From Nocardioides sp. Soil774 (GTDB taxonomy: Bacteria > Actinomycetota > Actinomycetes > Propionibacteriales > Nocardioidaceae), in contig NZ_LMSM01000001.1 of the NCBI RefSeq assembly GCF_001428125.1, forward strand, positions 373,306 to 437,305: 64,000 bases of DNA, read 5' to 3'. The notes under the pieces are model-generated. The model saw nothing but the letters and a program-made list of their open reading frames with translations, did no database searches and was not told the DNA's origin. Of the stretch, positions 1 to 64,000 are shown in pieces. A program made the translations under genes and the position numbers. Position 1 is the first letter of the stretch; each line of letters starts with the position of its first letter.

Positions 1-43
1 CGTGGCGACCGCGCTGTCGGTGTCCTACGCGAAGCTCGGCTGA
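1..43 (+). CDS. 3' end of an upstream gene (partial)
   Basis: An open frame entering from the left edge encodes a C-terminal tail ending VSYAKLG and stops with TGA at 41-43. Only 13 residues are visible, too few to assign a family. It lies about 55 bp upstream of the uridine-kinase-like gene on the same strand. Confidence 0.45.
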   Translation, partial: VATALSVSYAKLG

Positions 44-97
44 CGTCAGCCCAATTCGCTGGCGCACCTCCCCTGCCGACCACCACGATGGCGCGTG

Positions 98-688
98 ATG
101 GCCACCACGACGACGAACGACGACCTGCTGTCGCGCGTGCGCACCCTCGCCACGACCGGTGACCGGGTGCCGGTCGTCGGCATCAGCGGGCACGGAGGGG
201 CCGGCAAGTCGACGCTGGCGGAGAGGCTCGCACAGGACCTGGGGCTCACGCCGGAGCAGGTCGTCGGCACCGACTCCTGCTACGCCACGACCTGCGGCCC
301 CGGCGCCGGGATGTGGGAGCAGCACGACTGGGCGCTCGTCGAGGCCGTCGTCGCTCGGGCGAGGGCCGGTGCGGACCGGCTGTCCTACGACTACCGCTGG
401 TGGCTCGGCGAGACCGGCGTGAGCGACGAGCCGATGCCGTCGGTGCTGATCGTGGAGGGGATCCGGCTGTTCCACGAGCGCAGCGACGGGTGGTTCGACC
501 TGTCGGTGTGGATCGACCTGGACGCCGGCGCGGCCGGCGCCCGGGCCAAGGCGCGCAACGTGCTGCAGGGCGACGACCGGTCCGAGCTCGACCTCTGGGA
601 CACCAAGTGGATCCCCGAGGGCCACCTCTACGAGCAGCTCGCCCGTCCGCGCGAGCGCGCCGACCTCGTGCTCGCCGCCGAGGGCTGA
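98..688 (+). CDS. Uridine kinase-like P-loop NTPase
   Basis: A 196-residue protein with an N-terminal Walker A motif (GHGGAGKST, about residues 33-41) followed by a VEGIRLF segment typical of the uridine kinase/nucleoside kinase fold. The family phosphorylates small nucleosides or related metabolites with ATP in the cytoplasm; the substrate here cannot be read from the sequence. ATG at 98 is chosen; a GTG at 95 lies directly before it and no clear Shine-Dalgarno separates them. A strong hairpin follows the stop codon, so it probably forms its own transcription unit. Confidence 0.75.
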   Translation: MATTTTNDDLLSRVRTLATTGDRVPVVGISGHGGAGKSTLAERLAQDLGLTPEQVVGTDSCYATTCGPGAGMWEQHDWALVEAVVARARAGADRLSYDYRWWLGETGVSDEPMPSVLIVEGIRLFHERSDGWFDLSVWIDLDAGAAGARAKARNVLQGDDRSELDLWDTKWIPEGHLYEQLARPRERADLVLAAEG

Positions 689-700
689 GCCCCGCAGGGG

Positions 701-725
701 TGGTCCCGGCTCGGGGCCGGGACCA
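701..725 (+). terminator. Hairpin terminator after the kinase gene
   Basis: A perfect 10-bp stem (TGGTCCCGGC and its complement) with a 5-base loop starts 12 bp after the kinase stop codon. There is no clear T-tract, as is common in high-GC actinobacteria. The right arm overlaps a DosR-like site at 719-732. Confidence 0.5.
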
Positions 726-732
726 ACGACCC
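719..732. promoter_or_regulatory. DosR/DevR-like binding site (weak)
   Basis: GGGACCAACGACCC matches the 14-bp DosR pattern GGGAC-N4-GTCCC at all but one arm position. It lies 57 bp upstream of the small gene at 790, which is coupled to the TreT-like gene. A DosR/DosS pair sits at the other end of the window. Caution: part of the site is also the right arm of a terminator hairpin, so the match may be partly coincidental. Confidence 0.35.
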
Positions 733-789
733 TGTGCGGACGGGCGGGTCGCGATGAGACTCGACGGTGAGACCTCGAGGAGATCACCG

Positions 790-1119
790 ATGCACCCTGG
801 CCCCACCCACGCCTCCACCTCTTCTGCCCGTGCCTCCGCCCAGCACTCTGCCGCCCGCCCGAGCGACCCCGTCCGGGTCCTGGTCGACGACGTGCCCGAG
901 CTCGGCGAGCGCGTGCGGGAGGCCGCGCGACGCGCCCGCGAGACCGACCGCGCCGTCGAGCTCGTCGAGCCCGACCTGGCCGTGGACGACCACGAGGGGC
1001 GGGCGCGGCGGTGCCGGCGGATGGACGAGGCGCTCGCGGCGGTGCGGGACGCGGCGCCCGGCGTCGAGGTGAGGGTGGCGGTCGCGGTCGACCTGCCCCG
1101 ACCGCGGAGCCCGCGATGA
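790..1119 (+). CDS. Small hypothetical protein, coupled to TreT-like gene
   Basis: A 109-residue protein of unrecognised family. The first third is Ser/Ala/Pro rich; the rest is strongly charged, with Arg- and Glu-rich stretches that could form helices. The start is supported by GAGGAG at 776-781, 8 bases upstream of ATG. Its stop TGA overlaps the ATG of the next gene (ATGA at 1116-1119), which implies translational coupling with the TreT-like glycosyltransferase. A DosR-like site lies upstream. No function is assigned. Confidence 0.6.
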   Translation: MHPGPTHASTSSARASAQHSAARPSDPVRVLVDDVPELGERVREAARRARETDRAVELVEPDLAVDDHEGRARRCRRMDEALAAVRDAAPGVEVRVAVAVDLPRPRSPR

Positions 1120-2498
1120 CCCGGCAGACGACCGAGCTGGCGCCAGGGGTGTTCGACGTCGACGTCGTGCCGGTGGCGCTGGAGCGCCTCGCGCCCCTGC
1201 TCAGCCCCGAGCGCGTCGCCCGCATGCGGGCCTACGCCGCGGCCGGCAACGAGCTGCTGGGCGGCCGGACGGTGTGGTGCGTGAACTCGACGGCGCGCGG
1301 CGGCGGGGTCGCGGAGATGCTGCACACCCTGGTCGCCTACGCCGCGGGGACCGGCGTCGACATCCGGTGGCTGGTGCTGGGCGGCGACCCGGAGTTCTTC
1401 GCGGTGACCAAGCGCCTGCACAACCGGCTGCACGGCGTCGCCGGCGACGCGGGGCCGCTCGACGCCGGCGCGCGGGCGACGTACGACGCCACACTGGCGC
1501 GGCACCGCGACGAGGTGGCCGCGCGGGTGCGGGCCGGCGACATCGTGCTGCTGCACGACCCGCAGACCGCCGGGCTCGTCGAGTGCCTGCGCGAGCGCGG
1601 CGCCCTCGTGGTGTGGCGCTGCCACATCGGCCTCGACGAGCGCAACGCCCACACCTCGGAGGGCTGGGCGTTCCTGCGACCGATGCTCGAGCCGGCAGCC
1701 GCGTTCATCTTCTCGCGGACGCAGTTCGCCCCCGAGTGGGTCGGCCGCGACCGGTTGTGGATCATCCCGCCGTCGCTGGACCCCTTCAGCCAGAAGAACG
1801 TCGACCTGTCCGCGCACGACGTCGACGACCTCGTGCACCGCGACGGCCTCGTGGTCGAGGGCGGCCCGCTGCCGCGCGAGGGCCGCGCGGTGCTGCAGGT
1901 GAGCCGGTGGGACCGCCTCAAGGACATGGCCGGCGTGCAGGCGGCGTTCGCCGAGCACCTGGGCGAGCTGCCCGCCGACGTCCACCTGGTCCTCGCCGGC
2001 CCGGAGGCCGACGGCGTGGCCGACGACCCGGAGGCTGCGGAGGTGCTCGGCGAGTGCCGCCGGCAGTGGGCGTCGCTGCCTGCGCCCGCCCGCGACCGGA
2101 TCCACCTCGTGTCGGTGCCGATGGACGACCTCGACCACAACGCCCGCACCGTCAACGCCCTGCAGCGCTGGGCGACCATCGTGGTGCAGAAGAGCCTGGC
2201 GGAGGGCTTCGGCCTCACCGTCACCGAGCCGATGTGGAAGTCGCGACCCGTGGTCGCCTCCGCGGTGGGCGGGATCCGCGACCAGGTCGAGCACGGCGTC
2301 AGCGGGTTGCTGCTCGACGACCCGCACGACGGGGCGAAGCTCGTCGAAGCGCTCGCCTGGCTGCTGGCCGACCCCGGGCGCTGCGCGGAGATGGGCCGGC
2401 AGGCCCATCTGCGGGTGCAGGACCGCTACCTCGCCGACCGCCACCTCATCCAGTACGTCGACCTCTTCGCGCAGCTCATCGCGAAGGGGGACGCGTAG
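1116..2498 (+). CDS. treT: TreT-like trehalose synthase, GT4 glycosyltransferase
   Basis: A 460-residue retaining glycosyltransferase of the GT-B fold resembling TreT, which joins NDP-glucose and glucose to make trehalose in one reversible step. N-terminal features include a CVNSTARGGGVAEML segment (about residues 51-65) typical of the acceptor domain. The C-terminal donor domain has the E-x7-E motif (EGFGLTVTE) and an AVGGIRDQVEHG stretch. The ATG overlaps the stop of the preceding small gene. It ends 4 bp from the convergent SulP gene, with no room for a separate terminator. Product specificity for trehalose is inferred from family resemblance. Confidence 0.75.
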   Translation: MTRQTTELAPGVFDVDVVPVALERLAPLLSPERVARMRAYAAAGNELLGGRTVWCVNSTARGGGVAEMLHTLVAYAAGTGVDIRWLVLGGDPEFFAVTKRLHNRLHGVAGDAGPLDAGARATYDATLARHRDEVAARVRAGDIVLLHDPQTAGLVECLRERGALVVWRCHIGLDERNAHTSEGWAFLRPMLEPAAAFIFSRTQFAPEWVGRDRLWIIPPSLDPFSQKNVDLSAHDVDDLVHRDGLVVEGGPLPREGRAVLQVSRWDRLKDMAGVQAAFAEHLGELPADVHLVLAGPEADGVADDPEAAEVLGECRRQWASLPAPARDRIHLVSVPMDDLDHNARTVNALQRWATIVVQKSLAEGFGLTVTEPMWKSRPVVASAVGGIRDQVEHGVSGLLLDDPHDGAKLVEALAWLLADPGRCAEMGRQAHLRVQDRYLADRHLIQYVDLFAQLIAKGDA

Positions 2499-2502
2499 CG
2501 GC

Positions 2503-4167
2503 TCAGGCGCCGCCGGTGGCGGCGCGGTAGCCCTCGAGCGCGGTCGGCAGGGTCGGGAAGACGTGCTCGTCGCCGATGCGCTCCAGCAGCCCGCTCGGCT
2601 GGAGCACCTCGCGCGGCTCCTGCTTGAGCCGGGCGAGCGCCAGCACGACGCCGCGGTCGGCGAGCTCGGCGCGCAGCGTCTCGAGCGCGTCGGCGCCAGT
2701 GAGGTCGACCTCGCCGATCGCCTCGGCGTTGAGCAGCACCCACACCGGGTCGTAGCGCTCGACCGCCTCGCGCACGCGGGAGAGGAAGTTGTCGGCGTTG
2801 GCGAAGAACAGCGGCGCGTCGTAGCGGTAGACGAGCAGGCCGGGCACGACCACGGCGGCGTCGTAGTCGTCGACGTCGTGCATGCCGGCGAGGTCGGGCA
2901 CGAGGCCCTCGATCGCGTCGTGCGGGCGCGCCACCCGGCGGATCACGTCGACCAGGGACAGGCTGATCGCGACCAGCACGCCCTCGAGCACCCCGAGCAC
3001 GAGCACGCCGGTGGTGGTGGCGAGCGCGATGAGCAGCTCGGTGCGCCGGTAGCGCGCGATGCGCACGAACTCGCCGACGTCGACCAGCCGCAGCCCGGCG
3101 TAGACGACGACGGCGGCGAGCGCCGGGTCGGGGAACCGCGCGAGCACCGGTCGCAGCGCCACCACCAGCACCAGCGCCGCCCCGAGCGTGGCCAGGCCCG
3201 ACCAGCGTGACCGGCCGCCGACCGCGTCGACGATGGCCGTGCGGCTTCCGGAGCTGCTGACGGGGAAGCCGTGGACCACCCCGGCGGCGACGTTGGCGGC
3301 GCCGAGGGCCAGCAGCTCGCGCCGCGCGTCGACGCGGTGCCCGTGGCGGTCACCGAAGGCCCGCGCGGTCAGCACGTTGTCGGTGAAGCCGACCACGGCG
3401 ATCGCGAGCGCCGTGGTAAGCAGCGCGCCCGTCCCCAGCGACGACACGGCCGAGGCGAAGGAGGGCAGGCCGAACGACGGCAGCGCGAAGGGCAGCTCGC
3501 CGACGACGGCGACCCCGTCGTCGGGCAGTCGCGCCAGGGCCACGGCGACCGTCGCGACGAGGATGCCGAGCAGCGGCACCGGGCCGGTGGGCCACAGCCG
3601 GGCACCCACCAGCAGCAGGGCGAGCGTGCCGAGGCACACCGCCAGCGTCGGCACGTGCACCGCCGACGGGTGCTGCGCCAGCCACCACGCCTCGCCCAGC
3701 ACGCTGCCGTCGGGGATGTCGGCGCCACTGCCGCGGGCCGCCTGGGAGACGACCATGAGCCCGGCGATCCCTGCCATGTAGCCCACCAGCACCGGCTTGG
3801 ACAGCAGGTCGGCGAGGAACCCGAGCCCGCCGGCCCACGCGAGCAGGCACACGGCGCCGACCGCGAGGGCCAGCGCCGCCGCAGCGTCCTCGGCGGGTCC
3901 GCCGGTGACGGCGGTGGCCAGCGCGGCGCCGGTCATCAGGGCCGTGGTCGACTCGGGCCCCACCGAGAGCTGGGGCGACGACCCCAGCAGGAAGTAGACC
4001 GCCAGCGAGACGAAGGCGGCCCACAGGCCGGCCTCCGGTGGCATCCGCGCCAGGCCGGAGTAGGCCAGCACCTGCGGCACCAGGTAGGCAGCGACCGTGA
4101 CACCGGCGACCACGTCGCGCCGCAGGGCCGGTCGCGCCGGCGGTCGCAGGGTGCCGGACCACGTCAT
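2503..4167 (-). CDS. SulP family anion transporter with STAS domain
   Basis: A 554-residue inner-membrane protein. Residues about 15-400 contain 10-12 hydrophobic segments of the SulP/SLC26 fold, and about 430-550 form a cytoplasmic STAS domain with the typical VWVLLNAEAIGEVDLTG region. SulP proteins move sulfate, bicarbonate or other anions by proton or sodium coupling or exchange. The substrate is not determinable; no carbonic anhydrase or sulfate assimilation gene is next to it. The gene converges with the TreT-like gene and starts at ATG 4167. Confidence 0.85.
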   Translation of the reverse strand: MTWSGTLRPPARPALRRDVVAGVTVAAYLVPQVLAYSGLARMPPEAGLWAAFVSLAVYFLLGSSPQLSVGPESTTALMTGAALATAVTGGPAEDAAAALALAVGAVCLLAWAGGLGFLADLLSKPVLVGYMAGIAGLMVVSQAARGSGADIPDGSVLGEAWWLAQHPSAVHVPTLAVCLGTLALLLVGARLWPTGPVPLLGILVATVAVALARLPDDGVAVVGELPFALPSFGLPSFASAVSSLGTGALLTTALAIAVVGFTDNVLTARAFGDRHGHRVDARRELLALGAANVAAGVVHGFPVSSSGSRTAIVDAVGGRSRWSGLATLGAALVLVVALRPVLARFPDPALAAVVVYAGLRLVDVGEFVRIARYRRTELLIALATTTGVLVLGVLEGVLVAISLSLVDVIRRVARPHDAIEGLVPDLAGMHDVDDYDAAVVVPGLLVYRYDAPLFFANADNFLSRVREAVERYDPVWVLLNAEAIGEVDLTGADALETLRAELADRGVVLALARLKQEPREVLQPSGLLERIGDEHVFPTLPTALEGYRAATGGA

Positions 4168-4205
4168 CCCCGCAAGTTAGCCGCGATCCGGCGCGGGGGA
4201 GAGGG

Positions 4206-5096
4206 TCATTGGTCCTGACGGCCGACGCGGGCGAGGAAGGCGCGGTAGTCCGCCGCGGTGCGGGCGGGCGCCTCCAGCATCGGCATGTGCCCGAGGTCGG
4301 GATAGCTCACGGTGCGGGCCCCGTCGACGCCCTGCGCCCACACCCCGGCGGTGCTGGGGTGGACCAGCCGGTCCTGCTCGCCCCACATGACGAGGGTGGG
4401 GGCGCCCACCTCGTGGAGCCGGTCGTCCAGGGTGGCCACGCCGTGGAAGTCGGTGAAGATCTCCGCGAGCTGCTCGCGCCGTGCGACGTAGTCGTGGGCG
4501 ACGGCCGCGCGCAGGAAGCCGGGCAGGAACGGCGGACGCGCCATCGTCATGGCGTAGAACGCCGGGAAGTCGGCGACGCTGTCGAGCAGGAACGGGTTGC
4601 GGCCCTCGCGGATCAGCACCTCGGCCTCGCTCGGCTCGGGCGAGGCCACGCCGACCGCGTCGCTGAGCATCAGCGACCGCACGCGGTGGGGGTGCTCGAC
4701 GGCCAGGGTGGCGGCGACGAAGCCGCCCATCGAGTTGCCGGCGACGTGGGCCTCGTCGATGCCGAGCCCATCGAGGAGGGCGGCCACGCGGGCAGCCTGC
4801 TCCGGGGCGGAGTGGCCCGCACCGCTGGTGAAGCCCGACGCCCCGTGCCCCGCGAGCTCCGGCACCACGACCCGGTGGTCGCGCAGCAGGTGGCGCGCGA
4901 AGCGCACCCACACCACCCGGTCGGCGGAGTAGCCGTGCAGCAGCACGACGGCCGGCGCGTCGTCGGGACCGCCCTCGAGGAGTGCCAGTGAGCCGTCGCC
5001 GACGTCGACGCGGCGCTCGCGCAGGCCGTACGCCTTCGCCTCGGCAGCGGTCGCCCTCGCGTAGAGCCGCCCCGCCAGGGCCGTACGCCGCTTCAC
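4206..5096 (-). CDS. Alpha/beta hydrolase
   Basis: A 296-residue alpha/beta-hydrolase-fold protein. The nucleophile elbow is GNSMGG with the serine as likely nucleophile, an HGYSAD segment forms the oxyanion region, and GHMPMLE near the C-terminus carries the likely catalytic histidine. The GTG start at 5096 overlaps the stop of the SDR gene by 4 bases, so it is the last gene of a monooxygenase-SDR-hydrolase operon. In such operons the hydrolase usually cleaves an ester or lactone made by a Baeyer-Villiger enzyme; this role is inferred. Confidence 0.8.
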   Translation of the reverse strand: MKRRTALAGRLYARATAAEAKAYGLRERRVDVGDGSLALLEGGPDDAPAVVLLHGYSADRVVWVRFARHLLRDHRVVVPELAGHGASGFTSGAGHSAPEQAARVAALLDGLGIDEAHVAGNSMGGFVAATLAVEHPHRVRSLMLSDAVGVASPEPSEAEVLIREGRNPFLLDSVADFPAFYAMTMARPPFLPGFLRAAVAHDYVARREQLAEIFTDFHGVATLDDRLHEVGAPTLVMWGEQDRLVHPSTAGVWAQGVDGARTVSYPDLGHMPMLEAPARTAADYRAFLARVGRQDQ

Positions 5097-5932
5097 TTGC
5101 CGCCCCGCGACCGCACGACGCCGGTGATGAGGCGCTGGTAGCCGGTGGGGGCCACGCGGACCATCGCGTCGAAGACCCGGGCGTCGGGGCCTACCAGGAC
5201 CCGCCGCTTGTTCTTCTGCACCGCACCCACGATGACCTCGGCCGCCTTGGCGGGGGAGGTGATGAACGACTTCTCGAACTCCCTCGACGACACCTCCGCC
5301 GACTTGCCGGTGGCGTCGGCGACGCTGGCGTCGACCCGCGCGGCCCGGGCGATGTTGGTCTTGATGCCGCCGGGGTGCACGCAGGTGGCGCTCACGCAGG
5401 AGCGGGTCAGCTCGAGGTCCTGGCGCAGCGACTCGGTGAACCCGCGCACGGCGTACTTGCTGGCGTTGTAGCCGCTCATCAGCGGCTGGGCGGTGAGGCC
5501 GAAGACGCTGGAGATGTTGACGACGTGCCCCTCGCCGGACGCCTCGAGGTGGGGCAGGAACGCCTTGGTGCCGTGGACGACGCCCCAGAAGTTCACGCCC
5601 ATGATCCAGCGGTAGTCGTCGGTCGACAGCGCAGCGACGGTGCCCGACAGGGCGACGCCGGCGTTGTTGATGACGAGGTTGGCGCGCCCGTGGTCGGCGA
5701 CGACCTGGTCGGCCCACGCGAGCACCGCTGCCTCGTCGGCGACGTCGACGGTCGCCGTGGTCACCGCCCGGGCCCGGCCGGCGAGCAGGCGCTCGGTCTC
5801 GGCGAGGCCGGCGGCGTCGACGTCGGACAGCGCCAGGCGGCAGCCGCGGTCGGCGAGGTGGAGGGCGAGGGCCCGGCCGATGCCGGACCCCGCTCCGGTG
5901 ACGGCGGCGACCTTGTCGTCGAGGTGCTTCAT
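5093..5932 (-). CDS. SDR family NAD(P)-dependent oxidoreductase
   Basis: A 279-residue classical short-chain dehydrogenase. The cofactor motif TGAGSGIG is at about residues 11-18, NNAG follows in mid-protein, and the catalytic YNASK tetrad segment lies near residue 155. It would oxidise an alcohol or reduce a ketone. Its ATG overlaps the monooxygenase stop and its stop overlaps the hydrolase start, giving a tightly coupled three-gene operon. A plausible pathway is alcohol to ketone (SDR), ketone to ester (monooxygenase), ester to acid plus alcohol (hydrolase). Confidence 0.85.
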   Translation of the reverse strand: MKHLDDKVAAVTGAGSGIGRALALHLADRGCRLALSDVDAAGLAETERLLAGRARAVTTATVDVADEAAVLAWADQVVADHGRANLVINNAGVALSGTVAALSTDDYRWIMGVNFWGVVHGTKAFLPHLEASGEGHVVNISSVFGLTAQPLMSGYNASKYAVRGFTESLRQDLELTRSCVSATCVHPGGIKTNIARAARVDASVADATGKSAEVSSREFEKSFITSPAKAAEVIVGAVQKNKRRVLVGPDARVFDAMVRVAPTGYQRLITGVVRSRGGK

Positions 5933-7413
5933 GCGGGGATCCTCTCGCGGGCGGGCGTGATCACGTGGTGCTCGGGACGGAAGCGGCGCGCGAGGCGCCG
6001 GAAGGAGAAGGAGAAGCCGGGGAACATCGCGACGACCTTGCCCGAGCGCGACTGGTACCACGACGTGCAGCCTCCGTCGTGCCACACGGTCCGCTCCATC
6101 TCGCGGTGGATCATCGAGGTGTAGGCCTCCTCGGCCTCGGGGGTGACCTCGATGCTGGCCGCCCCGGCGTCGAGCACGGTCCCGATCGCGCGGAGCAGGT
6201 AGTGCATCTGCGACTCGATGACGAAGATCGCGCTGGTGTGCCCGATCCCGGTGTTGGGGCCGGTGACGACGAAGAAGTTGGGGAAGCCCGGCACGCTCGT
6301 GCCGAGGTAGGCGCGGGGGAAGTCGTGCCACACGTCGGCCAGCCGGGCGCCGTCACGTCCGCGCACGTCGTGGGAGATCAGGCCGTCGGTGGCGTCGTAG
6401 CCGGTGGAGAAGACGACCACGTCGAGGTCGAGGTGCTCGCCCGAGGCGGTGACGACGCCGGTCGCGTCGAAGCGCTCGATGCCGTCGTGGCGGTCGTGCA
6501 GCGTGCTGTTGGGCGCGGAGAGCGCGGGGTAGAGCGTGTCGGACAGGATGATCCGCTTGCAGCCGATCGTGTAGTCCGGCGTGACCTTCGCACGCAGCTG
6601 CGGGTCGGGCACCTGGGCCTCGATGTGACGCAGCGCCTCGCGCTGGGCGAGCACCTTCAGCAGCCGTCGGCTGTGCTTGAAGCCGACGACGCGGGTCTCG
6701 AGCTTCCAGTAGATCGCGGTGCGCAGCGCCCTCTGCGCCGGGCGCAGCCGCAGCACGCGCCGTTGGAGGGGGGAGAAGACCCGGTCGGGGCGGGGGAGCA
6801 CCCAGTGGCGGCTGCGCTGGAAGACATGGAGGTGCGCGACCTCGGGCTGGATCGCCGGGATCACCTGCGCGGCGCTGGCGCCCGAGCCGACCACCGCGAC
6901 GCGTTTGCCGGCGAGGTCGACGTCGTGGTCCCAGCCGTTGGTGTGGAAGCGGGCTCCCGTGAAGTCGTCGAGCCCGGGGAAGTCCGGCACGACCGGGGTG
7001 CTGAGCGGGCCGGTGGCGTTGACGAGGAACCGGCCCCGGTGGAGCGTCCCGTCGGCGGTGCGCACGCACCACGCCTCGCCGTCCCAGTCCGCGCCCACGA
7101 CCTCCGCGCCGAGGACGGTGCGCTCGCGCAGGCGGTGCTTGTCGACGACGTGGTCGGTGTAGGCGCGCAGCTCGGCCTGCTCGGCGTACATCCGGGTCCA
7201 GGGGTAGGGCTCGGAGGCGATCGAGTAGAGCGGCGACGGCACGTCGACCGCGGCACCGGGGTAGGAGTTCTGGCACCACGTGCCGCCCATGAAGTCGCGC
7301 CGCTCGAGGATGCGGAAGTCGGTGATGCCGCGGCGCAGCAGGTTGATCGCCGTCACCTGGCCGCCGAAGCCGCTGCCGATGATCAGCACGGTCGTGGTCT
7401 CCACGTGCGTCAC
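5929..7413 (-). CDS. Flavin-containing monooxygenase, Baeyer-Villiger-like
   Basis: A 494-residue flavoprotein. An FAD-binding GxGxxG (GSGFGG) is at about residues 13-18 and a second nucleotide-binding GSGASA about 170 residues in. GGTWCQNSYPGAAVD and an FSTGYD segment also match Baeyer-Villiger/FMO proteins. It would insert oxygen into a ketone using NADPH. The GTG at 7413 is one start; a GTG at 7404 lies 7 bases after a TAGTGT -10-like hexamer (7412-7417) and could be a leaderless start. A TetR gene upstream on the same strand is the probable regulator. Confidence 0.85.
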   Translation of the reverse strand: MTHVETTTVLIIGSGFGGQVTAINLLRRGITDFRILERRDFMGGTWCQNSYPGAAVDVPSPLYSIASEPYPWTRMYAEQAELRAYTDHVVDKHRLRERTVLGAEVVGADWDGEAWCVRTADGTLHRGRFLVNATGPLSTPVVPDFPGLDDFTGARFHTNGWDHDVDLAGKRVAVVGSGASAAQVIPAIQPEVAHLHVFQRSRHWVLPRPDRVFSPLQRRVLRLRPAQRALRTAIYWKLETRVVGFKHSRRLLKVLAQREALRHIEAQVPDPQLRAKVTPDYTIGCKRIILSDTLYPALSAPNSTLHDRHDGIERFDATGVVTASGEHLDLDVVVFSTGYDATDGLISHDVRGRDGARLADVWHDFPRAYLGTSVPGFPNFFVVTGPNTGIGHTSAIFVIESQMHYLLRAIGTVLDAGAASIEVTPEAEEAYTSMIHREMERTVWHDGGCTSWYQSRSGKVVAMFPGFSFSFRRLARRFRPEHHVITPARERIPA

Positions 7414-7423
7414 ACTAAAGTGA
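7410..7423 (-). promoter_or_regulatory. Imperfect palindrome at the monooxygenase start, possible TetR operator
   Basis: TCACACTAAAGTGA is an imperfect 14-bp palindrome (TCACnnTAnnGTGA, 10 of 14 positions symmetric). It covers the -10-like TAGTGT on the minus strand and the first GTG start of the monooxygenase. It lies 35 bp after the end of the TetR gene, so a role as operator for that regulator is plausible but unproven. Confidence 0.3.
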
Positions 7424-7457
7424 GGACGCTCGATTCCGCATCAGCGGGTGACGCAGG

Positions 7458-8096
7458 TCACGTCGTCCGTGGGTCGGCCAGCATCGCCGTCGCGGCGCCG
7501 GCCAGGAAGTCCGACAGCGACGAGGTGACGACCTCGCGGTCGGTCGCGAAGCCGGTGCTGGCCCACGTCACCACGGCGTGGCTCACCGCACCCACCGCGG
7601 CGCTCGCCATCAGCTCGTGGGCCTGCTCCGGCAGGGCCGCGGCACCGTCGCGCTCGCTCAGCACGCCGATCATCAGGTGCCCGAAGGCCTGCATGCGGGC
7701 GAGGTACGTCGACTCGACGCGCGTGCTGATGCCCAGCACCTCGAACCACACCACCCGCGCCACCCGCGGGTCGTCCTCGACGAGGGCGAGGAAGGCGTCG
7801 AGCCCGCGCCGGGCCAGGGCGCCGACCTCGTCGTCACGGTCACCCAGGGCGGCGAGCGCGGCCTGCTCGAGCCGGGCGGTGCACTCGTCGTAGACCGCGA
7901 GCAGCAGGTCCTCGGTGGAGTCGAACTGCTCGTAGAAGTAGCGGTCGCTCACCTTCGCCTCGCGGCACAGCCGGCGCACGGTGGTGGCGCGGTAGCCCGC
8001 CGTGCCGAAGAGCTCGAGCCCGGCGTCCAGCAGCTGGCGCCGCCGGCGCTCGTCGCGGTCGCTGGCCGACTCCCCGGCATAGGTCCGCCCGCTCAC
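7458..8096 (-). CDS. TetR/AcrR family transcriptional regulator
   Basis: A 212-residue regulator. The N-terminal helix-turn-helix spans about residues 18-64, with a typical LFGTAGYRATTVRRLCREA segment and a KVSDRYFYEQF recognition region. The C-terminal ligand-binding domain is variable, as expected. The start is GTG at 8096. It lies immediately upstream of the monooxygenase-SDR-hydrolase genes on the same strand, so it probably represses them in the absence of a hydrophobic inducer. Confidence 0.85.
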   Translation of the reverse strand: MSGRTYAGESASDRDERRRRQLLDAGLELFGTAGYRATTVRRLCREAKVSDRYFYEQFDSTEDLLLAVYDECTARLEQAALAALGDRDDEVGALARRGLDAFLALVEDDPRVARVVWFEVLGISTRVESTYLARMQAFGHLMIGVLSERDGAAALPEQAHELMASAAVGAVSHAVVTWASTGFATDREVVTSSLSDFLAGAATAMLADPRTT

Positions 8097-8155
8097 GGGG
8101 TCATTCGACCACAGCCCCGGCAGCCCGTCCCCGGGCGCGGTGACAGACTGCGGCC

Positions 8156-9601
8156 ATGGAGAACCTCACCGTCATCGTCCTGGCCGCAGGTGGCGGCACC
8201 CGCATGAAGTCCAAGACGATGAAGGTGCTGCACCCCGTCGCCGGACGCTCCATGATCGGCCACGTCCTGCGCGCCGTGCAGGCCGTCGAGCCGACCCGGG
8301 TGGTGGCGGTCGTGGGCCACCAGCGCGAGCAGGTGGGCCCGCACATCACCGAGCTCCTGCCCAGCGCGGTGCTGGCGGTCCAGGAGACGCAGCAGGGCAC
8401 CGGGCACGCCGTACGCGTCGCCATGGAGGCCGCCGGCACGACGACCGGCACGGTGATCGTCGCCGCCGGTGACACCCCGCTGCTGGAGGGCGAGTCGTTG
8501 CGCGTGTTCGCCGAGGAGCACGAGGCCGCGCAGCGCGCGGTGAGCATCCTCAGCGGCCGCGTGCCGCGCCCCTTCGGCTACGGCCGGGTCGTGCGCAACG
8601 CCGAGGGCGACGTCGAGGCGGTCGTGGAGGAGAAGGACGCCACCCCCGAGCAGCGTGAGATCGACGAGATCAACTCCGGGATCCTCGCCTTTGACGCCGA
8701 GTTCCTCGTCGGAGCGCTGCCGCGCATCACCAACGACAACGCCAAGGGCGAGTACTACCTCACCGACGCCGTCGGCCTGGCCCGCGAGGACGGCCTGACC
8801 GTCGGCGCGCACCTCATCGACGACGTCGCCCAGACCGAGGGCGCCAACGACCGCGCCCAGCTCGCCGAGCTCGGCAAGGAGCTCAACCGGCGCATCGTGA
8901 CCCGCTGGATGAAGGACGGCGTCACGGTCATGGACCCCGCCACGACCTGGATCGAGGCCGACGTGGTCATCGAGCCCGACGTGACGATCCTCCCCGGCAC
9001 CCAGCTCCTCGGCGCGACCGTCGTGCGCGAGGACGCGGTGGTCGGCCCCGACACCACGCTCAAGGACTGCGAGATCGGCGCCGGCGCCCGCGTCGTACGC
9101 ACCCACGGCGAGCTCGCCGTCATCGGCGACCGCGCCAACGTCGGCCCCTTCGCCTACCTCCGTCCCGGCACCCGGCTCGGCGTCGGCGGCAAGATCGGCA
9201 CCTTCGTGGAGACCAAGAACTCCACGATCGGCGACGGCGCCAAGGTGCCGCACCTGTCCTACGTCGGCGACGCCGAGATCGGCGAGGGCGCCAACATCGG
9301 CGCCGGCACGATCTTCGCCAACTACGACGGGGTGGCCAAGCACCGCACGGTCATCGGGCGCCATGCCAAGACCGGGTCCAACAACACGTTCGTCGCGCCG
9401 GTCACGGTCGGCGACGGCGCGGGCACCGCGGGCGGGTCCGTCGTACGCCGCAACGTGCCGGCCGGCGCGCTCGCCGTCAGCAGTGCGCCCCAGCGCAACC
9501 TCGAGGGCTGGACCGAGTCCAGGCGGGCCGGGACGGCGCAGGCCGAGGCAGCGGCGGCGGCGCGAACGGCCGGTGAACGTGAGGCATCCCACGAGGACTG
9601 A
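8156..9601 (+). CDS. glmU: Bifunctional GlmU (UDP-GlcNAc synthesis)
   Basis: A 481-residue bifunctional enzyme that acetylates glucosamine-1-phosphate and then uridylylates GlcNAc-1-phosphate to UDP-GlcNAc, precursor of peptidoglycan and amino sugars. The N-terminal uridylyltransferase has LAAGGGTRMKS at about residues 6-16; the C-terminal half is a left-handed beta-helix of hexapeptide repeats with the acetyltransferase region near NYDGVAKHRT. The last 30 residues are Ala/Arg-rich. The ATG is preceded by CAGACT and six bases, compatible with a leaderless transcript. Its product could supply the EPS 4,6-dehydratase further on. Confidence 0.97.
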   Translation: MENLTVIVLAAGGGTRMKSKTMKVLHPVAGRSMIGHVLRAVQAVEPTRVVAVVGHQREQVGPHITELLPSAVLAVQETQQGTGHAVRVAMEAAGTTTGTVIVAAGDTPLLEGESLRVFAEEHEAAQRAVSILSGRVPRPFGYGRVVRNAEGDVEAVVEEKDATPEQREIDEINSGILAFDAEFLVGALPRITNDNAKGEYYLTDAVGLAREDGLTVGAHLIDDVAQTEGANDRAQLAELGKELNRRIVTRWMKDGVTVMDPATTWIEADVVIEPDVTILPGTQLLGATVVREDAVVGPDTTLKDCEIGAGARVVRTHGELAVIGDRANVGPFAYLRPGTRLGVGGKIGTFVETKNSTIGDGAKVPHLSYVGDAEIGEGANIGAGTIFANYDGVAKHRTVIGRHAKTGSNNTFVAPVTVGDGAGTAGGSVVRRNVPAGALAVSSAPQRNLEGWTESRRAGTAQAEAAAAARTAGEREASHED

Positions 9602-9701
9602 CCCGGGGTTGGTCGCGCGGCCCGCCGTGGTGAAGAATCCAAGGCAGCACCTCCGTACCTAGCCACCCCCGAGGCTGACCACACAGCGAGGAGTCGCCGG
9701 C

Positions 9702-10682
9702 GTGACCGGAATGAAGCGGACCACCGAGAAGAACCTGATGGTCTTCAGTGGCCGGGCACACCCCGACCTCTCCCACGAGGTCGTCGACCTCCTCGAGTGC
9801 GGGCTCGTTCCGCAGAGCGCCTACGAGTTCGCCAACGGCGAGCTCTACGTCCGCTACGAGGAGTCCGTGCGCGGCTGTGACGCCTTCGTGATCCAGAGCC
9901 ACACGGCTCCGATCAACGAGTGGATCATGGAGCACCTGATCATGGTCGACGCCCTCAAGCGGGCCTCGGCCAAGCGGATCACCGTGGTCATGCCGTTCTA
10001 CGGCTACGCCCGCCAGGACAAGAAGCACCGCGGCCGCGAGCCGATCTCGGCCCGCCTGATGGCCGACCTGTTCAAGACCGCCGGTGCCGACCGGCTGATC
10101 ACCGTCGACCTGCACGCCGACCAGATCCAGGGCTTCTTCGACGGCCCCGTCGACCACCTGATGGCGCTGCCGATCCTCACCGACTACGTCAAGGCCAAGT
10201 ACGGCGACCAGCAGCTCGCCGTGGTCTCGCCCGACGCCGGCCGGATCAAGGTCGCCGAGCGCTGGTCGGCCCGCCTCGACGGCGCGCCGCTGGCCTTCAT
10301 CCACAAGAGCCGTCGCACCGACGTCGCCAACGAGGTCGTCGCCAACCGCGTCGTCGGCGAGGTCGCCGGCAAGATCTGCATCCTCACCGACGACATGATC
10401 GACACCGGCGGCACGATCGTGAAGGCCGCCGAGGCGTGCATGAACGACGGCGCGGCCGGCGTGGTCATCGCCGCGACCCACCCGATCCTCTCCGACCCCG
10501 CGGTCGACCGCCTCAAGAACTCCTCCGCCATCGAGGTCGTGGTCACCAACACGCTCCCGATCGCGCCGGAGAACCACTTCGACAAGCTCACGGTGCTCTC
10601 GATCGCCCCGCTGATCGCCCGCGCGATCCGCGAGGTGTTCGAGGACGGGTCCGTCACCTCGATGTTCGACGGCCACGCCTGA
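9702..10682 (+). CDS. prs: Ribose-phosphate pyrophosphokinase
   Basis: A 326-residue PRPP synthetase, which transfers pyrophosphate from ATP to ribose-5-phosphate for nucleotide, histidine and tryptophan synthesis. The PRPP-binding loop DDMIDTGGTI is at about residues 228-237, and the flexible-loop and RQDKKHRGREPIS regions are intact. GTG at 9702 is 8 bases after GAGGAG (9688-9693), a better spacing than ATG 9711. The glmU-prs-rplY-pth order is typical of actinobacteria, though here a reverse-strand pepN separates prs from rplY. Confidence 0.97.
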   Translation: MTGMKRTTEKNLMVFSGRAHPDLSHEVVDLLECGLVPQSAYEFANGELYVRYEESVRGCDAFVIQSHTAPINEWIMEHLIMVDALKRASAKRITVVMPFYGYARQDKKHRGREPISARLMADLFKTAGADRLITVDLHADQIQGFFDGPVDHLMALPILTDYVKAKYGDQQLAVVSPDAGRIKVAERWSARLDGAPLAFIHKSRRTDVANEVVANRVVGEVAGKICILTDDMIDTGGTIVKAAEACMNDGAAGVVIAATHPILSDPAVDRLKNSSAIEVVVTNTLPIAPENHFDKLTVLSIAPLIARAIREVFEDGSVTSMFDGHA

Positions 10683-10795
10683 TCAGAGCCGCCCGAGACG
10701 CACGCTGGCTGCGTTGTCGTCGGTCGACGGCCCGCTTCGCTCAAAGGCCGCCTTCCCTCCTCCGCCTTGCCATCGCACGCCCCGGACGACTCTGA
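10683..10795. repeat. 113-bp imperfect palindromic intergenic element
   Basis: The left arm (10683-10700) and right arm (10778-10795) are inverted copies matching at 14 of 18 positions, both bounded by TCAGAG/CTCTGA, with patchy pairing continuing inward. The element fills most of the space between the convergent prs and pepN genes. It could be a bidirectional terminator or a member of a dispersed palindromic repeat family. No coding capacity is seen. Confidence 0.45.
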
Positions 10796-10817
10796 TACGG
10801 CGTGATCCAGGCGGGGG

Positions 10818-13241
10818 TCAGAGCGTCTGGTCGAGGTCGTCGAGCGCGTCGTTCCACGCCCTGGCCAGGACCGTGGGCACCTCGCCGGCCGCGAGGGCGG
10901 AGGCGACAGCGGCGCGCAGCTCGCGGCGTACGTCGGGGGTGAGCGGCAGTCGCGGGAAGGCGTCGCCGATGCTGTCGGCCATGGCCTGGCCCGAGCGCAG
11001 GGCGAGCGCGAGCCCGTCGGTGACGTAGCGAGTGAGGTAGGGGCGGACCAGGTCGGCCTGCTCCCAGCCCCAGAAGCCCGCGCCCACGGCGTCGAACTCG
11101 TGGCTCCCGAGGTCGCCGCCCATGAGCTGCGACCAGGCCTCCGCCTTGGCCTCCGCCGTCGGCACGAGCGCCCGCGCGGTGAGGGCGGCGTGGTGCCCGG
11201 AGACCGACTTGTCGCGCTCGGCCTCGGGCTCGACGTGCGAGGCGTCGCCGAGCTCGGCGAGCCGCTGGACCGCCGCCCACCGCACGCTCTGGTCGACGTC
11301 GTCGCGGCCCAGCCACCCGACGAGCAGGTCGTGGTCGGCGCTGAGCCGGGCCAGCACCCGCGAGGCGCCGGGCACCAGTGCGGGGGTGGGGCCCCCGACC
11401 GCGCCGCGGGCGATGTCGGCCACGCTCCCGAGCAGCGCCGCCACCTGGTCGGGCTCGGCGTAGCGGCGCACGACGAGCTGCAGCGAGCGCAGCACGCCCT
11501 CGAGGACGAGCGGGTGGGTCTCCGGGCGCAGGTGGCGATCGGCCAGGGCGACGAGCTCGCCCACCGTGATGACCTGCGACTCGGCGAGGTCGACCGCGGT
11601 CCACCAGAGCATCGCGCGCGTCAGCTGCGACTCGACCGACGACAGGTGCTCGGTGATCGCCGCCCACGACTGCTCGTCGGGCCGGATCACGGCGAAGGTC
11701 TCGTCGCCGGAGTTGGGCACCACGACCCGTCCGGCGAACTCGTCCAGGCGCACCGGCTCGTCGCCGAGGTGCACGTCGCGGGAGTCCACCAGCCGCATCG
11801 TGTCGTCGTACGCCGACACGGTGAGGCGGTGCGGCCGGGAGCCCTCACGGGTCAGCACTGGCACGCCGGAGTCGTCGCGCGTGACGACCAGGGTGTCGAA
11901 GCCGGTGGTGCGCAGCCACGCCGCGGCCCACGCGCGGACGTCCTTGTCGCTGGCGGCGTCGAGGGAGTCGAGGAAGTCGGCGAGGTCGGCGTTGCCGAAG
12001 GCGTGGGTGGTCAGGTGCTTGTTCACCCCGGCGAGGAAGTCGTCGTCGCCGAGCCAGTGCCCGAGCTGGGCGAGGGTGGCGTTGCCCTTGGCGTAGGTGA
12101 TCATGTCGAAGTTGGCGAACGCGGTGTCGACGTCGACGATCTTGTCGGTGTCCTCGGCGATCGGGTGCGTCGAGCGGCGCCGGTCGGCGCGGTAGCCAGT
12201 GGGCTTGCGGGTGATCGCGGCCGACGTCCACGCGTCGGTGTAGCCCGCCGCGACGCCCGCGACCTCGAAGCCCATGAAGTCGGCGAACGACTCGTTGAGC
12301 CACGAGTCCTCCCACCACCGCATCGTCACCAGGTCGCCGAACCACATGTGCGCCATCTCGTGCGCGATCGTGGACGCGACCCACTCCCGCTCGAGCTCGG
12401 TCGGGGTGCCCTGGGTGAGGTAGGAGTCGCGGAAGACCACGCAGCCGGGGAACTCCATCGCGCCCCAGTTGAGCCCGGGCGCGAAGACCTGCTGGTAGTC
12501 GGCGTAGGGGTAGTCGGGCTCGAAGACGCTCGTGTAGTGCTGGAAGCACGTGCTCGTGATGCGGCGCAGCTCGTCGGCGTCGCGGCGCAGCTCGCGCTCC
12601 TGCGAGGCGCGCGCGTGCCAGCCGAACGGAAGCGTGCCGCCCGGCGCCTTGGCGTAGGGCTCGTCCCACGTCACCGAGACCCACGGGCCACCGACGAGGG
12701 TGAAGAGGTAGGAGGAGAACGGCGGGGTCTGCTCGAAGGTCCAGGTGTCGCCGTCCTGGCCGGACTCGCGAGACCTCAGCGCGCCGTTGGCCAGCACGGT
12801 CCAGTGCGACGGTGCGGTGACGGTCAGCGCGAAGGTCGACTTGAGGTCGGGCTGGTCGAAGCAGGGGATCACCTTCTGGGTGATGTCCATCGAGGTGTGC
12901 GCGCAGACGTAGCGCTCGCCGTCGGCGGGGTCGATGGTGACCGTCATCCCGTCGCCGTCGGTGACGTAGGGCATCCGCGCGGTGACGCGGACCGTGTTGG
13001 TCTCGGCGAGGTCGTCGAGCGCGATCCGCCCGTCGGCGTACGGCGCCGGGCGGCCGTCGAGGGTCACGTCGGTGGCACCGGTGAGCTCGAGGAACGACGA
13101 GGCTCCCGGCTTGGTGCAGCCGAAGGTGATCGTCGCCTCGACGTCGAAGGCCTCGGTGGAGGTCAGGTCGAGGTGGAGCTCGGTGTGGACGTCGGTCAGC
13201 AGCAGGGCGCGCTCGCGCGCCTCGGGGAGCATCAGGGGCAC
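10818..13241 (-). CDS. pepN: Aminopeptidase N (M1 family)
   Basis: An 807-residue zinc aminopeptidase that removes N-terminal residues from peptides in the cytoplasm. The zinc motif HEMAH is at residues 294-298 with the third ligand E317 in WLNESFAD. The exopeptidase motif appears as GAMEFPG (260-266), a variant of GAMEN. The C-terminal ERAP1-like domain is full length. The start is GTG 13241 or ATG 13232, three codons apart. The gene is on the opposite strand to its neighbours and converges with prs. Confidence 0.93.
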   Translation of the reverse strand: MPLMLPEARERALLLTDVHTELHLDLTSTEAFDVEATITFGCTKPGASSFLELTGATDVTLDGRPAPYADGRIALDDLAETNTVRVTARMPYVTDGDGMTVTIDPADGERYVCAHTSMDITQKVIPCFDQPDLKSTFALTVTAPSHWTVLANGALRSRESGQDGDTWTFEQTPPFSSYLFTLVGGPWVSVTWDEPYAKAPGGTLPFGWHARASQERELRRDADELRRITSTCFQHYTSVFEPDYPYADYQQVFAPGLNWGAMEFPGCVVFRDSYLTQGTPTELEREWVASTIAHEMAHMWFGDLVTMRWWEDSWLNESFADFMGFEVAGVAAGYTDAWTSAAITRKPTGYRADRRRSTHPIAEDTDKIVDVDTAFANFDMITYAKGNATLAQLGHWLGDDDFLAGVNKHLTTHAFGNADLADFLDSLDAASDKDVRAWAAAWLRTTGFDTLVVTRDDSGVPVLTREGSRPHRLTVSAYDDTMRLVDSRDVHLGDEPVRLDEFAGRVVVPNSGDETFAVIRPDEQSWAAITEHLSSVESQLTRAMLWWTAVDLAESQVITVGELVALADRHLRPETHPLVLEGVLRSLQLVVRRYAEPDQVAALLGSVADIARGAVGGPTPALVPGASRVLARLSADHDLLVGWLGRDDVDQSVRWAAVQRLAELGDASHVEPEAERDKSVSGHHAALTARALVPTAEAKAEAWSQLMGGDLGSHEFDAVGAGFWGWEQADLVRPYLTRYVTDGLALALRSGQAMADSIGDAFPRLPLTPDVRRELRAAVASALAAGEVPTVLARAWNDALDDLDQTL

Positions 13242-13474
13242 CGGGCCACCCTAGTGGCGCGGATTCGACCCACCCCCGGGGGCGGGACTAGAGTTCCCGG
13301 GTTGCCTCGGCGAGGGAGCCCGTTCGAACGACTGGGACTCCGTGATCGACTGGGCCGGCCCGCACCGCTGCGCCGCGCTCACGATCCGGAGCGCGGCGTT
13401 CGTCGTCTCCGGCCCGCCGAGCCCCACGAGCCAGGGCCCTCCCGGGCCCGACCACCCGACTGATGGAGAACGCC

Positions 13475-14170
13475 ATGTCTGCCCCCGAGAAGATCACCAC
13501 CGAGGCCCGCACCGAGTTCGGCAAGGGTGCCGCGCGCCGCATCCGTCGCGAGGACAAGATCCCCGCCGTCATCTACGGCCACGGCAACGACCCGGTCCAC
13601 GTGATCCTGCCCGGCCACCAGACGATGATGGCCCTCAAGCACGGTGGCGCCAACGCGCTGCTCGCCCTCGACATCGACGGCAAGGAGCAGCTCGCGCTGA
13701 CCAAGGACGTGCAGGTCGACCCGATCCGCCGCGTCATCGAGCACCTCGACTTCGTCGCCGTGACCCGCGGCGAGAAGGTCACCGTCGACGTCCCGATCCA
13801 CGTCGTGGGCGAGGCCGGTCCCGACACGCTGGTCGTCACCGAGAACGCCGTCGTCTCCGTCGAGGCCGAGGCCACCCACATCCCCGAGGCCTTCGAGGTC
13901 TCCGTGGAGGGCGCCCCCGCCGGCACCCAGATCCTGGCCAAGGACCTCAACCTCCCGTCGGGCACGACGCTGCTCGCCGACGAGGAGCTCCTCATCGTCA
14001 ACGTGACCGAGCAGATCTCCGCCGAGGCCCTCGAGGCCGAGCTGGCCGAGGCCGAGGCCGAGGCCGGCATCGAGCACGAGCCCTCCACCGAGGAGATCGC
14101 CGAGGCGCAGGAGGAGGCCCAGGCCGAGGACGCCGCGCAGGAGTCCGGCGAGGCCACCGACTCCGAGTGA
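13475..14170 (+). CDS. rplY: 50S ribosomal protein L25/general stress protein Ctc
   Basis: A 231-residue protein of the long L25/TL5/CTC type, which binds 5S rRNA. The N-terminal L25 domain covers about residues 5-95; the second beta domain follows, and a Glu/Ala-rich acidic tail covers the last 45 residues. ATG 13475 is preferred over ATG 13463 because GGAG (13465-13468) sits 6 bases before it. The 230-bp leader holds a possible -10 TAGAGT at 13289-13294; I saw no convincing riboswitch or attenuator in it. Confidence 0.95.
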   Translation: MSAPEKITTEARTEFGKGAARRIRREDKIPAVIYGHGNDPVHVILPGHQTMMALKHGGANALLALDIDGKEQLALTKDVQVDPIRRVIEHLDFVAVTRGEKVTVDVPIHVVGEAGPDTLVVTENAVVSVEAEATHIPEAFEVSVEGAPAGTQILAKDLNLPSGTTLLADEELLIVNVTEQISAEALEAELAEAEAEAGIEHEPSTEEIAEAQEEAQAEDAAQESGEATDSE

Positions 14171-14176
14171 CCCGAG

Positions 14177-14276
14177 CGGGTACTTCGTGCCCGTCCTGAC
14201 CGCCGACCGGGCGGTTCGTGCCCACACACGGGCACGAACCGCCCGGTCGATGCACGTGACGGGCACGAAGTGCCCG
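14177..14276. repeat. 100-bp nested palindrome between rplY and pth
   Basis: Two concentric inverted repeats share one centre at 14226.5. The inner arms are a perfect 20-bp pair (14204-14223 and 14230-14249) around a 6-base loop. The outer arms are 19 bp with one mismatch (14177-14195 and 14258-14276). Each arm also contains TTCGTGCCC twice, so the element looks built from four copies of one unit in two orientations. It starts 7 bp after the rplY stop and ends 35 bp before the pth start, so it may terminate or attenuate transcription into pth. Confidence 0.65.
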
Positions 14277-14310
14277 GTCACCGATGGAACCCGATGGAAG
14301 GATGTACGAC

Positions 14311-14907
14311 GTGAGCGACCCCGCCCCTGCCTCCGACGTGTGGCTCGTGGTGGGCCTCGGCAACCCCGGGCCGGCCTACGCCGGGCACCGCCACAACATC
14401 GGCTACATGGTCACCGACGAGCTGGCCTCGCGGATGGGCTCGCCGTTCCGTTCCCACAAGTCGGGTCGCGCCGACGTCGTCGAGGGCCGGCTGTCGATCG
14501 GCGGCCCGCGGGTCGTGCTCGCCCGCCCCCGCGGCTACATGAACGAGTGCGGCGGCTCGGTGAAGGCGCTCGCGACGTTCTACAAGGTCGCGCCCGACCA
14601 CGTCGTGGCGATCCACGACGAGCTCGACATCGCCTTCGGCACGCTGCGCACCAAGCTCGGCGGCGGCGACAACGGCCACAACGGGCTCAAGTCGATGCGC
14701 TCCTCGCTCGGCACCGGCGACTTCTACCGCGTGCGCGCCGGCATCGGGCGCCCGCCAGGTCGCCAGGACGTCGCCGACTTCGTGCTGTCCAACTACTCCA
14801 CGGTCGAGCGCAAGGAGCTGCCGTTCCAGGTCTCCGACGCCGCCGACGCGGTCGAGTCGCTGATCACCGAGGGCCTCGAGAAGACCCAGCAGCGCTTCAA
14901 CTCCTGA
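14311..14907 (+). CDS. pth: Peptidyl-tRNA hydrolase
   Basis: A 198-residue enzyme that frees tRNA from prematurely released peptidyl-tRNA. Family motifs are present: GLGNPGPAYAGHRHNIGY near the N-terminus with the catalytic histidine, RPRGYMNECGG, and GGGDNGHNGLKS. GTG 14311 is chosen because GGAAGGA (14296-14302) lies 8 bases before it; ATG 14302 overlaps that Shine-Dalgarno and ATG 14284 has none. The EPS locus begins about 250 bp downstream, in the place where mfd usually follows pth in actinobacteria. Confidence 0.95.
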   Translation: MSDPAPASDVWLVVGLGNPGPAYAGHRHNIGYMVTDELASRMGSPFRSHKSGRADVVEGRLSIGGPRVVLARPRGYMNECGGSVKALATFYKVAPDHVVAIHDELDIAFGTLRTKLGGGDNGHNGLKSMRSSLGTGDFYRVRAGIGRPPGRQDVADFVLSNYSTVERKELPFQVSDAADAVESLITEGLEKTQQRFNS

Positions 14908-15040
14908 GCGTCGGCCACGGCGTGGACGGGCCTCGCGCGCGTCTGCCCGAGGCGCTGACGCCGGGAGGTACGCCGGTTGCTCCGGGACGCCTCTCGGTGG
15001 CTCGTGCCCTCGGTCGAGTCGGCTGCTCCCTCTGCTCACC

Positions 15041-15065
15041 ACTAATGGGGAAAGTCGGGCCTCCC
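15041..15065 (+). promoter_or_regulatory. TGGGGAAA motif upstream of the EPS locus
   Basis: ACTAATGGGGAAAGTCGG lies 90-115 bp upstream of the first EPS gene in a 247-bp gap. A closely similar sequence is found at 37901-37925 near the regulator genes, and a shorter version at 34901-34920 before the MBL-Rieske gene. The recurrence at promoters of one locus suggests a binding site for one of the LuxR-type regulators. This is inference from three sites. Confidence 0.4.
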
Positions 15066-15154
15066 GGCGCGTGCAGGTGTGCCTTCTCATCAGGCTCCAC
15101 CCAGAGGTGACGTGGGCCGACGGGGGCCGCGCGCGTGGCAGAGAGAGGTACCCG

Positions 15155-16372
15155 ATGACGACGATCGTGTCGCCCCCAGTGATCACTCGCACCGACGGCG
15201 TACCCGTGCCGTTCGCGCACTGCGAGATCGTCGTCGAGGCCCGCGAGGCGGCCGCCAAGGTGCTGCAGTCGGGCTGGTTGACCACGGGGCCGGAGGTGCT
15301 GGCCTTCGAGTCGGACTTCGCAGCCCACGTGAATGCCTCGCACGCGATCGCAGTCTCGTCCTGCACGGCAGCGATCGAGCTGGCGCTCCGGTCCCTGGGG
15401 CTGCCGCCGGGTGCCCCGGTGTTGACGTCCGCCAACACGTTCTGTGGCGCTGTGCACGCCATCCTCCATGCCGGACTGCGCCCTGTGCTCGTCGACGTGG
15501 ACCACCTGACCGGCATGCCGACGGAGGCCACCACCCGGGATGCCGCCAGCTCGTGCGGAGGCCCGGCAGCCATGGTCGTCACGCACTGGGCCGGCGACCC
15601 GGCCGACGTGGCGATGCTCGCCCGGGCGGCGGGGCTTCCCCTCGACAGCGTGGTCGAGGACGCCGCGCACGCCATCGGGAGCCAGCACGGCGGCCTGGCG
15701 GTGGGCCAGGGCACGACGGTCTGCTTCAGCTTCTACGCCACCAAGAACCTTCCGCTCGGGGAAGGGGGGATGGTGACCACCAGCAACGATGCGCGTGCGG
15801 ACTGGATCCGACGCGCTCGACTGCACGGCATGTCGTCTGACGCCTGGCGTCGCTACCTGCCGGGTGGGCGGTGGCGCTACGACGTCGCCCAGGAAGGCTT
15901 CAAGGCGAACATGACCGACCTGCAGGCAGCGATGGGCCGCGCGCAGCTCAGGTACCTCGACGGATGGCAGCGCCGGCGCTCGGAGCTGGCTTCCCGATAC
16001 GACGAACGGCTCGGGTTGCTCGAGGGCGTCGTCCTCCCACACCGCCCGAGTGCACCGGGCAGCAAGCACGCCTGGCACCTGTACGCGATCCAGCTGCTCC
16101 CCGGCGCGACACCCGGCCGTGACGCGGTCGCCGACGCCCTTGCGGACCGATGCATCGGCACGTCCGTCCACTTCATTCCCATCCATCACCTGAGCTGGCT
16201 GAGCACCTCGGTCGACATCTCGCCGGGCGGACTCCCCGGAGCAGACCGGATGTTCTCCCGCGTGCTCTCGCTCCCCCTCTACCCGCAGCTCAGCGACCAG
16301 CAGGTCGACGCCGTCTGCGACGCCATCAGCACATGTCTCACCCGCAGCACCACGACAGGATCGACACAATGA
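15155..16372 (+). CDS. DegT/DnrJ/EryC1 family sugar aminotransferase
   Basis: A 405-residue PLP enzyme of the sugar aminotransferase family, which adds an amino group to a 4-keto (or 3-keto) nucleotide sugar using glutamate. The PLP lysine is probably K197 in FYATKNLPLGEGG, and EDAAHAIGS carries the conserved Asp/His. ATG 15155 follows GAGAGAGG with good spacing. Its stop overlaps the ATG of the 4,6-dehydratase, so the pair probably makes a UDP-4-amino-4,6-dideoxy sugar of the bacillosamine type for the polysaccharide. First gene of the EPS operon. Confidence 0.9.
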   Translation: MTTIVSPPVITRTDGVPVPFAHCEIVVEAREAAAKVLQSGWLTTGPEVLAFESDFAAHVNASHAIAVSSCTAAIELALRSLGLPPGAPVLTSANTFCGAVHAILHAGLRPVLVDVDHLTGMPTEATTRDAASSCGGPAAMVVTHWAGDPADVAMLARAAGLPLDSVVEDAAHAIGSQHGGLAVGQGTTVCFSFYATKNLPLGEGGMVTTSNDARADWIRRARLHGMSSDAWRRYLPGGRWRYDVAQEGFKANMTDLQAAMGRAQLRYLDGWQRRRSELASRYDERLGLLEGVVLPHRPSAPGSKHAWHLYAIQLLPGATPGRDAVADALADRCIGTSVHFIPIHHLSWLSTSVDISPGGLPGADRMFSRVLSLPLYPQLSDQQVDAVCDAISTCLTRSTTTGSTQ

Positions 16373-17913
16373 CCGAGCTCATCTCCCCACTCCAGACCAT
16401 CACGCCGCTGGTCGCGCAGGAGCGGCCCTCCGCGACGTCGATACCCAGGCAGCGCAGGGCGAATCCGTCGTTGCGTGCCCTGATCATCGGCGCGGGGTCC
16501 GCCGGACTCGCGCTCGCCCGGGACCTCCAACGAGTCGACTCCTTCGGGCTCGCGCCCATCGGATTCCTCGACGACGACGAACGCAAGTTGGGCACGTGCC
16601 TGCGGGGACAACCGGTCCTCGGCCGCCTCGACGACCTCGAGACCGTGCTCGACCAGACCAAGGCGGATGCCGTGGTCGTCGCCATTCCTTCGATGTCGCA
16701 CGCCGACATCCAGCGACTCGGCCTGCGTGCTGCGGCGTACGGGGTGACAGTCAGGCACCTTCCGCCCTTCTTGGCCGCTCTCCAGCGTGACATCGCCGGC
16801 ACCGACATGCGGAGCCTGCAGGTCGGCTCGCTCATCGGACGCCAGGAGATGCACGTGGTGAGCCGCGGTGCCTCGGAGGTCATCACGGGCAAGCGGGTCC
16901 TGGTGACGGGTGCCGGTGGATCGATCGGCAGCGAGCTCTGCCGCCAGGTGCGGGGCTTCGAGCCGGCCGAGCTGATCATGCTCGACCACGACGAGTCGAA
17001 CCTCCACCGGCTCCAGCTCGACCTCTGGGGAGAGGCGCTCCTCGACACGGACAGCATCGTGGTCGCGGACATCCGGGACACCAAGCGGATCCGCCAGGTC
17101 TTCCGCGACCACCAGCCCGACGTCGTGTTCCACGCAGCAGCGCTCAAGCACCTCCCCGTGCTCGAACGTCACCCCTGCGAGGGCGTGAAGTCGAACGTCA
17201 AGGGCACCCAGAACCTCGTCGAGGCCGCCATCGCACACGGCGTCGAGCGGTTCGTCCTGATCTCCACCGACAAGGCGGCCAACCCTGCCTCCGTCCTGGG
17301 CGCCACCAAGCGGCTCGCGGAGCTGGTGCTCGAGGGCTACCAGTCCACCCCGACCAAGTTGTGCGCCGTCCGGTTCGGCAACGTCCTGGGCAGTCGCGGG
17401 TCCCTCCTCCACGTGATCCGGGAGCAGCTCGCGTCCGGGTCGGACGTCACCGTGACCCATCCCGACGTGACCCGCTTCTTCATGACGATCGAGGAGGCGG
17501 TCGGCCTCGTCCTCGAGGCGGCCCGGATGGTGGATGACTCCGCCACCTACATCCTCGACATGGGCGAGCCGGTCAGGATCGTCGACCTCGTGCAGAACTT
17601 CGCGGACCTGCTCAACGTCCGGGACGTCACGTTCCGGTTCACCGGCCTCAGGCCGGGCGAGAAGCTGGACGAGGAGCTCTTCGGGATCGGCGAGGAGGAG
17701 CTGCCCACCGATCACCCGAGGATCTCGAAGGTGAACGCCTTGATGCCGCTCCACGGGTTCCGCGCGCAGCTCCACGAGCTCTACGAGGCGGCCTCGCACA
17801 ACCGGCCGGACGAGGTGCTGGACCACCTGCGCCGGCTGGTGCCCGAGTACCACCCCACTCCGCGCCTCGTCCCTCCGCTGGTCTCGACCGCTCCCTACCC
17901 GGACGACTACTGA
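16369..17913 (+). CDS. UDP-sugar 4,6-dehydratase, CapD/FlaA1-like, without membrane anchor
   Basis: A 514-residue polysaccharide biosynthesis protein. An N-terminal Rossmann region (IIGAGSAGLALARDL) precedes the SDR dehydratase domain with GAGGSIG at 181-187. Typical CapD/WbpM proteins start with four membrane segments; none are present, so this is a soluble form. The active-site stretch reads STDKAANPASVLGATKR: the lysine is kept, but the family's usual Met (or Tyr) four residues before it is Leu. It would form a UDP-4-keto-6-deoxy-hexosamine from UDP-GlcNAc. Coupled to the preceding aminotransferase. Confidence 0.88.
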   Translation: MTELISPLQTITPLVAQERPSATSIPRQRRANPSLRALIIGAGSAGLALARDLQRVDSFGLAPIGFLDDDERKLGTCLRGQPVLGRLDDLETVLDQTKADAVVVAIPSMSHADIQRLGLRAAAYGVTVRHLPPFLAALQRDIAGTDMRSLQVGSLIGRQEMHVVSRGASEVITGKRVLVTGAGGSIGSELCRQVRGFEPAELIMLDHDESNLHRLQLDLWGEALLDTDSIVVADIRDTKRIRQVFRDHQPDVVFHAAALKHLPVLERHPCEGVKSNVKGTQNLVEAAIAHGVERFVLISTDKAANPASVLGATKRLAELVLEGYQSTPTKLCAVRFGNVLGSRGSLLHVIREQLASGSDVTVTHPDVTRFFMTIEEAVGLVLEAARMVDDSATYILDMGEPVRIVDLVQNFADLLNVRDVTFRFTGLRPGEKLDEELFGIGEEELPTDHPRISKVNALMPLHGFRAQLHELYEAASHNRPDEVLDHLRRLVPEYHPTPRLVPPLVSTAPYPDDY

Positions 17914-17947
17914 GCCGACCTCTCCCGACTGCCGACAGGAACCAGAC

Positions 17948-19402
17948 ATGACCGCTGAATTCGTGCCCCCAGACGTCCGCGTCTTCGCCAGCACCGCGTC
18001 CTCTGCCACGGTGTTCGACGACTCCAGCCTGCTGCCGGCAGACCGTGCCTCGTTGACGGAGCTGGAGCGGCTGGTCGCAGGCGCCGACCTCGCGGCGCCT
18101 CCGGTCGTCCTCCCTGACTTCCACCACAAGTCGAAGATGGAGCTGCCTTCGAGCGTCACCGTGGCCACCCATCGCTCGGTGCGTCCCGACCTGACCGGGT
18201 CCTCGGTGAACTGCGGGATGGCGCTGATCGCCCTCGAGTCGGAGGTGCCGGACGACCGGGCCGTGGACACGTTCATGCGCTCCGTCCGCGAGCGCTACCC
18301 CTATCCGACGCGCGGCCAGAAGGAGCTGACCGCTCGCGAGGTGGTTCGTGCCGCGGACGAGGGCGCGGAGTTCGCGGTGGAGCGATGGGGTGCACCCCCG
18401 GACGACCTCGAGCGGGTCGAGGAAGGTGGACGCCTGGACCTGGACCGCTACGGCGGCATCGACCGCCTGACCCGGGAGCTGCCGGGTTTCGCGATCCAGC
18501 TGGCCAGGTTCAGGTTCGGGACCGTCGGGCCCTCCAACCACTTCGTCGAGCTGCAGCGCGTGGAGGAGGTGTACGACGAGGAGCGCGCGGCACTCCTCGG
18601 CGTCCGAGAGGGGCAGCTGACCATCCAGTACCACGGCGGTGGCGGCGTCCTGGCCGGGGAGCTCGGCCGGCTGTTCTTCCGCAGGAAGGACTACCCGCGC
18701 CAGATCAAGGCCGTCAACGCGGCCCTCAAGCCGTGGTTCCACCTCCGCTCGGCGCGGTCCATGCAGCAGCTGCGTGAGCGGCTCAACCTCTACTTCGCAG
18801 ACGGCTGCACGCCGGTGCCGATCGACAGCGCGGAAGGGCAGCGCCTCATGCTCGCCAACGCGGCGGCCATGAACTACGGCTTCGCGTTCCGGACCTCCAC
18901 CTACGCGTCGCTGCGCCGGCTGGCGGCTGAGGCGTTCGGTGGGGCCACCGGGCGGCTGGTCGTGGACTCGCCACACAACAGCATCTACGAGGAGCCCGTC
19001 GGTGACACGACGGGCGTGGTGCACCGCCACAATTCCTGCCGGGCCTTCTCGGCCGACATGATGACGCCGGGAACGACGTTCGCGCAGACGGGTCAGGCGG
19101 TCCTCGTCCCCGGCACGCACCGAACGTCGAGCTACCTCGGAGTCGCAGGCGACGACGCGGCCGACAGCCTCTACTCAGCCTGCCACGGCTCCGGGAGCGT
19201 CGTGTCCGACCTCGTGGGCCGCGGGCTGTCGGCCGAGCACGCCGACCGTCACTCGACCCGTCGCTTCCGCTACTCCGACGCCGAACCCACCGACGTGGCG
19301 CACTACGACGACAACGGCGTCAACGCAGCCATGGACGTCCTGGTCCGCAACAGGCTCGTGCGCCCAGTCGCGCGCATGCGCCCCATCGCAGTCCTGCATT
19401 AG
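17948..19402 (+). CDS. Divergent RtcB-like protein within the EPS locus
   Basis: A 484-residue protein with the block order of RtcB RNA ligases: PDFHHKSK (56-63), NCGM (88-91), GTVGPSNHFVE (191-201), H229 in YHGGGG, MNYGFAFR (308-315), H343 in SPHN, HRHNSCRAF (359-367), VPGTHRTSSY (387-396) and ACHGSG (411-416). RtcB joins 2',3'-cyclic phosphate and 5'-OH RNA ends through a guanylylated histidine; H413 matches that residue. Most metal ligands are kept (C89, H198, H229, H343), but the first Asp ligand is Ser (S86) and the Arg after the HSGSR-type motif is lost. The location among sugar genes suggests a non-tRNA role. Activity is uncertain. Confidence 0.8.
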   Translation: MTAEFVPPDVRVFASTASSATVFDDSSLLPADRASLTELERLVAGADLAAPPVVLPDFHHKSKMELPSSVTVATHRSVRPDLTGSSVNCGMALIALESEVPDDRAVDTFMRSVRERYPYPTRGQKELTAREVVRAADEGAEFAVERWGAPPDDLERVEEGGRLDLDRYGGIDRLTRELPGFAIQLARFRFGTVGPSNHFVELQRVEEVYDEERAALLGVREGQLTIQYHGGGGVLAGELGRLFFRRKDYPRQIKAVNAALKPWFHLRSARSMQQLRERLNLYFADGCTPVPIDSAEGQRLMLANAAAMNYGFAFRTSTYASLRRLAAEAFGGATGRLVVDSPHNSIYEEPVGDTTGVVHRHNSCRAFSADMMTPGTTFAQTGQAVLVPGTHRTSSYLGVAGDDAADSLYSACHGSGSVVSDLVGRGLSAEHADRHSTRRFRYSDAEPTDVAHYDDNGVNAAMDVLVRNRLVRPVARMRPIAVLH

Positions 19403-19430
19403 CAGCCCAACACCCTTCAGGAAGCTCGAC

Positions 19431-22400
19431 ATGAAGACACTCCCGCGCACCTCGCTGGGCCTGGCCCTGCTGCTCGTCAGCTCCGTGCTGCTCGCCCTCA
19501 ACGCGGCCCCCGCGTCGGCGGCTGGGACGACGTACTGGGTCGACGCCGCCTCGGCACAGTGCACGGACGCGGGAACAGGACTCGAGACTGCCCCGTTCTG
19601 CACGATCTCGGCTGCCGCGAAGAAGGCCCTGGTCCCCGGGGACACCGTGCGGATCCGACCGGGGACCTACCGCGAGCAGGTCACGCTGGCGGGTTCCGGG
19701 ACGACGGGCGCCCCCATCAGCATCCTGGGGGACGGACCGGGCGTCGTCGTGCTGGGAACCCGTGCCCTCGGGACAGCGGGACTGTGGTCATCCACGGGCA
19801 CCACGGCGTGGAGCACGCCGTACGCACCGCCCTCCAACCCCCGTCAGGTCCTCCTGGACGGTCAGCGGCTCAGCCAGGCGGCCTCCGCCAGCACCACCAC
19901 GGCCGGGAGCTGGTTCTACGACACCACGGCTCGGGTGCTCTACGTGGACATCGGCGGCGCGAACCCGGGAGACGGGCACGCCGTCGAAGCCGGTGCACAG
20001 TCCTACGGCGTCCACGTGAGCGGCCGCCACGACGTGGTCGTGAGCGGGCTCCTCACCCGCGACCAGAACTTCGCAGGCGTCCGCCTGCTCTCCTCCTCCG
20101 CGGTGACCGTCGAGCAGGTCAGGGCCACGGGGTCGGCCGCCAACGGCGTCCTCGTCGAGTCCAGTCCCGGCTCCGGCGTGATGGTGCGCGACGTGGACGT
20201 CTCCGACTCCCTCGCTGTGGGCATCCGACTGACAGGGTCCTCCGGCGTCACCGTCCGGGCATCCCGCAGCCACGGCAACCAGCTCCACGGGATCGCCCTG
20301 GCCACGTCGAGCAACAACGTGATCTCGGGCAACCAGACGTTCGACAACGCCTCGCTCCGGGCGGACGTGACCGCTGCCGGGATCGACGTGAACTCCAGCT
20401 CGACGGACAACGTCGTGGCTAACAACGTGACCCATGGGAACCAGGACTCCGGCATCCAGGTCTACAACGGTTCCCACCGCGCCCTCCTCCTGCGCAACGT
20501 CTCCTACGGCAACGGGGACCACGGGCTCGACACGCTCGGCTCCACGCAGGTGCGTCTGGTCAACAACACCGTCCACGGCAACCGGCACGATGGCATCTCG
20601 GTCGAGGGCTCGGCGACCGGCGCGACGCTGACGAACAACATCATGGTCGACAACGGCCGGGTGGACAGGGGGAGTGACGTCCCGCACTTCGACCTCTTCG
20701 TGGACTCCGCGTCCACGGTTGGTTTCTCCTCCGACTACAGCATCGCCTACAAGGGATCGGCCGCTGCGGTGGTGATGTTCGGCGGAACCCAGTACAAGAA
20801 GCTCAACCTGTTCGCGTCAGCCACGGGCAACGAGGCGCACGGGCTCGCACTGGACCCGGACCTCGTCGACGTCGCAGCCGGCGACTTCAGGCCCACACCC
20901 GGCTCTCCCGCCGTCGACTCGGCGAATGCAGGCGCCAACGGATTCAGCGCCACGGACGCCGCAGGGAACGCCCTCGCGGACGACTCCATCGTCCCGGACA
21001 CCGGCGTCGGCTCACCGTCGTACGCCGACCGCGGCGCCCTGGAGATGCAGCCCGGTCAAGGCGCCGGAAACTACGCGCCGCACGCCGCACTCTTCCTCAG
21101 CCCGTCGTCGGTCAGCCGCCCGCCGTCGACGCCGGTGACGGCAGACGCGACCGGCTCCTCCGACGGCGACGTCTCCGGCATCGCCGGCTACACCTTCGAC
21201 TTCGGCGACGGCACGGTCGTCGGCCCGCAGCCCGAGCCGACGGCGGCGCACTCCTACGGGCGAGCCGGGACCTTCACCGTCACGGTCACCGTGACCGACA
21301 ACGCCGGCCTCGACGATGTCGCCACGGCGCTGGAGTCGGTGACCGACCGTCCCTTGCAGACCTACCGGGTCGCGGGCTCCGACCCGACGTGCAGCGATGC
21401 TGCGAGCGGCACGGCCGCGGCACCACTGTGCACGATCTCGGCGGCCACGACGCGTGCGCTCGCCGGGGACACCATCCTGGTCGGCGACGGGACCTACCGA
21501 GAGCAAGTCAGGGTGCCGAACAGCGGCGAGGCGGGTGCGCCCCTGACCGTGCGTGCGACGAGCGGCAACGCCGTCATCCTGGGCTCGAACGACGTCACGG
21601 ACCCCGCCGCCTGGACCGGTACGGCGACCTCCGCGTGGAAGCGTCAGTACCTGCCGACCGCCCCTCCCACCCAGGTCTGGCTGGACGGCACCCGGCTGGC
21701 GCGCGCCTCGAGCGCGACGACGACCACCGCCGGTAGCTGGTTCTACGACAGCGCGACCGGCCTGCTGTTCGTCGACATCGGCGGCGGCAATCCCGGCCTC
21801 GGCCACGCAGTGGCCGCAGGTGCGCGCAACTTCGGGATGCTGCTGCGGGCGGTCGACCACATCGACGTCGACGGGTTCACGATCCTCCAGACGAACCTCG
21901 CCGGCCTGTTCCTCGATACCGTCCGCGACGTCGACGTGAGCAACCTGCGCGTGGAGGAAGCCGGGACCCACGGCGTCACGGCCGACGGATCGACGCGCGT
22001 CCAGCTCAGCAACCTGGTATCCAGGAAGAACCTGTCCATGGGGGTGCGCTTCTTCCAGTCATCTGACAGCGTCCTGCGCAGTGCCACCACCGACCACAAC
22101 CAGTTCCACGGCGTGAGCGTGCAGGGGAGCCGAGGCGTGCGCGTGGCCGACGTGACGTCGTTCAGCAACGACCGCCCTGATGCGCGGGTCGCCGCAGGGA
22201 TCGATGTCAGCTCCTCCTCCGTGGACACGATCATCGAGCGGACGACGACCTACGGCAACGACGACTCCGGGATCGAGGCCTACACGGGGTCCACCGGCAC
22301 CGTGATCCGCCGGAACCTCAGCTACGACAACGGCGACCACGGCATCGACAACTCCGGTGCACCGGGCTCCGTCGTCGTCTCGAACACCGTGGTCGGCAAC

Positions 22401-23663
22401 GAGACGGCCGGTATCAACTTCGAAGGAGGGTCGCGCGACGCGTTCGTCCGCGACAACGTGACCGCCGACAACGCCGTGGGCAGCACCCGCACGATCGGCG
22501 AGATCCGGGTCGACGAGTCGTCGGCGCCGGGAACCAGCCTCAACCGTGACCTCGTGTTCCAGTCGTCGGGCGGACCCCTCTTCGAGTGGGCCTCGCAGGC
22601 CCACACCACGCTGACGAGCTTCCAGGCGGCCAGTGGGCAGGAGCAGGACGGACTGGCTGGTGACCCGAGGTTCCTCGACCTCGCGGGGCGTGACCTCCGC
22701 CTGACGGGATCGTCGCCCGGAGTCGACGCGGCATTCACCGAGTTCGCCGCCTGGCTCCCGGTCGACCTCGCCGGGAAGCCGGTGGTGGACGACCCGGCCG
22801 TGCGCGACACGGGCAACGGGACGCAGCCGTTCGGTGACCTCGGCGCCTACGAGTTCTCCGGCCCGGTCGCCATCGGCACGGTGTCCCCCACGAGCGGTGC
22901 CACACCTCTGGCCGTCTCGGTGGACGCCAGCGCGAGCCGCGGGCTCGGCTCCCCGATCGTCACCTGGCGGTGGGACTGCGGGAACGGCACCTCGGTGGAC
23001 CAGGCCGTCGGAACCTGCACGTACACGGTCGCGGGGAGCTACACGCTCACTCTCGTCGTCACCGATGGCACCGGCCTGTCGGACACCTGGCGCGGTGGCG
23101 TGTCAGCGTCCAACGAGTTCGCGCCGGTGGCCTCCCTCACCGCCTCGCCGGGCTCGGCCTACACCCCTCAGGCCGTCGTGCTGGACGCCTCCGGCTCGCG
23201 GGACTCCGGGGACACCTCGCCGATAGCGGACTACCGGTTCGACTGCGGCAACGGCACGGTCACGGCGTGGCAGACCTCCTCGAGGACCACGTGCACCTAC
23301 ACGAAGGCGCAGAGCTACACACCGTCGGTGGAGGTCCGCGACACCGGCGGTCGCATCGGATCGGCACGCACGACCGTCACCATCCTGGCCGACGTCCCGC
23401 CCACGGCCTCGCTCACGCTGCCCGCCAAGGGCGTGGTCGGCAAGGCCGTCACCGCCGACGCGTCCAAGTCCAGCAGTGGCGTCGACAAGAGCCCGATCGC
23501 CACCTACCGCTTCGACTGCGGCAACGGCCAGGTGACCGTCGAGCAGACCGCGCCGACGACGAGCTGCACCTACCGGAGCAGGGGCACATTCACCGTGACA
23601 GTGAGGGTGACCGACACCGTTGGGCTCTTCGCCGTCGCATCGAAGAAGATCAAGATCGGATAG
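19431..23663 (+). CDS. Large secreted parallel beta-helix protein with PKD domains
   Basis: A 1410-residue exported protein. A Sec signal peptide covers about residues 1-31 and ends PASAAG. Residues about 33-540 form a DUF1565-type right-handed beta-helix, and a PKD domain (about 546-638) follows. A second, homologous beta-helix (about 640-1140) repeats the same opening (APxCTISAA, GTYREQV), and three PKD domains (about 1142-1225, 1229-1315, 1322-1410) end the protein, each with a WDCGNG or FDCGNG variant. Beta-helices of this kind bind or cleave polysaccharides (lyase, epimerase, depolymerase), and PKD modules give cell-surface display. The duplication is clear; catalytic residues are not. 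Confidence 0.88.
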   Translation: MKTLPRTSLGLALLLVSSVLLALNAAPASAAGTTYWVDAASAQCTDAGTGLETAPFCTISAAAKKALVPGDTVRIRPGTYREQVTLAGSGTTGAPISILGDGPGVVVLGTRALGTAGLWSSTGTTAWSTPYAPPSNPRQVLLDGQRLSQAASASTTTAGSWFYDTTARVLYVDIGGANPGDGHAVEAGAQSYGVHVSGRHDVVVSGLLTRDQNFAGVRLLSSSAVTVEQVRATGSAANGVLVESSPGSGVMVRDVDVSDSLAVGIRLTGSSGVTVRASRSHGNQLHGIALATSSNNVISGNQTFDNASLRADVTAAGIDVNSSSTDNVVANNVTHGNQDSGIQVYNGSHRALLLRNVSYGNGDHGLDTLGSTQVRLVNNTVHGNRHDGISVEGSATGATLTNNIMVDNGRVDRGSDVPHFDLFVDSASTVGFSSDYSIAYKGSAAAVVMFGGTQYKKLNLFASATGNEAHGLALDPDLVDVAAGDFRPTPGSPAVDSANAGANGFSATDAAGNALADDSIVPDTGVGSPSYADRGALEMQPGQGAGNYAPHAALFLSPSSVSRPPSTPVTADATGSSDGDVSGIAGYTFDFGDGTVVGPQPEPTAAHSYGRAGTFTVTVTVTDNAGLDDVATALESVTDRPLQTYRVAGSDPTCSDAASGTAAAPLCTISAATTRALAGDTILVGDGTYREQVRVPNSGEAGAPLTVRATSGNAVILGSNDVTDPAAWTGTATSAWKRQYLPTAPPTQVWLDGTRLARASSATTTTAGSWFYDSATGLLFVDIGGGNPGLGHAVAAGARNFGMLLRAVDHIDVDGFTILQTNLAGLFLDTVRDVDVSNLRVEEAGTHGVTADGSTRVQLSNLVSRKNLSMGVRFFQSSDSVLRSATTDHNQFHGVSVQGSRGVRVADVTSFSNDRPDARVAAGIDVSSSSVDTIIERTTTYGNDDSGIEAYTGSTGTVIRRNLSYDNGDHGIDNSGAPGSVVVSNTVVGNETAGINFEGGSRDAFVRDNVTADNAVGSTRTIGEIRVDESSAPGTSLNRDLVFQSSGGPLFEWASQAHTTLTSFQAASGQEQDGLAGDPRFLDLAGRDLRLTGSSPGVDAAFTEFAAWLPVDLAGKPVVDDPAVRDTGNGTQPFGDLGAYEFSGPVAIGTVSPTSGATPLAVSVDASASRGLGSPIVTWRWDCGNGTSVDQAVGTCTYTVAGSYTLTLVVTDGTGLSDTWRGGVSASNEFAPVASLTASPGSAYTPQAVVLDASGSRDSGDTSPIADYRFDCGNGTVTAWQTSSRTTCTYTKAQSYTPSVEVRDTGGRIGSARTTVTILADVPPTASLTLPAKGVVGKAVTADASKSSSGVDKSPIATYRFDCGNGQVTVEQTAPTTSCTYRSRGTFTVTVRVTDTVGLFAVASKKIKIG

Positions 23664-23676
23664 GGACGAGCAGCAG

Positions 23677-24969
23677 ATGACCATCGAGGAGATCTTCCGG
23701 CGCATCGTCAGGGGACACGTCGTCCTGATCCTGCTCTGCTGCGTGCTGCCCGTGGGCGCCGCGCTCGTCGTGAACGCCACCCGGCCCACGGAGTACGTCG
23801 CTCGCGTGCGGCTCCAGGTCACCTCGTCCGCCCCGGCATCCACCACTGAGGCGGAGGCGCTCAGCTCCCGCGTCCTGGCCCTGGCCAGCACCCCGAGCCT
23901 GGTCCGCCAGGCCCTCAAGTCCGAGGGCCTGGACGGGGATGCGGAGAAGATCGCCGCGGAGGACGTCACCGCGGAGCGCCTGGGGGAGTCGCCCGTGGTG
24001 CAGCTCGCCGTGAGGCAGCCGACATCGGCGAGCGCAGCTGACCTCGTCGGCGCACTCGCCACCCAGGTGACCGAGTTCATGAACCAGGCCACCCGCAGCA
24101 GGTACGACGCACTGCTGACCGACACCGAGCGTCGGCTCACGGCAGCCGGATTCCGCAGGGACACGCTCACCGGACAGCTGCAGGAGACGACCGGCCCACA
24201 GGCGCGCGAGCTCCTCCGGATCGAGCTCGCGTCGAACCAGCAGACCGTCGAGCAGCTCTCCCAGCAGCGTCTCTCCCTCCTGCTCGCGGACGCCGAGCGC
24301 GACGACGTCGTCCTCATCGACGCGGACGCTCCCGACGTCGACGTCGTGGCGTCAGGACTCGTGCCACGCGCCGCTCTCGCGCTGCTGTTCGGGCTGGTCC
24401 TGGGGCTCAGCCTGGCTGTGCTGGTGGAGACACTGCGTCCGCGTATCGCCGGCGTTCGCGCGCTGGCCCGTTCGCTCGACGCTCCTGTCCTGGGCACGGT
24501 GACCGACGGGAGCGCACCGCTCTCCGCCGCGATGACCGTTGCCGCACGGCGGCAGGGCGTCGAGACCCTCGTCCTGGTCGGGATGGACGATCGGGACGAC
24601 AAGGCCGTGCGCGAGCTCCTCGAGGAGATGCCGAAGGGACGGCTCTCCCACTCGTCCGCATCCGCGGCGCTCAGCCGCGAGCTCGCCACCATGGAGCAGG
24701 AGGGCGGAGGCGGACGGGCCGGCAAGGCGGGCCCTGCGCCGCGCCCGCCGTCCCAGTCGGCCCCCGTGCTGTCCCACCAGGTGCGCTTCACGGACGTGCA
24801 CGGCCTCACCGACAGCGAGGAGCCCACGGCGGGCGTCGTCGTCGTGACCCACGGCACGGCCCTCCAGCGCGAGATGGACTCCCTCGACGACCTCCGCCAG
24901 GCGCGGCGGTGGCCCGTCGTCGGGATCGTCGAGGTCCCCCGACGACCCATCCGAGGGGACCGGCAATGA
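23677..24969 (+). CDS. Wzz-like polysaccharide co-polymerase with degenerate kinase domain
   Basis: A 430-residue membrane protein. Two transmembrane segments (about 14-33 and 230-252) flank an extracytoplasmic region rich in heptad-like helices, the layout of Wzz/PCP chain-length regulators. The C-terminal cytoplasmic part (about 255-430) follows the position of a BY-kinase, with SLDAPVLGTV and VVVVTHGT strands, but no Walker A motif or tyrosine-rich tail is present. It probably sets chain length together with Wzy. ATG 23677 follows 13 bp after the beta-helix gene, and the stop overlaps the HprK-like gene. Confidence 0.8.
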   Translation: MTIEEIFRRIVRGHVVLILLCCVLPVGAALVVNATRPTEYVARVRLQVTSSAPASTTEAEALSSRVLALASTPSLVRQALKSEGLDGDAEKIAAEDVTAERLGESPVVQLAVRQPTSASAADLVGALATQVTEFMNQATRSRYDALLTDTERRLTAAGFRRDTLTGQLQETTGPQARELLRIELASNQQTVEQLSQQRLSLLLADAERDDVVLIDADAPDVDVVASGLVPRAALALLFGLVLGLSLAVLVETLRPRIAGVRALARSLDAPVLGTVTDGSAPLSAAMTVAARRQGVETLVLVGMDDRDDKAVRELLEEMPKGRLSHSSASAALSRELATMEQEGGGGRAGKAGPAPRPPSQSAPVLSHQVRFTDVHGLTDSEEPTAGVVVVTHGTALQREMDSLDDLRQARRWPVVGIVEVPRRPIRGDRQ

Positions 24970-25994
24970 GCACCGACGGCATCCTCCTGGAGAGCGCAGG
25001 GCAGCGGCTGGTCGTGTGCGACCCCCGGGGCAGGCTCGCGGCCGCCATGACGTCTGCGGCAGGAACGACGTTCGCGGAGGCGCACCCGAGGACAGGCCTC
25101 CCCGACATCGTCGAGCACGTCGAGACGGGCCGACGTGGCTTCTCCACCGCCGAGATGAGCCCCGTGACTCGGGGAGTGTGGGCCGACGACGCCGGCGACA
25201 CGGTCGTCGAGAGTGTCGGCGGGTCGGGTTTCACCCAGCACTGGTCGGTGGACGACGACCGTCTCCGGATCCGCACGCGATGGGCGCCGTCCCCCGCGGA
25301 GTCTGCGGCCGCCTCGCTCCTCCGTCCGCGGTTCGACGCCCTCCGGGCCCAGGTGCTGCTCCACTACCCGGTGCTGTGGTGGGCCGTCGTGAAGGGCATG
25401 GCGCCGCTCCACGTCTCGCTCCTCGAGGTGGACGGCATCAACGTCCTGATGGCCGGACCCGGCGGGGTGGGCAAGTCGAGCCTCGTCGCCCGAGAGCTCG
25501 CTGCGGGCGCCAGCGCCGTGTGCGACAACCTGGCCGCCTCCGACGGGTGGACCGTCCACGGCGTGAGGGAGTCCCTCCGGTTGCCGGCCGAAATGGCGTC
25601 TGGCGCCGGCGGCAGGAGGACCACCCACGGACGCCGGGAAGAGCGATGGCACGGACGGGTGGACTCCCTGCGCCCTGACGTCGTCGTGGTGGTCAGTCGC
25701 GGGCAGGCGCCGTCGGCGACGGTCCGGCCGATCGCCCCGGAGGAGGCCCGTCACGCGCTCGTCGCCGGCACGTTCGGCGCTGGGGAGCTGCGTCGGTTCT
25801 GGTCGCTGGCAGCGATGCTGTCGCTCGGCACGCGACGCGGCCCGGCGGTCGCGCCGGTCGAGGCGGTCGCAGGGACGTTGACGCAGCGCCTCCCGTGCTT
25901 CCGCCTCGACCTGGGCGCCCGCCCCGGACCCCCGCTGCGCGTCCTGCTCGCCGACCAGCTCCTCCAGCTCGGCAGCGAAGGGGTCGGCCGATGA
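24966..25994 (+). CDS. HprK-like serine kinase domain protein
   Basis: A 342-residue protein with a P-loop GPGGVGKSS at 164-172, preceded by HVSLLEVDGINVLM in the style of HPr kinase/phosphorylase C-terminal domains. HprK-related proteins in actinobacteria and proteobacteria occur outside the sugar-PTS context, for example beside lasso-peptide and exosortase/PEP-CTERM loci. No HPr or PqqD-like partner is seen here, so the target is unknown. It overlaps the Wzz-like gene (4 bp) and the GT4 gene (4 bp), so it is translated within the EPS operon. Confidence 0.75.
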   Translation: MSTDGILLESAGQRLVVCDPRGRLAAAMTSAAGTTFAEAHPRTGLPDIVEHVETGRRGFSTAEMSPVTRGVWADDAGDTVVESVGGSGFTQHWSVDDDRLRIRTRWAPSPAESAAASLLRPRFDALRAQVLLHYPVLWWAVVKGMAPLHVSLLEVDGINVLMAGPGGVGKSSLVARELAAGASAVCDNLAASDGWTVHGVRESLRLPAEMASGAGGRRTTHGRREERWHGRVDSLRPDVVVVVSRGQAPSATVRPIAPEEARHALVAGTFGAGELRRFWSLAAMLSLGTRRGPAVAPVEAVAGTLTQRLPCFRLDLGARPGPPLRVLLADQLLQLGSEGVGR

Positions 25995-27157
25995 CCACGG
26001 ACACGCGTATCCACGTCGCCCAGGTCGTGACCCGGTTCATCGCAGGAGCGGGCGGAGTGGCGTTGCGGGGCGCCATGCACCTCGATCCCGACCGATACCG
26101 CGTCACGATCGTCACGGGAGAGGGCGGGCGCCTGACTGAGATGGCCGCGCTCGCGGGGATGAAGGTGATCATCGAGCCGTCCATGGTGGCACCCATCAAT
26201 CCCCGGGAGGACGCGACCGCCCTGCGCAGGCTCGTCCGGATCTGCCGTGACGAGCAGTTCGACGTCGTTCACACGCACAGCGCCAAGGCCGGTGCCCTCG
26301 GGCGGCTGGCAGCGCACCGGGCGGGCGTGCCGGTGATCGTGCACACCTATCACGGTTTCCCGTTCCATGACTTCCAGGACGCGGTCCATCACGCTGTCTA
26401 CGTCGGCATCGAGCGTCGGCTCGCCCGGATAACGGACGTCGTCCTGGCCATCGGCACGGGTGTCGCGACCGAGGCCTTGCGGCGGGGCCTGGCCCGTCCG
26501 TCAGCCCTGCGGACCGTGCCGCCCGTCGTGGACGGCCGTACGGTCCTGAAGGACGCGACGACCACCGCGGCCGCCCGTGTCGCGCTCGGGTTGTCGCCCG
26601 ATGCCACGGTGGTCGGCACGGTGGGCCGCGTCGACTACCAGAAGGCCCCCGAGCACTTCGTCGCCGCCATCAAGTCGATGCAGCACCGCGAGGCGGTCGG
26701 GCTGTGGATCGGCTCGGGGCCCGAGGTGGACGGGATGCGTCGACTCGTCGGCGAGCTGGGGCTGCGCGAGCGCATGCTTTTCGTCGGCGAACGGGACGAC
26801 GTGGCGGCGCTCCTGCCAGCGTTCGACGTCTTCGCCATGGCGAGTCGCTACGAGGGACTGCCCTGCGCCATGGTCGAGGCCATGCGCTGCGGCCTCCCGG
26901 TGGTGGCCACGGCCGTCAACTCGGTCCCCGACCTGGTGGTCCCCGGAGAGAGTGGCGTGCTGGTGCCAGCGGGGCGCCCGCATGCGCTCGCGCGAGCACT
27001 GGACGACCTCCTCGACCACCGGCCGACGGCCGATCGGCTGGCGTTGGAGGGCCAGGTGCGCGCCGGTGCGCCCTTCGACGCACAGCGGCTCTCAGACGTG
27101 CTCGACGAGGTCTACTCCGAGGCCCTTGCCGCAAGCCTCCTCGCGGCGGTGGGATGA
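25991..27157 (+). CDS. Glycosyltransferase family 4
   Basis: A 388-residue retaining GT-B glycosyltransferase. The N-terminal acceptor domain has VVHTHSAKAGALGRLAA and TYHGFPFHD; the C-terminal donor domain has VGTVGRVDYQKAPEHF and the E-x7-E motif EGLPCAMVE. It would add a sugar from a nucleotide donor to the lipid-linked repeat unit at the cytoplasmic face. It is the only clear extension glycosyltransferase in the locus, so the repeat unit may be short or other transferases lie elsewhere. The start ATG overlaps the HprK-like stop. Confidence 0.9.
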   Translation: MTTDTRIHVAQVVTRFIAGAGGVALRGAMHLDPDRYRVTIVTGEGGRLTEMAALAGMKVIIEPSMVAPINPREDATALRRLVRICRDEQFDVVHTHSAKAGALGRLAAHRAGVPVIVHTYHGFPFHDFQDAVHHAVYVGIERRLARITDVVLAIGTGVATEALRRGLARPSALRTVPPVVDGRTVLKDATTTAAARVALGLSPDATVVGTVGRVDYQKAPEHFVAAIKSMQHREAVGLWIGSGPEVDGMRRLVGELGLRERMLFVGERDDVAALLPAFDVFAMASRYEGLPCAMVEAMRCGLPVVATAVNSVPDLVVPGESGVLVPAGRPHALARALDDLLDHRPTADRLALEGQVRAGAPFDAQRLSDVLDEVYSEALAASLLAAVG

Positions 27158-27160
27158 CCG

Positions 27161-27700
27161 ATGAACCGCCGTCAGCTCGACCGAGTGACCAGGACCGTCC
27201 GCGTCGTGCGACGGGCGGGCGCCCAGGAGCAGCCTGAGGGCCCCTTCACAGGCGAGCCGGCGCGGGCGGTGGGACCCCGGGGTCGTGCCACCCGGGCTCG
27301 GTGGGCGGGGGCGCCCTGGCTGGCGCTGTGCGACGAGGACGCTGTCGAGATCCGCGACCCGAGGGTCGAAGACATTCGGAGGGTCGCCCCCGGCACCACC
27401 GTGGTGCTGGTCTGCGACGAGCCGTTGAGCCGGTGGCGCCTGCGTCGGCTCGCGGCTCGAGCCGGCATGGCGATCGAGCGCGAGCTGATCGCCGTGCCCC
27501 ACACCCGCAGTCCTGTCGTGCTGCTCGACGAGACGGAGTCCGCTGTCACCCACTTCTGGAGCGACGTGATCACAGTGCCGCCCGGCCTCACGCTCGCCCT
27601 GGTTCCCGCATCGGTGGTGCTGCGACTGGCCCGGATGCTGCCGTGGCGTTGGACGGGAGCGCTGGCCCCGGGGCGCGTCGTGATCGGGAGGCGTTCATGA
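27161..27700 (+). CDS. Hypothetical protein of the EPS operon
   Basis: A 179-residue protein not confidently recognised. After a basic N-terminal 50 residues, alternating strands and helices follow (PGTTVVLVCDEP, RRLAARAGMAIERELIAVP), somewhat like the last third of a Rossmann methyltransferase, but no SAM-binding glycine motif is seen. Two hydrophobic stretches occur near the C-terminus. ATG 27161 is 3 bp after the GT4 stop; an ATG at 27154 leads to a different short frame. Its stop overlaps the APH-like gene. Confidence 0.65.
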   Translation: MNRRQLDRVTRTVRVVRRAGAQEQPEGPFTGEPARAVGPRGRATRARWAGAPWLALCDEDAVEIRDPRVEDIRRVAPGTTVVLVCDEPLSRWRLRRLAARAGMAIERELIAVPHTRSPVVLLDETESAVTHFWSDVITVPPGLTLALVPASVVLRLARMLPWRWTGALAPGRVVIGRRS

Positions 27701-28719
27701 CCGCGTGGCCAGATCCAGCCGCGCGTGGCGGACGCCGACTCGAGGACCTGCTCGCGCGGCCGGACATGTGCGGCGTGCTGATGACCGCCTCGAAGGACCC
27801 CGACGCCAAGCTCACCTACATCACGACCACGAACACGGGAGCCGAGAGGGTCGCCGTGAAGATCCCGACCACCTCGCGGGCGGGGCTCGCCGTCGAACGC
27901 GAGGGTCGGATGCTCGTGGACCTGAGACGTCTGGGACTCGGCCGGATCAGCAGCACCGTGCCGAGGTACGTGAGTTCGCTGCACGTCCAGGGACGACCCG
28001 TGCTCGTGTCCTCCGCCGTGGCAGGCACGCCGATGAGCGTGGCGTACCACCGTGGGCTGCACACCGCACGACCCGGCCTCGTCCGTGCGGACCTCGATCT
28101 CGCGCTGGGCTGGCTGCGAGAGCTCTGGGACGTCTCGCAACGCGGCGACGCCGCGCTCACCTGGGCGCGGGACACGGCCGCCGGGCTCTGCGGGAGGTGG
28201 GACGGCCATCCCTCCCTGGAAGCGGCGCTCAGCCGGCTGGAGATGGTCGAAGGGAGGATGTCCGGCCTGCACTGCACCCAGACCGCCGTGCACGGCGACT
28301 TCTGGTTCGGCAACGTCCTCGTCGACCACGGCACGGTGACCGGAGTCGTCGACTGGGAGGCCGGATCGACGGTGGGGTGCCCGCTGCGCGACCTGGCTCG
28401 GTTCGCCATCAGCTACAGCCTGTACCTCGACCGCCACACGCGCCCCGGCGCCAGGGTCCTCGGGCATCGCGGGTTGCGGCGTGACGGTGCAGCCCCCGGC
28501 GTGACCTACGCGCTCGAGGGCGACGGATGGTTCTCCGGCGCCGTCCGGTCCTTCCTCGCCGACGGGCTCACCGCCCTCCGGCTGCCCCGTTCGCTGTGGT
28601 ACGACGTCGCGTTGGTCGGTGTCGCCGAGGTGGCCGCGTCGGCGAACGACGACGGCTTCGGAGAACGGCACCTCGAGCTGCTCTCCGGGCTCGCCCTCCG
28701 GCCGCGTCGGCGCCGGTGA
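27697..28719 (+). CDS. Aminoglycoside phosphotransferase-like kinase
   Basis: A 340-residue protein with a kinase-like fold. The catalytic loop is HGDFWFGNVLVD (about residues 199-210) and the metal-binding motif is VVDWEAG a few residues on, both intact. VAVKIP near residue 52 provides the ATP-anchoring lysine. In a polysaccharide locus the likely target is a sugar, choline or alcohol group and not an antibiotic. It overlaps both neighbours by 4 bases, so it is firmly part of the operon. Confidence 0.8.
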   Translation: MTAWPDPAARGGRRLEDLLARPDMCGVLMTASKDPDAKLTYITTTNTGAERVAVKIPTTSRAGLAVEREGRMLVDLRRLGLGRISSTVPRYVSSLHVQGRPVLVSSAVAGTPMSVAYHRGLHTARPGLVRADLDLALGWLRELWDVSQRGDAALTWARDTAAGLCGRWDGHPSLEAALSRLEMVEGRMSGLHCTQTAVHGDFWFGNVLVDHGTVTGVVDWEAGSTVGCPLRDLARFAISYSLYLDRHTRPGARVLGHRGLRRDGAAPGVTYALEGDGWFSGAVRSFLADGLTALRLPRSLWYDVALVGVAEVAASANDDGFGERHLELLSGLALRPRRRR

Positions 28720-30044
28720 GCGACATGACCTCCCCCCTGCACGAGACGGTTGCGCGGCCGGCGGCTCTCGGCCCCGGTGGCCGTCCGGCGCGGCAGGCGC
28801 AGGACGTGCTGCCCGCCCTGGTGGGAGGAACGGTGTGCCTCCTGCCGATCCTGACCCCGGCGGGACCCGGGAACACGGCACTGGCCGACGTCGGCATGGC
28901 CGCATCCGTGGTCGTGGCCCTCATGTGGGCGACCCGGGAGCGGTTCCAGCTCAAGTTCCCCTACATCCTGGGCACCCTCCTCCTCGTGCTCGGTGGTGGG
29001 CTGGCGGCCCTGACGGCCTCTGCGCCACCCTCGGTGGCGCTCGTCCTGGTCCAGGACGCCGTCCTGTTCCTCTGGGCGGCCACCCTCGCGCTGGGACGGC
29101 ACAACGTCGCGATCATCACCGCGGCCACCCACGCGTGGTGCCGGACCGCCCCGGTGTTCGCCGGGGTGATGGTCGTCGCCTACCTGATCGGTCTCGACGC
29201 GCTGACCGGCGTCTCGGCGCGTGACGGGGTTCGAGCCTCCTACACCCTGGGCGACCCGAACCTGGCCGCCAACTACCTGGTCGTCTCGCTGGTCCTGATG
29301 GCTGCCTGCCGACGTCCGCGGTCTGCAGGGGTGCGTCACACCGGATACGCGCTGGTCCTCCTCGCCATCGTGTTCACCGGCTCCAACGGAGCGATGTTCA
29401 CGCTGCTGATCGCGGTCGTGCTCTGCCTCGCGCTCAGCCAGCTTCGTCGGCGTGGCGCGCTCGCTGGAGCTCTCGTCCTGATGGTCACTGCGCTGTTCGC
29501 AGCGGTCCTGGTCCTCGTGGTCATGCCTCGCGTGGACATGCAGTCGCTCCGGGAGCAAGCTGCAGGCAGCATCCCGCTCCTGCGCGACTCCTTCGGCCGG
29601 AGCGCGGGGTCGACGAGCCAGCGGGCCACGATCCTGTCCGAGGGAACGCAGCTCTTCCTCGACGGCAACGCCACGGGTGTCGGTCCGGCCCGTGTCAAGG
29701 CCACGCTCGAAGCGACCCAGGCTCCCTACACGAAGGAGGCCCACAACGACTACCTCGCGACTCTCCTCGAGCGAGGGGTGATCGGGGCGATCGGCCTGAT
29801 CGCGCTCGTGGCCGCCATAGGTGTCCGTTGCGTGCGACTGGTCATCGGGACGGTGCCAGCGCCGTACTCGGACGCGGTGCCACGCGCGTGGCTGCTGGCG
29901 GTCCTGGCTCCGGTGATGGCCACGGCGGCCACGTTCTACGAGGTGCTGCACTTCCGGCACATGTGGACCTGGCTGGGCATCGTGGCGGCGCTGGTGCTCG
30001 CGCTGCAGGACCAGCACCGGGCGGGCGGGGAGGACGTGCCATGA
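28716..30044 (+). CDS. O-antigen ligase/polymerase-like membrane protein (Wzy)
   Basis: A 442-residue protein with about 10-12 hydrophobic segments. A large extracytoplasmic loop (about residues 270-350) contains the Wzy_C-type signature GVGPARVKA and EAHNDYLATLLERGVIG. It would polymerise the repeat units on the outer face of the membrane. GTG 28716 overlaps the previous stop (GTGA); ATG 28725 is an alternative. The C-terminus overlaps the Wzx gene. Between them they indicate a Wzx/Wzy-dependent pathway. Confidence 0.85.
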   Translation: MSDMTSPLHETVARPAALGPGGRPARQAQDVLPALVGGTVCLLPILTPAGPGNTALADVGMAASVVVALMWATRERFQLKFPYILGTLLLVLGGGLAALTASAPPSVALVLVQDAVLFLWAATLALGRHNVAIITAATHAWCRTAPVFAGVMVVAYLIGLDALTGVSARDGVRASYTLGDPNLAANYLVVSLVLMAACRRPRSAGVRHTGYALVLLAIVFTGSNGAMFTLLIAVVLCLALSQLRRRGALAGALVLMVTALFAAVLVLVVMPRVDMQSLREQAAGSIPLLRDSFGRSAGSTSQRATILSEGTQLFLDGNATGVGPARVKATLEATQAPYTKEAHNDYLATLLERGVIGAIGLIALVAAIGVRCVRLVIGTVPAPYSDAVPRAWLLAVLAPVMATAATFYEVLHFRHMWTWLGIVAALVLALQDQHRAGGEDVP

Positions 30045-31405
30045 CCGCGCGGACGACAGGTCTGGTGACACGCGCGCGCTCTGTCCTCAAGGGGGACCTC
30101 GCGGGCAGTGTCGTGAGAAACACCTCCGCCCGGGGCATCGCCATCGTCGGACTCACCCTCGCGACGGTCGTCGTCGCCCGTGTCGGAGGGCCTGACGACG
30201 TGGGGGCATACGCCCTGCTCCGCATGCTGCCCGGTCTCGTCGGCGTGATGGCCGTCGCCGGTCTCCCCGGCGCCATGGCGTTCTTCCTGGCCGAACCGCG
30301 TCGGCACCGCACCGCGTTGTGGCCCAGCGTGTTCGTGGTGCTGGCGGCCGGTGCTGCGCTCGGCACCCTCGCCTGGGTGCTGATCAGTCCGCTCCTCAAG
30401 CACGCCTTGTTCCCGCACGACTCGTTGCTCGTGGTGGCCGCGGCGGGGCTCACTGTCGCCACGCAGCTGGTGCTCACCGTGGGCAAGACGTCCTTGCAGG
30501 GGCTGCAGGACCGGCGTGGCGGCGACATCGTGATCGCCGCCGAGGAGATCGCCTTCCTGCCCTGCTACCTCCTACCGCTGCTGCTGGGGGTGCAGGGCAC
30601 GACCGCCATCATCGTCGGCCTGCTCCTGGCCGACGTGGTCGTCGCCGTCGAGGCCTGGCGCCGCGTCGCCCACCGGCTCGGATGGCGGCGGCTTCGCGCC
30701 GCGCGTTCGGCCCGTCGGAGGGCGGGGCCGGACCGGCAGTTGGTGGGTCAGCTGGTGGTGTACGGCTTGCGGGGCCAGGTCGGGGGCATCATCACCCTGC
30801 TGAACCTACGGGTCGACTTCGTCATCCTCGGCGCGGTGGCGGGGCCGGCCGTGCTCGGCATCTACGCTGTCGCCTCCAAGTACGCCGAGCTGCTCCGCAT
30901 GCCCGGGACCGCCCTCACGTGGGTCTGCTACCCCAGGCTCGCCGCCACCGACGAGGAGACGGCCGCCAGGATCGCTCGCCGCCTGGTGGCCCCGACGCTC
31001 GCGACCATCGGGCTGGCCGCGGTTCCCCTGTGGCTGGTCGCCGGACCCGTCACGCGGCTGCTGTACGGCACGGAGTTCGACTCCGCCGTGGCGCCGGCCA
31101 GGGTCCTGCTCGCCGGGATGCTGCTCGCAGGCACGGCAGGCGTCGCCAGCGGATACCTCTACGGCCGCGGCCGTCCCGGCCTCAACTCCGTGGCGATGGC
31201 CTTCGGGCTGGTGACGACCGTCGGTCTCGACCTCGTCCTCATCCCGAGGTTCCAGGCCATGGGCGCCGCTGTCGCGTCCACGGCTTCCTACCTGCTCGTC
31301 GACGCGATCCTGGTGCTCCTGCTGCTGCGGCTGACCTCGCGCCGTGCGCGCCGCGACGTCCACGCCGACGACGCCCCCCGTGCCGCAGTGGGGGCCTCGC
31401 CGTGA
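30041..31405 (+). CDS. Polysaccharide flippase (Wzx/MOP superfamily)
   Basis: A 454-residue protein with about 12-14 transmembrane segments in the arrangement of the oligosaccharide flippase family. Family-like segments include VGGPDDVGAYALLRMLPG near the N-terminus and VRVDFVILGA-type membrane helices in the middle. It would move the undecaprenyl-linked repeat unit to the outer leaflet. ATG 30041 overlaps the Wzy stop, and the stop overlaps the lipoprotein GTG. A basic C-terminal tail follows the last helix. Confidence 0.87.
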   Translation: MTARTTGLVTRARSVLKGDLAGSVVRNTSARGIAIVGLTLATVVVARVGGPDDVGAYALLRMLPGLVGVMAVAGLPGAMAFFLAEPRRHRTALWPSVFVVLAAGAALGTLAWVLISPLLKHALFPHDSLLVVAAAGLTVATQLVLTVGKTSLQGLQDRRGGDIVIAAEEIAFLPCYLLPLLLGVQGTTAIIVGLLLADVVVAVEAWRRVAHRLGWRRLRAARSARRRAGPDRQLVGQLVVYGLRGQVGGIITLLNLRVDFVILGAVAGPAVLGIYAVASKYAELLRMPGTALTWVCYPRLAATDEETAARIARRLVAPTLATIGLAAVPLWLVAGPVTRLLYGTEFDSAVAPARVLLAGMLLAGTAGVASGYLYGRGRPGLNSVAMAFGLVTTVGLDLVLIPRFQAMGAAVASTASYLLVDAILVLLLLRLTSRRARRDVHADDAPRAAVGASP

Positions 31406-32475
31406 GCCGCGTGGTCCACGTCCTGGTCCTGGCCTGCATGCTGTCGGGTTGCTCGACGCTGGCCTCCTCCTCGTCCTCCTCCCCGTCCGCGGGGGACGGA
31501 GCGACCCGGGAGCCCACCGTTGCGGCGACGCCGACCGACACCCGGTCGCGCGACCCGCACCCCGCGTCGGCGCCCCCGTCCGGCGACCCGTACGTCGACC
31601 TGGCGCGGCTGCTCCACTCGCGCGGGGTCGAGGTGTGGTTCGAGGCCGACCTCGTCCGGAGCTGGCTCGAGGGCCCGAAGGCCTTCGCCGAGACGGTGGA
31701 CCGACTGGCCGTCCTCGCTCGCGTGGAGGGGGTCGCGGGGTTCAAGGTCGCCGACGAGCTGGGTTACGGCGACGGGCTCGAGACGAGCGCGCAGGTCCGC
31801 CGGTTCCTGCAGGCGGCCGACGCCGCGCTGCACCGGGTGGCTCCAGGCAAGGAGCTCCTGGTGGACGTGGTGGTGCCTGACCTGGGCTGCCTCCCCTGGC
31901 AGGGTGAGTCGGGGCGGGCGTGCGCGGCCGAGGCGCGGGCGCAGTACCCGGCAGCCACCATGGTCGCCGTGTCCGGCTACCTCCGGTCAGGCACCATCGA
32001 CCGCCTGGACCTGAGCACCGGGTTGTTGGATCCCGGCGCGTACCGGAGCCGGGACCTCACGCCGACGGAGGCGCAGCAGGCGGCGTGGGCCCATGTCGAG
32101 GCCCTGGGGTGGGAGGACGACACCGTCCTGCAGTCGCGCAAGGCGCTCGCTGATCGCGGCGGCTACCGAGGGTCCCCGGACGACGCCGCCGCCGACGTGG
32201 CGACGTACGTCGACACACCGGTAGCGGGCGGTGCCGGGGCCGTCGACATCTGGACGTGGAGACAGCCTTACGACGGCGCCACCGTCAGCCTGCTCGACGA
32301 GCGGCTGCGTCCGAACCCGCTGTGGGACTTGCTCCGGGACCGCGCGGCGACGGTCGGCCTGATCACCCACATGACACCCAGCGCGATGCCGACCGACGCC
32401 ACGGCCCTCGAGGGCGAGGTCGACCTGGCCAGCACGGTGTTCGACGCGGTATTCGTGGCGGCGGGCACCGGCTGA
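31402..32475 (+). CDS. Secreted lipoprotein of the EPS locus
   Basis: A 357-residue lipoprotein with lipobox LSGC (cysteine about residue 17) and a Ser/Thr/Pro-rich linker to about residue 65. The folded part has TIM-barrel-like alternation (LLHSRGVEVWFEADL, KELLVDVVVPDLGC, VDIWTWRQPY), which recalls glycoside-hydrolase-like proteins, but no family was recognised. The second secreted protein of the locus at 34925 has a similar overall plan. GTG 31402 overlaps the Wzx stop. It could trim or bind nascent polysaccharide at the cell surface. Confidence 0.7.
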   Translation: MSRVVHVLVLACMLSGCSTLASSSSSSPSAGDGATREPTVAATPTDTRSRDPHPASAPPSGDPYVDLARLLHSRGVEVWFEADLVRSWLEGPKAFAETVDRLAVLARVEGVAGFKVADELGYGDGLETSAQVRRFLQAADAALHRVAPGKELLVDVVVPDLGCLPWQGESGRACAAEARAQYPAATMVAVSGYLRSGTIDRLDLSTGLLDPGAYRSRDLTPTEAQQAAWAHVEALGWEDDTVLQSRKALADRGGYRGSPDDAAADVATYVDTPVAGGAGAVDIWTWRQPYDGATVSLLDERLRPNPLWDLLRDRAATVGLITHMTPSAMPTDATALEGEVDLASTVFDAVFVAAGTG

Positions 32476-32500
32476 TGAGGACCGAGGACGTGGAGGGACC

Positions 32501-33262
32501 ATGACTGCACCAGCGCACCGCCTGCCGACGACACGCTCGATGACCAGGCGCCGCGACGTCGCGCCGCGCGAGGCCGCGTCCCCCGACATCGTGGTGCGCG
32601 TCTCCACCGCGCGGCGGGTCCTCGACCTGCTCGTCGCCAGCGCGATGCTGGTGCTGAGCCTGCCGGTCCTGGCACTGGCCGCGCTGCTGATCCTCCTCGA
32701 GGACGGAGGCCCGGTCATCTTCAGGCAGATCCGGCTCGGCGAGGGAGCCCGGCCGTTCACGGTGTACAAGCTCCGGACGATGCGCTCGTCCGAGCGTGGG
32801 CCCGCGGTGACCGCCACCGACGACCCCAGGATCACGCGGGTGGGCACCTGGCTGCGGCGTCTGTCGATCGACGAGCTGCCGCAGCTGTGGCAGGTGCTGC
32901 GCGGCCAGATGACCCTGGTGGGGCCACGCCCCGAGAGCCAGGAGCTCGCTTCTCGATACGTGCAGCCGTTCCGGACCGTGCTGCTGGCACGTCCTGGCCT
33001 GACCGGACCGGCGCAGCTGTTCTACCGCGAGGCATCAGCCGTCCCGCCGCCCGGCTGGACCGACACCGACGCGTGGTACCTCTCGGTGCTGGTGCCGCTG
33101 CGCAGTCAGGCCGACCTCGACTACCTGGCCGACCCGACGCTGGCTCGCACCCTGCGATACCTGGCCCTCACGGGCCTCTTCGTGACGGGCCTCGCTGATC
33201 TGCAACGATCCGTGGACGCTCCCGGGGCCACCGCTCAGGGACAGGCGGGCTCGGGCACCTGA
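32501..33262 (+). CDS. Initiating sugar transferase (polyprenyl phosphate)
   Basis: A 253-residue member of the bacterial sugar transferase family (WbaP/PglC catalytic domain). One hydrophobic segment (about 42-65) precedes the catalytic region with FRQIRLGEG, YKLRTMR, RRLSIDELPQLWQVL and LVGPRPE. It would transfer a sugar-1-phosphate to undecaprenyl phosphate and start each repeat unit. ATG 32501 follows GGAGGGACC. It runs into the convergent MBL-Rieske gene with a 28-bp tail-to-tail overlap. Confidence 0.92.
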   Translation: MTAPAHRLPTTRSMTRRRDVAPREAASPDIVVRVSTARRVLDLLVASAMLVLSLPVLALAALLILLEDGGPVIFRQIRLGEGARPFTVYKLRTMRSSERGPAVTATDDPRITRVGTWLRRLSIDELPQLWQVLRGQMTLVGPRPESQELASRYVQPFRTVLLARPGLTGPAQLFYREASAVPPPGWTDTDAWYLSVLVPLRSQADLDYLADPTLARTLRYLALTGLFVTGLADLQRSVDAPGATAQGQAGSGT

Positions 33263-34866
33263 GCGTCGGCGCGCGCGGCGTGCGGGTGGACCTCGATCGG
33301 GTCGCAACGAGCATTGACGCAGGCACCGGTCGCGAGGTCGAACTCGAAGTTGTGGCCGAGGCAGCGCAGGACGCCGCCGTCGATCACGCCCGTCTCGGCG
33401 AGGTCCTCGCCGGCGTGGGGGCAGTACCTGCTGACCTGGAGTCCCGTGCCCTCGACCTCGATGCTGAAGGTCTCCTGCGGGTCACGGGCTGCCTCGAAGG
33501 CTTCCACGGCTCGGAGCGCGGCAAGGTCGGCATGCTTGAGCAGGCCGACCAGGTAGTCGTTGTAGTGGTCAGGCTCGCGACGAGCGCTGAACCTCAGCGA
33601 CAGCAGGAGCTCCTCCCAGCGAGTCCTGCCCGTCACGACGCCCTCGAGCCAGCGGGCATCCACGGTGATGTGGTAGTTCGCAGACACGTCGCCACCGTCG
33701 AGGTCCACCTCGATGGTGTGGGGGCCGATGTGGGCATCCCAGGTCCCGCCGGCGGGACCGAGCACCTCGAAGCGCAGGACCAGCCCGATCCGGGCGAGGA
33801 AGTATTCCGACAACGTGGCGAGCGACTCGAAGTGCTGCTTGAACCGCTCTGCGAGGCGCGAGTCGGCGCCCGGTTCGGGGTTGTCGTCCCAGATCTTGCC
33901 GACGTGCTGCCGTCGACGGGCGGAGTACGCCTCGAGGTAGTGGCGCCGGTCCTCGGTCGAGCCGTCGAGGGAGAACCCCCGCCAGTGCGCGTCCCGAACG
34001 ATCGACAGGTCCTCGAGCACGACCCGGTCGCCGGGAAGCAGGTAGTCCGCCGTCTGGGCCGGCAACCGCTCGCGCAGCCACCTCAGCGCCTCGGCCTGGT
34101 CGGGGAAGATCCCCGGTCCGTGGAGCCGGCCGTTGTGCTCGAACAGCTCCGGGTCGAGGAAGCACGGGGGACCGGCGTACGGCACCGCCATCCGCGGCTG
34201 GGCGGCGCGCAGGAGACGCGTGACGGCCTTGAACTTGCCCACCCGCTTCAAGGTGCTGATCCGGTCGAGCTCCTCCCGGTCGTACTCGTAGCAGACAGGG
34301 TGCCAGCTCGCTCCGGACATCTGCACACCCATCAGGTCCATCGGACGTCCCGCCTCCGCGACAGCCCTCCGGACCTGGGCCAGCGAGACCCGGGCGTCGT
34401 TGGTGTGCATCACGGCACGGCCGTCCACGTAGATCAGGACGGCTGCGTCATGGCTCATCGGGCACTGCTCGGGGATCACGGTCAACCAGTCCCTGCCGGA
34501 GTCCCCCAGGGGGTGCCGAACCCACGGATCCAGGACCACCACACGCCTCCTCCCCGCCTCGCGGAGCCGGCGCTGGATGATCGTCGACGGGTAGCGGGGA
34601 ACGACGATCGTCACGTCGGCGGGCAGTCCGGCCAGGAACGCCAGGTCCAGGTGGTCCAGGTGCTCGTGGGACACGACCACGGTGTCCACGTCGGAGAGCT
34701 CCGGGGTGAGGAGGTGGGAGTTGTCGGGGAAGGGGAACCACGAGCCGAGGAAGGCGCCCGACGGCGAGACCCAGGGGTCGGCCAGCAGCCTCACCCCCGG
34801 CGAGTCGATGCGCAGGCCGGCATGGCCCAGGGCGGTGACGGTCGCGCTGCTCATGGTGTTCACCAT
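33235..34866 (-). CDS. Metallo-beta-lactamase fold/Rieske fusion protein
   Basis: A 543-residue protein. The N-terminal MBL domain has HxHxDH (H67, H69, D71, H72) and UlaG-like LADPWVSPSG. A middle region (about 370-450) has an SCP2-like character. The C-terminus is a Rieske [2Fe-2S] domain with CPH (C482, H484) and CLGH (C502, H505). CMP-sialic acid hydroxylase (CMAH) has the same two domains in the opposite order, so a sugar or lipid oxidation role is possible. ATG 34866 or ATG 34854 (with GGTGA six bases upstream) starts it. Convergent with the sugar transferase. Confidence 0.82.
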   Translation of the reverse strand: MVNTMSSATVTALGHAGLRIDSPGVRLLADPWVSPSGAFLGSWFPFPDNSHLLTPELSDVDTVVVSHEHLDHLDLAFLAGLPADVTIVVPRYPSTIIQRRLREAGRRRVVVLDPWVRHPLGDSGRDWLTVIPEQCPMSHDAAVLIYVDGRAVMHTNDARVSLAQVRRAVAEAGRPMDLMGVQMSGASWHPVCYEYDREELDRISTLKRVGKFKAVTRLLRAAQPRMAVPYAGPPCFLDPELFEHNGRLHGPGIFPDQAEALRWLRERLPAQTADYLLPGDRVVLEDLSIVRDAHWRGFSLDGSTEDRRHYLEAYSARRRQHVGKIWDDNPEPGADSRLAERFKQHFESLATLSEYFLARIGLVLRFEVLGPAGGTWDAHIGPHTIEVDLDGGDVSANYHITVDARWLEGVVTGRTRWEELLLSLRFSARREPDHYNDYLVGLLKHADLAALRAVEAFEAARDPQETFSIEVEGTGLQVSRYCPHAGEDLAETGVIDGGVLRCLGHNFEFDLATGACVNARCDPIEVHPHAARADAQVPEPACP

Positions 34867-34900
34867 GATGTGCTGGCAGAGCCCGGGGGACGTGGGCGTC

Positions 34901-34920
34901 CTGGTTTCCCCAAGAGGGGT
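34901..34920 (-). promoter_or_regulatory. TTGGGGAAACC motif upstream of the MBL-Rieske gene
   Basis: On the minus strand, CCTCTTGGGGAAACCAGG lies about 35-55 bp upstream of the MBL-Rieske start. It shares TGGGGAAA with the site before the EPS operon (15041) and resembles the site at 37901. Treated as a third candidate member of a shared regulatory motif. Confidence 0.3.
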
Positions 34921-34924
34921 GACG

Positions 34925-35722
34925 TCAGCCTGCGAAGAACCGGGCGAGAACTTCCTGCAGGCGCGGGGAGTCCACGAGGGTCGGGTTCGCCGAGCCCTGG
35001 TGCCCCCACCCGTAGGTGTAGTCCATCGGGGGATCGGGCACCAGCGTGGCCCACCGACGCAGCATGCGCTGCAGCTGACGCGGGCTGGGCAGCTGGTAGT
35101 AGCGGGAGTCGGTGCGGGACTGGCCGAACGCTTGGTAGACGGGCACGATCTTGTGGGCTGGAATGCCGCGCCGGCGCGCAGCGCCGACGGCCTGGTCGAT
35201 CTTCGCCAGGTCGCAGCGGGGGTGTGCCACGGAGCAGGGGTAGGGGTCGAGGCCCACCATGCTCACTCCCGTGACTGCCGGACGGAACGCTCGGTAGTCC
35301 TCGCGATCGGAGAGCACGATGAACGAGAGCTGCCGATCGCTGCTGGCTTCCCGGATGTAGCGGGCGCGGCTGGCGAGGGCTTGCGGACCTCCCGGACAGT
35401 CCGCGAGGTGGGGCTCGTCGGAGAGGTAGTACCCGAAGACGTCCCGACGGCCGGCGAGGCGGTCCACCGTGCGTCGGAAGGCCGCGTCCAGCGGCGTCGG
35501 ACACTTCTCGCCCAGCCAGACGAGGGCATCGACCCCCGCGGGGATGCGCCGGATCTCGGCCGTGCTGGACCCGGTGTCGAAGACGTTGAACCCGAGGCGT
35601 TGAGGTGCGCTCGAACCGTCGCGGTTGGTGATGAAGTGGTGCTTGGTCGTGGCGGCCGGAGCGGGCGCAGGACCTCCCGCCAACACCAGGACGGTCGCCA
35701 TGGCGACTAGCAGTGGAGTCAT
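34925..35722 (-). CDS. Secreted hydrolase-like protein of the EPS locus
   Basis: A 265-residue exported protein. The signal peptide is about residues 1-23 (VLVLAGGPAPAPAA). The mature part looks like a TIM barrel (GFNVFDTGSS, FGYYLSDEPHL, LSFIVLSDRED, VSMVGLDPYPC, KIVPVYQAFGQ); acidic residues in SDEPH and DPYPC sit where glycoside hydrolases carry catalytic acids, but no family is recognised. Four cysteines could form disulfides. GAGG lies 7 bases upstream of ATG 35722. Role: perhaps polysaccharide processing. Confidence 0.7.
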   Translation of the reverse strand: MTPLLVAMATVLVLAGGPAPAPAATTKHHFITNRDGSSAPQRLGFNVFDTGSSTAEIRRIPAGVDALVWLGEKCPTPLDAAFRRTVDRLAGRRDVFGYYLSDEPHLADCPGGPQALASRARYIREASSDRQLSFIVLSDREDYRAFRPAVTGVSMVGLDPYPCSVAHPRCDLAKIDQAVGAARRRGIPAHKIVPVYQAFGQSRTDSRYYQLPSPRQLQRMLRRWATLVPDPPMDYTYGWGHQGSANPTLVDSPRLQEVLARFFAG

Positions 35723-36099
35723 GCACAACCTCTTCTGGCCTGGACGAGCGGAGCGGGGCGAGAAGAGTCTCTGGCCGGGCACGAACCTGCGGCTCGCGTC
35801 GATGGTACCCGAGGATGGACACTTCTCCCGGCCCTGGTGGCGGCAGATTGGACGGCGCGAATCCCCGGCTCGGGGAGTTACCCAGTCCGAGGGATGGGCG
35901 ACCAGCAGGAGTGGTTCTACCGTGAAGAGCGCGCACCCACCGCTGGTTTCGCCACTTCCGTCCTTGTTGCCGGTGCCCCCACCATGCGAGGACCCCCACG
36001 CCTCGTTGGCCGAGGGCGGGGCGACCAGTGGGCGGCGACCGAGGTCCCCCCACCTCGGTCGCCGCAAGCGCGGCCTGGTCCGGCGACGGCCGACCTGGC
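35723..36099. other. 377-bp intergenic region, promoter of the secreted gene and terminator
   Basis: The region lies between the stop of the LuxR response regulator and the start of the secreted protein gene, both on the minus strand. It holds a strong hairpin near the regulator end (36032-36065) and presumably the promoter and leader of the secreted gene. A CTGGGTAACTCCCC sequence on the minus strand (about 35872-35885) is conspicuous but not clearly the TGGGGAAA motif. No convincing coding sequence was seen. Confidence 0.5.
36032..36065 (-). terminator. Hairpin terminator after the response regulator
   Basis: A perfect 14-bp stem (36032-36045 and 36052-36065) with a six-C loop lies 35 bp downstream of the stop of the minus-strand response regulator. 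The very stable GC stem without a T-tract fits an actinobacterial terminator. Confidence 0.6.
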
Positions 36100-36786
36100 T
36101 CACGCGCCCTGTCGCCAACCGATCTGGTTGGCCATGCCGACTGCCGCCAGCTGCGACGACACCTCGAGCTTGTTGAGGATCGACTTCACCTGCGTGCGCA
36201 CGGTGGCCTCGGAGACCACGCTGTCCTGGGAGATGTCGCGCACCGTGTGACCCTCGATGAGCGAGCCCAGCACCTGGCGCTCTCGGGGCGTCAGCCGGTC
36301 GAGGCGGCGACGGATGTCGTCGTCGACCCGGCTCTGGTTCGACCAGGCGTCGAGCAGGGCCTCCAGCTCCTCGCGGGTCACCACCGGGAGTCCCTGGTGC
36401 AGCCGCCGGACCGTCGACAGCGCCTGCTGGAGGGCGCCGCTCTTGGTGAGCACCTTGCGCGCCCCGAGCCGCATGCACTCGCCCCAGCGCCCGATGTCCT
36501 GGGACGCGGTCACCACCACGACGTTGATCCGCGCCCGCGCGAGCGGGGCGATGAGGTTGACGCCGTCGCCGAAGCGCCCGAGGTCGAGGTCGAGGATGAC
36601 GGTGCGCGGGTTGGCCCGCAGCGCCATGGACCGCAGCGTCGCCATCGAGCCGCCCTCCTGCGGCAGCTCGAGACGGCGTACGTCGTAGCCCTCGAGGGAG
36701 AGGGCGAGCTCGAGGGCCTCGGCGAAGAGCACGTGGTCGTCGAGGATCAGGACCCGGTGCTCAGCTCGAGAGGCGCCATGCGACAT
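36100..36786 (-). CDS. LuxR/NarL-family response regulator
   Basis: A 228-residue response regulator. The receiver domain has D16-D17, probable phosphoacceptor D66 (VILDLD) and K114; the C-terminal LuxR helix-turn-helix has LTPRERQVLGSLIEG and SEATVRTQVKSILNKLEV. Its start overlaps the 3' end of the histidine kinase by 26 bp. Together they form a two-component system next to the EPS locus and are likely to control it. The TGGGG motif sites are candidate targets. Confidence 0.9.
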   Translation of the reverse strand: MSHGASRAEHRVLILDDHVLFAEALELALSLEGYDVRRLELPQEGGSMATLRSMALRANPRTVILDLDLGRFGDGVNLIAPLARARINVVVVTASQDIGRWGECMRLGARKVLTKSGALQQALSTVRRLHQGLPVVTREELEALLDAWSNQSRVDDDIRRRLDRLTPRERQVLGSLIEGHTVRDISQDSVVSEATVRTQVKSILNKLEVSSQLAAVGMANQIGWRQGA

Positions 36787-37750
36787 GGGAGTCCTCGCCG
36801 GTGGTGTCGTCCTCGGGGGAGCAGCGGGGGGCAGGCAGCGAGATGACGAACGAGGAGCCCGGACCGCGGGCCTCGGCCAGCCTCAGCGACCCGCCGTCCT
36901 CGGTCATCAGGCGCCGGGCCACGTGCAGGCCGATGCCCTGGCCGGGGGAGTCCGCACCCCGGTGCCCCCACTCGAAGATCCGCTCGCGCTGCTCCTCGGC
37001 GATGCCGCGTCCGTCGTCGGAGACCGTGATGTCCACCGTGCCGCCGTCGCGGTGGACGACGTCGACGCGGCTCGTGCGGCAGCCCCCGTGGGTGACCGCG
37101 TTGTCCATGAGGATGTTGACCGCCTCGGCGAGCGCGTCGTAGCGCGCCCGCACGGTCCCGCCGTCGGTGTGCAGCTCGACGTGGCGTCCCTTGAGGCGCT
37201 GCAGCTCGAGGACCATCTGCAGCGCCTGGTCCACGTCGATGTCGGCGGTGGTCTGGTGCTCGCCGGTCAGCAGGCGCTGCATGCGCTCCAGCTCGCGGTG
37301 CACCGACTCGCACAGGTGCCGGCGGATGTCGTCGCCCAGCGCCGGGTTGTCGAGCAGCGCCGCGCCGTTGACCAGCCCGGCGATCGTGCTGCGCAGCTCG
37401 TGCAGGCGCTCGCGCTCCTCGCGCCTGGACGCCTCGAGGACCAGGTCGACCTCGGCCCTCACCTGGGCGTCGCCGTCGACGAGGTCGTGCTCGCGGGTCG
37501 CCCCGGCGGTGGCCAGCCAGGCGGCTCCGACGACGCTCTGGGCGACGACGACCAGGGCCAGTGCGGCCGCGTCTGTCCACCCGAGGGCGTGCGCCAGCTC
37601 GCCCGTGCCGAGGACGGCCGCGGTGGTGGCCAGCAACCAGACGGCAGGCTGCGAGCGGGCCGGCGACCCTGGCCAGCGACCCGGCGGCGCCCACCCTCCA
37701 GCGACCTGTGCCACGAACCGATGATGTGTGTCTCCCCCGAACGGCCTCAT
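36761..37750 (-). CDS. Sensor histidine kinase
   Basis: A 329-residue kinase. Two transmembrane segments lie at about residues 36-82, with almost no extracytoplasmic loop, so the signal is probably membrane-borne or cytoplasmic. The phosphoacceptor is probably the His in RLHELRSTIAGL; the ATPase domain has NILMDNAVTHGG, DDGRGI and GIGLHVARRL. ATG 37750 is preferred over ATG 37756 because AGGGGGG is 6 bases upstream of it. Partner of the overlapping LuxR response regulator. Confidence 0.87.
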   Translation of the reverse strand: MRPFGGDTHHRFVAQVAGGWAPPGRWPGSPARSQPAVWLLATTAAVLGTGELAHALGWTDAAALALVVVAQSVVGAAWLATAGATREHDLVDGDAQVRAEVDLVLEASRREERERLHELRSTIAGLVNGAALLDNPALGDDIRRHLCESVHRELERMQRLLTGEHQTTADIDVDQALQMVLELQRLKGRHVELHTDGGTVRARYDALAEAVNILMDNAVTHGGCRTSRVDVVHRDGGTVDITVSDDGRGIAEEQRERIFEWGHRGADSPGQGIGLHVARRLMTEDGGSLRLAEARGPGSSFVISLPAPRCSPEDDTTGEDSHVAWRLSS

Positions 37751-38148
37751 GGCCATCCCCCCTGATGCTGACGTGCGGTGTCTTCCCCTGACATGGACCG
37801 GTGCTCTCCCGTGCGACCGGTCAGGACCCCGCTGTGCGAGCAGGTACCCGAGATCAGTGAAGCCACGTCCCCCCGGGCCTGCAACGAGTCTGCGACCCAT
37901 ACCGCAAATGGGGCAAAGCCGGTCTGGTCCGCCCTGTTCAGGCCTCACTCATTCTTGGTCAAGCAGCACCTGAGGCTCCTGCCACGCAGCCGCCACCGAC
38001 GCACAAGAGCGTGCCGCAAGACGTACGACGGCGCCCGGGCGCCGACGGGGCCGCCGCGTCCCCAATTCGGTGCACCTTGGGCCGTGTCGGCACCGGACGG
38101 CCTCCTCGGCGGCAATGGTCTGTCGCATCTCGGACCGGAGGAGGAGGG
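37751..38148. other. 398-bp divergent regulatory region
   Basis: The gap separates the minus-strand kinase/regulator operon from the plus-strand LuxR-type gene and should hold both promoters. The notable content is the motif at 37901-37925. Short frames occur in the region, but none has a Shine-Dalgarno plus family-like sequence, so none is called. Confidence 0.5.
37901..37925 (+). promoter_or_regulatory. ATGGGGCAAAGCCGG motif between regulator genes
   Basis: ACCGCAAATGGGGCAAAGCC aligns with ACCACTAATGGGGAAAGTCG upstream of the EPS operon with one inserted base and few changes. It lies about 150 bp upstream of the histidine kinase and 225 bp upstream of the LuxR-type gene. This may link the regulators and the EPS operon to one transcription factor. 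Confidence 0.4.
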
Positions 38149-38925
38149 ATGGGTGGTGCAGCAGTTCTTGGTGGTGCCCCGGCAGCGGTGAGGCCGCCCG
38201 GGGCCGTCACTGCGTGGATCGTCTCCCCCCACCTGCTGGTCGCGCAGGCGGTGGCCGCAGCGCTCGCCTCGGCGGGCAGGGACGTGGAGGTGCACGCCTG
38301 GGAGACGGTCGCGCAGGAGGCGCGCGCGAGCCGCGACGCCGGCGGCACGACCTTCGTGGTGGCCATCTTCGACGGCGAGGACAGCTTCACCGTGGTCGAG
38401 GAGGTCAGCAGGCTGGTGGAGGCCGGCGACGTGCGGGTCGCCGTCGTGGCACCGGGCTCGACCGCCGTGTGGTGGGGCGGGCTCCTGGAGGGCAGCGCCG
38501 TCGACGTGGTCACGAGCACCACCTCGATCAGCCAGCTCCTCGAGGTGGTCGACCGCCTCCTGACGGGCAGCACCCTGATGGACCCCGACCGCCGGCTCGC
38601 CGTCAGGGCGGCCTGGGTGCAGGCCCTTGACAGCCGCCGACAGCTGATCGCGCTGATGCGGACGCTGTCACCCCAGCAGATGCGGGTCCTCGAGCTCCTC
38701 GCATCAGGGCACCGGGTCGTTGCGGTGGCCGACGCGATGGGGGTCACGGTCGGGACGGTCCGCAGCCACGTCAAGGCGCTGCGCGCCAAGCTCGGTGCCC
38801 GCACCCAGCTCGAGGCCGTGGCGATGCTGCGCCGGGTCTACCAGTCCGGCGACCCCGCCGACGACCTGGTGCCCCGTCCGCGTGCGGCACCGGTGGGCGA
38901 GTCGCGGAGGCAGTGGCGTCGATAG
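38149..38925 (+). CDS. LuxR-type transcriptional regulator with degenerate receiver
   Basis: A 258-residue regulator. The C-terminal DNA-binding domain has LSPQQMRVLELLASG, a recognition helix VTVGTVRSHVKALRAKLGA and the usual final helix. The N-terminal half has the alternating strand/helix layout of a receiver but lacks the paired acidic residues and a convincing phosphoacceptor Asp, so it may work without phosphorylation. ATG 38149 directly follows a GGAGGAGGAGG run. It is divergent from the kinase/regulator pair beside the EPS locus. Confidence 0.82.
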   Translation: MGGAAVLGGAPAAVRPPGAVTAWIVSPHLLVAQAVAAALASAGRDVEVHAWETVAQEARASRDAGGTTFVVAIFDGEDSFTVVEEVSRLVEAGDVRVAVVAPGSTAVWWGGLLEGSAVDVVTSTTSISQLLEVVDRLLTGSTLMDPDRRLAVRAAWVQALDSRRQLIALMRTLSPQQMRVLELLASGHRVVAVADAMGVTVGTVRSHVKALRAKLGARTQLEAVAMLRRVYQSGDPADDLVPRPRAAPVGESRRQWRR

Positions 38926-38935
38926 GGTGACGCCC

Positions 38936-39706
38936 ATGATGGATCCCACCACGCTCGACGACCACGCCTTCGCCGTCTGGGCGGCCGAACGTGCCGGCAG
39001 CGTGCTCCTCGACGTACGCGCCGGCGCCGAGGCCGAGCGGCTGGAGGGCAAGGCCCTCAAGGACGCCGGGGACGCCGCCGCCCAGGCCGAGCTCGTCCGG
39101 GTCCTGGCCGAGCACCGCCCCGGCGACGCGGTGCTGTCGGAGGAGGCGGCCGACGACAAGTCCCGTCTGACGGCGGACCGGGTGTGGATCATCGACCCGC
39201 TCGACGGCACCCGCGAGTTCTCCGAGCCGCCGCGCGACGACTGGGCCGTCCACGTCGCGCTCTGGCAGGACGGCGACCTGGTGGCCGGTGCGGTCGCGCA
39301 GCCGGCGCTGGGGGAGACCTTCAGCACCGGTCGCCCGAGCGTGGTGCCGCCGCGCACCTCGTCCCGCCCGCGCATCGCCGTCTCCCGCAGCCGCCCGCCG
39401 GCCTTCGTCGAGGCGCTGGCCGCCGAGCTCGACGCCGAGCTCGTGCCGATGGGCAGCGCGGGCGTGAAGGTGATGAGCGTGGTCCGCGACGTCGCGGACG
39501 CCTACGTCCACGCCGGTGGCCAGTACCAGTGGGACAACGCCGCGCCCGTCGCGGTCGCCCGGGCCGCGGGCCTGCACTGCAGCCGCGTCGACGGCTCACC
39601 CCTGGTCTACAACGAGGACGACACCTCCCTGCCCGACCTCATCGTGTGCCGTCCGGAGCTGGCCGAGGCGATCGTCGACTTCGTACGCCGCCACGGCACC
39701 GACTGA
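38936..39706 (+). CDS. cysQ: 3'(2'),5'-bisphosphate nucleotidase CysQ-like
   Basis: A 256-residue inositol-monophosphatase-superfamily enzyme. The metal-binding motifs are LSEEAADD and DPLDGTREF, with a C-terminal GGQYQWDNAAP. CysQ removes the 3'-phosphate of PAP/PAPS, recycling sulfate-assimilation products; a plain inositol or fructose bisphosphatase role cannot be excluded. TAGGGT (38923-38928) lies 7 bases before ATG 38936, so the mRNA may be leaderless. ATG 38939 is an adjacent alternative. Confidence 0.85.
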   Translation: MMDPTTLDDHAFAVWAAERAGSVLLDVRAGAEAERLEGKALKDAGDAAAQAELVRVLAEHRPGDAVLSEEAADDKSRLTADRVWIIDPLDGTREFSEPPRDDWAVHVALWQDGDLVAGAVAQPALGETFSTGRPSVVPPRTSSRPRIAVSRSRPPAFVEALAAELDAELVPMGSAGVKVMSVVRDVADAYVHAGGQYQWDNAAPVAVARAAGLHCSRVDGSPLVYNEDDTSLPDLIVCRPELAEAIVDFVRRHGTD

Positions 39707-39719
39707 GCAGGGGTTGGCC

Positions 39720-40118
39720 ATGACCTCCTTCGTCTCGCACACGACCGTCGACTGCCGCAACGCCTTCGAGCTCTCGGAGTGGTGGAAGGCGCTGCTCGGC
39801 TACGTCGACGTGGAGGGTGACCCCAACGAGCCCGGTCACGAGGAGTGCATGATCCTCGACCCCGGGTCCGGGCACGCCATCTTGTTCATCGAGGTGCCCG
39901 ACGTCGAGCTCCCGGCCAAGCGGATCCACTTCGACCTGCGTCCGCGCGAGGGCAGCCGCGACGAGGAGGTCGAGCGCGTGCTCGCGCTGGGCGCGACGCA
40001 GGTCGCCGACCAGCGCGGCCAGTACGGCCCCGGCACCGGCTGGGTGGTCTTCGCCGACCCCGAGGGCAACCAGTTCTGCGTCCTGCGCTCGCAGGCCGAG
40101 GTCGACGCGGGCCCGTGA
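39720..40118 (+). CDS. VOC family (glyoxalase-like) protein
   Basis: A 132-residue protein of the vicinal oxygen chelate fold, two beta-alpha-beta-beta-beta modules, the second ending GWVVFADPEGNQFCVL as usual. Metal-ligand positions H7, E63-like and E-in-DPEGN are plausible. Substrate unknown. It starts 13 bp after cysQ and may be cotranscribed. Confidence 0.8.
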   Translation: MTSFVSHTTVDCRNAFELSEWWKALLGYVDVEGDPNEPGHEECMILDPGSGHAILFIEVPDVELPAKRIHFDLRPREGSRDEEVERVLALGATQVADQRGQYGPGTGWVVFADPEGNQFCVLRSQAEVDAGP

Positions 40119-40149
40119 GGCCCGGGCGCTCGCCCGAGGTCGGGGCGCC

Positions 40150-40830
40150 TCAGAAGACGTTGGTCTGGTAGGCGAAGGCGTTGCCGCGATAGCTGGCGTC
40201 GCCCTTGACCCGGAGGATCCAGTACCACGTGCCGCGCTGCTTGGGCAGCACGTAGGAGTAGCGGCCGCGGCCGTCGGTGCGGACCGTCCTCACCACGGTG
40301 TAACCCCGTGCCTTGTCCCGGCTCGCGCGCACCACGACGACCTTGCGGCCGTAGCGGGGGGTGACCCGCCCGCCCAGGTCGAAACCGGTGGTGGGGTGCA
40401 CGATGCGGCGCTTGACCCCGATGGTGAACGGCTCGGACTCGCTGGCGGCCCAGGTGTCGCCGTTGCCGGTGTCGGACGACCCGGAGTAGGCCACCTTGTA
40501 GGTCGTGTTCATCCACGGTCGGACGTCGAGGAAGTCGGCGCCCGGGGAGGTGCTGGTGGCCACCTCGACCCACTCGGTGCTGCCGGACTCCAGGGCCAGG
40601 AGCGTGGAGGTGCCGGCGGTGGGGGCGAGGCCGCTCGGGCTGTCGACGCTCACCTCGACGTCGACGGTGCCGCCGAACACGACGACGCCCGCCCCTGGCG
40701 AGGCGAGCGTCGTGGTCGTGCGTGTGTCCGACGCGGTCGAGCCGGGTGCCGAGACGAGGGAGACCGCGCCGACCGCGACGGCGCAGGCCACCGCGACGAA
40801 CGTGCGCGCGGCCGGTCGGCTGCTGGTCAT
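40150..40830 (-). CDS. Secreted hypothetical protein, paralogue 1
   Basis: A 226-residue exported protein with a signal peptide (about residues 1-34). The first mature domain shares a beta-strand pattern with the next gene (TSTLLALESGSTEWVEVAT, then MNTTYKVAYSG), and the second (about 140-226) resembles an Ig-like or carboxypeptidase-regulatory fold. No function is recognised. It is a tandem paralogue of the gene at 40923, on the same strand. Confidence 0.75.
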   Translation of the reverse strand: MTSSRPAARTFVAVACAVAVGAVSLVSAPGSTASDTRTTTTLASPGAGVVVFGGTVDVEVSVDSPSGLAPTAGTSTLLALESGSTEWVEVATSTSPGADFLDVRPWMNTTYKVAYSGSSDTGNGDTWAASESEPFTIGVKRRIVHPTTGFDLGGRVTPRYGRKVVVVRASRDKARGYTVVRTVRTDGRGRYSYVLPKQRGTWYWILRVKGDASYRGNAFAYQTNVF

Positions 40831-40865
40831 CGTGGCGGTTCCTCCCGACGCGTCATAGACGCTGC

Positions 40866-40900
40866 GACCGGCCCCGCCAGCAGTGCTGGCGGAGCCGGTC
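40866..40900 (-). terminator. Hairpin terminator between the paralogous genes
   Basis: Inverted 16-bp arms (40866-40881 and 40885-40900) with one mismatch and a 3-base loop follow the stop of the minus-strand gene at 40923. It lies 36 bp upstream of the start of the second paralogue, so the two genes are probably separate units. Confidence 0.6.
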
Positions 40901-40922
40901 GGGAGGTGCGTGACCGGTGTCG

Positions 40923-41642
40923 TCAGCCCAGCGCGGCGACGCGCGGAGAAGCGGTGGTGCGGTAGCTGTAGGTGTACCAGACCTCGCTGTACTGGACGAA
41001 CTGCGCGTTGCCCGGGACGGTGATCTTGAAGTAGAGCTTGCCGCCGCGACGGGGCGCGGGCAGGCGCACCTGGAAGGTGCTGCGACTGGTCGTCTTCACC
41101 GTCTTGAACTTGACGTAGCGCTTGCCCTTCTTGATCTGGACCTTGACCTTCTTGCGCTTGTAGTCAGGCTTGATCTTGCCCTTGATGGTGAGGCGGGCCT
41201 TGGCGTTGTCGATCTTCACGTTGCGCTGCACGGCGACGGTGAACGGGAGCGACTCGCTCGGCGTGTAGTTGTCGCTGTAGGCGGTCTGGACGGGCTCGGT
41301 CCAGCCGTTGAAGACGACCTTGTAGGTGGTCGTCATGCGCGGCTTGACCGGGTAGAAGTCGGAGCCCGGGTAGGCGCCGGTGGCCACCGGGACCCAGGCC
41401 GAGGAGCCGGCCTCCATCGCGTAGAGCGTCGAGGTGCCCGAGCTCGGGCCGAGGCCGTCGGAGCCGGCGACGTCGACGTTGACGTAGAGCTCGTCGCCGT
41501 AGGTCACGACGGCGTCGTCGGGCGTGGCGGTGGTGGTGGTGGACCAGGTGTCGGCGGCCTGGCTGGGCGCGGCGACGGCGATCGGCGTGAGGCCGAGCAG
41601 GCCGGCAGTGACGGTGCCGGCCACGAGACGAGTGATGTGCAT
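40923..41642 (-). CDS. Secreted hypothetical protein, paralogue 2
   Basis: A 239-residue exported protein with a signal peptide (about 1-29, ending PSQAAD). It shares the TSTLYAMEAGSSAW and MTTTYKVVFNG strands with the gene at 40150. Its second domain is unusually Lys-rich (KRKKVKVQIKKGKRYVKFK), in contrast to its paralogue. The two probably arose by tandem duplication and diverged. Function unknown; divergent from mfd. Confidence 0.75.
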   Translation of the reverse strand: MHITRLVAGTVTAGLLGLTPIAVAAPSQAADTWSTTTTATPDDAVVTYGDELYVNVDVAGSDGLGPSSGTSTLYAMEAGSSAWVPVATGAYPGSDFYPVKPRMTTTYKVVFNGWTEPVQTAYSDNYTPSESLPFTVAVQRNVKIDNAKARLTIKGKIKPDYKRKKVKVQIKKGKRYVKFKTVKTTSRSTFQVRLPAPRRGGKLYFKITVPGNAQFVQYSEVWYTYSYRTTASPRVAALG

Positions 41643-41776
41643 TCCCCGTGTGTTCCTTTTCTGTGGACGTGCTGCGTCGGCCCGTGCGTGGACGCGAGCC
41701 GTTGAGGTGGTTGCTACCCCTGCGACGCGTGGGACAAACCCCTCGTCCCCCGCGTGCCCGTGTCGGGCAGCGCCCG

Positions 41777-41782
41777 TAGACT
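41777..41782 (+). promoter_or_regulatory. Probable -10 element of mfd
   Basis: TAGACT fits the actinobacterial TAnnnT -10 pattern and lies 62 bp upstream of the GTG start of mfd. A clear -35 was not found. GAAGGGA at 41833-41839 provides the ribosome binding site. Confidence 0.4.
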
Positions 41783-41844
41783 TTCACCCTCCCCCCACCT
41801 CCGTCGTCGTGGGGGCTCGTCCGCGTGCTCTCGAAGGGATCCCG

Positions 41845-44800
41845 GTGCCGTCCACGCCCCTGCTTGCCGTCGCCCGGCGCATCGTCTCCGCGCCCACCCT
41901 GGGCACCGCGCTCGCCGACGCCGCGGTGATGTCGGCGCTCGACCTCACCGGCCCGGCCGCCATGCGACCGTTCGTCGTCCACGGCCTGGTCGAGCGTGGC
42001 CGCACCGTGCTGGCCGTGACCGCCACCTCCCGCGAGGCCGAGGACCTGGTCGAGGAGCTCGGCGACCTGGTGGACCCCGACACCGTGGCCTACTACCCGA
42101 GCTGGGAGACCCTGCCGCACGAGCGGCTCAGCCCCCGCAGCGACACGGTCGGTCGGCGCCTCGCCGTGCTGCGCCGGCTGCGCCACCCCGGCACTGACGC
42201 CGCCAACGGGCCGCTCAAGGTGGTGGTGGCGCCCATCCGCAGCCTGCTCCAGCCGCAGGTCCCCGGTCTGGCCGACATCGACCCCGTCGAGCTGGTGCCC
42301 GGCGACGCGCGCGCCATGGAGGACGTCGTGCGCGGCCTCGCCGAGGCGGCGTACACGCGGGTCGACATGGTCGAGCGTCGCGGCGAGTTCGCCGTGCGCG
42401 GTGGCATCGTCGACGTCTTCCCGCCCACCGAGGAGCACCCGCTGCGCGTGGAGTTCTGGGGCGACGACGTCGAGGAGATCCGCGCGTTCTCCGTCGCCGA
42501 CCAGCGCACGCTCGAGACCGTGCCGCGCCTGTGGGCGCCCCCGTGCCGCGAGCTGCTGCTCACCGACGACGTACGCCGTCGCGCCGCCGACCTCGGCCGC
42601 ACCCACCCCCAGCTGCTCGAGCTCACCGACAAGATGGCCGCCGGCATCGCGGTGGAGGGCATGGAGTCACTGGCCCCGGTGCTCGTCGACGGCATGGAGC
42701 TGCTGGTCGACCTGATGCCGACCGACACGACCGTGCTGGTGCTCGACCCCGAGCGCGCCCGCGCCCGCGCGCACGACCTGGTCGCGACGAGCGAGGAGTT
42801 CCTCGGCGCGTCGTGGGCGGCCGCGGCGGGCGGCGGCACGTCGCCGATCGACCTGGGCGCGGCGTCCTACCGCGAGATGGCCGAGGTGCGCGAGCACGCG
42901 ATCGGCCTGGGCCACGCGTGGTGGTCGGTCAGCCCGTTCGGCATCGACACCGACGACGTCCCCGACGCCGAGACGGCCGGGGTCCCGAGCCGGACGCTGC
43001 CCACGCACCCGGCCGAGGCCTACCGCGGCGACCTCGAGCAGGCGATCACCGACATCCGCGCCTGGCTCGACGAGAGCATGGAGGTCGTCGTGGTCCACGC
43101 CGGCCACGGACCGGCCCAGCGCTTCGTCGAGCTGCTGGGCGAGCACGAGGTCGCGGCCCGTCTGGTCGAGGAGGGCGAGGCCGCCGGCCCGGGCGTCGTC
43201 ACGGTCACGTGCGGCCACGTCGTGCACGGGCTCGTCGACGACGAGGCCAAGGTCGCGGTCGTCACCGGTGACGACCTGTCGGGCCAGAAGGCCTCGACCC
43301 GCGACATGCGGAAGATGCCGGCGCGCCGCAAGAAGCAGATCGACCCGCTCGAGCTCAAGGCCGGCGACTACGTCGTCCACGAGCAGCACGGCGTCGGCCG
43401 CTTCGTGGAGATGAAGCAGCGCGAGATCGGCGGCGCGGTGAGGGAGTACCTCGTCCTGGAGTACGGGCCCAGCAAGCGCGGCGGCCCCCACGACATGCTC
43501 TACGTGCCGGCCGACACCCTCGACCAGGTCACCCGCTACGTCGGCGGCGAGAACCCCAGCCTCGACCGCCTCGGTGGCGGCGACTGGACCAAGCGCAAGA
43601 ACAAGGCGCGCCGCGCCGTGCGCGAGATCGCGGCCGAGCTCATCAAGCTCTACGCCGCGCGCCAGGCGACCAAGGGCTACGCCTACGGCCCCGACACCCC
43701 GTGGCAGCGCGAGCTCGAGGACGCCTTCCCGTTCACCGAGACCGTCGACCAGTTGACCACGGTCGACGAGGTCAAGGCCGACATGCGCCAGGTCGTCCCG
43801 ATGGACCGCCTCGTGTGCGGCGACGTCGGCTACGGCAAGACCGAGATCGCGGTGCGGGCGGCGTTCAAGGCCGTGCAGGACGGCAAGCAGGTCGCGGTGC
43901 TGGTGCCGACGACGCTGCTGGTCACCCAGCACATGTCCACCTTCTCCGAGCGGATGTCGGGCTTCCCGGTCGTCATCAAGGGCCTCTCGCGCTTCCAGAC
44001 CGACAAGGAGGCCAAGGAGGTCATCGCCGGCCTCACCGACGGCTCGGTCGACATCGTGGTCGGCACCCACCGCCTGCTCAACCCCGAGATCAAGATGAAG
44101 GACCTCGGCCTGATCATCGTCGACGAGGAGCAGCGCTTCGGGGTCGAGCACAAGGAGCAGATGAAGCGGATGCGCACGTCGGTCGACGTGCTGTCGATGA
44201 GCGCCACACCGATCCCGCGCACCCTCGAGATGGCGGTCACCGGCATCCGCGAGATGTCGACGATCACCACGCCGCCCGAGGAGCGCCACCCGGTGCTGAC
44301 CTACGTCGGCGCCTACGAGGACCGCCAGGTCGTCGCGGCCGTGCGCCGCGAGCTGCTGCGCGAGGGCCAGGTCTTCTACATCCACAACCGGGTGCAGTCG
44401 ATCGAGAAGGCCGCGGCCCGCATCAAGGAGCTCGTGCCAGAGGCGCGGGTGGCCACCGCCCACGGCCAGATGGGCGAGCACGCGCTCGAGCAGGTCATGC
44501 TCGACTTCTGGGAGAAGCGCTTCGACGTGCTGGTCTGCACGACGATCGTCGAGAGCGGCCTCGACGTGTCCAACGCCAACACGATGATCATCGAGCGGTC
44601 CGACACCCTGGGCCTCTCGCAGCTGCACCAGCTGCGCGGTCGTGTCGGGCGCTCGCGCGAGCGGGCCTACGCCTACTTCCTCTACCCGGCCGAGAAGCCG
44701 CTGACCGAGACCGCCCACGAGCGGCTCGCCACGCTGGCCCAGCACTCCGACCTCGGCGGCGGCATGGCGATCGCGATGAAGGACCTCGAGATCCGCGGCG

Positions 44801-45414
44801 CCGGCAACCTGCTCGGTGGCGAGCAGTCGGGCCACATCGCCGACGTGGGCTTCGACCTCTACGTCCGCCTCGTCGGGGAGGCCGTCGCCGACTTCAAGGG
44901 CGGCGGTGAGGAGGAGGCGGCCGAGGTGCGCATCGAGCTGCCGGTCGACGCCCACCTCCCGCACGACTACATCCCCAGCGAGCGCCTGCGCCTGGAGATC
45001 TACAAGCGCCTCGCCGAGGTGCGCACCGACGCCGACGTCGACGAGGTCAACGCCGAGCTGCTCGACCGCTACGGCAACCCGCCCCAGGTCGTGCAGTCCC
45101 TGCTGGCCGTGGCGCGGTTCCGCGCCCGGTGCCGCCAGACGGGGGTGGGAGAGGTGACGGTGGCCGGCAAGTACGTCCGGTTCGCGCCGGTCGACCTGCC
45201 GGAGTCGCGCGTCGTACGCCTCCAGCGGCTGCACCCGCGCAGCATCGTCAAGGCACCGGTCAGCACCATCCTGGTGCCGCGGCCGCAGTCGTCCGGGTTC
45301 CCCGTGCAGCCGCTGGCGGGAGTCGCCCTGCTTGAATGGGCCCGCAGCGTGATCGACGACATCATCGACGTGCCGGCCCCGGCCGCAGCGCCCGCCACCT
45401 CGACCAAGGAGTGA
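41845..45414 (+). CDS. mfd: Transcription-repair coupling factor Mfd
   Basis: A 1189-residue ATP-dependent translocase that removes RNA polymerase stalled at DNA damage and recruits UvrA. UvrB-like N-terminal domains, an RNA-polymerase-interacting domain (KAGDYVVHEQHGVGRF) and the RecG-type helicase with Walker A GDVGYGKTE and DEEQRFG are all present, followed by the TRCF domain. Length is normal. GTG 41845 is chosen because GAAGGGA lies 6 bases upstream; an earlier GTG at 41809 is possible. It starts the conserved mfd-mazG-eno-ftsB block. Confidence 0.96.
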   Translation: MPSTPLLAVARRIVSAPTLGTALADAAVMSALDLTGPAAMRPFVVHGLVERGRTVLAVTATSREAEDLVEELGDLVDPDTVAYYPSWETLPHERLSPRSDTVGRRLAVLRRLRHPGTDAANGPLKVVVAPIRSLLQPQVPGLADIDPVELVPGDARAMEDVVRGLAEAAYTRVDMVERRGEFAVRGGIVDVFPPTEEHPLRVEFWGDDVEEIRAFSVADQRTLETVPRLWAPPCRELLLTDDVRRRAADLGRTHPQLLELTDKMAAGIAVEGMESLAPVLVDGMELLVDLMPTDTTVLVLDPERARARAHDLVATSEEFLGASWAAAAGGGTSPIDLGAASYREMAEVREHAIGLGHAWWSVSPFGIDTDDVPDAETAGVPSRTLPTHPAEAYRGDLEQAITDIRAWLDESMEVVVVHAGHGPAQRFVELLGEHEVAARLVEEGEAAGPGVVTVTCGHVVHGLVDDEAKVAVVTGDDLSGQKASTRDMRKMPARRKKQIDPLELKAGDYVVHEQHGVGRFVEMKQREIGGAVREYLVLEYGPSKRGGPHDMLYVPADTLDQVTRYVGGENPSLDRLGGGDWTKRKNKARRAVREIAAELIKLYAARQATKGYAYGPDTPWQRELEDAFPFTETVDQLTTVDEVKADMRQVVPMDRLVCGDVGYGKTEIAVRAAFKAVQDGKQVAVLVPTTLLVTQHMSTFSERMSGFPVVIKGLSRFQTDKEAKEVIAGLTDGSVDIVVGTHRLLNPEIKMKDLGLIIVDEEQRFGVEHKEQMKRMRTSVDVLSMSATPIPRTLEMAVTGIREMSTITTPPEERHPVLTYVGAYEDRQVVAAVRRELLREGQVFYIHNRVQSIEKAAARIKELVPEARVATAHGQMGEHALEQVMLDFWEKRFDVLVCTTIVESGLDVSNANTMIIERSDTLGLSQLHQLRGRVGRSRERAYAYFLYPAEKPLTETAHERLATLAQHSDLGGGMAIAMKDLEIRGAGNLLGGEQSGHIADVGFDLYVRLVGEAVADFKGGGEEEAAEVRIELPVDAHLPHDYIPSERLRLEIYKRLAEVRTDADVDEVNAELLDRYGNPPQVVQSLLAVARFRARCRQTGVGEVTVAGKYVRFAPVDLPESRVVRLQRLHPRSIVKAPVSTILVPRPQSSGFPVQPLAGVALLEWARSVIDDIIDVPAPAAAPATSTKE

Positions 45415-45416
45415 CC

Positions 45417-46097
45417 GTGAGCAAGACCCGCCTGATGACAGCCGCGACGACGGGTCTGTGCGCCCTGCTGCTGTCGAGCTGCGGCAGCGCGGCGCCGGGT
45501 GTCGCGGTGAAGGTCGGCGACCAGGAGCTGACGGTGCGCGACGTCGACGCGGCCGCGAGCCGGATGTGCACGGCCCTCGGCGACCAGTTCGCGTCGCAGA
45601 ACACGGTGCTGCCGATGAGCTTCGTGCGCCAGGGCACCGTGCAGCTGATGACGCTGCGTGCCCAGGCGATGGAGATCGCCGACGACTACGGCATCGAGCC
45701 GGGCTCGAGCTATCGCAACGACGTGGCGCAGCGTCGTCGTACGGCCGCCACCATGCCGGCCGAGGTGCAGGACACCTATGTCGAGCTCACCTCCGCCAAC
45801 GCGCTGGCCACCGACATCGTCAACCAGATCGGCAAGATCGTCCTCGACGAGCGCGGCGTCACCGACCCCTCGACCGAGCAGGTCACGCAGGCCGGCGTCG
45901 ACGTCTTCAACCAGTGGCCCGACGCCAACGGCATCGACATCGACCCGCGCTACGGGCTCGAGAGCGTCGACGGCGTGCTGAAGCCCATCGACACCAACAC
46001 CTCGGTGGCCGTCGGCGAGACCGCGAAGGCGGGCCTCGCGACCGAGCCAGACTCCGCCTTCGCGCGCTCCCTGCCGCTCACCCACCGCTGCGGCTGA
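45417..46097 (+). CDS. SurA N-terminal-like lipoprotein
   Basis: A 226-residue protein with a lipobox SSC at about residue 24. The mature region (VAVKVGDQELTVRDVDAAASRMC and the following helices) has the character of the SurA/trigger-factor N-terminal chaperone domain. No PPIase domain follows. GTG 45417 is six bases after AAGGAG. It lies between mfd and mazG as in other actinobacteria, with a one-base overlap with mazG (TGATG). Confidence 0.75.
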   Translation: MSKTRLMTAATTGLCALLLSSCGSAAPGVAVKVGDQELTVRDVDAAASRMCTALGDQFASQNTVLPMSFVRQGTVQLMTLRAQAMEIADDYGIEPGSSYRNDVAQRRRTAATMPAEVQDTYVELTSANALATDIVNQIGKIVLDERGVTDPSTEQVTQAGVDVFNQWPDANGIDIDPRYGLESVDGVLKPIDTNTSVAVGETAKAGLATEPDSAFARSLPLTHRCG

Positions 46098-46498
46098 TGC
46101 CCGAGGGCTCGCCGCTGGAGGCCTTCGCGGAGCAGATGCGCCTGCTGCGCCGCGAGTGCGCCTGGAAGCGCGAGCAGACCCACACCTCGCTGATCCCCTT
46201 CGTGCGCGAGGAGGCCGAGGAGGTCGTCGAGGCCATCGAGTCGGGCGACCCCGCGGCGCTGTGCGACGAGCTCGGCGACCTGCTGCTCCAGGTCGTCATC
46301 CACGCGGTCATCGCCGAGGAGGCCGGCGACTTCACGCTCGACGACGTCGCGCGCGGGGTGATCGCGAAGATGGAGCGGCGCAACCCCCACGTCTTCGGCG
46401 ACGCCGTCGCGCACGACGCCGCCGAGGTGCTCACGCTCTGGAACGCCGCCAAGGCCGCCGAGAAGGCTGAGGCGACAGGCGATCGCTCCGCGCGGGGA

Positions 46499-46501
<3 letters not shown>
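46097..46501 (+). CDS. mazG: MazG-family nucleotide pyrophosphohydrolase
   Basis: A 134-residue, single-domain MazG protein. The Mg-binding EExxE motif is EEAEEVVEAI with a downstream ELGDLLLQVV helix, and KMERRNPHVFGD completes the family pattern. It would hydrolyse NTPs or dNTPs to monophosphates. E. coli MazG has two such domains; only one is present here. Its stop codon lies inside the left arm of the palindrome at 46499. Confidence 0.9.
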
Positions 46502-47933
<1,432 letters not shown>

Positions 47934-47951
47934 GCAGGCAGACTGGGCCGC

Positions 47952-48581
47952 ATGGGTTCCCAGCGACGTACGCCTCGCAGCGGGCCCGGCGGCAGCGGGC
48001 CTCGCGGCCCCCGGCAGAGCAGCTCGACGCACCCCGGCAGCCGTGGTCCACGACCGCGCGCGGCCGGGGCGCGTACGCCGTCGCCCCGCCCCGGTGACAC
48101 CTCGACCGGGGAGCGTCCGGTCGCACGCGCGACCGCGCGCCGACCGAGGTTCACCGGCCGCGCGGCCGTGCTCGTGCTCGTGCTCGCGGTGCTGACGGTG
48201 TCCTACGCCTCGTCGCTGCGCGCCTACCTCCAGCAGCGCTCGCACATCGGCGACCTCAAGGCCCAGATCGCCGAGCGCGAGTCCAGCATCGACGCCCTCG
48301 AGCGCGAGAAGCGACGCTGGGACGACCCGGCCTTCGTGAAGGCGCAGGCCCGGGCCCGCTTCGGCTACCTGATGCCCGGCGAGTCCGGCTTCGAGGTGAT
48401 CGGCCCCGACGGCAAGCCGCTCGAGGCGCAGGCCTCGCTCAACGACCCCGACGAGGTGATCAGGACCGTGCCCAAGGCATGGTGGAGCGCCGCGTGGGAG
48501 TCGATGGAGCTCGCCGGCAACCCACCCCCGCCGGAGCAGCAGCCGGCCGACCTCATCGACGGGACGAAGACCCAGCAGTGA
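47952..48581 (+). CDS. FtsB/DivIC-like septum formation protein
   Basis: A 209-residue bitopic membrane protein. Residues 1-65 are a basic, Pro/Gly/Arg-rich cytoplasmic tail, one transmembrane helix follows (about 70-88), then a coiled coil (IGDLKAQIAERESSIDALEREKRRW) and a short periplasmic domain with RFGYLMPGESGF. It belongs to the FtsL-FtsB-FtsQ divisome complex. CAGACT lies 7 bases before ATG 47952, possibly a leaderless start. It sits directly after eno as in most actinobacteria. Confidence 0.88.
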   Translation: MGSQRRTPRSGPGGSGPRGPRQSSSTHPGSRGPRPRAAGARTPSPRPGDTSTGERPVARATARRPRFTGRAAVLVLVLAVLTVSYASSLRAYLQQRSHIGDLKAQIAERESSIDALEREKRRWDDPAFVKAQARARFGYLMPGESGFEVIGPDGKPLEAQASLNDPDEVIRTVPKAWWSAAWESMELAGNPPPPEQQPADLIDGTKTQQ

Positions 48582-49105
48582 CCGACACCCCCTCCCGGAT
48601 CGACCCGGCCGACGAGGCCGCGATCCGTGCCCAGCTCAAGCGCCGCCCGCGCGGCATCGACTCGGTCGGCCATCGCTGCCCGTGCGGCAACCCCGACGTC
48701 GTGACGACCGAGCCGCGCCTGCCCGACGGCACGCCGTTCCCCACGACCTTCTACCTCACCTGCCCGCGTGCTGCCTCGCGCATCGGCACGCTCGAGGGCA
48801 CCCACGTGATGAAGCAGATGCAGGAGCGCCTCGGCACCGACGAGGAGCTGGCCGCGGCGTACCGCGCGGCGCACGAGCGCTACCTCGAGCACCGCGCCGA
48901 GGTCGGCGCGCGGGCCGGCCTCGAGGTCCCCGAGATCGAGGGCATCTCCGCCGGCGGCATGCCCGACCGCGTCAAGTGCCTGCACGTCCTGGCCGGGCAG
49001 TCGCTGGCCATGGGGCGGGGCGTCAACCCGCTCGGCGACGAGGTCCTCGACCTGATCGGCGAGTGGTGGGCCTCCGGCCCGTGCGTCACCGTCGAGCAGG
49101 AGTGA
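48578..49105 (+). CDS. DUF501 family protein
   Basis: A 175-residue protein of the actinobacterial DUF501 family, function unknown. Conserved features include RCPCGNPDVV, FYLTCPRAASRIGTLEGTHVM and AGGMPDRVKCLHVLAG. The cysteine pairs suggest metal binding. GTG 48578 overlaps the FtsB-like stop (GTGA); the gene precedes ppx as usual, so it is probably translated with both neighbours. Confidence 0.9.
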   Translation: MTDTPSRIDPADEAAIRAQLKRRPRGIDSVGHRCPCGNPDVVTTEPRLPDGTPFPTTFYLTCPRAASRIGTLEGTHVMKQMQERLGTDEELAAAYRAAHERYLEHRAEVGARAGLEVPEIEGISAGGMPDRVKCLHVLAGQSLAMGRGVNPLGDEVLDLIGEWWASGPCVTVEQE

Positions 49106-49110
49106 TCCCG

Positions 49111-50043
49111 GTGGACGCCTCCTCCGCGCTCGTCGCGGCCGTCGACTGCGGCACCAACTCGATCAAGGTGCTCGTCGGCCGCGTCCGTGACGACGGCACG
49201 CTCGACGTCGTGCTGCGCGACTCCGAGGTCGTCCGGCTCGGGCAGGGCGTCGACGCGACCGGCGTGCTCGCCGAGGAGGCCCTCGAGCGCACCTTCGCCG
49301 CAGTCGACGACATCGCGAGCACGATCCGCGAGCACGGCGTGCCGCCGGAGCGGGTGAGGTTCTGCGCCACGTCGGCCACCCGCGACGCCGGCAACGCCGC
49401 GGTGTTCCGCGAGGGCGTACGACGACGCCTCGGCGTGGAGCCCGAGGTGCTGTCGGGCGAGGAGGAGGCGGCGCTCGTCTTCGCCGGCGCGATCGCCGCG
49501 CAGCACCCCGCGCCGCCCGAGCCCGTGCTGGTCGTCGACATCGGCGGCGGCTCGACCGAGCTGGTGCTGGGGGAGGGCGCCGACCGGCGCGCCACGTCGA
49601 TGGACATCGGCTCGGTGCGCCTGCACGAGCGCCACCTCCTCGGCGACCCGCCCACCCGCGCCGAGGTCGCGGCGTGCGTCGCCGACATCGACCGGCACCT
49701 CGACGACTCCCGGATCCCGCTCGACCGCACCCGCACGGTGATCGGCACCTCGGGCACCATCAAGACGCTCGCCTGCGGGGTGCTCGCGCTGGGCTCCTAC
49801 GACCGCGAGGCCTTCGACCACGCGGTGCTGTCCAACGACCGCACGATGTCCTTCGTCGACCGCCTGCTGGCGATGACGGCCGAGCAGCGCCGGGCGTTGC
49901 CCTACATGCACCCGGGCCGGGCCGACGTGATCGGCGCCGGTGGCCTCATCTGGAGCCGCATCCTGGCGCGGGTGCCGGTGCCCGACCACGTCGTCTCCGA
50001 GGCCGACATCCTCCACGGCATCGCCGGCGCCATCGGGCGATGA
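49111..50043 (+). CDS. ppx: Exopolyphosphatase (Ppx/GppA)
   Basis: A 310-residue Ppx/GppA phosphatase of the short actinobacterial type, with the actin-like ATPase fold: AVDCGTNSIKVLVG, VVDIGGGSTELVLG and GTSGTIKTL. It releases phosphate from polyphosphate or converts pppGpp to ppGpp. GTG 49111 is preferred because GAGCAGGAG is 8 bases upstream; GTG 49102 would overlap the DUF501 stop. Its stop overlaps the uracil-DNA glycosylase start. Confidence 0.93.
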   Translation: MDASSALVAAVDCGTNSIKVLVGRVRDDGTLDVVLRDSEVVRLGQGVDATGVLAEEALERTFAAVDDIASTIREHGVPPERVRFCATSATRDAGNAAVFREGVRRRLGVEPEVLSGEEEAALVFAGAIAAQHPAPPEPVLVVDIGGGSTELVLGEGADRRATSMDIGSVRLHERHLLGDPPTRAEVAACVADIDRHLDDSRIPLDRTRTVIGTSGTIKTLACGVLALGSYDREAFDHAVLSNDRTMSFVDRLLAMTAEQRRALPYMHPGRADVIGAGGLIWSRILARVPVPDHVVSEADILHGIAGAIGR

Positions 50044-50870
50044 CGGCCGAGGAGCGTGGGGCGCTGCCGCACCCGGTGACGGGCCGGGAGTTCCCGAGCC
50101 CGGTGCCCGCCGGGACCGGCTGGCCCGACGACCCCGCGAGGGCCGAGACGCCCGTCGCGCGCGACCCCGACGACGTACGCCGTCTCGCCGCCGACGTCGG
50201 CCTGGCCGAGCTGGACGCCCGGGTGAGCGTGTGCTCGGCGTGCCCGCGGCTGGTGGCGTGGCGCGAGGGCGTGGCGGTCGAGAAGCGCGCGTCGTTCGCC
50301 GACCAGCCCTACTGGGGGCGCCCGATCCCCGGCTGGGGCGACCCCGACCCGTCGCTGCTCATCGTCGGCCTCGCGCCCGCCGCCAACGGCGGCAACCGGA
50401 CGGGCCGGATCTTCACCGGCGACCCGAGCGCCGACTGGCTGTTCGCGAGCCTGCACCGCACCGGGTGGGCCGCGCAGGCCGCCAGCCACCACGCGGGCGA
50501 CGGCCAGCGGCTGCTCGACGCGCGGATGGTCGCCACGGTGCGGTGCGCACCGCCCGACAACAAGCCGACCCCGGCGGAGCGCGACACGTGCGCCCCCTGG
50601 ATCGCCGCCGAGCTCGCGCTGCTGCCGAGCGTGCGTGCGGTGGTCGCGCTGGGGTCCTTCGGCTGGGACGGCGCGGTGCGCTCCCTGGTGGCGGCCGGCG
50701 CCGAGGCGCCGTCGCGCAAGCCGAAGTTCGCCCACGGCGTCGAGCTCTCGCTCGGCGCGGTCACCCTCATCGGGTGCTACCACCCCTCGCCGCACAACAC
50801 CTACACCCGGCGGCTCACCGCCGAGATGACGGACGAGGTCTTCGCCCGCGCCCGCGCGCTGACACAATGA
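50040..50870 (+). CDS. Uracil-DNA glycosylase family 5
   Basis: A 276-residue UdgB-type glycosylase that excises uracil and some deaminated purines from DNA. Family 5 motifs are present: GLAPAANGGNRTGRIFTGD with no classic catalytic Asp/Asn, and HPSPHNTYT as motif 2. A 4Fe-4S cluster is suggested by CSACPRL near the N-terminus and later cysteines. ATG 50040 overlaps the ppx stop, so the two are cotranscribed. Confidence 0.92.
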   Translation: MTAEERGALPHPVTGREFPSPVPAGTGWPDDPARAETPVARDPDDVRRLAADVGLAELDARVSVCSACPRLVAWREGVAVEKRASFADQPYWGRPIPGWGDPDPSLLIVGLAPAANGGNRTGRIFTGDPSADWLFASLHRTGWAAQAASHHAGDGQRLLDARMVATVRCAPPDNKPTPAERDTCAPWIAAELALLPSVRAVVALGSFGWDGAVRSLVAAGAEAPSRKPKFAHGVELSLGAVTLIGCYHPSPHNTYTRRLTAEMTDEVFARARALTQ

Positions 50871-50874
50871 GGCC

Positions 50875-51393
50875 GTGACCCTCCACGCCATCACCGTCCT
50901 CGGCCACGACCGTCCCGGCATCATCGCCGAGACCACCGACCGGCTCGCGGGCCTGGGCCTCAACCTCGAGGACTCCACGATGACGCTGCTGCGCGGTCAC
51001 TTCGCGATGACGCTGATCTGCGCGGGCACCGCGAGCGACGACGAGATCGAGACGGCGCTCGCGCCCCTCGCCGCCGACGGCACGCTGACCGTGACGGTGC
51101 GCGAGGTGCCCGCCGAGGAGGCCCCGGCGCCCGCCGGCACGTCGTGGATCCTGTCGGTCCACGGCGGCGACCGTCCCGGCATCGTGTCGGCCGTCGTCAA
51201 GGTCATCGCCGGGGTGGGCGGCAACATCACCGACCTCACCACCCGCCTGGCCGGCGAGCTCTACCTGCTCGTCGCCGAGGTGGACCTGCCGGCGGGCGCG
51301 GACTCGTCCGCGGTGGAGCGCGACCTGGCCGCGGTCGCCGCCGACCTGGGCGTCGGCGTGACGCTGCGCGCGGCCGAGACCGACGAGCTCTGA
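50875..51393 (+). CDS. ACT-domain protein (GcvR-like)
   Basis: A 172-residue protein made of two ACT domains (about 2-78 and 88-165), each with the GHDRPGI or GGDRPGI loop, similar to glycine cleavage regulators. ACT domains bind amino acids and modulate partner proteins. No DNA-binding domain is present. GTG 50875 lies 6 bases after CACAAT and may be a leaderless start. It precedes the peptide deformylase gene by 8 bp. Confidence 0.87.
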   Translation: MTLHAITVLGHDRPGIIAETTDRLAGLGLNLEDSTMTLLRGHFAMTLICAGTASDDEIETALAPLAADGTLTVTVREVPAEEAPAPAGTSWILSVHGGDRPGIVSAVVKVIAGVGGNITDLTTRLAGELYLLVAEVDLPAGADSSAVERDLAAVAADLGVGVTLRAAETDEL

Positions 51394-51401
51394 GCCGCGC
51401 G

Positions 51402-51959
51402 ATGACGACGAACCCCCGGGTCCGCGACTGGACCGAGGCCGAGCTCGGCGTGCCCGGCGCGCTGCGCGAGGTCGTACGCGCTCCCGCCCCCGTGCTGTCG
51501 GCCCGCGGCTCCGACGTCGACCCGACCGACCCCGCGGTCGTCGCGCTCGCCGCCGACCTCGTCGCCACGATGCGCGTCTCGCCCGGCTGCGTCGGGCTCG
51601 CCGCGCCGCAGGTCGGTGTGGGCGTGAAGGTCTTCTGCGTCGACGTCTCCGAGCACCCCAAGACCCGCGAGCACCACGGCACGTTCGTGCTCTGCAACGC
51701 CGAGGTCGTGTCGGGCAGCCGCAACGAGAAGGCCCGCGAGGGCTGCATGTCGGTGCCCGACTTCACCGGTGACGTCAAGCGCCCCAGCCGTGTCGTCGTA
51801 CGCGGTCAGCTGCCCGGCACCGGCGAGGAGGTCGAGCTCGAGGCGGAGGCATTCGAGGCGCGGGCGCTCCAGCACGAGATCGACCACTGCGACGGCCTGC
51901 TCTTCCTGGACCGCGCCGCCGGCGCGCACGCCGTCTACGCTCGCAAGACCTACCTCTGA
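51402..51959 (+). CDS. def: Peptide deformylase
   Basis: A 185-residue metalloenzyme that removes the formyl group from new proteins. The three motifs are present: GLAAPQVGV, EGCMSVP (Met where EGCLS is usual, the metal-binding Cys kept) and QHEIDHCDG with the metal histidines and catalytic Glu. ATG 51402 was chosen; it starts 8 bp after the ACT gene. The tRNA gene begins 20 bp after its stop. Confidence 0.95.
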   Translation: MTTNPRVRDWTEAELGVPGALREVVRAPAPVLSARGSDVDPTDPAVVALAADLVATMRVSPGCVGLAAPQVGVGVKVFCVDVSEHPKTREHHGTFVLCNAEVVSGSRNEKAREGCMSVPDFTGDVKRPSRVVVRGQLPGTGEEVELEAEAFEARALQHEIDHCDGLLFLDRAAGAHAVYARKTYL

Positions 51960-51978
51960 CCTGCTCCGCAGGTCGCCC

Positions 51979-52052
51979 GCCCCGGTATCCCAATCGGTAG
52001 AGGAAGCGGTCTTAAAAACCGCGCAGTCTGGGTTCGAGCCCCAGCCGGGGCA
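51979..52052 (+). tRNA. tRNA with UAA anticodon (Leu by codon), unusual short variable loop
   Basis: A 74-base cloverleaf. Acceptor arms GCCCCGG/CCGGGGC pair perfectly; the anticodon stem is GCGGT/ACCGC around loop CTTAAAA (anticodon TAA at 52013-52015); the T arm CTGGG-TTCGAGC-CCCAG is canonical. No CCA is encoded and the discriminator is A. The anticodon reads UUA leucine codons, but the variable loop is only 5 bases, whereas leucine tRNAs have a long extra arm. The D arm is also weak (TCCC/GGAA with a C-A mismatch). Identity is therefore uncertain. Confidence 0.75.
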
Positions 52053-52139
52053 CTCCTGTCCGCCAGCGCGCGTCTCCACCTTTGGTAGCAACCAACCTGA
52101 GAAGTTGCTGTGACGGGAACAGGCCCCTCTCCGCGCACG

Positions 52140-52167
52140 TTTGAACAGGTGTCACCCCGGCTAGAGT
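52140..52167 (+). promoter_or_regulatory. Candidate promoter of the Bax-inhibitor-1 gene
   Basis: TTTGAA (52140-52145) and TAGAGT (52162-52167) are separated by 16 bp and lie about 80 bp upstream of the membrane protein start. An inverted AGCAAC/GTTGCT pair lies further upstream (about 52087-52110) and may be a regulator site. Confidence 0.4.
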
Positions 52168-52244
52168 GGTGTGACGCGACAGGCGCCGTCACCGCGACGG
52201 CGTCGGAGCCCCGGAGACCCCGGGGCGGCCTCCAAGGAGAGACC

Positions 52245-53096
52245 ATGAAGAGCAACAACCCCGTGTTCACCCGTTCCGAGGAGTTCAACCGCGCCTCGTC
52301 GAACGCCTACGGCAACCAGACCTACTCCGGTGGCGGCGCTGCCTACCCCGGCTACGGCGACACCGGCTCCGACCCCGCCACCTGGGGCACCGGCACGCCC
52401 GGCCAGCTCGACCAGGGCCGGATGACGGTCGACTCGGTCGTCCAGAAGACGGCCGTCTCGATCCTCCTCGTCTTCGCCGCCGCCTTCGTCACCTGGTGGT
52501 ACGTCGGCGACGTCACCGAGACCGCCGACCTGGGCCGGATCGGCGCACTGGCGACGGTCGGTGCGGGCGGTGCGTTCATCCTCTCGCTCGTCAACTCGTT
52601 CAAGCGCGTCATCAGCCCTGCCCTGGTGATGGCGTTCGCGGTCGCCGAGGGTGTCGCGCTCGGCGCGATCAGCGCGCTGTTCGAGGCGCAGTACCCCGGC
52701 ATCGTGATGAGCGCCGTCCTCGGCACGTTCGCGGCCTTCGCGGGCACGCTGGCCGCCTACAAGTTCCTCGACATCAAGGTGGGTGACAAGTTCCGCCGCG
52801 GCGTCATCGCGGGCATGTTCGGCATGGTGGGCCTGGGACTGCTGTCGCTGGTGCTGAGCCTCTTCGGCGTCCAGTCGCCGCTCTACGGCAACGGCCCGAT
52901 CGGCTTCCTCTTCGCCGTCGCCGGCCTCGTCCTCGGCATCTTCATGCTGATCCTCGACTTCGACTTCGTGGAGCAGGGCGTCGCCGCCGGCCTCCCCGAG
53001 CGTGAGTCGTGGCGCGCGGCCTTCGCCCTGACCGTCAGCCTGGTCTGGATCTACACCAACCTGCTGCGCATCCTCGCCATCATCCGTGGCGACTGA
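52245..53096 (+). CDS. Bax inhibitor-1/YccA family membrane protein
   Basis: A 283-residue protein. Residues 1-65 are a Gly/Tyr/Asn-rich cytoplasmic tail; seven hydrophobic segments follow from about residue 70, ending with LDFDFVEQGVAAGLPE and a last helix, as in actinobacterial YccA-like proteins. The family forms pH-sensitive calcium leak channels or interacts with FtsH; the bacterial role is poorly known. ATG 52245 follows AGGAGAG. Confidence 0.88.
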   Translation: MKSNNPVFTRSEEFNRASSNAYGNQTYSGGGAAYPGYGDTGSDPATWGTGTPGQLDQGRMTVDSVVQKTAVSILLVFAAAFVTWWYVGDVTETADLGRIGALATVGAGGAFILSLVNSFKRVISPALVMAFAVAEGVALGAISALFEAQYPGIVMSAVLGTFAAFAGTLAAYKFLDIKVGDKFRRGVIAGMFGMVGLGLLSLVLSLFGVQSPLYGNGPIGFLFAVAGLVLGIFMLILDFDFVEQGVAAGLPERESWRAAFALTVSLVWIYTNLLRILAIIRGD

Positions 53097-53117
53097 CCAG
53101 CACGCCTGAACGCCTCC

Positions 53118-53152
53118 GCCGGCCCGCTCGAGCTCAGCTCGGGCGGGCCGGC
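53118..53152 (+). terminator. Hairpin terminator after the Bax-inhibitor-1 gene
   Basis: Arms of 16 bp (53118-53133 and 53137-53152) with one mismatch and a TCA loop start 22 bp after the stop codon. Confidence 0.65.
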
Positions 53153-53168
53153 GTCATGTCCGGGACCG

Positions 53169-53218
53169 GCGGTGCGTGAGGCGGGTTTTCCGCCGGTAGA
53201 ACTCGCCTCACGCACCGC
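53169..53218. repeat. Palindromic element at the SGNH gene end
   Basis: Perfect 15-bp inverted arms GCGGTGCGTGAGGCG (53169-53183) and its complement (53204-53218) with a 20-base spacer that can pair a little further. The right arm overlaps the stop codon of the minus-strand SGNH gene. It may terminate that gene. Confidence 0.5.
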
Positions 53219-54248
53219 TCGCGGCGGGGTCGGCCCCCGCCTCGGAGTCCTCGTGCTCGTCGGGCGACTCGGCCTCGGTCGAGGGACGGCGGCGACGGTG
53301 GCGCAGCTCGACCCAGCGCCCGCGCAGGCCGCGCTGGTTGCCGCCGACCTCGGTGCCGTCGACCTCGGTGCCCGGCACGCGCGCGGCGCGCACCGCCGCA
53401 GCGGCCACGGGGAGGATGCCCTCGCGCCGCAGCGGCTCGGGGCGCGCCTCGTCCTCGGGGAGCAGGTCGAGCGCGGCCAGGCACGACGGGATCAGCACCG
53501 ACGCGAGCTGGCGGTAGCCGTCGGCCGAGGGATGGAAGCGGTCGGGGCCGAAGAGGAGCGCGGGTGCCGCGTCGAACTCGGGGCCGAGGATGTCGCCCAG
53601 CGAGACCGACCGCCCGCCGTTCTCCACCACCGTGATCGTCTGCGCGGCGGCGAGCCGACGCGACCACTCGCGCGCCACCTGCTTGAGCGGCGGCGGGATG
53701 GGCCGGATGGTGCCGAGGTCGGGGCACGTGCCGACGACGACGGCGATGCCGGCCTCGCGCAGGCGGCGTACGCCCTCGGCCAGGTGACGCACCGACGCCG
53801 AGGGCAGGACGGTGTGGGTGACGTCGTTGGCACCGATGAGCACGACGGCGAGGTCGGGGTGGGTGCCGATGACGGCGTCGACCTGGTCGGCGAGCTGGCT
53901 GGACTGGGCACCGACGACGGCGAAGGAGCGCAGGTGCACCCGCCGGTCGGCCTGGGCGGCCATGCCCGTCGCGAGGTGGGCGCCGGTGGTGTCCTCGACG
54001 CGCTGCACGCCGTAGCCGGCGGCGCTGGAGTCGCCGAGCAGGGCGATGCGGATGGCCGGGCCCGGACGACCGCGGCCGTACCACCCGGTGGCGTCGGGGG
54101 GTGAGTCGGTGGCGTTGCCGATGACGCGCCGCGCGATCCGCGCCTCGGCGACCAGCACGCCGTAGAGCCCGGCGCCGAGCACGGAGAGTCCGCCGCCGCC
54201 CAGCGCTGCGGCCGATGCCAGCTTGCGTGCTGCTCCAGTTGCCCCCAC
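53208..54248 (-). CDS. SGNH/GDSL-type hydrolase
   Basis: A 346-residue membrane-anchored or exported esterase-like protein. A hydrophobic N-terminal segment (about 10-35) is followed by the SGNH blocks: GDSSAAGYG with the nucleophile Ser, GANDVT with the Asn, and DRFHPSADGY with the Asp/His pair. The last 60 residues are charged and Arg/Glu-rich. The substrate could be acyl groups of cell-wall polymers. GTG 54248 lies 6 bases after TAACAT, compatible with a leaderless mRNA; divergent from cbs. Confidence 0.85.
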   Translation of the reverse strand: MGATGAARKLASAAALGGGGLSVLGAGLYGVLVAEARIARRVIGNATDSPPDATGWYGRGRPGPAIRIALLGDSSAAGYGVQRVEDTTGAHLATGMAAQADRRVHLRSFAVVGAQSSQLADQVDAVIGTHPDLAVVLIGANDVTHTVLPSASVRHLAEGVRRLREAGIAVVVGTCPDLGTIRPIPPPLKQVAREWSRRLAAAQTITVVENGGRSVSLGDILGPEFDAAPALLFGPDRFHPSADGYRQLASVLIPSCLAALDLLPEDEARPEPLRREGILPVAAAAVRAARVPGTEVDGTEVGGNQRGLRGRWVELRHRRRRPSTEAESPDEHEDSEAGADPAASGA

Positions 54249-54254
54249 AACTTC

Positions 54255-54282
54255 ATGTTACGGACTGGTAGACAGCTAGATT
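54255..54282. promoter_or_regulatory. Back-to-back leaderless promoters for SGNH and cbs genes
   Basis: On the minus strand TAACAT (54255-54260) is followed by six bases and the SGNH GTG start. On the plus strand TAGATT (54277-54282) is followed by six bases and the cbs GTG start. The 40-bp gap between the two start codons therefore fits two divergent leaderless promoters whose -35 regions overlap the other -10. Confidence 0.5.
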
Positions 54283-54288
54283 GACCGG

Positions 54289-55683
54289 GTGCAGTACGTG
54301 AACTCCGTCCTCGACCTCATCGGCAACACCCCGCTCGTCCGGCTCGGCCGGACCCTGGACCTCCCGGAGACCGCAGCCGACGGTCCGCTGGTCCTGGCGA
54401 AGGTGGAGTACCTCAACCCCGGCGGGTCGGTGAAGGACCGCATCGCCACGCGCATGATCGAGGCCGCCGAGGCCTCCGGCGAGCTCCAGCCGGGCGGCAC
54501 GATCGTGGAGCCCACGTCGGGCAACACCGGCGTCGGCCTGGCGATGGTGGCGCAGGAGAAGGGCTACAAGTGCGTCTTCGTGTGCCCTGACAAGGTCAGC
54601 GTGGACAAGCGCAACGTGCTCAAGGCCTACGGCGCCGAGGTCGTGGTCTGCCCGACCGCCGTCGCGCCGGAGCACCCCGACTCCTACTACAACGTCAGCG
54701 ACCGTCTCGCCGCGCAGCCCGGCGCGTGGAAGCCCGACCAGTACTCCAACCCGCACAACCCGCGCTCGCACTACGAGACCACCGGTCCGGAGATCTGGGA
54801 GCAGACCGAGGGCAGGATCACTCACTTCGTGTGCGGCATGGGCACCGGCGGCACGATCAGCGGCGTCGGTCGCTACCTCAAGGAGCAGAACCCCGACATC
54901 CAGGTCATCGGCGCCGACCCGGCCGGCTCGGTCTACTCCGGCGGCACCGGCCGCCCCTACCTCGTCGAGGGCGTCGGTGAGGACTTCTGGCCCGAGACCT
55001 ACGACCGCTCGGTCGCCGACCGCGTCATCGAGGTCTCCGACGCCGACTCCTTCGCCTTCACCCGCCGCCTGGCCCGCGAGGAGGCGCTGCTCGTCGGCGG
55101 GTCCTGCGGCATGGCCGCCTGGGCTGCCCGGCAGGTGGCCCAGGAGCTGGTCGCCGAGGGCCGCACCGACGCCGTCGTGGTGGTGCTGCTGCCCGACTCC
55201 GGCCGTGGCTACCTCACCAAGATCTTCAACGACGAGTGGCTCGCCCAGTACGGCTTCGCCACCGGTTCGCAGGCCGACCACCGCACCGTCGGCGAGGTGC
55301 TGCGCGCCAAGACCGGCGGACTGCCGGACCTGGTCCACACCCACCCCGGCGAAACCATCGCCGAAGCGGTGCACATCCTGCAGGAGTACGGCGTCAGCCA
55401 GATGCCGGTCGTGCGTGCCGAGCCGCCGATCGTCGCGGCGGAGGTCGCGGGGTCGGTGTCGGAGCGCACGCTGCTCGACGCGCTGTTCACCGGCACCGCC
55501 AAGCTCACCGACCGGGTGGAGGACCACATGTCCGCCGCCCTTCCGACAGTGGGCTCGACCGAGGCTGCCGCCGACGCGGTGAGCCTGCTCGAGAAGGCCG
55601 ACGCCGTGCTGGTGCACGAGGACGGCAAGCCCGTCGGCGTGCTCACCCGACAGGACCTGCTGACCTTCGTGGCCGCGTCGTGA
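54289..55683 (+). CDS. cbs: Cystathionine beta-synthase
   Basis: A 464-residue PLP enzyme that joins serine and homocysteine to cystathionine in reverse transsulfuration. The PLP lysine is in NPGGSVKDRI, and TSGNTGVGLAM and GTGGTISGVGRYLK complete the cofactor site. Two CBS domains (about 340-460) form the C-terminus; the N-terminal haem-binding region of animal enzymes is absent. GTG 54289 probably starts a leaderless transcript. Its stop overlaps the following lipoprotein gene. Confidence 0.93.
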   Translation: MQYVNSVLDLIGNTPLVRLGRTLDLPETAADGPLVLAKVEYLNPGGSVKDRIATRMIEAAEASGELQPGGTIVEPTSGNTGVGLAMVAQEKGYKCVFVCPDKVSVDKRNVLKAYGAEVVVCPTAVAPEHPDSYYNVSDRLAAQPGAWKPDQYSNPHNPRSHYETTGPEIWEQTEGRITHFVCGMGTGGTISGVGRYLKEQNPDIQVIGADPAGSVYSGGTGRPYLVEGVGEDFWPETYDRSVADRVIEVSDADSFAFTRRLAREEALLVGGSCGMAAWAARQVAQELVAEGRTDAVVVVLLPDSGRGYLTKIFNDEWLAQYGFATGSQADHRTVGEVLRAKTGGLPDLVHTHPGETIAEAVHILQEYGVSQMPVVRAEPPIVAAEVAGSVSERTLLDALFTGTAKLTDRVEDHMSAALPTVGSTEAAADAVSLLEKADAVLVHEDGKPVGVLTRQDLLTFVAAS

Positions 55684-56102
55684 GGCGGCCGGCCCGGGGC
55701 CTGGTCGCCCTCGCCTGCCTCCCCGTCCTCCTCGGGGCGCTCGCTGCGTGCGGCGACGAGGCCGCGAGCACCGATCCCGTCGAGGTGGAGGTCGGCAAGG
55801 CCTTCGAGTGGAACGGCTTCTCCGTCGACAAGGGCTGGACGCTCACCGGCGTCAAGCGCTCCGCCGGCGCCGAGGAGGTGACGACCCCCGACGTCAGGGG
55901 GACGATCACCAACGACCTCGACGAGGAGCGCGCAGCGCTGTTCCAGATGGTGTTCTCCTCCGACGGCGACCCGGTCGCGACGGTCAACTGCTCGGCCGGG
56001 AAGATGCAGCGCGACAAGTCCGAGCAGTTCGAGTGCCCCGGTCTCGGCGCGGTCATGCCGACCGACTACGACGCCGTCGTCGTGCAGGAGTTCGTCCGCT
56101 GA
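55680..56102 (+). CDS. Small lipoprotein of unknown function
   Basis: A 140-residue lipoprotein with lipobox LAAC at about residue 24. The mature part is beta-rich and has two cysteines (in NCSAGKM and FECPGLG) that could pair. No family is recognised. GTG 55680 overlaps the cbs stop (GTGA), so it is translated from the cbs message. Confidence 0.72.
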   Translation: MRRPARGLVALACLPVLLGALAACGDEAASTDPVEVEVGKAFEWNGFSVDKGWTLTGVKRSAGAEEVTTPDVRGTITNDLDEERAALFQMVFSSDGDPVATVNCSAGKMQRDKSEQFECPGLGAVMPTDYDAVVVQEFVR

Positions 56103-56103
56103 C

Positions 56104-56883
56104 GTGGGGGACCTCTCGCTCGAGGTCGTCCTCTTCCTCGTCGGCGCGGCCATGGTGGCCGGGTTCGTCGACGCGGTGGTCGGGGGCGGGGGACTGGTGC
56201 AGCTGCCCGCCCTCCTCGTCGGCCTGCCCGGCGCGTCGGTCGTGCAGATCGCGGCGACCAACAAGCTCGCCTCCTTCTGCGGCACGTCCATCAGCGCGGC
56301 GACGTACGTCCGTCGCATCCGGCCCGACCCCCGGACGTTCCTGCCGCTGATGGCGGCGGCGTTCACCGGCTCGGTCGGTGGCGCCCTGGTCGCATCCCTG
56401 CTGCCGCGCAGCGCGTTCGACCCGATCATCCTGATGGTGCTGGTGGTGGTCGGCGGCTACGTCTGGGCCCGGCCCAGCGTCGGCGAGCTGACCCGGCTGC
56501 GCTTCCAGGGCGGGCAGCACCTGACCGCGGTGGTGCTCACGGGCGTGACGATCGGCTTCTACGACGGCGCGATCGGGCCCGGCACCGGCTCGTTCCTGGT
56601 CTTCGCCCTCGTCGGGCTGCTGGGCTACAACTTCCTCGAGGCCTCCGCCAAGGCCAAGCTGGCCAACTGGGCCACCAACCTCGCCGCGCTGGTCGTCTTC
56701 GTCCCGCAGGGCGCGGTGCTGTGGCACCTGGCCCTGCCGATGGCGGCGGCCAACATCACGGGGGGCTACCTCGGCGCCCGGCTGGCCATGGCACGCGGCG
56801 CGCGGTTCGTCCGGATCTTCTTCCTCGTGGTGGTCGCCGGCTTCGTCGTACGACTCGGTGGGCAGCTGCTCGGCTGGTGGTGA
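56104..56883 (+). CDS. TSUP/TauE-SafE family membrane transporter
   Basis: A 259-residue protein with about 7-8 transmembrane segments and the repeated family motif (GGGGLVQLPALL, AATNKLASFCGT and YDGAIGPGTGSFLVF). TSUP proteins export sulfite, sulfoacetate or related organosulfur anions. Being next to cbs fits sulfur metabolism, but the substrate is inferred. GTG 56104 is 1 bp from the lipoprotein stop. Confidence 0.88.
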   Translation: MGDLSLEVVLFLVGAAMVAGFVDAVVGGGGLVQLPALLVGLPGASVVQIAATNKLASFCGTSISAATYVRRIRPDPRTFLPLMAAAFTGSVGGALVASLLPRSAFDPIILMVLVVVGGYVWARPSVGELTRLRFQGGQHLTAVVLTGVTIGFYDGAIGPGTGSFLVFALVGLLGYNFLEASAKAKLANWATNLAALVVFVPQGAVLWHLALPMAAANITGGYLGARLAMARGARFVRIFFLVVVAGFVVRLGGQLLGWW

Positions 56884-56917
56884 GCCGGGCGAGGGGCGGG
56901 GCGGTAGCCTCCACCCC

Positions 56918-57982
56918 GTGGGAGCGGTGTCGAGGGTCGATGAGTTCCAGCGACGTCACTCCGTCCTGGGCTTCCCCCTCGCCGTCGTCTACAAGTACTT
57001 CGACGACCAAGGCCCCTACCTCGCCTCGGCGATGACCTACTACGCCTTCATCGCGATCTTCCCCCTGATGCTGCTCGGCACCTCGATCCTGGGCCTGTTC
57101 CTGCGGGGCGAGCCGCACTGGCAGGAGCAGATCCTCAACTCCGCGCTCTCGCAGTTCCCGATCATCGGCGACGAGCTCGGTCGCCCCCAGGGCCTCCAGG
57201 GCTCGGTCACCGGTGTGGTCGTCGGTGCGCTCGCCGCCCTCTACGGCGCGATGGGCCTGGGGCAGGCGCTCCAGAACACCCAGCACGTGGCGTGGTCCGT
57301 GCCGCGCAACAGCCGCCCCAACCCGTTCTACGCGCGCGTCAAGACCCTGCTGCTCCTCCTCACCGCCGGGCTCTCGCTCCTGGCCGTGACCGTCGTGTCC
57401 ACCATCGCCAGCACCACCGACGTGTTCGTCGGGGTGATCGGCAGCGGCGTCAAGGGGGTGCTGCCCGCGGTGACGGTGCTGGTGGTCGGCACCGGCCTGA
57501 CCTACCTCTTCCGCTTCGCCGCCACCGGGCGGCACTCGTTCTGGCAGGCCGCGCCGGGCGGCTTCGTGCTCGCGGTGATGTGGCAGCTGCTGCAGATCGG
57601 CGGCGCGGCCTACGTCGACCGCACCCTGGTCAACACCTCGTCGATGACCAAGACCTTCGGGCTGGTCCTCGGCCTCATCGGCTTCCTGTGGATCGGCGCG
57701 GTGATGGCGGTGCTCGCCACCGAGGTCAACGTGGTGCTCGCCCGCCACCTCTGGCCGCGCGCGCTGCTCACCCCCTTCACCGACAACGTCCGGCTGACCG
57801 ACGCCGACCGCGAGGCCTACGCGCTCTACGCCGGGATGCAGCGGCACAAGGGCTTCGAGAAGGTCCAGGTGCTGTGGGACCCCGGCCCGGCCGAGCGCCC
57901 CGCCGGTGAGGGCGACCCGGAGCCGGAGCCGGAGCCGGAGCCGGACCCCGCACCCGAGCGGTCGTCGAGCCCGTCGACGTGA
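56918..57982 (+). CDS. YihY/virulence factor BrkB family membrane protein
   Basis: A 354-residue inner-membrane protein with six hydrophobic segments (about 35-265) and family segments such as YYAFIAIFPLMLL and GRHSFWQAAPGG. The C-terminal tail is acidic with a Pro-Glu repeat (EPEPEPEPDPAPE). Function unknown; not an RNase BN. TAGCCT (56905-56910) lies 7 bases before GTG 56918, a leaderless candidate. The stop overlaps the YigZ-like gene. Confidence 0.85.
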   Translation: MGAVSRVDEFQRRHSVLGFPLAVVYKYFDDQGPYLASAMTYYAFIAIFPLMLLGTSILGLFLRGEPHWQEQILNSALSQFPIIGDELGRPQGLQGSVTGVVVGALAALYGAMGLGQALQNTQHVAWSVPRNSRPNPFYARVKTLLLLLTAGLSLLAVTVVSTIASTTDVFVGVIGSGVKGVLPAVTVLVVGTGLTYLFRFAATGRHSFWQAAPGGFVLAVMWQLLQIGGAAYVDRTLVNTSSMTKTFGLVLGLIGFLWIGAVMAVLATEVNVVLARHLWPRALLTPFTDNVRLTDADREAYALYAGMQRHKGFEKVQVLWDPGPAERPAGEGDPEPEPEPEPDPAPERSSSPST

Positions 57983-58608
57983 CGATCTACCTCACCGTCG
58001 CCCGCGACGCCACCGGTGAGGTCGAGGACCGCGGCTCGCGCTTCCTCTGCACGCTGCGCCGCGTCGACGACGAGGAGGAGGCCCGCTCGCTCGTGGCCGC
58101 GCTGCGGCGCGAGCACTGGGACGCGCGCCACCACTGCTCGGCGTTCGTCGTCGGCCCGGACGCCGCGCTGCAGCGATCCTCCGACGACGGGGAGCCGGCC
58201 GGCACCGCGGGCGCGCCCATGCTCGACGTGCTCCGCGGCGCGGGGGTCAGCGACGTGGCGGCCGTCGTCACGCGGTGGTTCGGCGGGACGCTGCTCGGGG
58301 CGGGCGGGCTGGTGCGGGCCTACGGCGACGCCGTGCGAGCCGCGCTCGCGGAGGCCGGCACGCTCCGCCGCTCGCTGCTCGCCGAGCTGGCGCTCGAGCT
58401 CGACCACGCCGACGCCGGACGGGTCGAGGGAGAGCTGCGGGCGCGGGGCGTGAGCGTGCTCGAGACGTCGTACGACGCCCGCGTGCGGCTGCTGCTCGCG
58501 GCACCCGCCGACGAGGTGGCGCGCGTCGAGGCCGCGGTCGCCGCCGCCACGGCGGGTCGTGTCGAGCCCGTGGTGAGCGGCGAGCGCTGGGTCGACCTGC
58601 CCGGCTGA
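57979..58608 (+). CDS. YigZ/IMPACT family protein
   Basis: A 209-residue protein of the UPF0029/IMPACT family with the N-terminal motif SRFLCTL and the central RWFGGTLLGAGGLVRAY signature; the C-terminal part is a ferredoxin-like domain. The family is linked to translation stress in eukaryotes; the bacterial role is unclear. GTG 57979 overlaps the YihY stop. Confidence 0.88.
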   Translation: MTIYLTVARDATGEVEDRGSRFLCTLRRVDDEEEARSLVAALRREHWDARHHCSAFVVGPDAALQRSSDDGEPAGTAGAPMLDVLRGAGVSDVAAVVTRWFGGTLLGAGGLVRAYGDAVRAALAEAGTLRRSLLAELALELDHADAGRVEGELRARGVSVLETSYDARVRLLLAAPADEVARVEAAVAAATAGRVEPVVSGERWVDLPG

Positions 58609-58612
58609 CCCT

Positions 58613-58969
58613 CTAGCTGACGTCACCGTCGACGTAGACCCACCGGCCGGCGCGCTGCTCGAACCGGCTCACCTCGTGCATCGAGCCACCGTCCCACGAC
58701 GCGACGAACTCGACCGTGTCGCCCTCGGCGGCCACGATCCGCAGGCCCGTCCACCGGGTGGCCGGGTCGGGGGTGACGTCGTCGGGGCGGGTGCGGGGGT
58801 GCCAGGTGCGGAACAGGTGGTCGGCGTCGCCGACGACGTGCGCGGTGTAGCGCGAGCGCATCAGCTGCTCGGGCGTGGTGGCCTGGGAGGTGTGGGCGAG
58901 CAGGGGCCCGTAGCAGGCGTCGTACGTCGCCCCGGTGCCGCACGGACAGGTCTGCTGCAGCGATCGCAC
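58613..58969 (-). CDS. YchJ-like protein with SEC-C-type zinc motif
   Basis: A 118-residue UPF0225/YchJ-like protein. The N-terminal CPCGTGATYDACYGP is a SEC-C-type zinc-binding segment; ALMRSRYTAH-like helix and RTWHPRTRPD follow, then an NTF2-like strand set ending GRWVYVDGD. Function unknown. GTG 58969 starts the gene, divergent from the gene at 59060. It converges with the YigZ-like gene 4 bp away. Confidence 0.85.
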   Translation of the reverse strand: MRSLQQTCPCGTGATYDACYGPLLAHTSQATTPEQLMRSRYTAHVVGDADHLFRTWHPRTRPDDVTPDPATRWTGLRIVAAEGDTVEFVASWDGGSMHEVSRFEQRAGRWVYVDGDVS

Positions 58970-59014
58970 GACCTCACCCTAGGGCCCCGGGAACAAAGTG
59001 CTGGCGTAGTGAGT

Positions 59015-59035
59015 TGTAAGGGTGTAATCATGTAA
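59015..59035 (+). promoter_or_regulatory. Three tandem TGTAA repeats, period 8
   Basis: TGTAA occurs at 59015-59019, 59023-59027 and 59031-59035, exactly 8 bp apart, in an otherwise GC-rich genome, 25 bp upstream of the gene at 59060. Tandem repeats with short period are typical of ribbon-helix-helix repressor operators, and the downstream protein appears to have such a domain. Confidence 0.5.
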
Positions 59036-59059
59036 GCACTGCAAGAAGGAGATAGAGAC

Positions 59060-59668
59060 ATGATGACCCGAGATGACAACGAGACCGGCCGCGGACGCGG
59101 CCGACGCGGCGAGGGCCGCGAAGCGCGGGGCGGCGAGCGCGGCGGCCGCCGCGGGGGCTGGCAGGTCGCCGACCTGCCGTCGGCCGCCGACGCCGCCGAC
59201 TGGTTCCGCGGGCGCCTGCCCGAGGGCTGGTTCAGCGAGATCGAGGTGCGCACCGACCGCGAGGAGATCACGGTGATGGGCACGCTCGCCGACAGCCACG
59301 GCGCCGGGGCCGACGGCGCGGAGGCGGAGGGCCGGATCGGTCGCTTCCGCTCCGAGACCAAGGCCGAGCGCATCGAGATCGCGCTCGAGGCGCAGGCCCG
59401 CTACGGGCGCAAGGTGTCGTGGGGGGTGCGCCTGGGCACGACCGAGGCGCTCTTCACCCACGTCGCCGCGCCGGTGATGACCCGGCTGCGCCAGCCCGAG
59501 CGGCAGGTGCTCGACACCCTCGTCGACGCGGGCGTCGCCCGGTCGCGCTCCGACGCGCTCGCGTGGTCGGTGCGGCTGGTCGGCGAGCACGCCGAGGAGT
59601 GGCTGGGCCAGCTGCGCGAGGCCATGGCCGAGGTCGACAAGCTGCGCGGCGAGGGCCCGACCCTCTGA
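59060..59668 (+). CDS. Hypothetical protein with probable C-terminal ribbon-helix-helix domain
   Basis: A 202-residue protein. The first 35 residues are Arg/Gly-rich and likely disordered; a middle domain (about 36-130) of unknown fold is followed by a C-terminal segment (about 148-175) resembling a CopG/RHH DNA-binding motif (VLDTLVDAGVARSRSDALAW). AAGGAG lies 8 bases before ATG 59060; ATG 59063 is adjacent. The TGTAA repeats upstream suggest autoregulation. No further function assigned. Confidence 0.75.
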   Translation: MMTRDDNETGRGRGRRGEGREARGGERGGRRGGWQVADLPSAADAADWFRGRLPEGWFSEIEVRTDREEITVMGTLADSHGAGADGAEAEGRIGRFRSETKAERIEIALEAQARYGRKVSWGVRLGTTEALFTHVAAPVMTRLRQPERQVLDTLVDAGVARSRSDALAWSVRLVGEHAEEWLGQLREAMAEVDKLRGEGPTL

Positions 59669-59700
59669 CGCCCACCGCGTGGACGCGCGGATCGAACTCC

Positions 59701-59732
59701 TGGCCGCCCCGCTGCGTCGAGCGGGGCGGCCA
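59701..59732 (+). terminator. Hairpin terminator after the RHH-type gene
   Basis: A perfect 13-bp stem (59701-59713 and 59720-59732) with loop GCGTCG follows the stop codon by 32 bp. Confidence 0.6.
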
Positions 59733-59782
59733 CCGCAATCTCGGTGTTCGGTCCGCGCGTCTGCGCACTACGGTGCGATGTC

Positions 59783-60319
59783 ATGACGATCGAGCGGACG
59801 AATCCGCCCTACAGCAGCGACGAGGTCGGCATGCTCCGCGCCTTCCTCAACCACTACCGCGCGACCATCCGGCTGCAAGCATCCGGCCTGACCGACGCCC
59901 AGCTCGACCAGGCGCTGGCCCCCAGTGACCTGACGCTGGGCGGGATGCTCAAGCACCTCGCCTTCGTGGAGGACTACTGGTTCTCCTACAACCTCCTCGC
60001 CCACGAGCCGGCCCCGCCGTGGGACGCCGCGCCGTGGGACGACGACCCCGACTGGGACTGGCACAGCGCTGCCGGCGCCACGCACGCCGAGCTCGACGCG
60101 CTCCTCGCCGACGCGATCTCGCGCTCCGACGAGTGCCTCGACGGGGTGCTGGCGGCCGACCCCGACCTCGACCGGCCCGTCGCCCGGCCGCGGCCGCCCG
60201 GCAAGGGCGAGACCGCGACCGTGCGCTGGGTGCTGGTCCACATGGTCGAGGAGTACTGCCGTCACGCCGGCCACGCCGACCTGATCCGCCAGTCGATCGA
60301 CGGCGCGACCGACGTCTGA
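59783..60319 (+). CDS. DinB family protein (DUF664-like)
   Basis: A 178-residue four-helix-bundle protein. The DinB pattern of three metal-binding histidines is plausible: H68-like in GGMLKHLAFVEDYW, and two in LVHMVEEYCRHAGHADLIRQ. Members include thiol-dependent transferases (mycothiol S-transferases). Substrate unknown. TACGGT lies 8 bases before the ATG, a possible leaderless promoter. Confidence 0.85.
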   Translation: MTIERTNPPYSSDEVGMLRAFLNHYRATIRLQASGLTDAQLDQALAPSDLTLGGMLKHLAFVEDYWFSYNLLAHEPAPPWDAAPWDDDPDWDWHSAAGATHAELDALLADAISRSDECLDGVLAADPDLDRPVARPRPPGKGETATVRWVLVHMVEEYCRHAGHADLIRQSIDGATDV

Positions 60320-60329
60320 GCCGGGCGCG

Positions 60330-60713
60330 TCAGTTCTGCTCGTGCAGGCAGAGCACGTTGCCGGTGGGGTCCTTGAACCACGCGGCCTTCTCGGAGCCGA
60401 GCACGCAGACGTGGTCGACGGTGTGCAGGTCGGGCAGGTCGTAGTCCTCGAAGACGACGCCGCGACGCTCGAGGTCGGTGACCTCGCTGGTGATGTCGTC
60501 GACCTCGAAGCTCATCGCGGTGCTCTCGGACGGGGTGCTGTCGGGGCGGGGGAGCAGGACGAGCGTCGACCCGCCGTCGAGCGCGTAGAGCGCGCTCCCC
60601 TCGTCGTTGGTGCCGGTGTAGTCGAGACCGAGGGTCTCGGAGTAGAACGTGCGGGCGCGCTCGACGTCGGTGACCGGGATCATCATCGAGACCGTGCGGT
60701 GCGTGAGTGACAT
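60330..60713 (-). CDS. VOC family (glyoxalase-like) protein
   Basis: A 127-residue VOC protein with RARTFYSETLGLDYTG near the N-terminus and a C-terminal KDPTGNVLCLHE metal-site strand. It is distinct from the VOC protein at 39720. Likely a dioxygenase-, lyase- or antibiotic-resistance-fold protein with unknown substrate. ATG 60713 is divergent from dosR. Confidence 0.82.
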   Translation of the reverse strand: MSLTHRTVSMMIPVTDVERARTFYSETLGLDYTGTNDEGSALYALDGGSTLVLLPRPDSTPSESTAMSFEVDDITSEVTDLERRGVVFEDYDLPDLHTVDHVCVLGSEKAAWFKDPTGNVLCLHEQN

Positions 60714-60824
60714 GGCGGACCTCCGGGTTCCGCAGGAGTGTTCCGAGATCGATCTGTCCAGTGTGCGCCTGCCGGGGCGGCACGGGGAGACCCATCCAGA
60801 CCGCTGATCTGGTGGAATGCATCC

Positions 60825-61478
60825 ATGGCCGACCCGATCCGCGTCTATCTCCTCGACGACCACGACGTCGTCCGACAGGGGCTGAGGTTCCTGCTCGAGC
60901 AGCAGGACGACATCGTCGTGGTCGGCGAGTCCGCCACCGCGACCGAGGCCGCGGCCCGCATCCCCGCGCTCCGGCCGCACGTCGCGGTGCTCGACGCCCG
61001 CCTGCCCGACGGCTCGGGCATCGAGGTGTGCCGCTCGATCCGGGCCGTGGACCCGACGATCAACGCCCTCATCCTGACGTCGTACGACGACGACGAGGCG
61101 TTGTTCGCTGCCATCATGGCCGGCGCCGCGGGCTACGTGCTCAAGGAGATCCGCAGCTCCGACCTGGTCGCCGCCGTGCGCCACGTCGCCGCCGGCAAGT
61201 CGCTCATCGACCCGGCGATGACGGCGACCGTCCTCGAGCGCATCCGCAACGGCCCCGGCACCCCCGACGAGCTGGCCTCGCTGACCGACCAGGAGCGGAT
61301 CCTGCTGGGCCACATCGCCGAAGGCCTGACCAACCGGCAGATCGCCGACAAGATGTTCCTCGCGGAGAAGACGGTCAAGAACTACGTCTCCAGCATCCTG
61401 GCCAAGCTGGGCCTGGAGCGCCGCACGCAGGCGGCCGTGCTGGCCTCCAAGCTGCTCGGCGACCGTCCCGCGCACTGA
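60825..61478 (+). CDS. dosR: DosR/DevR-type response regulator
   Basis: A 217-residue response regulator, the same length as mycobacterial DosR. The receiver has D11-D12, probable phosphoacceptor D57 (VLDARLPDG) and K107; the C-terminal LuxR domain matches DosR closely (LTNRQIADKMFLAEKTVKNY). DosR activates dormancy genes in hypoxia, NO or CO. ATG 60825 is the start. Two DosR-like boxes follow immediately downstream, before a DoxX-like gene, and a DosS-like kinase lies at 62281. Confidence 0.9.
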   Translation: MADPIRVYLLDDHDVVRQGLRFLLEQQDDIVVVGESATATEAAARIPALRPHVAVLDARLPDGSGIEVCRSIRAVDPTINALILTSYDDDEALFAAIMAGAAGYVLKEIRSSDLVAAVRHVAAGKSLIDPAMTATVLERIRNGPGTPDELASLTDQERILLGHIAEGLTNRQIADKMFLAEKTVKNYVSSILAKLGLERRTQAAVLASKLLGDRPAH

Positions 61479-61480
61479 GC

Positions 61481-61494
61481 GGGACCTTCGTCCC
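61481..61494. promoter_or_regulatory. DosR box 1
   Basis: GGGACCTTCGTCCC is a perfect GGGAC-N4-GTCCC palindrome of DosR type. It lies 3 bp after the dosR stop and about 95 bp upstream of the DoxX-like gene. Confidence 0.6.
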
Positions 61495-61502
61495 CCGCGT
61501 GG

Positions 61503-61516
61503 GGGACGGGCGGCCC
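61503..61516. promoter_or_regulatory. DosR box 2
   Basis: GGGACGGGCGGCCC matches the DosR pattern with one arm mismatch. It begins 22 bp after box 1, two helical turns, so two dimers could bind on the same face, as is common at DosR promoters. Confidence 0.5.
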
Positions 61517-61588
61517 TGATGCCGCAGGCGTGGCGGGGCGACTCTGGTGGTGACCCGGAAACACTCACCATCGAAGGAGGGGATGACG

Positions 61589-62191
61589 ATGAGCGTCATC
61601 CATCGCCACCGCCACGAGGCGCACACGGCTGCCGAGGGCTACGTGTCGCACACCGAGAACGAAGACCGGGGACCCTGGTTCGACCGGGCCCTGGCCACAC
61701 TGAGGATCGCCTACGGAGTCACCTTCCTGTGGGCCTTCTTCGACAAGACCTTCGCCCTGGGCTTCCACACCGGCTACAACCAGGACGGCGTCCTGGACCG
61801 GTTCGGGGACGCGGCGTGGATCAACGGCGGCAGTCCCACGGAGGGTTTCCTCTCCTTCGGTGTCCCCGCTGACAACCCCTTCCACGGGTTCTTCACCTCA
61901 CTGGCCGGTCAGGCCTGGGTGGACTGGCTGTTCATGGCCGGCATGCTCGGCATCGGCGTGACCCTCCTGCTCGGCGCGGGGGTGCGGATCGGCGCGGCGG
62001 CAGGCGCACTGATGTACGCCTTCATGTACGCCGCTTCGCTCCCGCTGGAGAACAACCCGGTCGTCGACGACCACCTCGTCGGCATCATCGTGATGGCGGT
62101 CCTCGCCCTCGGCGCGGCCGGCACCACGTGGGGGCTGGGTCACTGGTGGAACCGCACGGAGGTAGTCGAGCGCTACCCCGCTCTGCGGTGA
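61589..62191 (+). CDS. DoxX/DoxD-like membrane protein
   Basis: A 200-residue membrane protein with four hydrophobic segments (about 35-55, 105-125, 130-150, 160-180) and the DoxX-like layout (LRIAYGVTFLWAFFDKTF). DoxX proteins are quinone-linked or thiol-redox membrane proteins. ATG 61589 is 8 bases after AAGGAGG; ATG 61583 is too close. Two DosR boxes upstream suggest induction in hypoxia. Confidence 0.82.
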   Translation: MSVIHRHRHEAHTAAEGYVSHTENEDRGPWFDRALATLRIAYGVTFLWAFFDKTFALGFHTGYNQDGVLDRFGDAAWINGGSPTEGFLSFGVPADNPFHGFFTSLAGQAWVDWLFMAGMLGIGVTLLLGAGVRIGAAAGALMYAFMYAASLPLENNPVVDDHLVGIIVMAVLALGAAGTTWGLGHWWNRTEVVERYPALR

Positions 62192-62205
62192 CACCAGGCC
62201 CCCTG

Positions 62206-62234
62206 GACCCGGCGCCGTCCCCCGGCGCCGGGTC
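62206..62234. terminator. Hairpin terminator after the DoxX-like gene
   Basis: A perfect 12-bp stem (62206-62217 and 62223-62234) with loop TCCCC, 14 bp after the stop codon. Confidence 0.65.
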
Positions 62235-62256
62235 TTCTGGCGTGTGGACCCCGACC

Positions 62257-64000
<1,744 letters not shown>

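Follow-up and report, generated by a model that had tools for sequence, protein, structure and literature searches.

RtcB ligases and their described relatives

In the literature covered here, RtcB is an enzyme of RNA (and of DNA ends). Excerpts of PMC10630183 describe two metals in P. horikoshii (Ph) RtcB, metal 1 being held by Cys98, His234 and His329 and contacting the alpha-phosphate, and metal 2 being held by Asp95, Cys98 and His203 and contacting the gamma-phosphate. They also state that RtcB itself opens the 2′,3′-cyclic phosphate, and that RtcB paralogues with capping activity are on record. Myxococcus RtcB3, named as a 5′-phosphate capping enzyme in the title of a paper cited by PMC10630183, is an RtcB paralogue like the protein described below and transfers GMP to a phosphate, although its substrates are nucleic acids. 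According to excerpts of a second paper, each of the substitutions D65A, D95A, N202A, H203A, F204A, E206A, H404A and K480A inactivates Ph RtcB when the enzyme acts alone (PMC3973293). Archease restored ligation by the K480A, E206A and F204A enzymes, and K480A with Archease and ATP gave about twice the product of the wild type; D95A with Archease regained guanylylation of the 3′-phosphate but not ligation (PMC3973293).

In a survey of the openly licensed literature on RtcB and polysaccharide, made by titles and abstract openings, we found no report of an RtcB clade associated with exopolysaccharide (EPS) genes. The RtcB fold and superfamily to which the EPS-cluster clade described here belongs are already known.

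An RtcB-like protein with an altered active site

The window analysed here is a stretch of 64,000 nucleotides from Nocardioides sp. Soil774 (contig NZ_LMSM01000001.1, positions 373,306 to 437,305), and coordinates are counted from its first letter. An ORF at 17948-19402 on the + strand encodes a protein of 484 aa from an ATG start. The PF01139 match over residues 53-483 scored 161 bits (E=7e-47; cut-off 27), which places the protein in the RtcB superfamily, and its sequence matches among solved structures were nine in number and every one an RtcB, including TTHA1785, whose deposited annotation is hypothetical. An AlphaFold2 model, built with the alignment of 40 clade members described below, reached a pLDDT of 87.6. 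Foldseek returned 16 matches to this model at E<=0.001, all 16 of them RtcB chains (best E 3e-30), and VIA returned ten RtcB entries with Z 36-42 and rmsd 2.4-3.8 over 394-422 aligned residues; on the predicted model, the protein has the RtcB fold. Scores for TIGR03073 and PRK09588, the RtcB2-PrfH subfamily models that we take to be a marker of the PrfH-linked RtcB group, were below cut-off (46 and 74 bits, where 271.8 and 407 are required). The gene was also considered as a composition outlier, which was dropped at a GC of 0.70 against 0.71-0.73 in its surroundings. The ORF and the codons of interest are as follows.

17948..19402, + strand: EPS-cluster RtcB-like protein, 484 aa (PF01139, predicted fold, 45-row clade)
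18203..18205, + strand: S86 codon, position of Ph Asp95, a second-metal ligand according to excerpts of PMC10630183 (S in 38/45 and A in 7/45 clade rows; D in 38/38 others)
18212..18214, + strand: C89 codon, Ph Cys98, ligand of both metals (invariant in 83/83 rows)
18539..18541, + strand: H198 codon, Ph His203 (invariant in 83/83 rows)
18632..18634, + strand: H229 codon, Ph His234 (invariant in 83/83 rows)
18644..18646, + strand: G233 codon, position of Ph Arg238 in the HSGSR motif (G in 45/45 clade rows, R in 38/38 others)
18974..18976, + strand: H343 codon, Ph His329 (invariant in 83/83 rows)
19184..19186, + strand: H413 codon, Ph His404, the nucleotidylated His in RtcB (invariant in 83/83 rows)

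Alignment to Ph RtcB showed that the nucleotidylated His and its partner Asp65 are retained as H413 and D57, both invariant, and that the first metal site is retained as C89, H229 and H343. H198 is kept as well, and the second metal site is incomplete, Asp95 being replaced by S86 here and by Ser or Ala in all 45 clade rows. Arg238 is replaced by G233, and further replacements are K351 by H361, R408 by S417, K480 by H484, S237 by G232 and G352 by N362. The earlier note on this DNA had called the guanylylation histidine H413 and four metal ligands as kept, the first Asp ligand as Ser (S86) and the Arg of the HSGSR motif as gone, and these calls were right; the five further replacements are additional to those it named.

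A separate clade of RtcB proteins

Scanning of genome contigs yielded 48 loci, of which L002-L043 encode close relatives (51-79% identity) and L044-L049 encode other RtcBs (22-30%). The residue table compares 45 clade rows (43 distinct, L034/L063 and L038/L064 being identical pairs) with 38 rows of other RtcBs, which are a sample. L043, with two internal stops, was excluded from all counts; the partial L012 and L024 were excluded from the 40-member clade alignment A1 and the residue table and kept in the context counts, and L046, L048 and L049 were excluded from the residue table and the tree and used as context controls.

Seven positions divided the two sets completely. The Asp95 position holds Ser in 38 and Ala in 7 clade rows, the Ser237 and Arg238 positions hold Gly, Lys351 is His or Tyr, Gly352 is Asn or Lys, Arg408 is Thr, Ser or Ala, and Lys480 is Asn, His, Thr or Ser, in 45 of 45 clade rows in each case, whereas the Ph residue stands at every one of these positions in all 38 other rows. 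No clade row retains Lys480, which contacts guanine, or any of the conserved basic residues R238, K351 and R408, whereas 38/38 others have all four, and the seven changes, fixed in 45/45 clade rows and found in 0/38 other rows, are not due to chance. Asp65, Cys98, His203, Glu206, His234, His329 and His404 were kept in 83/83 rows and Asn202 in 82/83 (44/45 in the clade), and Phe204, F199 in the window protein, is invariant in A1; among the positions at which mutation inactivates Ph RtcB, Asp95 and Lys480 are therefore the only two not retained by the clade. A1 has 438 columns, 85 of them invariant, and the seven fully kept positions all lie among these 85 (hypergeometric p=8e-6).

In a tree from a quick search with the nine diagnostic columns removed, a single branch with SH-aLRT 100, of length 4.9 below the drawing root, split the 45 clade rows from the others. 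The RtcB-like protein of the window is thus shown to belong to a separate RtcB clade. The earlier note had anticipated a clade with Ser at the Asp95 position that co-occurs with EPS genes and lies apart from housekeeping RtcB, and such a clade was found, with Ser or in some members Ala at that position, in EPS clusters at 41/42 loci and distinct from another RtcB present in 18/36 genomes.

With the RtcB RNA ligases, namely P. horikoshii PH1602, human RTCB and T. thermophilus TTHA1785, the clade protein has in common the fold, the nucleophile His, the first-metal Cys and His residues, Asp65, Asn202 and Glu206; it differs from them in its low identity (22-26% in structure alignments), the seven replaced positions, the EPS context and the absence of Archease in 6/6 clade genomes. 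The short (~400 aa) RtcBs of actinomycetes (L060, L061, L096, L097) share PF01139 with it, and L060 and L061 share the same kept catalytic residues. However, full-length short RtcBs scored about 359-416 PF01139 bits compared to 131-175 for the clade, L060 and L061 carry the ordinary residues at all seven positions, and the four contexts of short RtcBs (L101-L104) contain no core EPS family, unlike clade loci.

Genomic context of the clade

The genes surrounding the RtcB-like ORF in the window are listed below, with the number of clade loci that contain each family where it was counted.

15155..16372, + strand: DegT/DnrJ/EryC1 sugar aminotransferase (PF01041 E=4e-93; family in 34/42 loci; start picked by the custom gene caller)
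16369..17913, + strand: nucleoside-diphosphate-sugar 4,6-dehydratase, PseB/FnlA-like (PF02719 E=3e-99; TIGR03589 under cut-off; family in 36/42 loci)
19431..23663, + strand: beta-helix and PKD protein, secreted-looking from an N-terminal hydrophobic stretch seen by eye (PF13229 E=4e-41, PKD; family directly downstream in 8/40 loci)
23677..24969, + strand: Wzz-like chain-length protein (weak matches under cut-off, PF02706 17.7 against 25.5 bits and EpsF 20 against 423; family in 32/42 loci)
24966..25994, + strand: HprK/PEPCK-fold P-loop protein, putative kinase (predicted structure; family in 36/42 loci)
25991..27157, + strand: family 4 glycosyltransferase (PF00534 E=5e-32; family in 36/42 loci)
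27161..27700, + strand: small recurrent protein (no Pfam match over cut-off; family in 26/42 loci)
27697..28719, + strand: APH-family kinase with HGDxWxGN and VDWE motifs intact (PF01636 E=1e-15; family in 28/42 loci)
28833..30044, + strand: Wzy/O-antigen ligase-like polymerase (PF04932 E=1e-17)
30041..31405, + strand: polysaccharide flippase (PF13440 E=4e-13)
31402..32475, + strand: recurrent protein of family 14 (8 loci; no Pfam match)
32540..33262, + strand: initiating sugar-phosphate transferase, Bac_transf (PF02397 E=4e-48)

With PF02397, PF13440 and PF04932 all over cut-off, the initiating transferase, flippase and polymerase of a Wzx/Wzy-type EPS cluster are present together in the window. 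The dehydratase (Polysacc_synt_2/PseB-FnlA type) ends 34 bp upstream of the RtcB-like ORF and the beta-helix/PKD gene starts 28 bp downstream of it, so the neighbours named in the earlier note, a sugar 4,6-dehydratase on one side and a beta-helix protein on the other, were borne out by Pfam matches.

For the HprK-like protein, the predicted model (pLDDT 91.7) matched PEPCK with Z 14.9 (rmsd 5.5, 274 aa) and HprK/P with Z 13.8 (rmsd 2.6, 133 aa), and its P-loop reads GVGKS. The window copy was below every named family cut-off in NCBIfam (13-29 bits) and Pfam (16.7). Among 21 HprK-like members, 15 matched TIGR04352 (HprK-related kinase A) and 18 matched TIGR04249 (ScmC) at E<=1, although the window protein, at 13 and 29 bits, is far under the respective cut-offs of 200 and 125. 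The small protein at 27161-27700 gave no confident family match in family-profile searches; by eye, the longer proteins of family 17 (L022, L026, L034 and L038) end with a stretch that resembles it. Families 13 and 14, the latter being the window gene at 31402-32475, recur near the cluster end, and some of them look glycoside hydrolase-like by eye. At 33235-34866 on the - strand, the window encodes a protein of 543 aa with metallo-beta-lactamase, SCP2 (Rv3818-like, under cut-off) and Rieske matches, a domain mix that presumably recalls CMP-sialate hydroxylase, and members of its family turned up at 8 loci, within or close to clade EPS clusters.

In order to compare contexts, genes were called with a custom script and the EPS gene families were turned into profiles, nine of which were taken as core families; 42 clade loci were counted, including the window and excluding L043. 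At least two of the nine core families were present in 41/42 clade loci, and at least four in 38/42. The one exception is L012, whose contig of 4.8 kb yielded just two gene calls, the RtcB-like gene and a beta-helix gene. In comparison, 25 of 26 control RtcB loci had no core EPS family and one, L117, had a single GT4-type match; these control contexts are a sample, and some contigs are short (four genes each on L045 and L048). Since the EPS profiles were built from the same clade loci, the clade counts describe that set and the controls form the independent part of the comparison. Five more whole-genome loci, L121-L125, contained 5 to 9 EPS families each, although at least L124 and L125 were already in the set, as their contigs have the same lengths as those of L034 and L038 and encode identical proteins. 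The clade is thus shown to occupy EPS clusters of a single kind, and the placement in an EPS operon proposed in the earlier note holds well beyond the window.

Gene order within the clade loci varies. The adjacent genes were on the same strand as the RtcB-like gene in 41/41 cases upstream and 40/40 downstream, and the median upstream gap was -4 bp. The gene immediately upstream was HprK-like in 18/41 loci, compared to the dehydratase in the window, and the gene immediately downstream encoded the small protein in 17/40 loci, compared to the beta-helix protein in the window. There was no sign of carriage by mobile elements in the plasmid and viral collections: the clade-type gene was not seen in the plasmid collection, where 14 records reached at most 29.5% identity, and of 11 stretches of viral contigs that fitted a pattern none was confirmed.

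Distribution and relation to other RtcB genes

The clade gene was found in 3 of 58 genomes in a sample of relatives (the window's own genome, G048 and G056), and the HprK-like gene was found in the same three. In a sample of the phylum, the clade gene was found in 4 of 296 genomes (>750 bits) and the HprK-like gene in 2 of those 4 (>400 bits), with a third weak match of 36 bits in G341; at most 5 RtcB and 7 HprK-like candidates were scored per genome in this sample, so misses are possible. The remaining 2 of the 4 loci do carry an APH-like gene. Isolates with the clade gene belong to Kribbella, Terrabacter, Terracoccus, Dactylosporangium and Nonomuraea, and the occurrences in Dormibacterota, Chloroflexota, Gemmatimonadota and Acidobacteriota come from metagenome bins. 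L040 and L041, with near-identical proteins and loci, were in bins labelled Thermoleophilia and Chloroflexi; one of the labels is probably a binning error, which indicates that such errors occur. The distribution of the clade is sporadic.

The earlier note had regarded the gene being the only RtcB of its genome as evidence against a dedicated EPS function. This is literally true of the window genome (99.85% complete), in which the RtcB-like gene is the only RtcB match, but it carries little weight at the level of the clade, because other genomes have both kinds of RtcB and 26 of the 58 genomes searched have no RtcB match of any kind. At least one further RtcB match was present in half of the 36 genomes that carry the clade gene (18 in all, 5/6 and 13/30; the second copy is fragmented in G121), where the 30 come from the 41 clade loci L002-L042 and some are perhaps of the same species. 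Among 36 same-genus genomes besides the window's own, 12 had an RtcB match, two of which (G025 and G036) were fragmentary or split; with RtcB so patchy in the genus, a genome without ordinary RtcB is not odd. In G036 (C1:1010641-1018526), same-strand matches to profile positions 1-328 and 326-426 are separated by about 6.8 kb, as if by an insertion, and in G025 (C1:704675-705016) the C-terminal third of RtcB alone matches, likely a gene remnant. The genome of L021, Dactylosporangium fulvum, has four PF01139 matches (550, 414, 256 and 153 bits), one of them intermediate, and the genome of L040 has another match of intermediate score (226 bits). An Archease profile found no match in six clade genomes, two of which are 62% and 82% complete, and was positive in 6 of 14 control genomes.

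Possible activity

We read the protein as an RtcB paralogue dedicated to EPS clusters, one that would not join RNA and may act as a His-nucleotidylyl transferase on a phosphorylated sugar, a lipid-linked sugar or a glycan, a reading to which we give an even chance. In such a reaction H413 would attack an NTP to form His-NMP, guanine being no longer enforced and ATP possible, and the NMP would then be passed to the phosphate of the sugar, lipid-linked sugar or glycan, a phosphate that may be supplied within the operon by the APH-family kinase, by the HprK/PEPCK-fold protein or by both. The product would be a sugar-PP-nucleoside or a nucleotide-capped glycan, and the later RtcB step, in which a hydroxyl attacks to give a phosphodiester, would probably be lost or reworked.

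The published mutants provide the analogy for this scheme. Since Asp95 and Lys480 are lost and the other residues on the mutant list are kept, the clade proteins would by analogy be fit for nucleotidylation of the His and transfer to a phosphate, and the same two losses would leave them unable to join ends and less dependent on guanine. The Ph D95A and K480A mutants are altered at the two positions that are naturally changed in the clade, which suggests that the clade proteins nucleotidylate but do not ligate and that their base pocket is relaxed, although, unlike the natural clade proteins, they are mutants of an archaeal enzyme that needs Archease for that activity. The earlier note had proposed a nucleotidyl transferase for a sugar or glycan, which agrees with both the residues and the kinase-like neighbours, the activity itself being a prediction from this analogy. 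It is a tentative proposal, which we rate somewhat below an even chance, that sugar phosphates supplied by the APH-family and HprK/PEPCK-fold proteins are nucleotidylated by the clade RtcB, or joined by it together with a partner; the chemistry of RtcB, in which a covalent His-nucleotide activates a terminal phosphate, would then have passed from nucleic acids to the assembly of glycans.

Several observations count against a transferase: the clade has mostly Ser and not the Ala of the Ph D95A mutant, the HprK-like window copy is under all named-family cut-offs, and ordinary nucleotide-sugar enzymes are already present in the cluster. The HprK-like match was also missing in 2 of the 4 phylum-sample genomes with the clade gene, which indicates that this protein is not always required. 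Since D95A and K480A are inactive without Archease, and Archease was absent from 6/6 clade genomes, a loss of activity is possible; perhaps the role of Archease is taken in the clade by other changes or by a partner, such as the HprK-like or the small protein.

A full RtcB cycle on glycans, in which a sugar phosphate is activated with a nucleotide and attacked by the hydroxyl of a second sugar to give EPS that is linked by phosphodiesters or cross-linked, would use the chemistry of RtcB together with two kinase-like operon partners, and the nucleophile and the first metal site are kept. We consider it unlikely, because Ph D95A with Archease guanylylates the 3′-phosphate and does not ligate (excerpts of PMC3973293), so that the last step of RtcB is the least likely to survive in the clade.

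It is more doubtful that the protein is still an RNA enzyme, whether one for the repair or capping of RNA or DNA ends or one that acts on the EPS message, or on an RNA tied to EPS production, as a control. The RtcB fold and the guanylylation residues are kept, the window genome has no other RtcB, and capping RtcB paralogues are on record in the excerpts of PMC10630183; against this, D95, S237, R238, K351, G352, R408 and K480 are all changed in 45/45 rows, another RtcB is present in 18/36 genomes, Archease is absent from 6/6, and the partners at 41/42 loci are glycan genes. We disfavour the suggestion in the earlier note that the protein regulates the EPS message: a residue required for ligation by Ph RtcB is gone, and nothing in the present data points to RNA.

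We give the same low standing to a metal-dependent phosphoesterase or cyclic-phosphodiesterase, which would trim a sugar that bears a phosphate or cyclic phosphate, or else a signalling nucleotide, through the kept metal site alone. Retention of the first metal site with loss of the second-metal Asp would be consistent with such an enzyme, as would the opening of the 2′,3′-cyclic phosphate by RtcB (excerpts of PMC10630183), but the nucleotidylated His and E206 are both invariant and have no obvious need in a hydrolase. The least probable alternative is that the protein is catalytically dead and regulates the polymerase or the kinase-like proteins as a scaffold or nucleotide sensor. The inactivity of Ph D95A and K480A without Archease (excerpts of PMC3973293), the absence of Archease from 6/6 clade genomes and the frequent position of the gene immediately after the HprK-like gene could be cited for it, but the other catalytic residues examined do not vary down to 51% identity, apart from N202 in a single row, which is unusual for a pseudoenzyme.

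Implications

A clade fixed in EPS clusters, with a ligand for ligation lost and the residues for nucleotidylation kept, suggests that the RtcB fold has been recruited to glycan chemistry. Counting PF01139 matches alone would miscall RNA repair in genomes with the clade gene, including that of the window, where it is the sole match. If the nucleotidylyl transfer to glycans proposed here is true, actinomycetes, Dormibacterota and other groups would possess, in this clade, a so far unrecognised way of making polysaccharide that is nucleotide-activated or linked by phosphodiesters.
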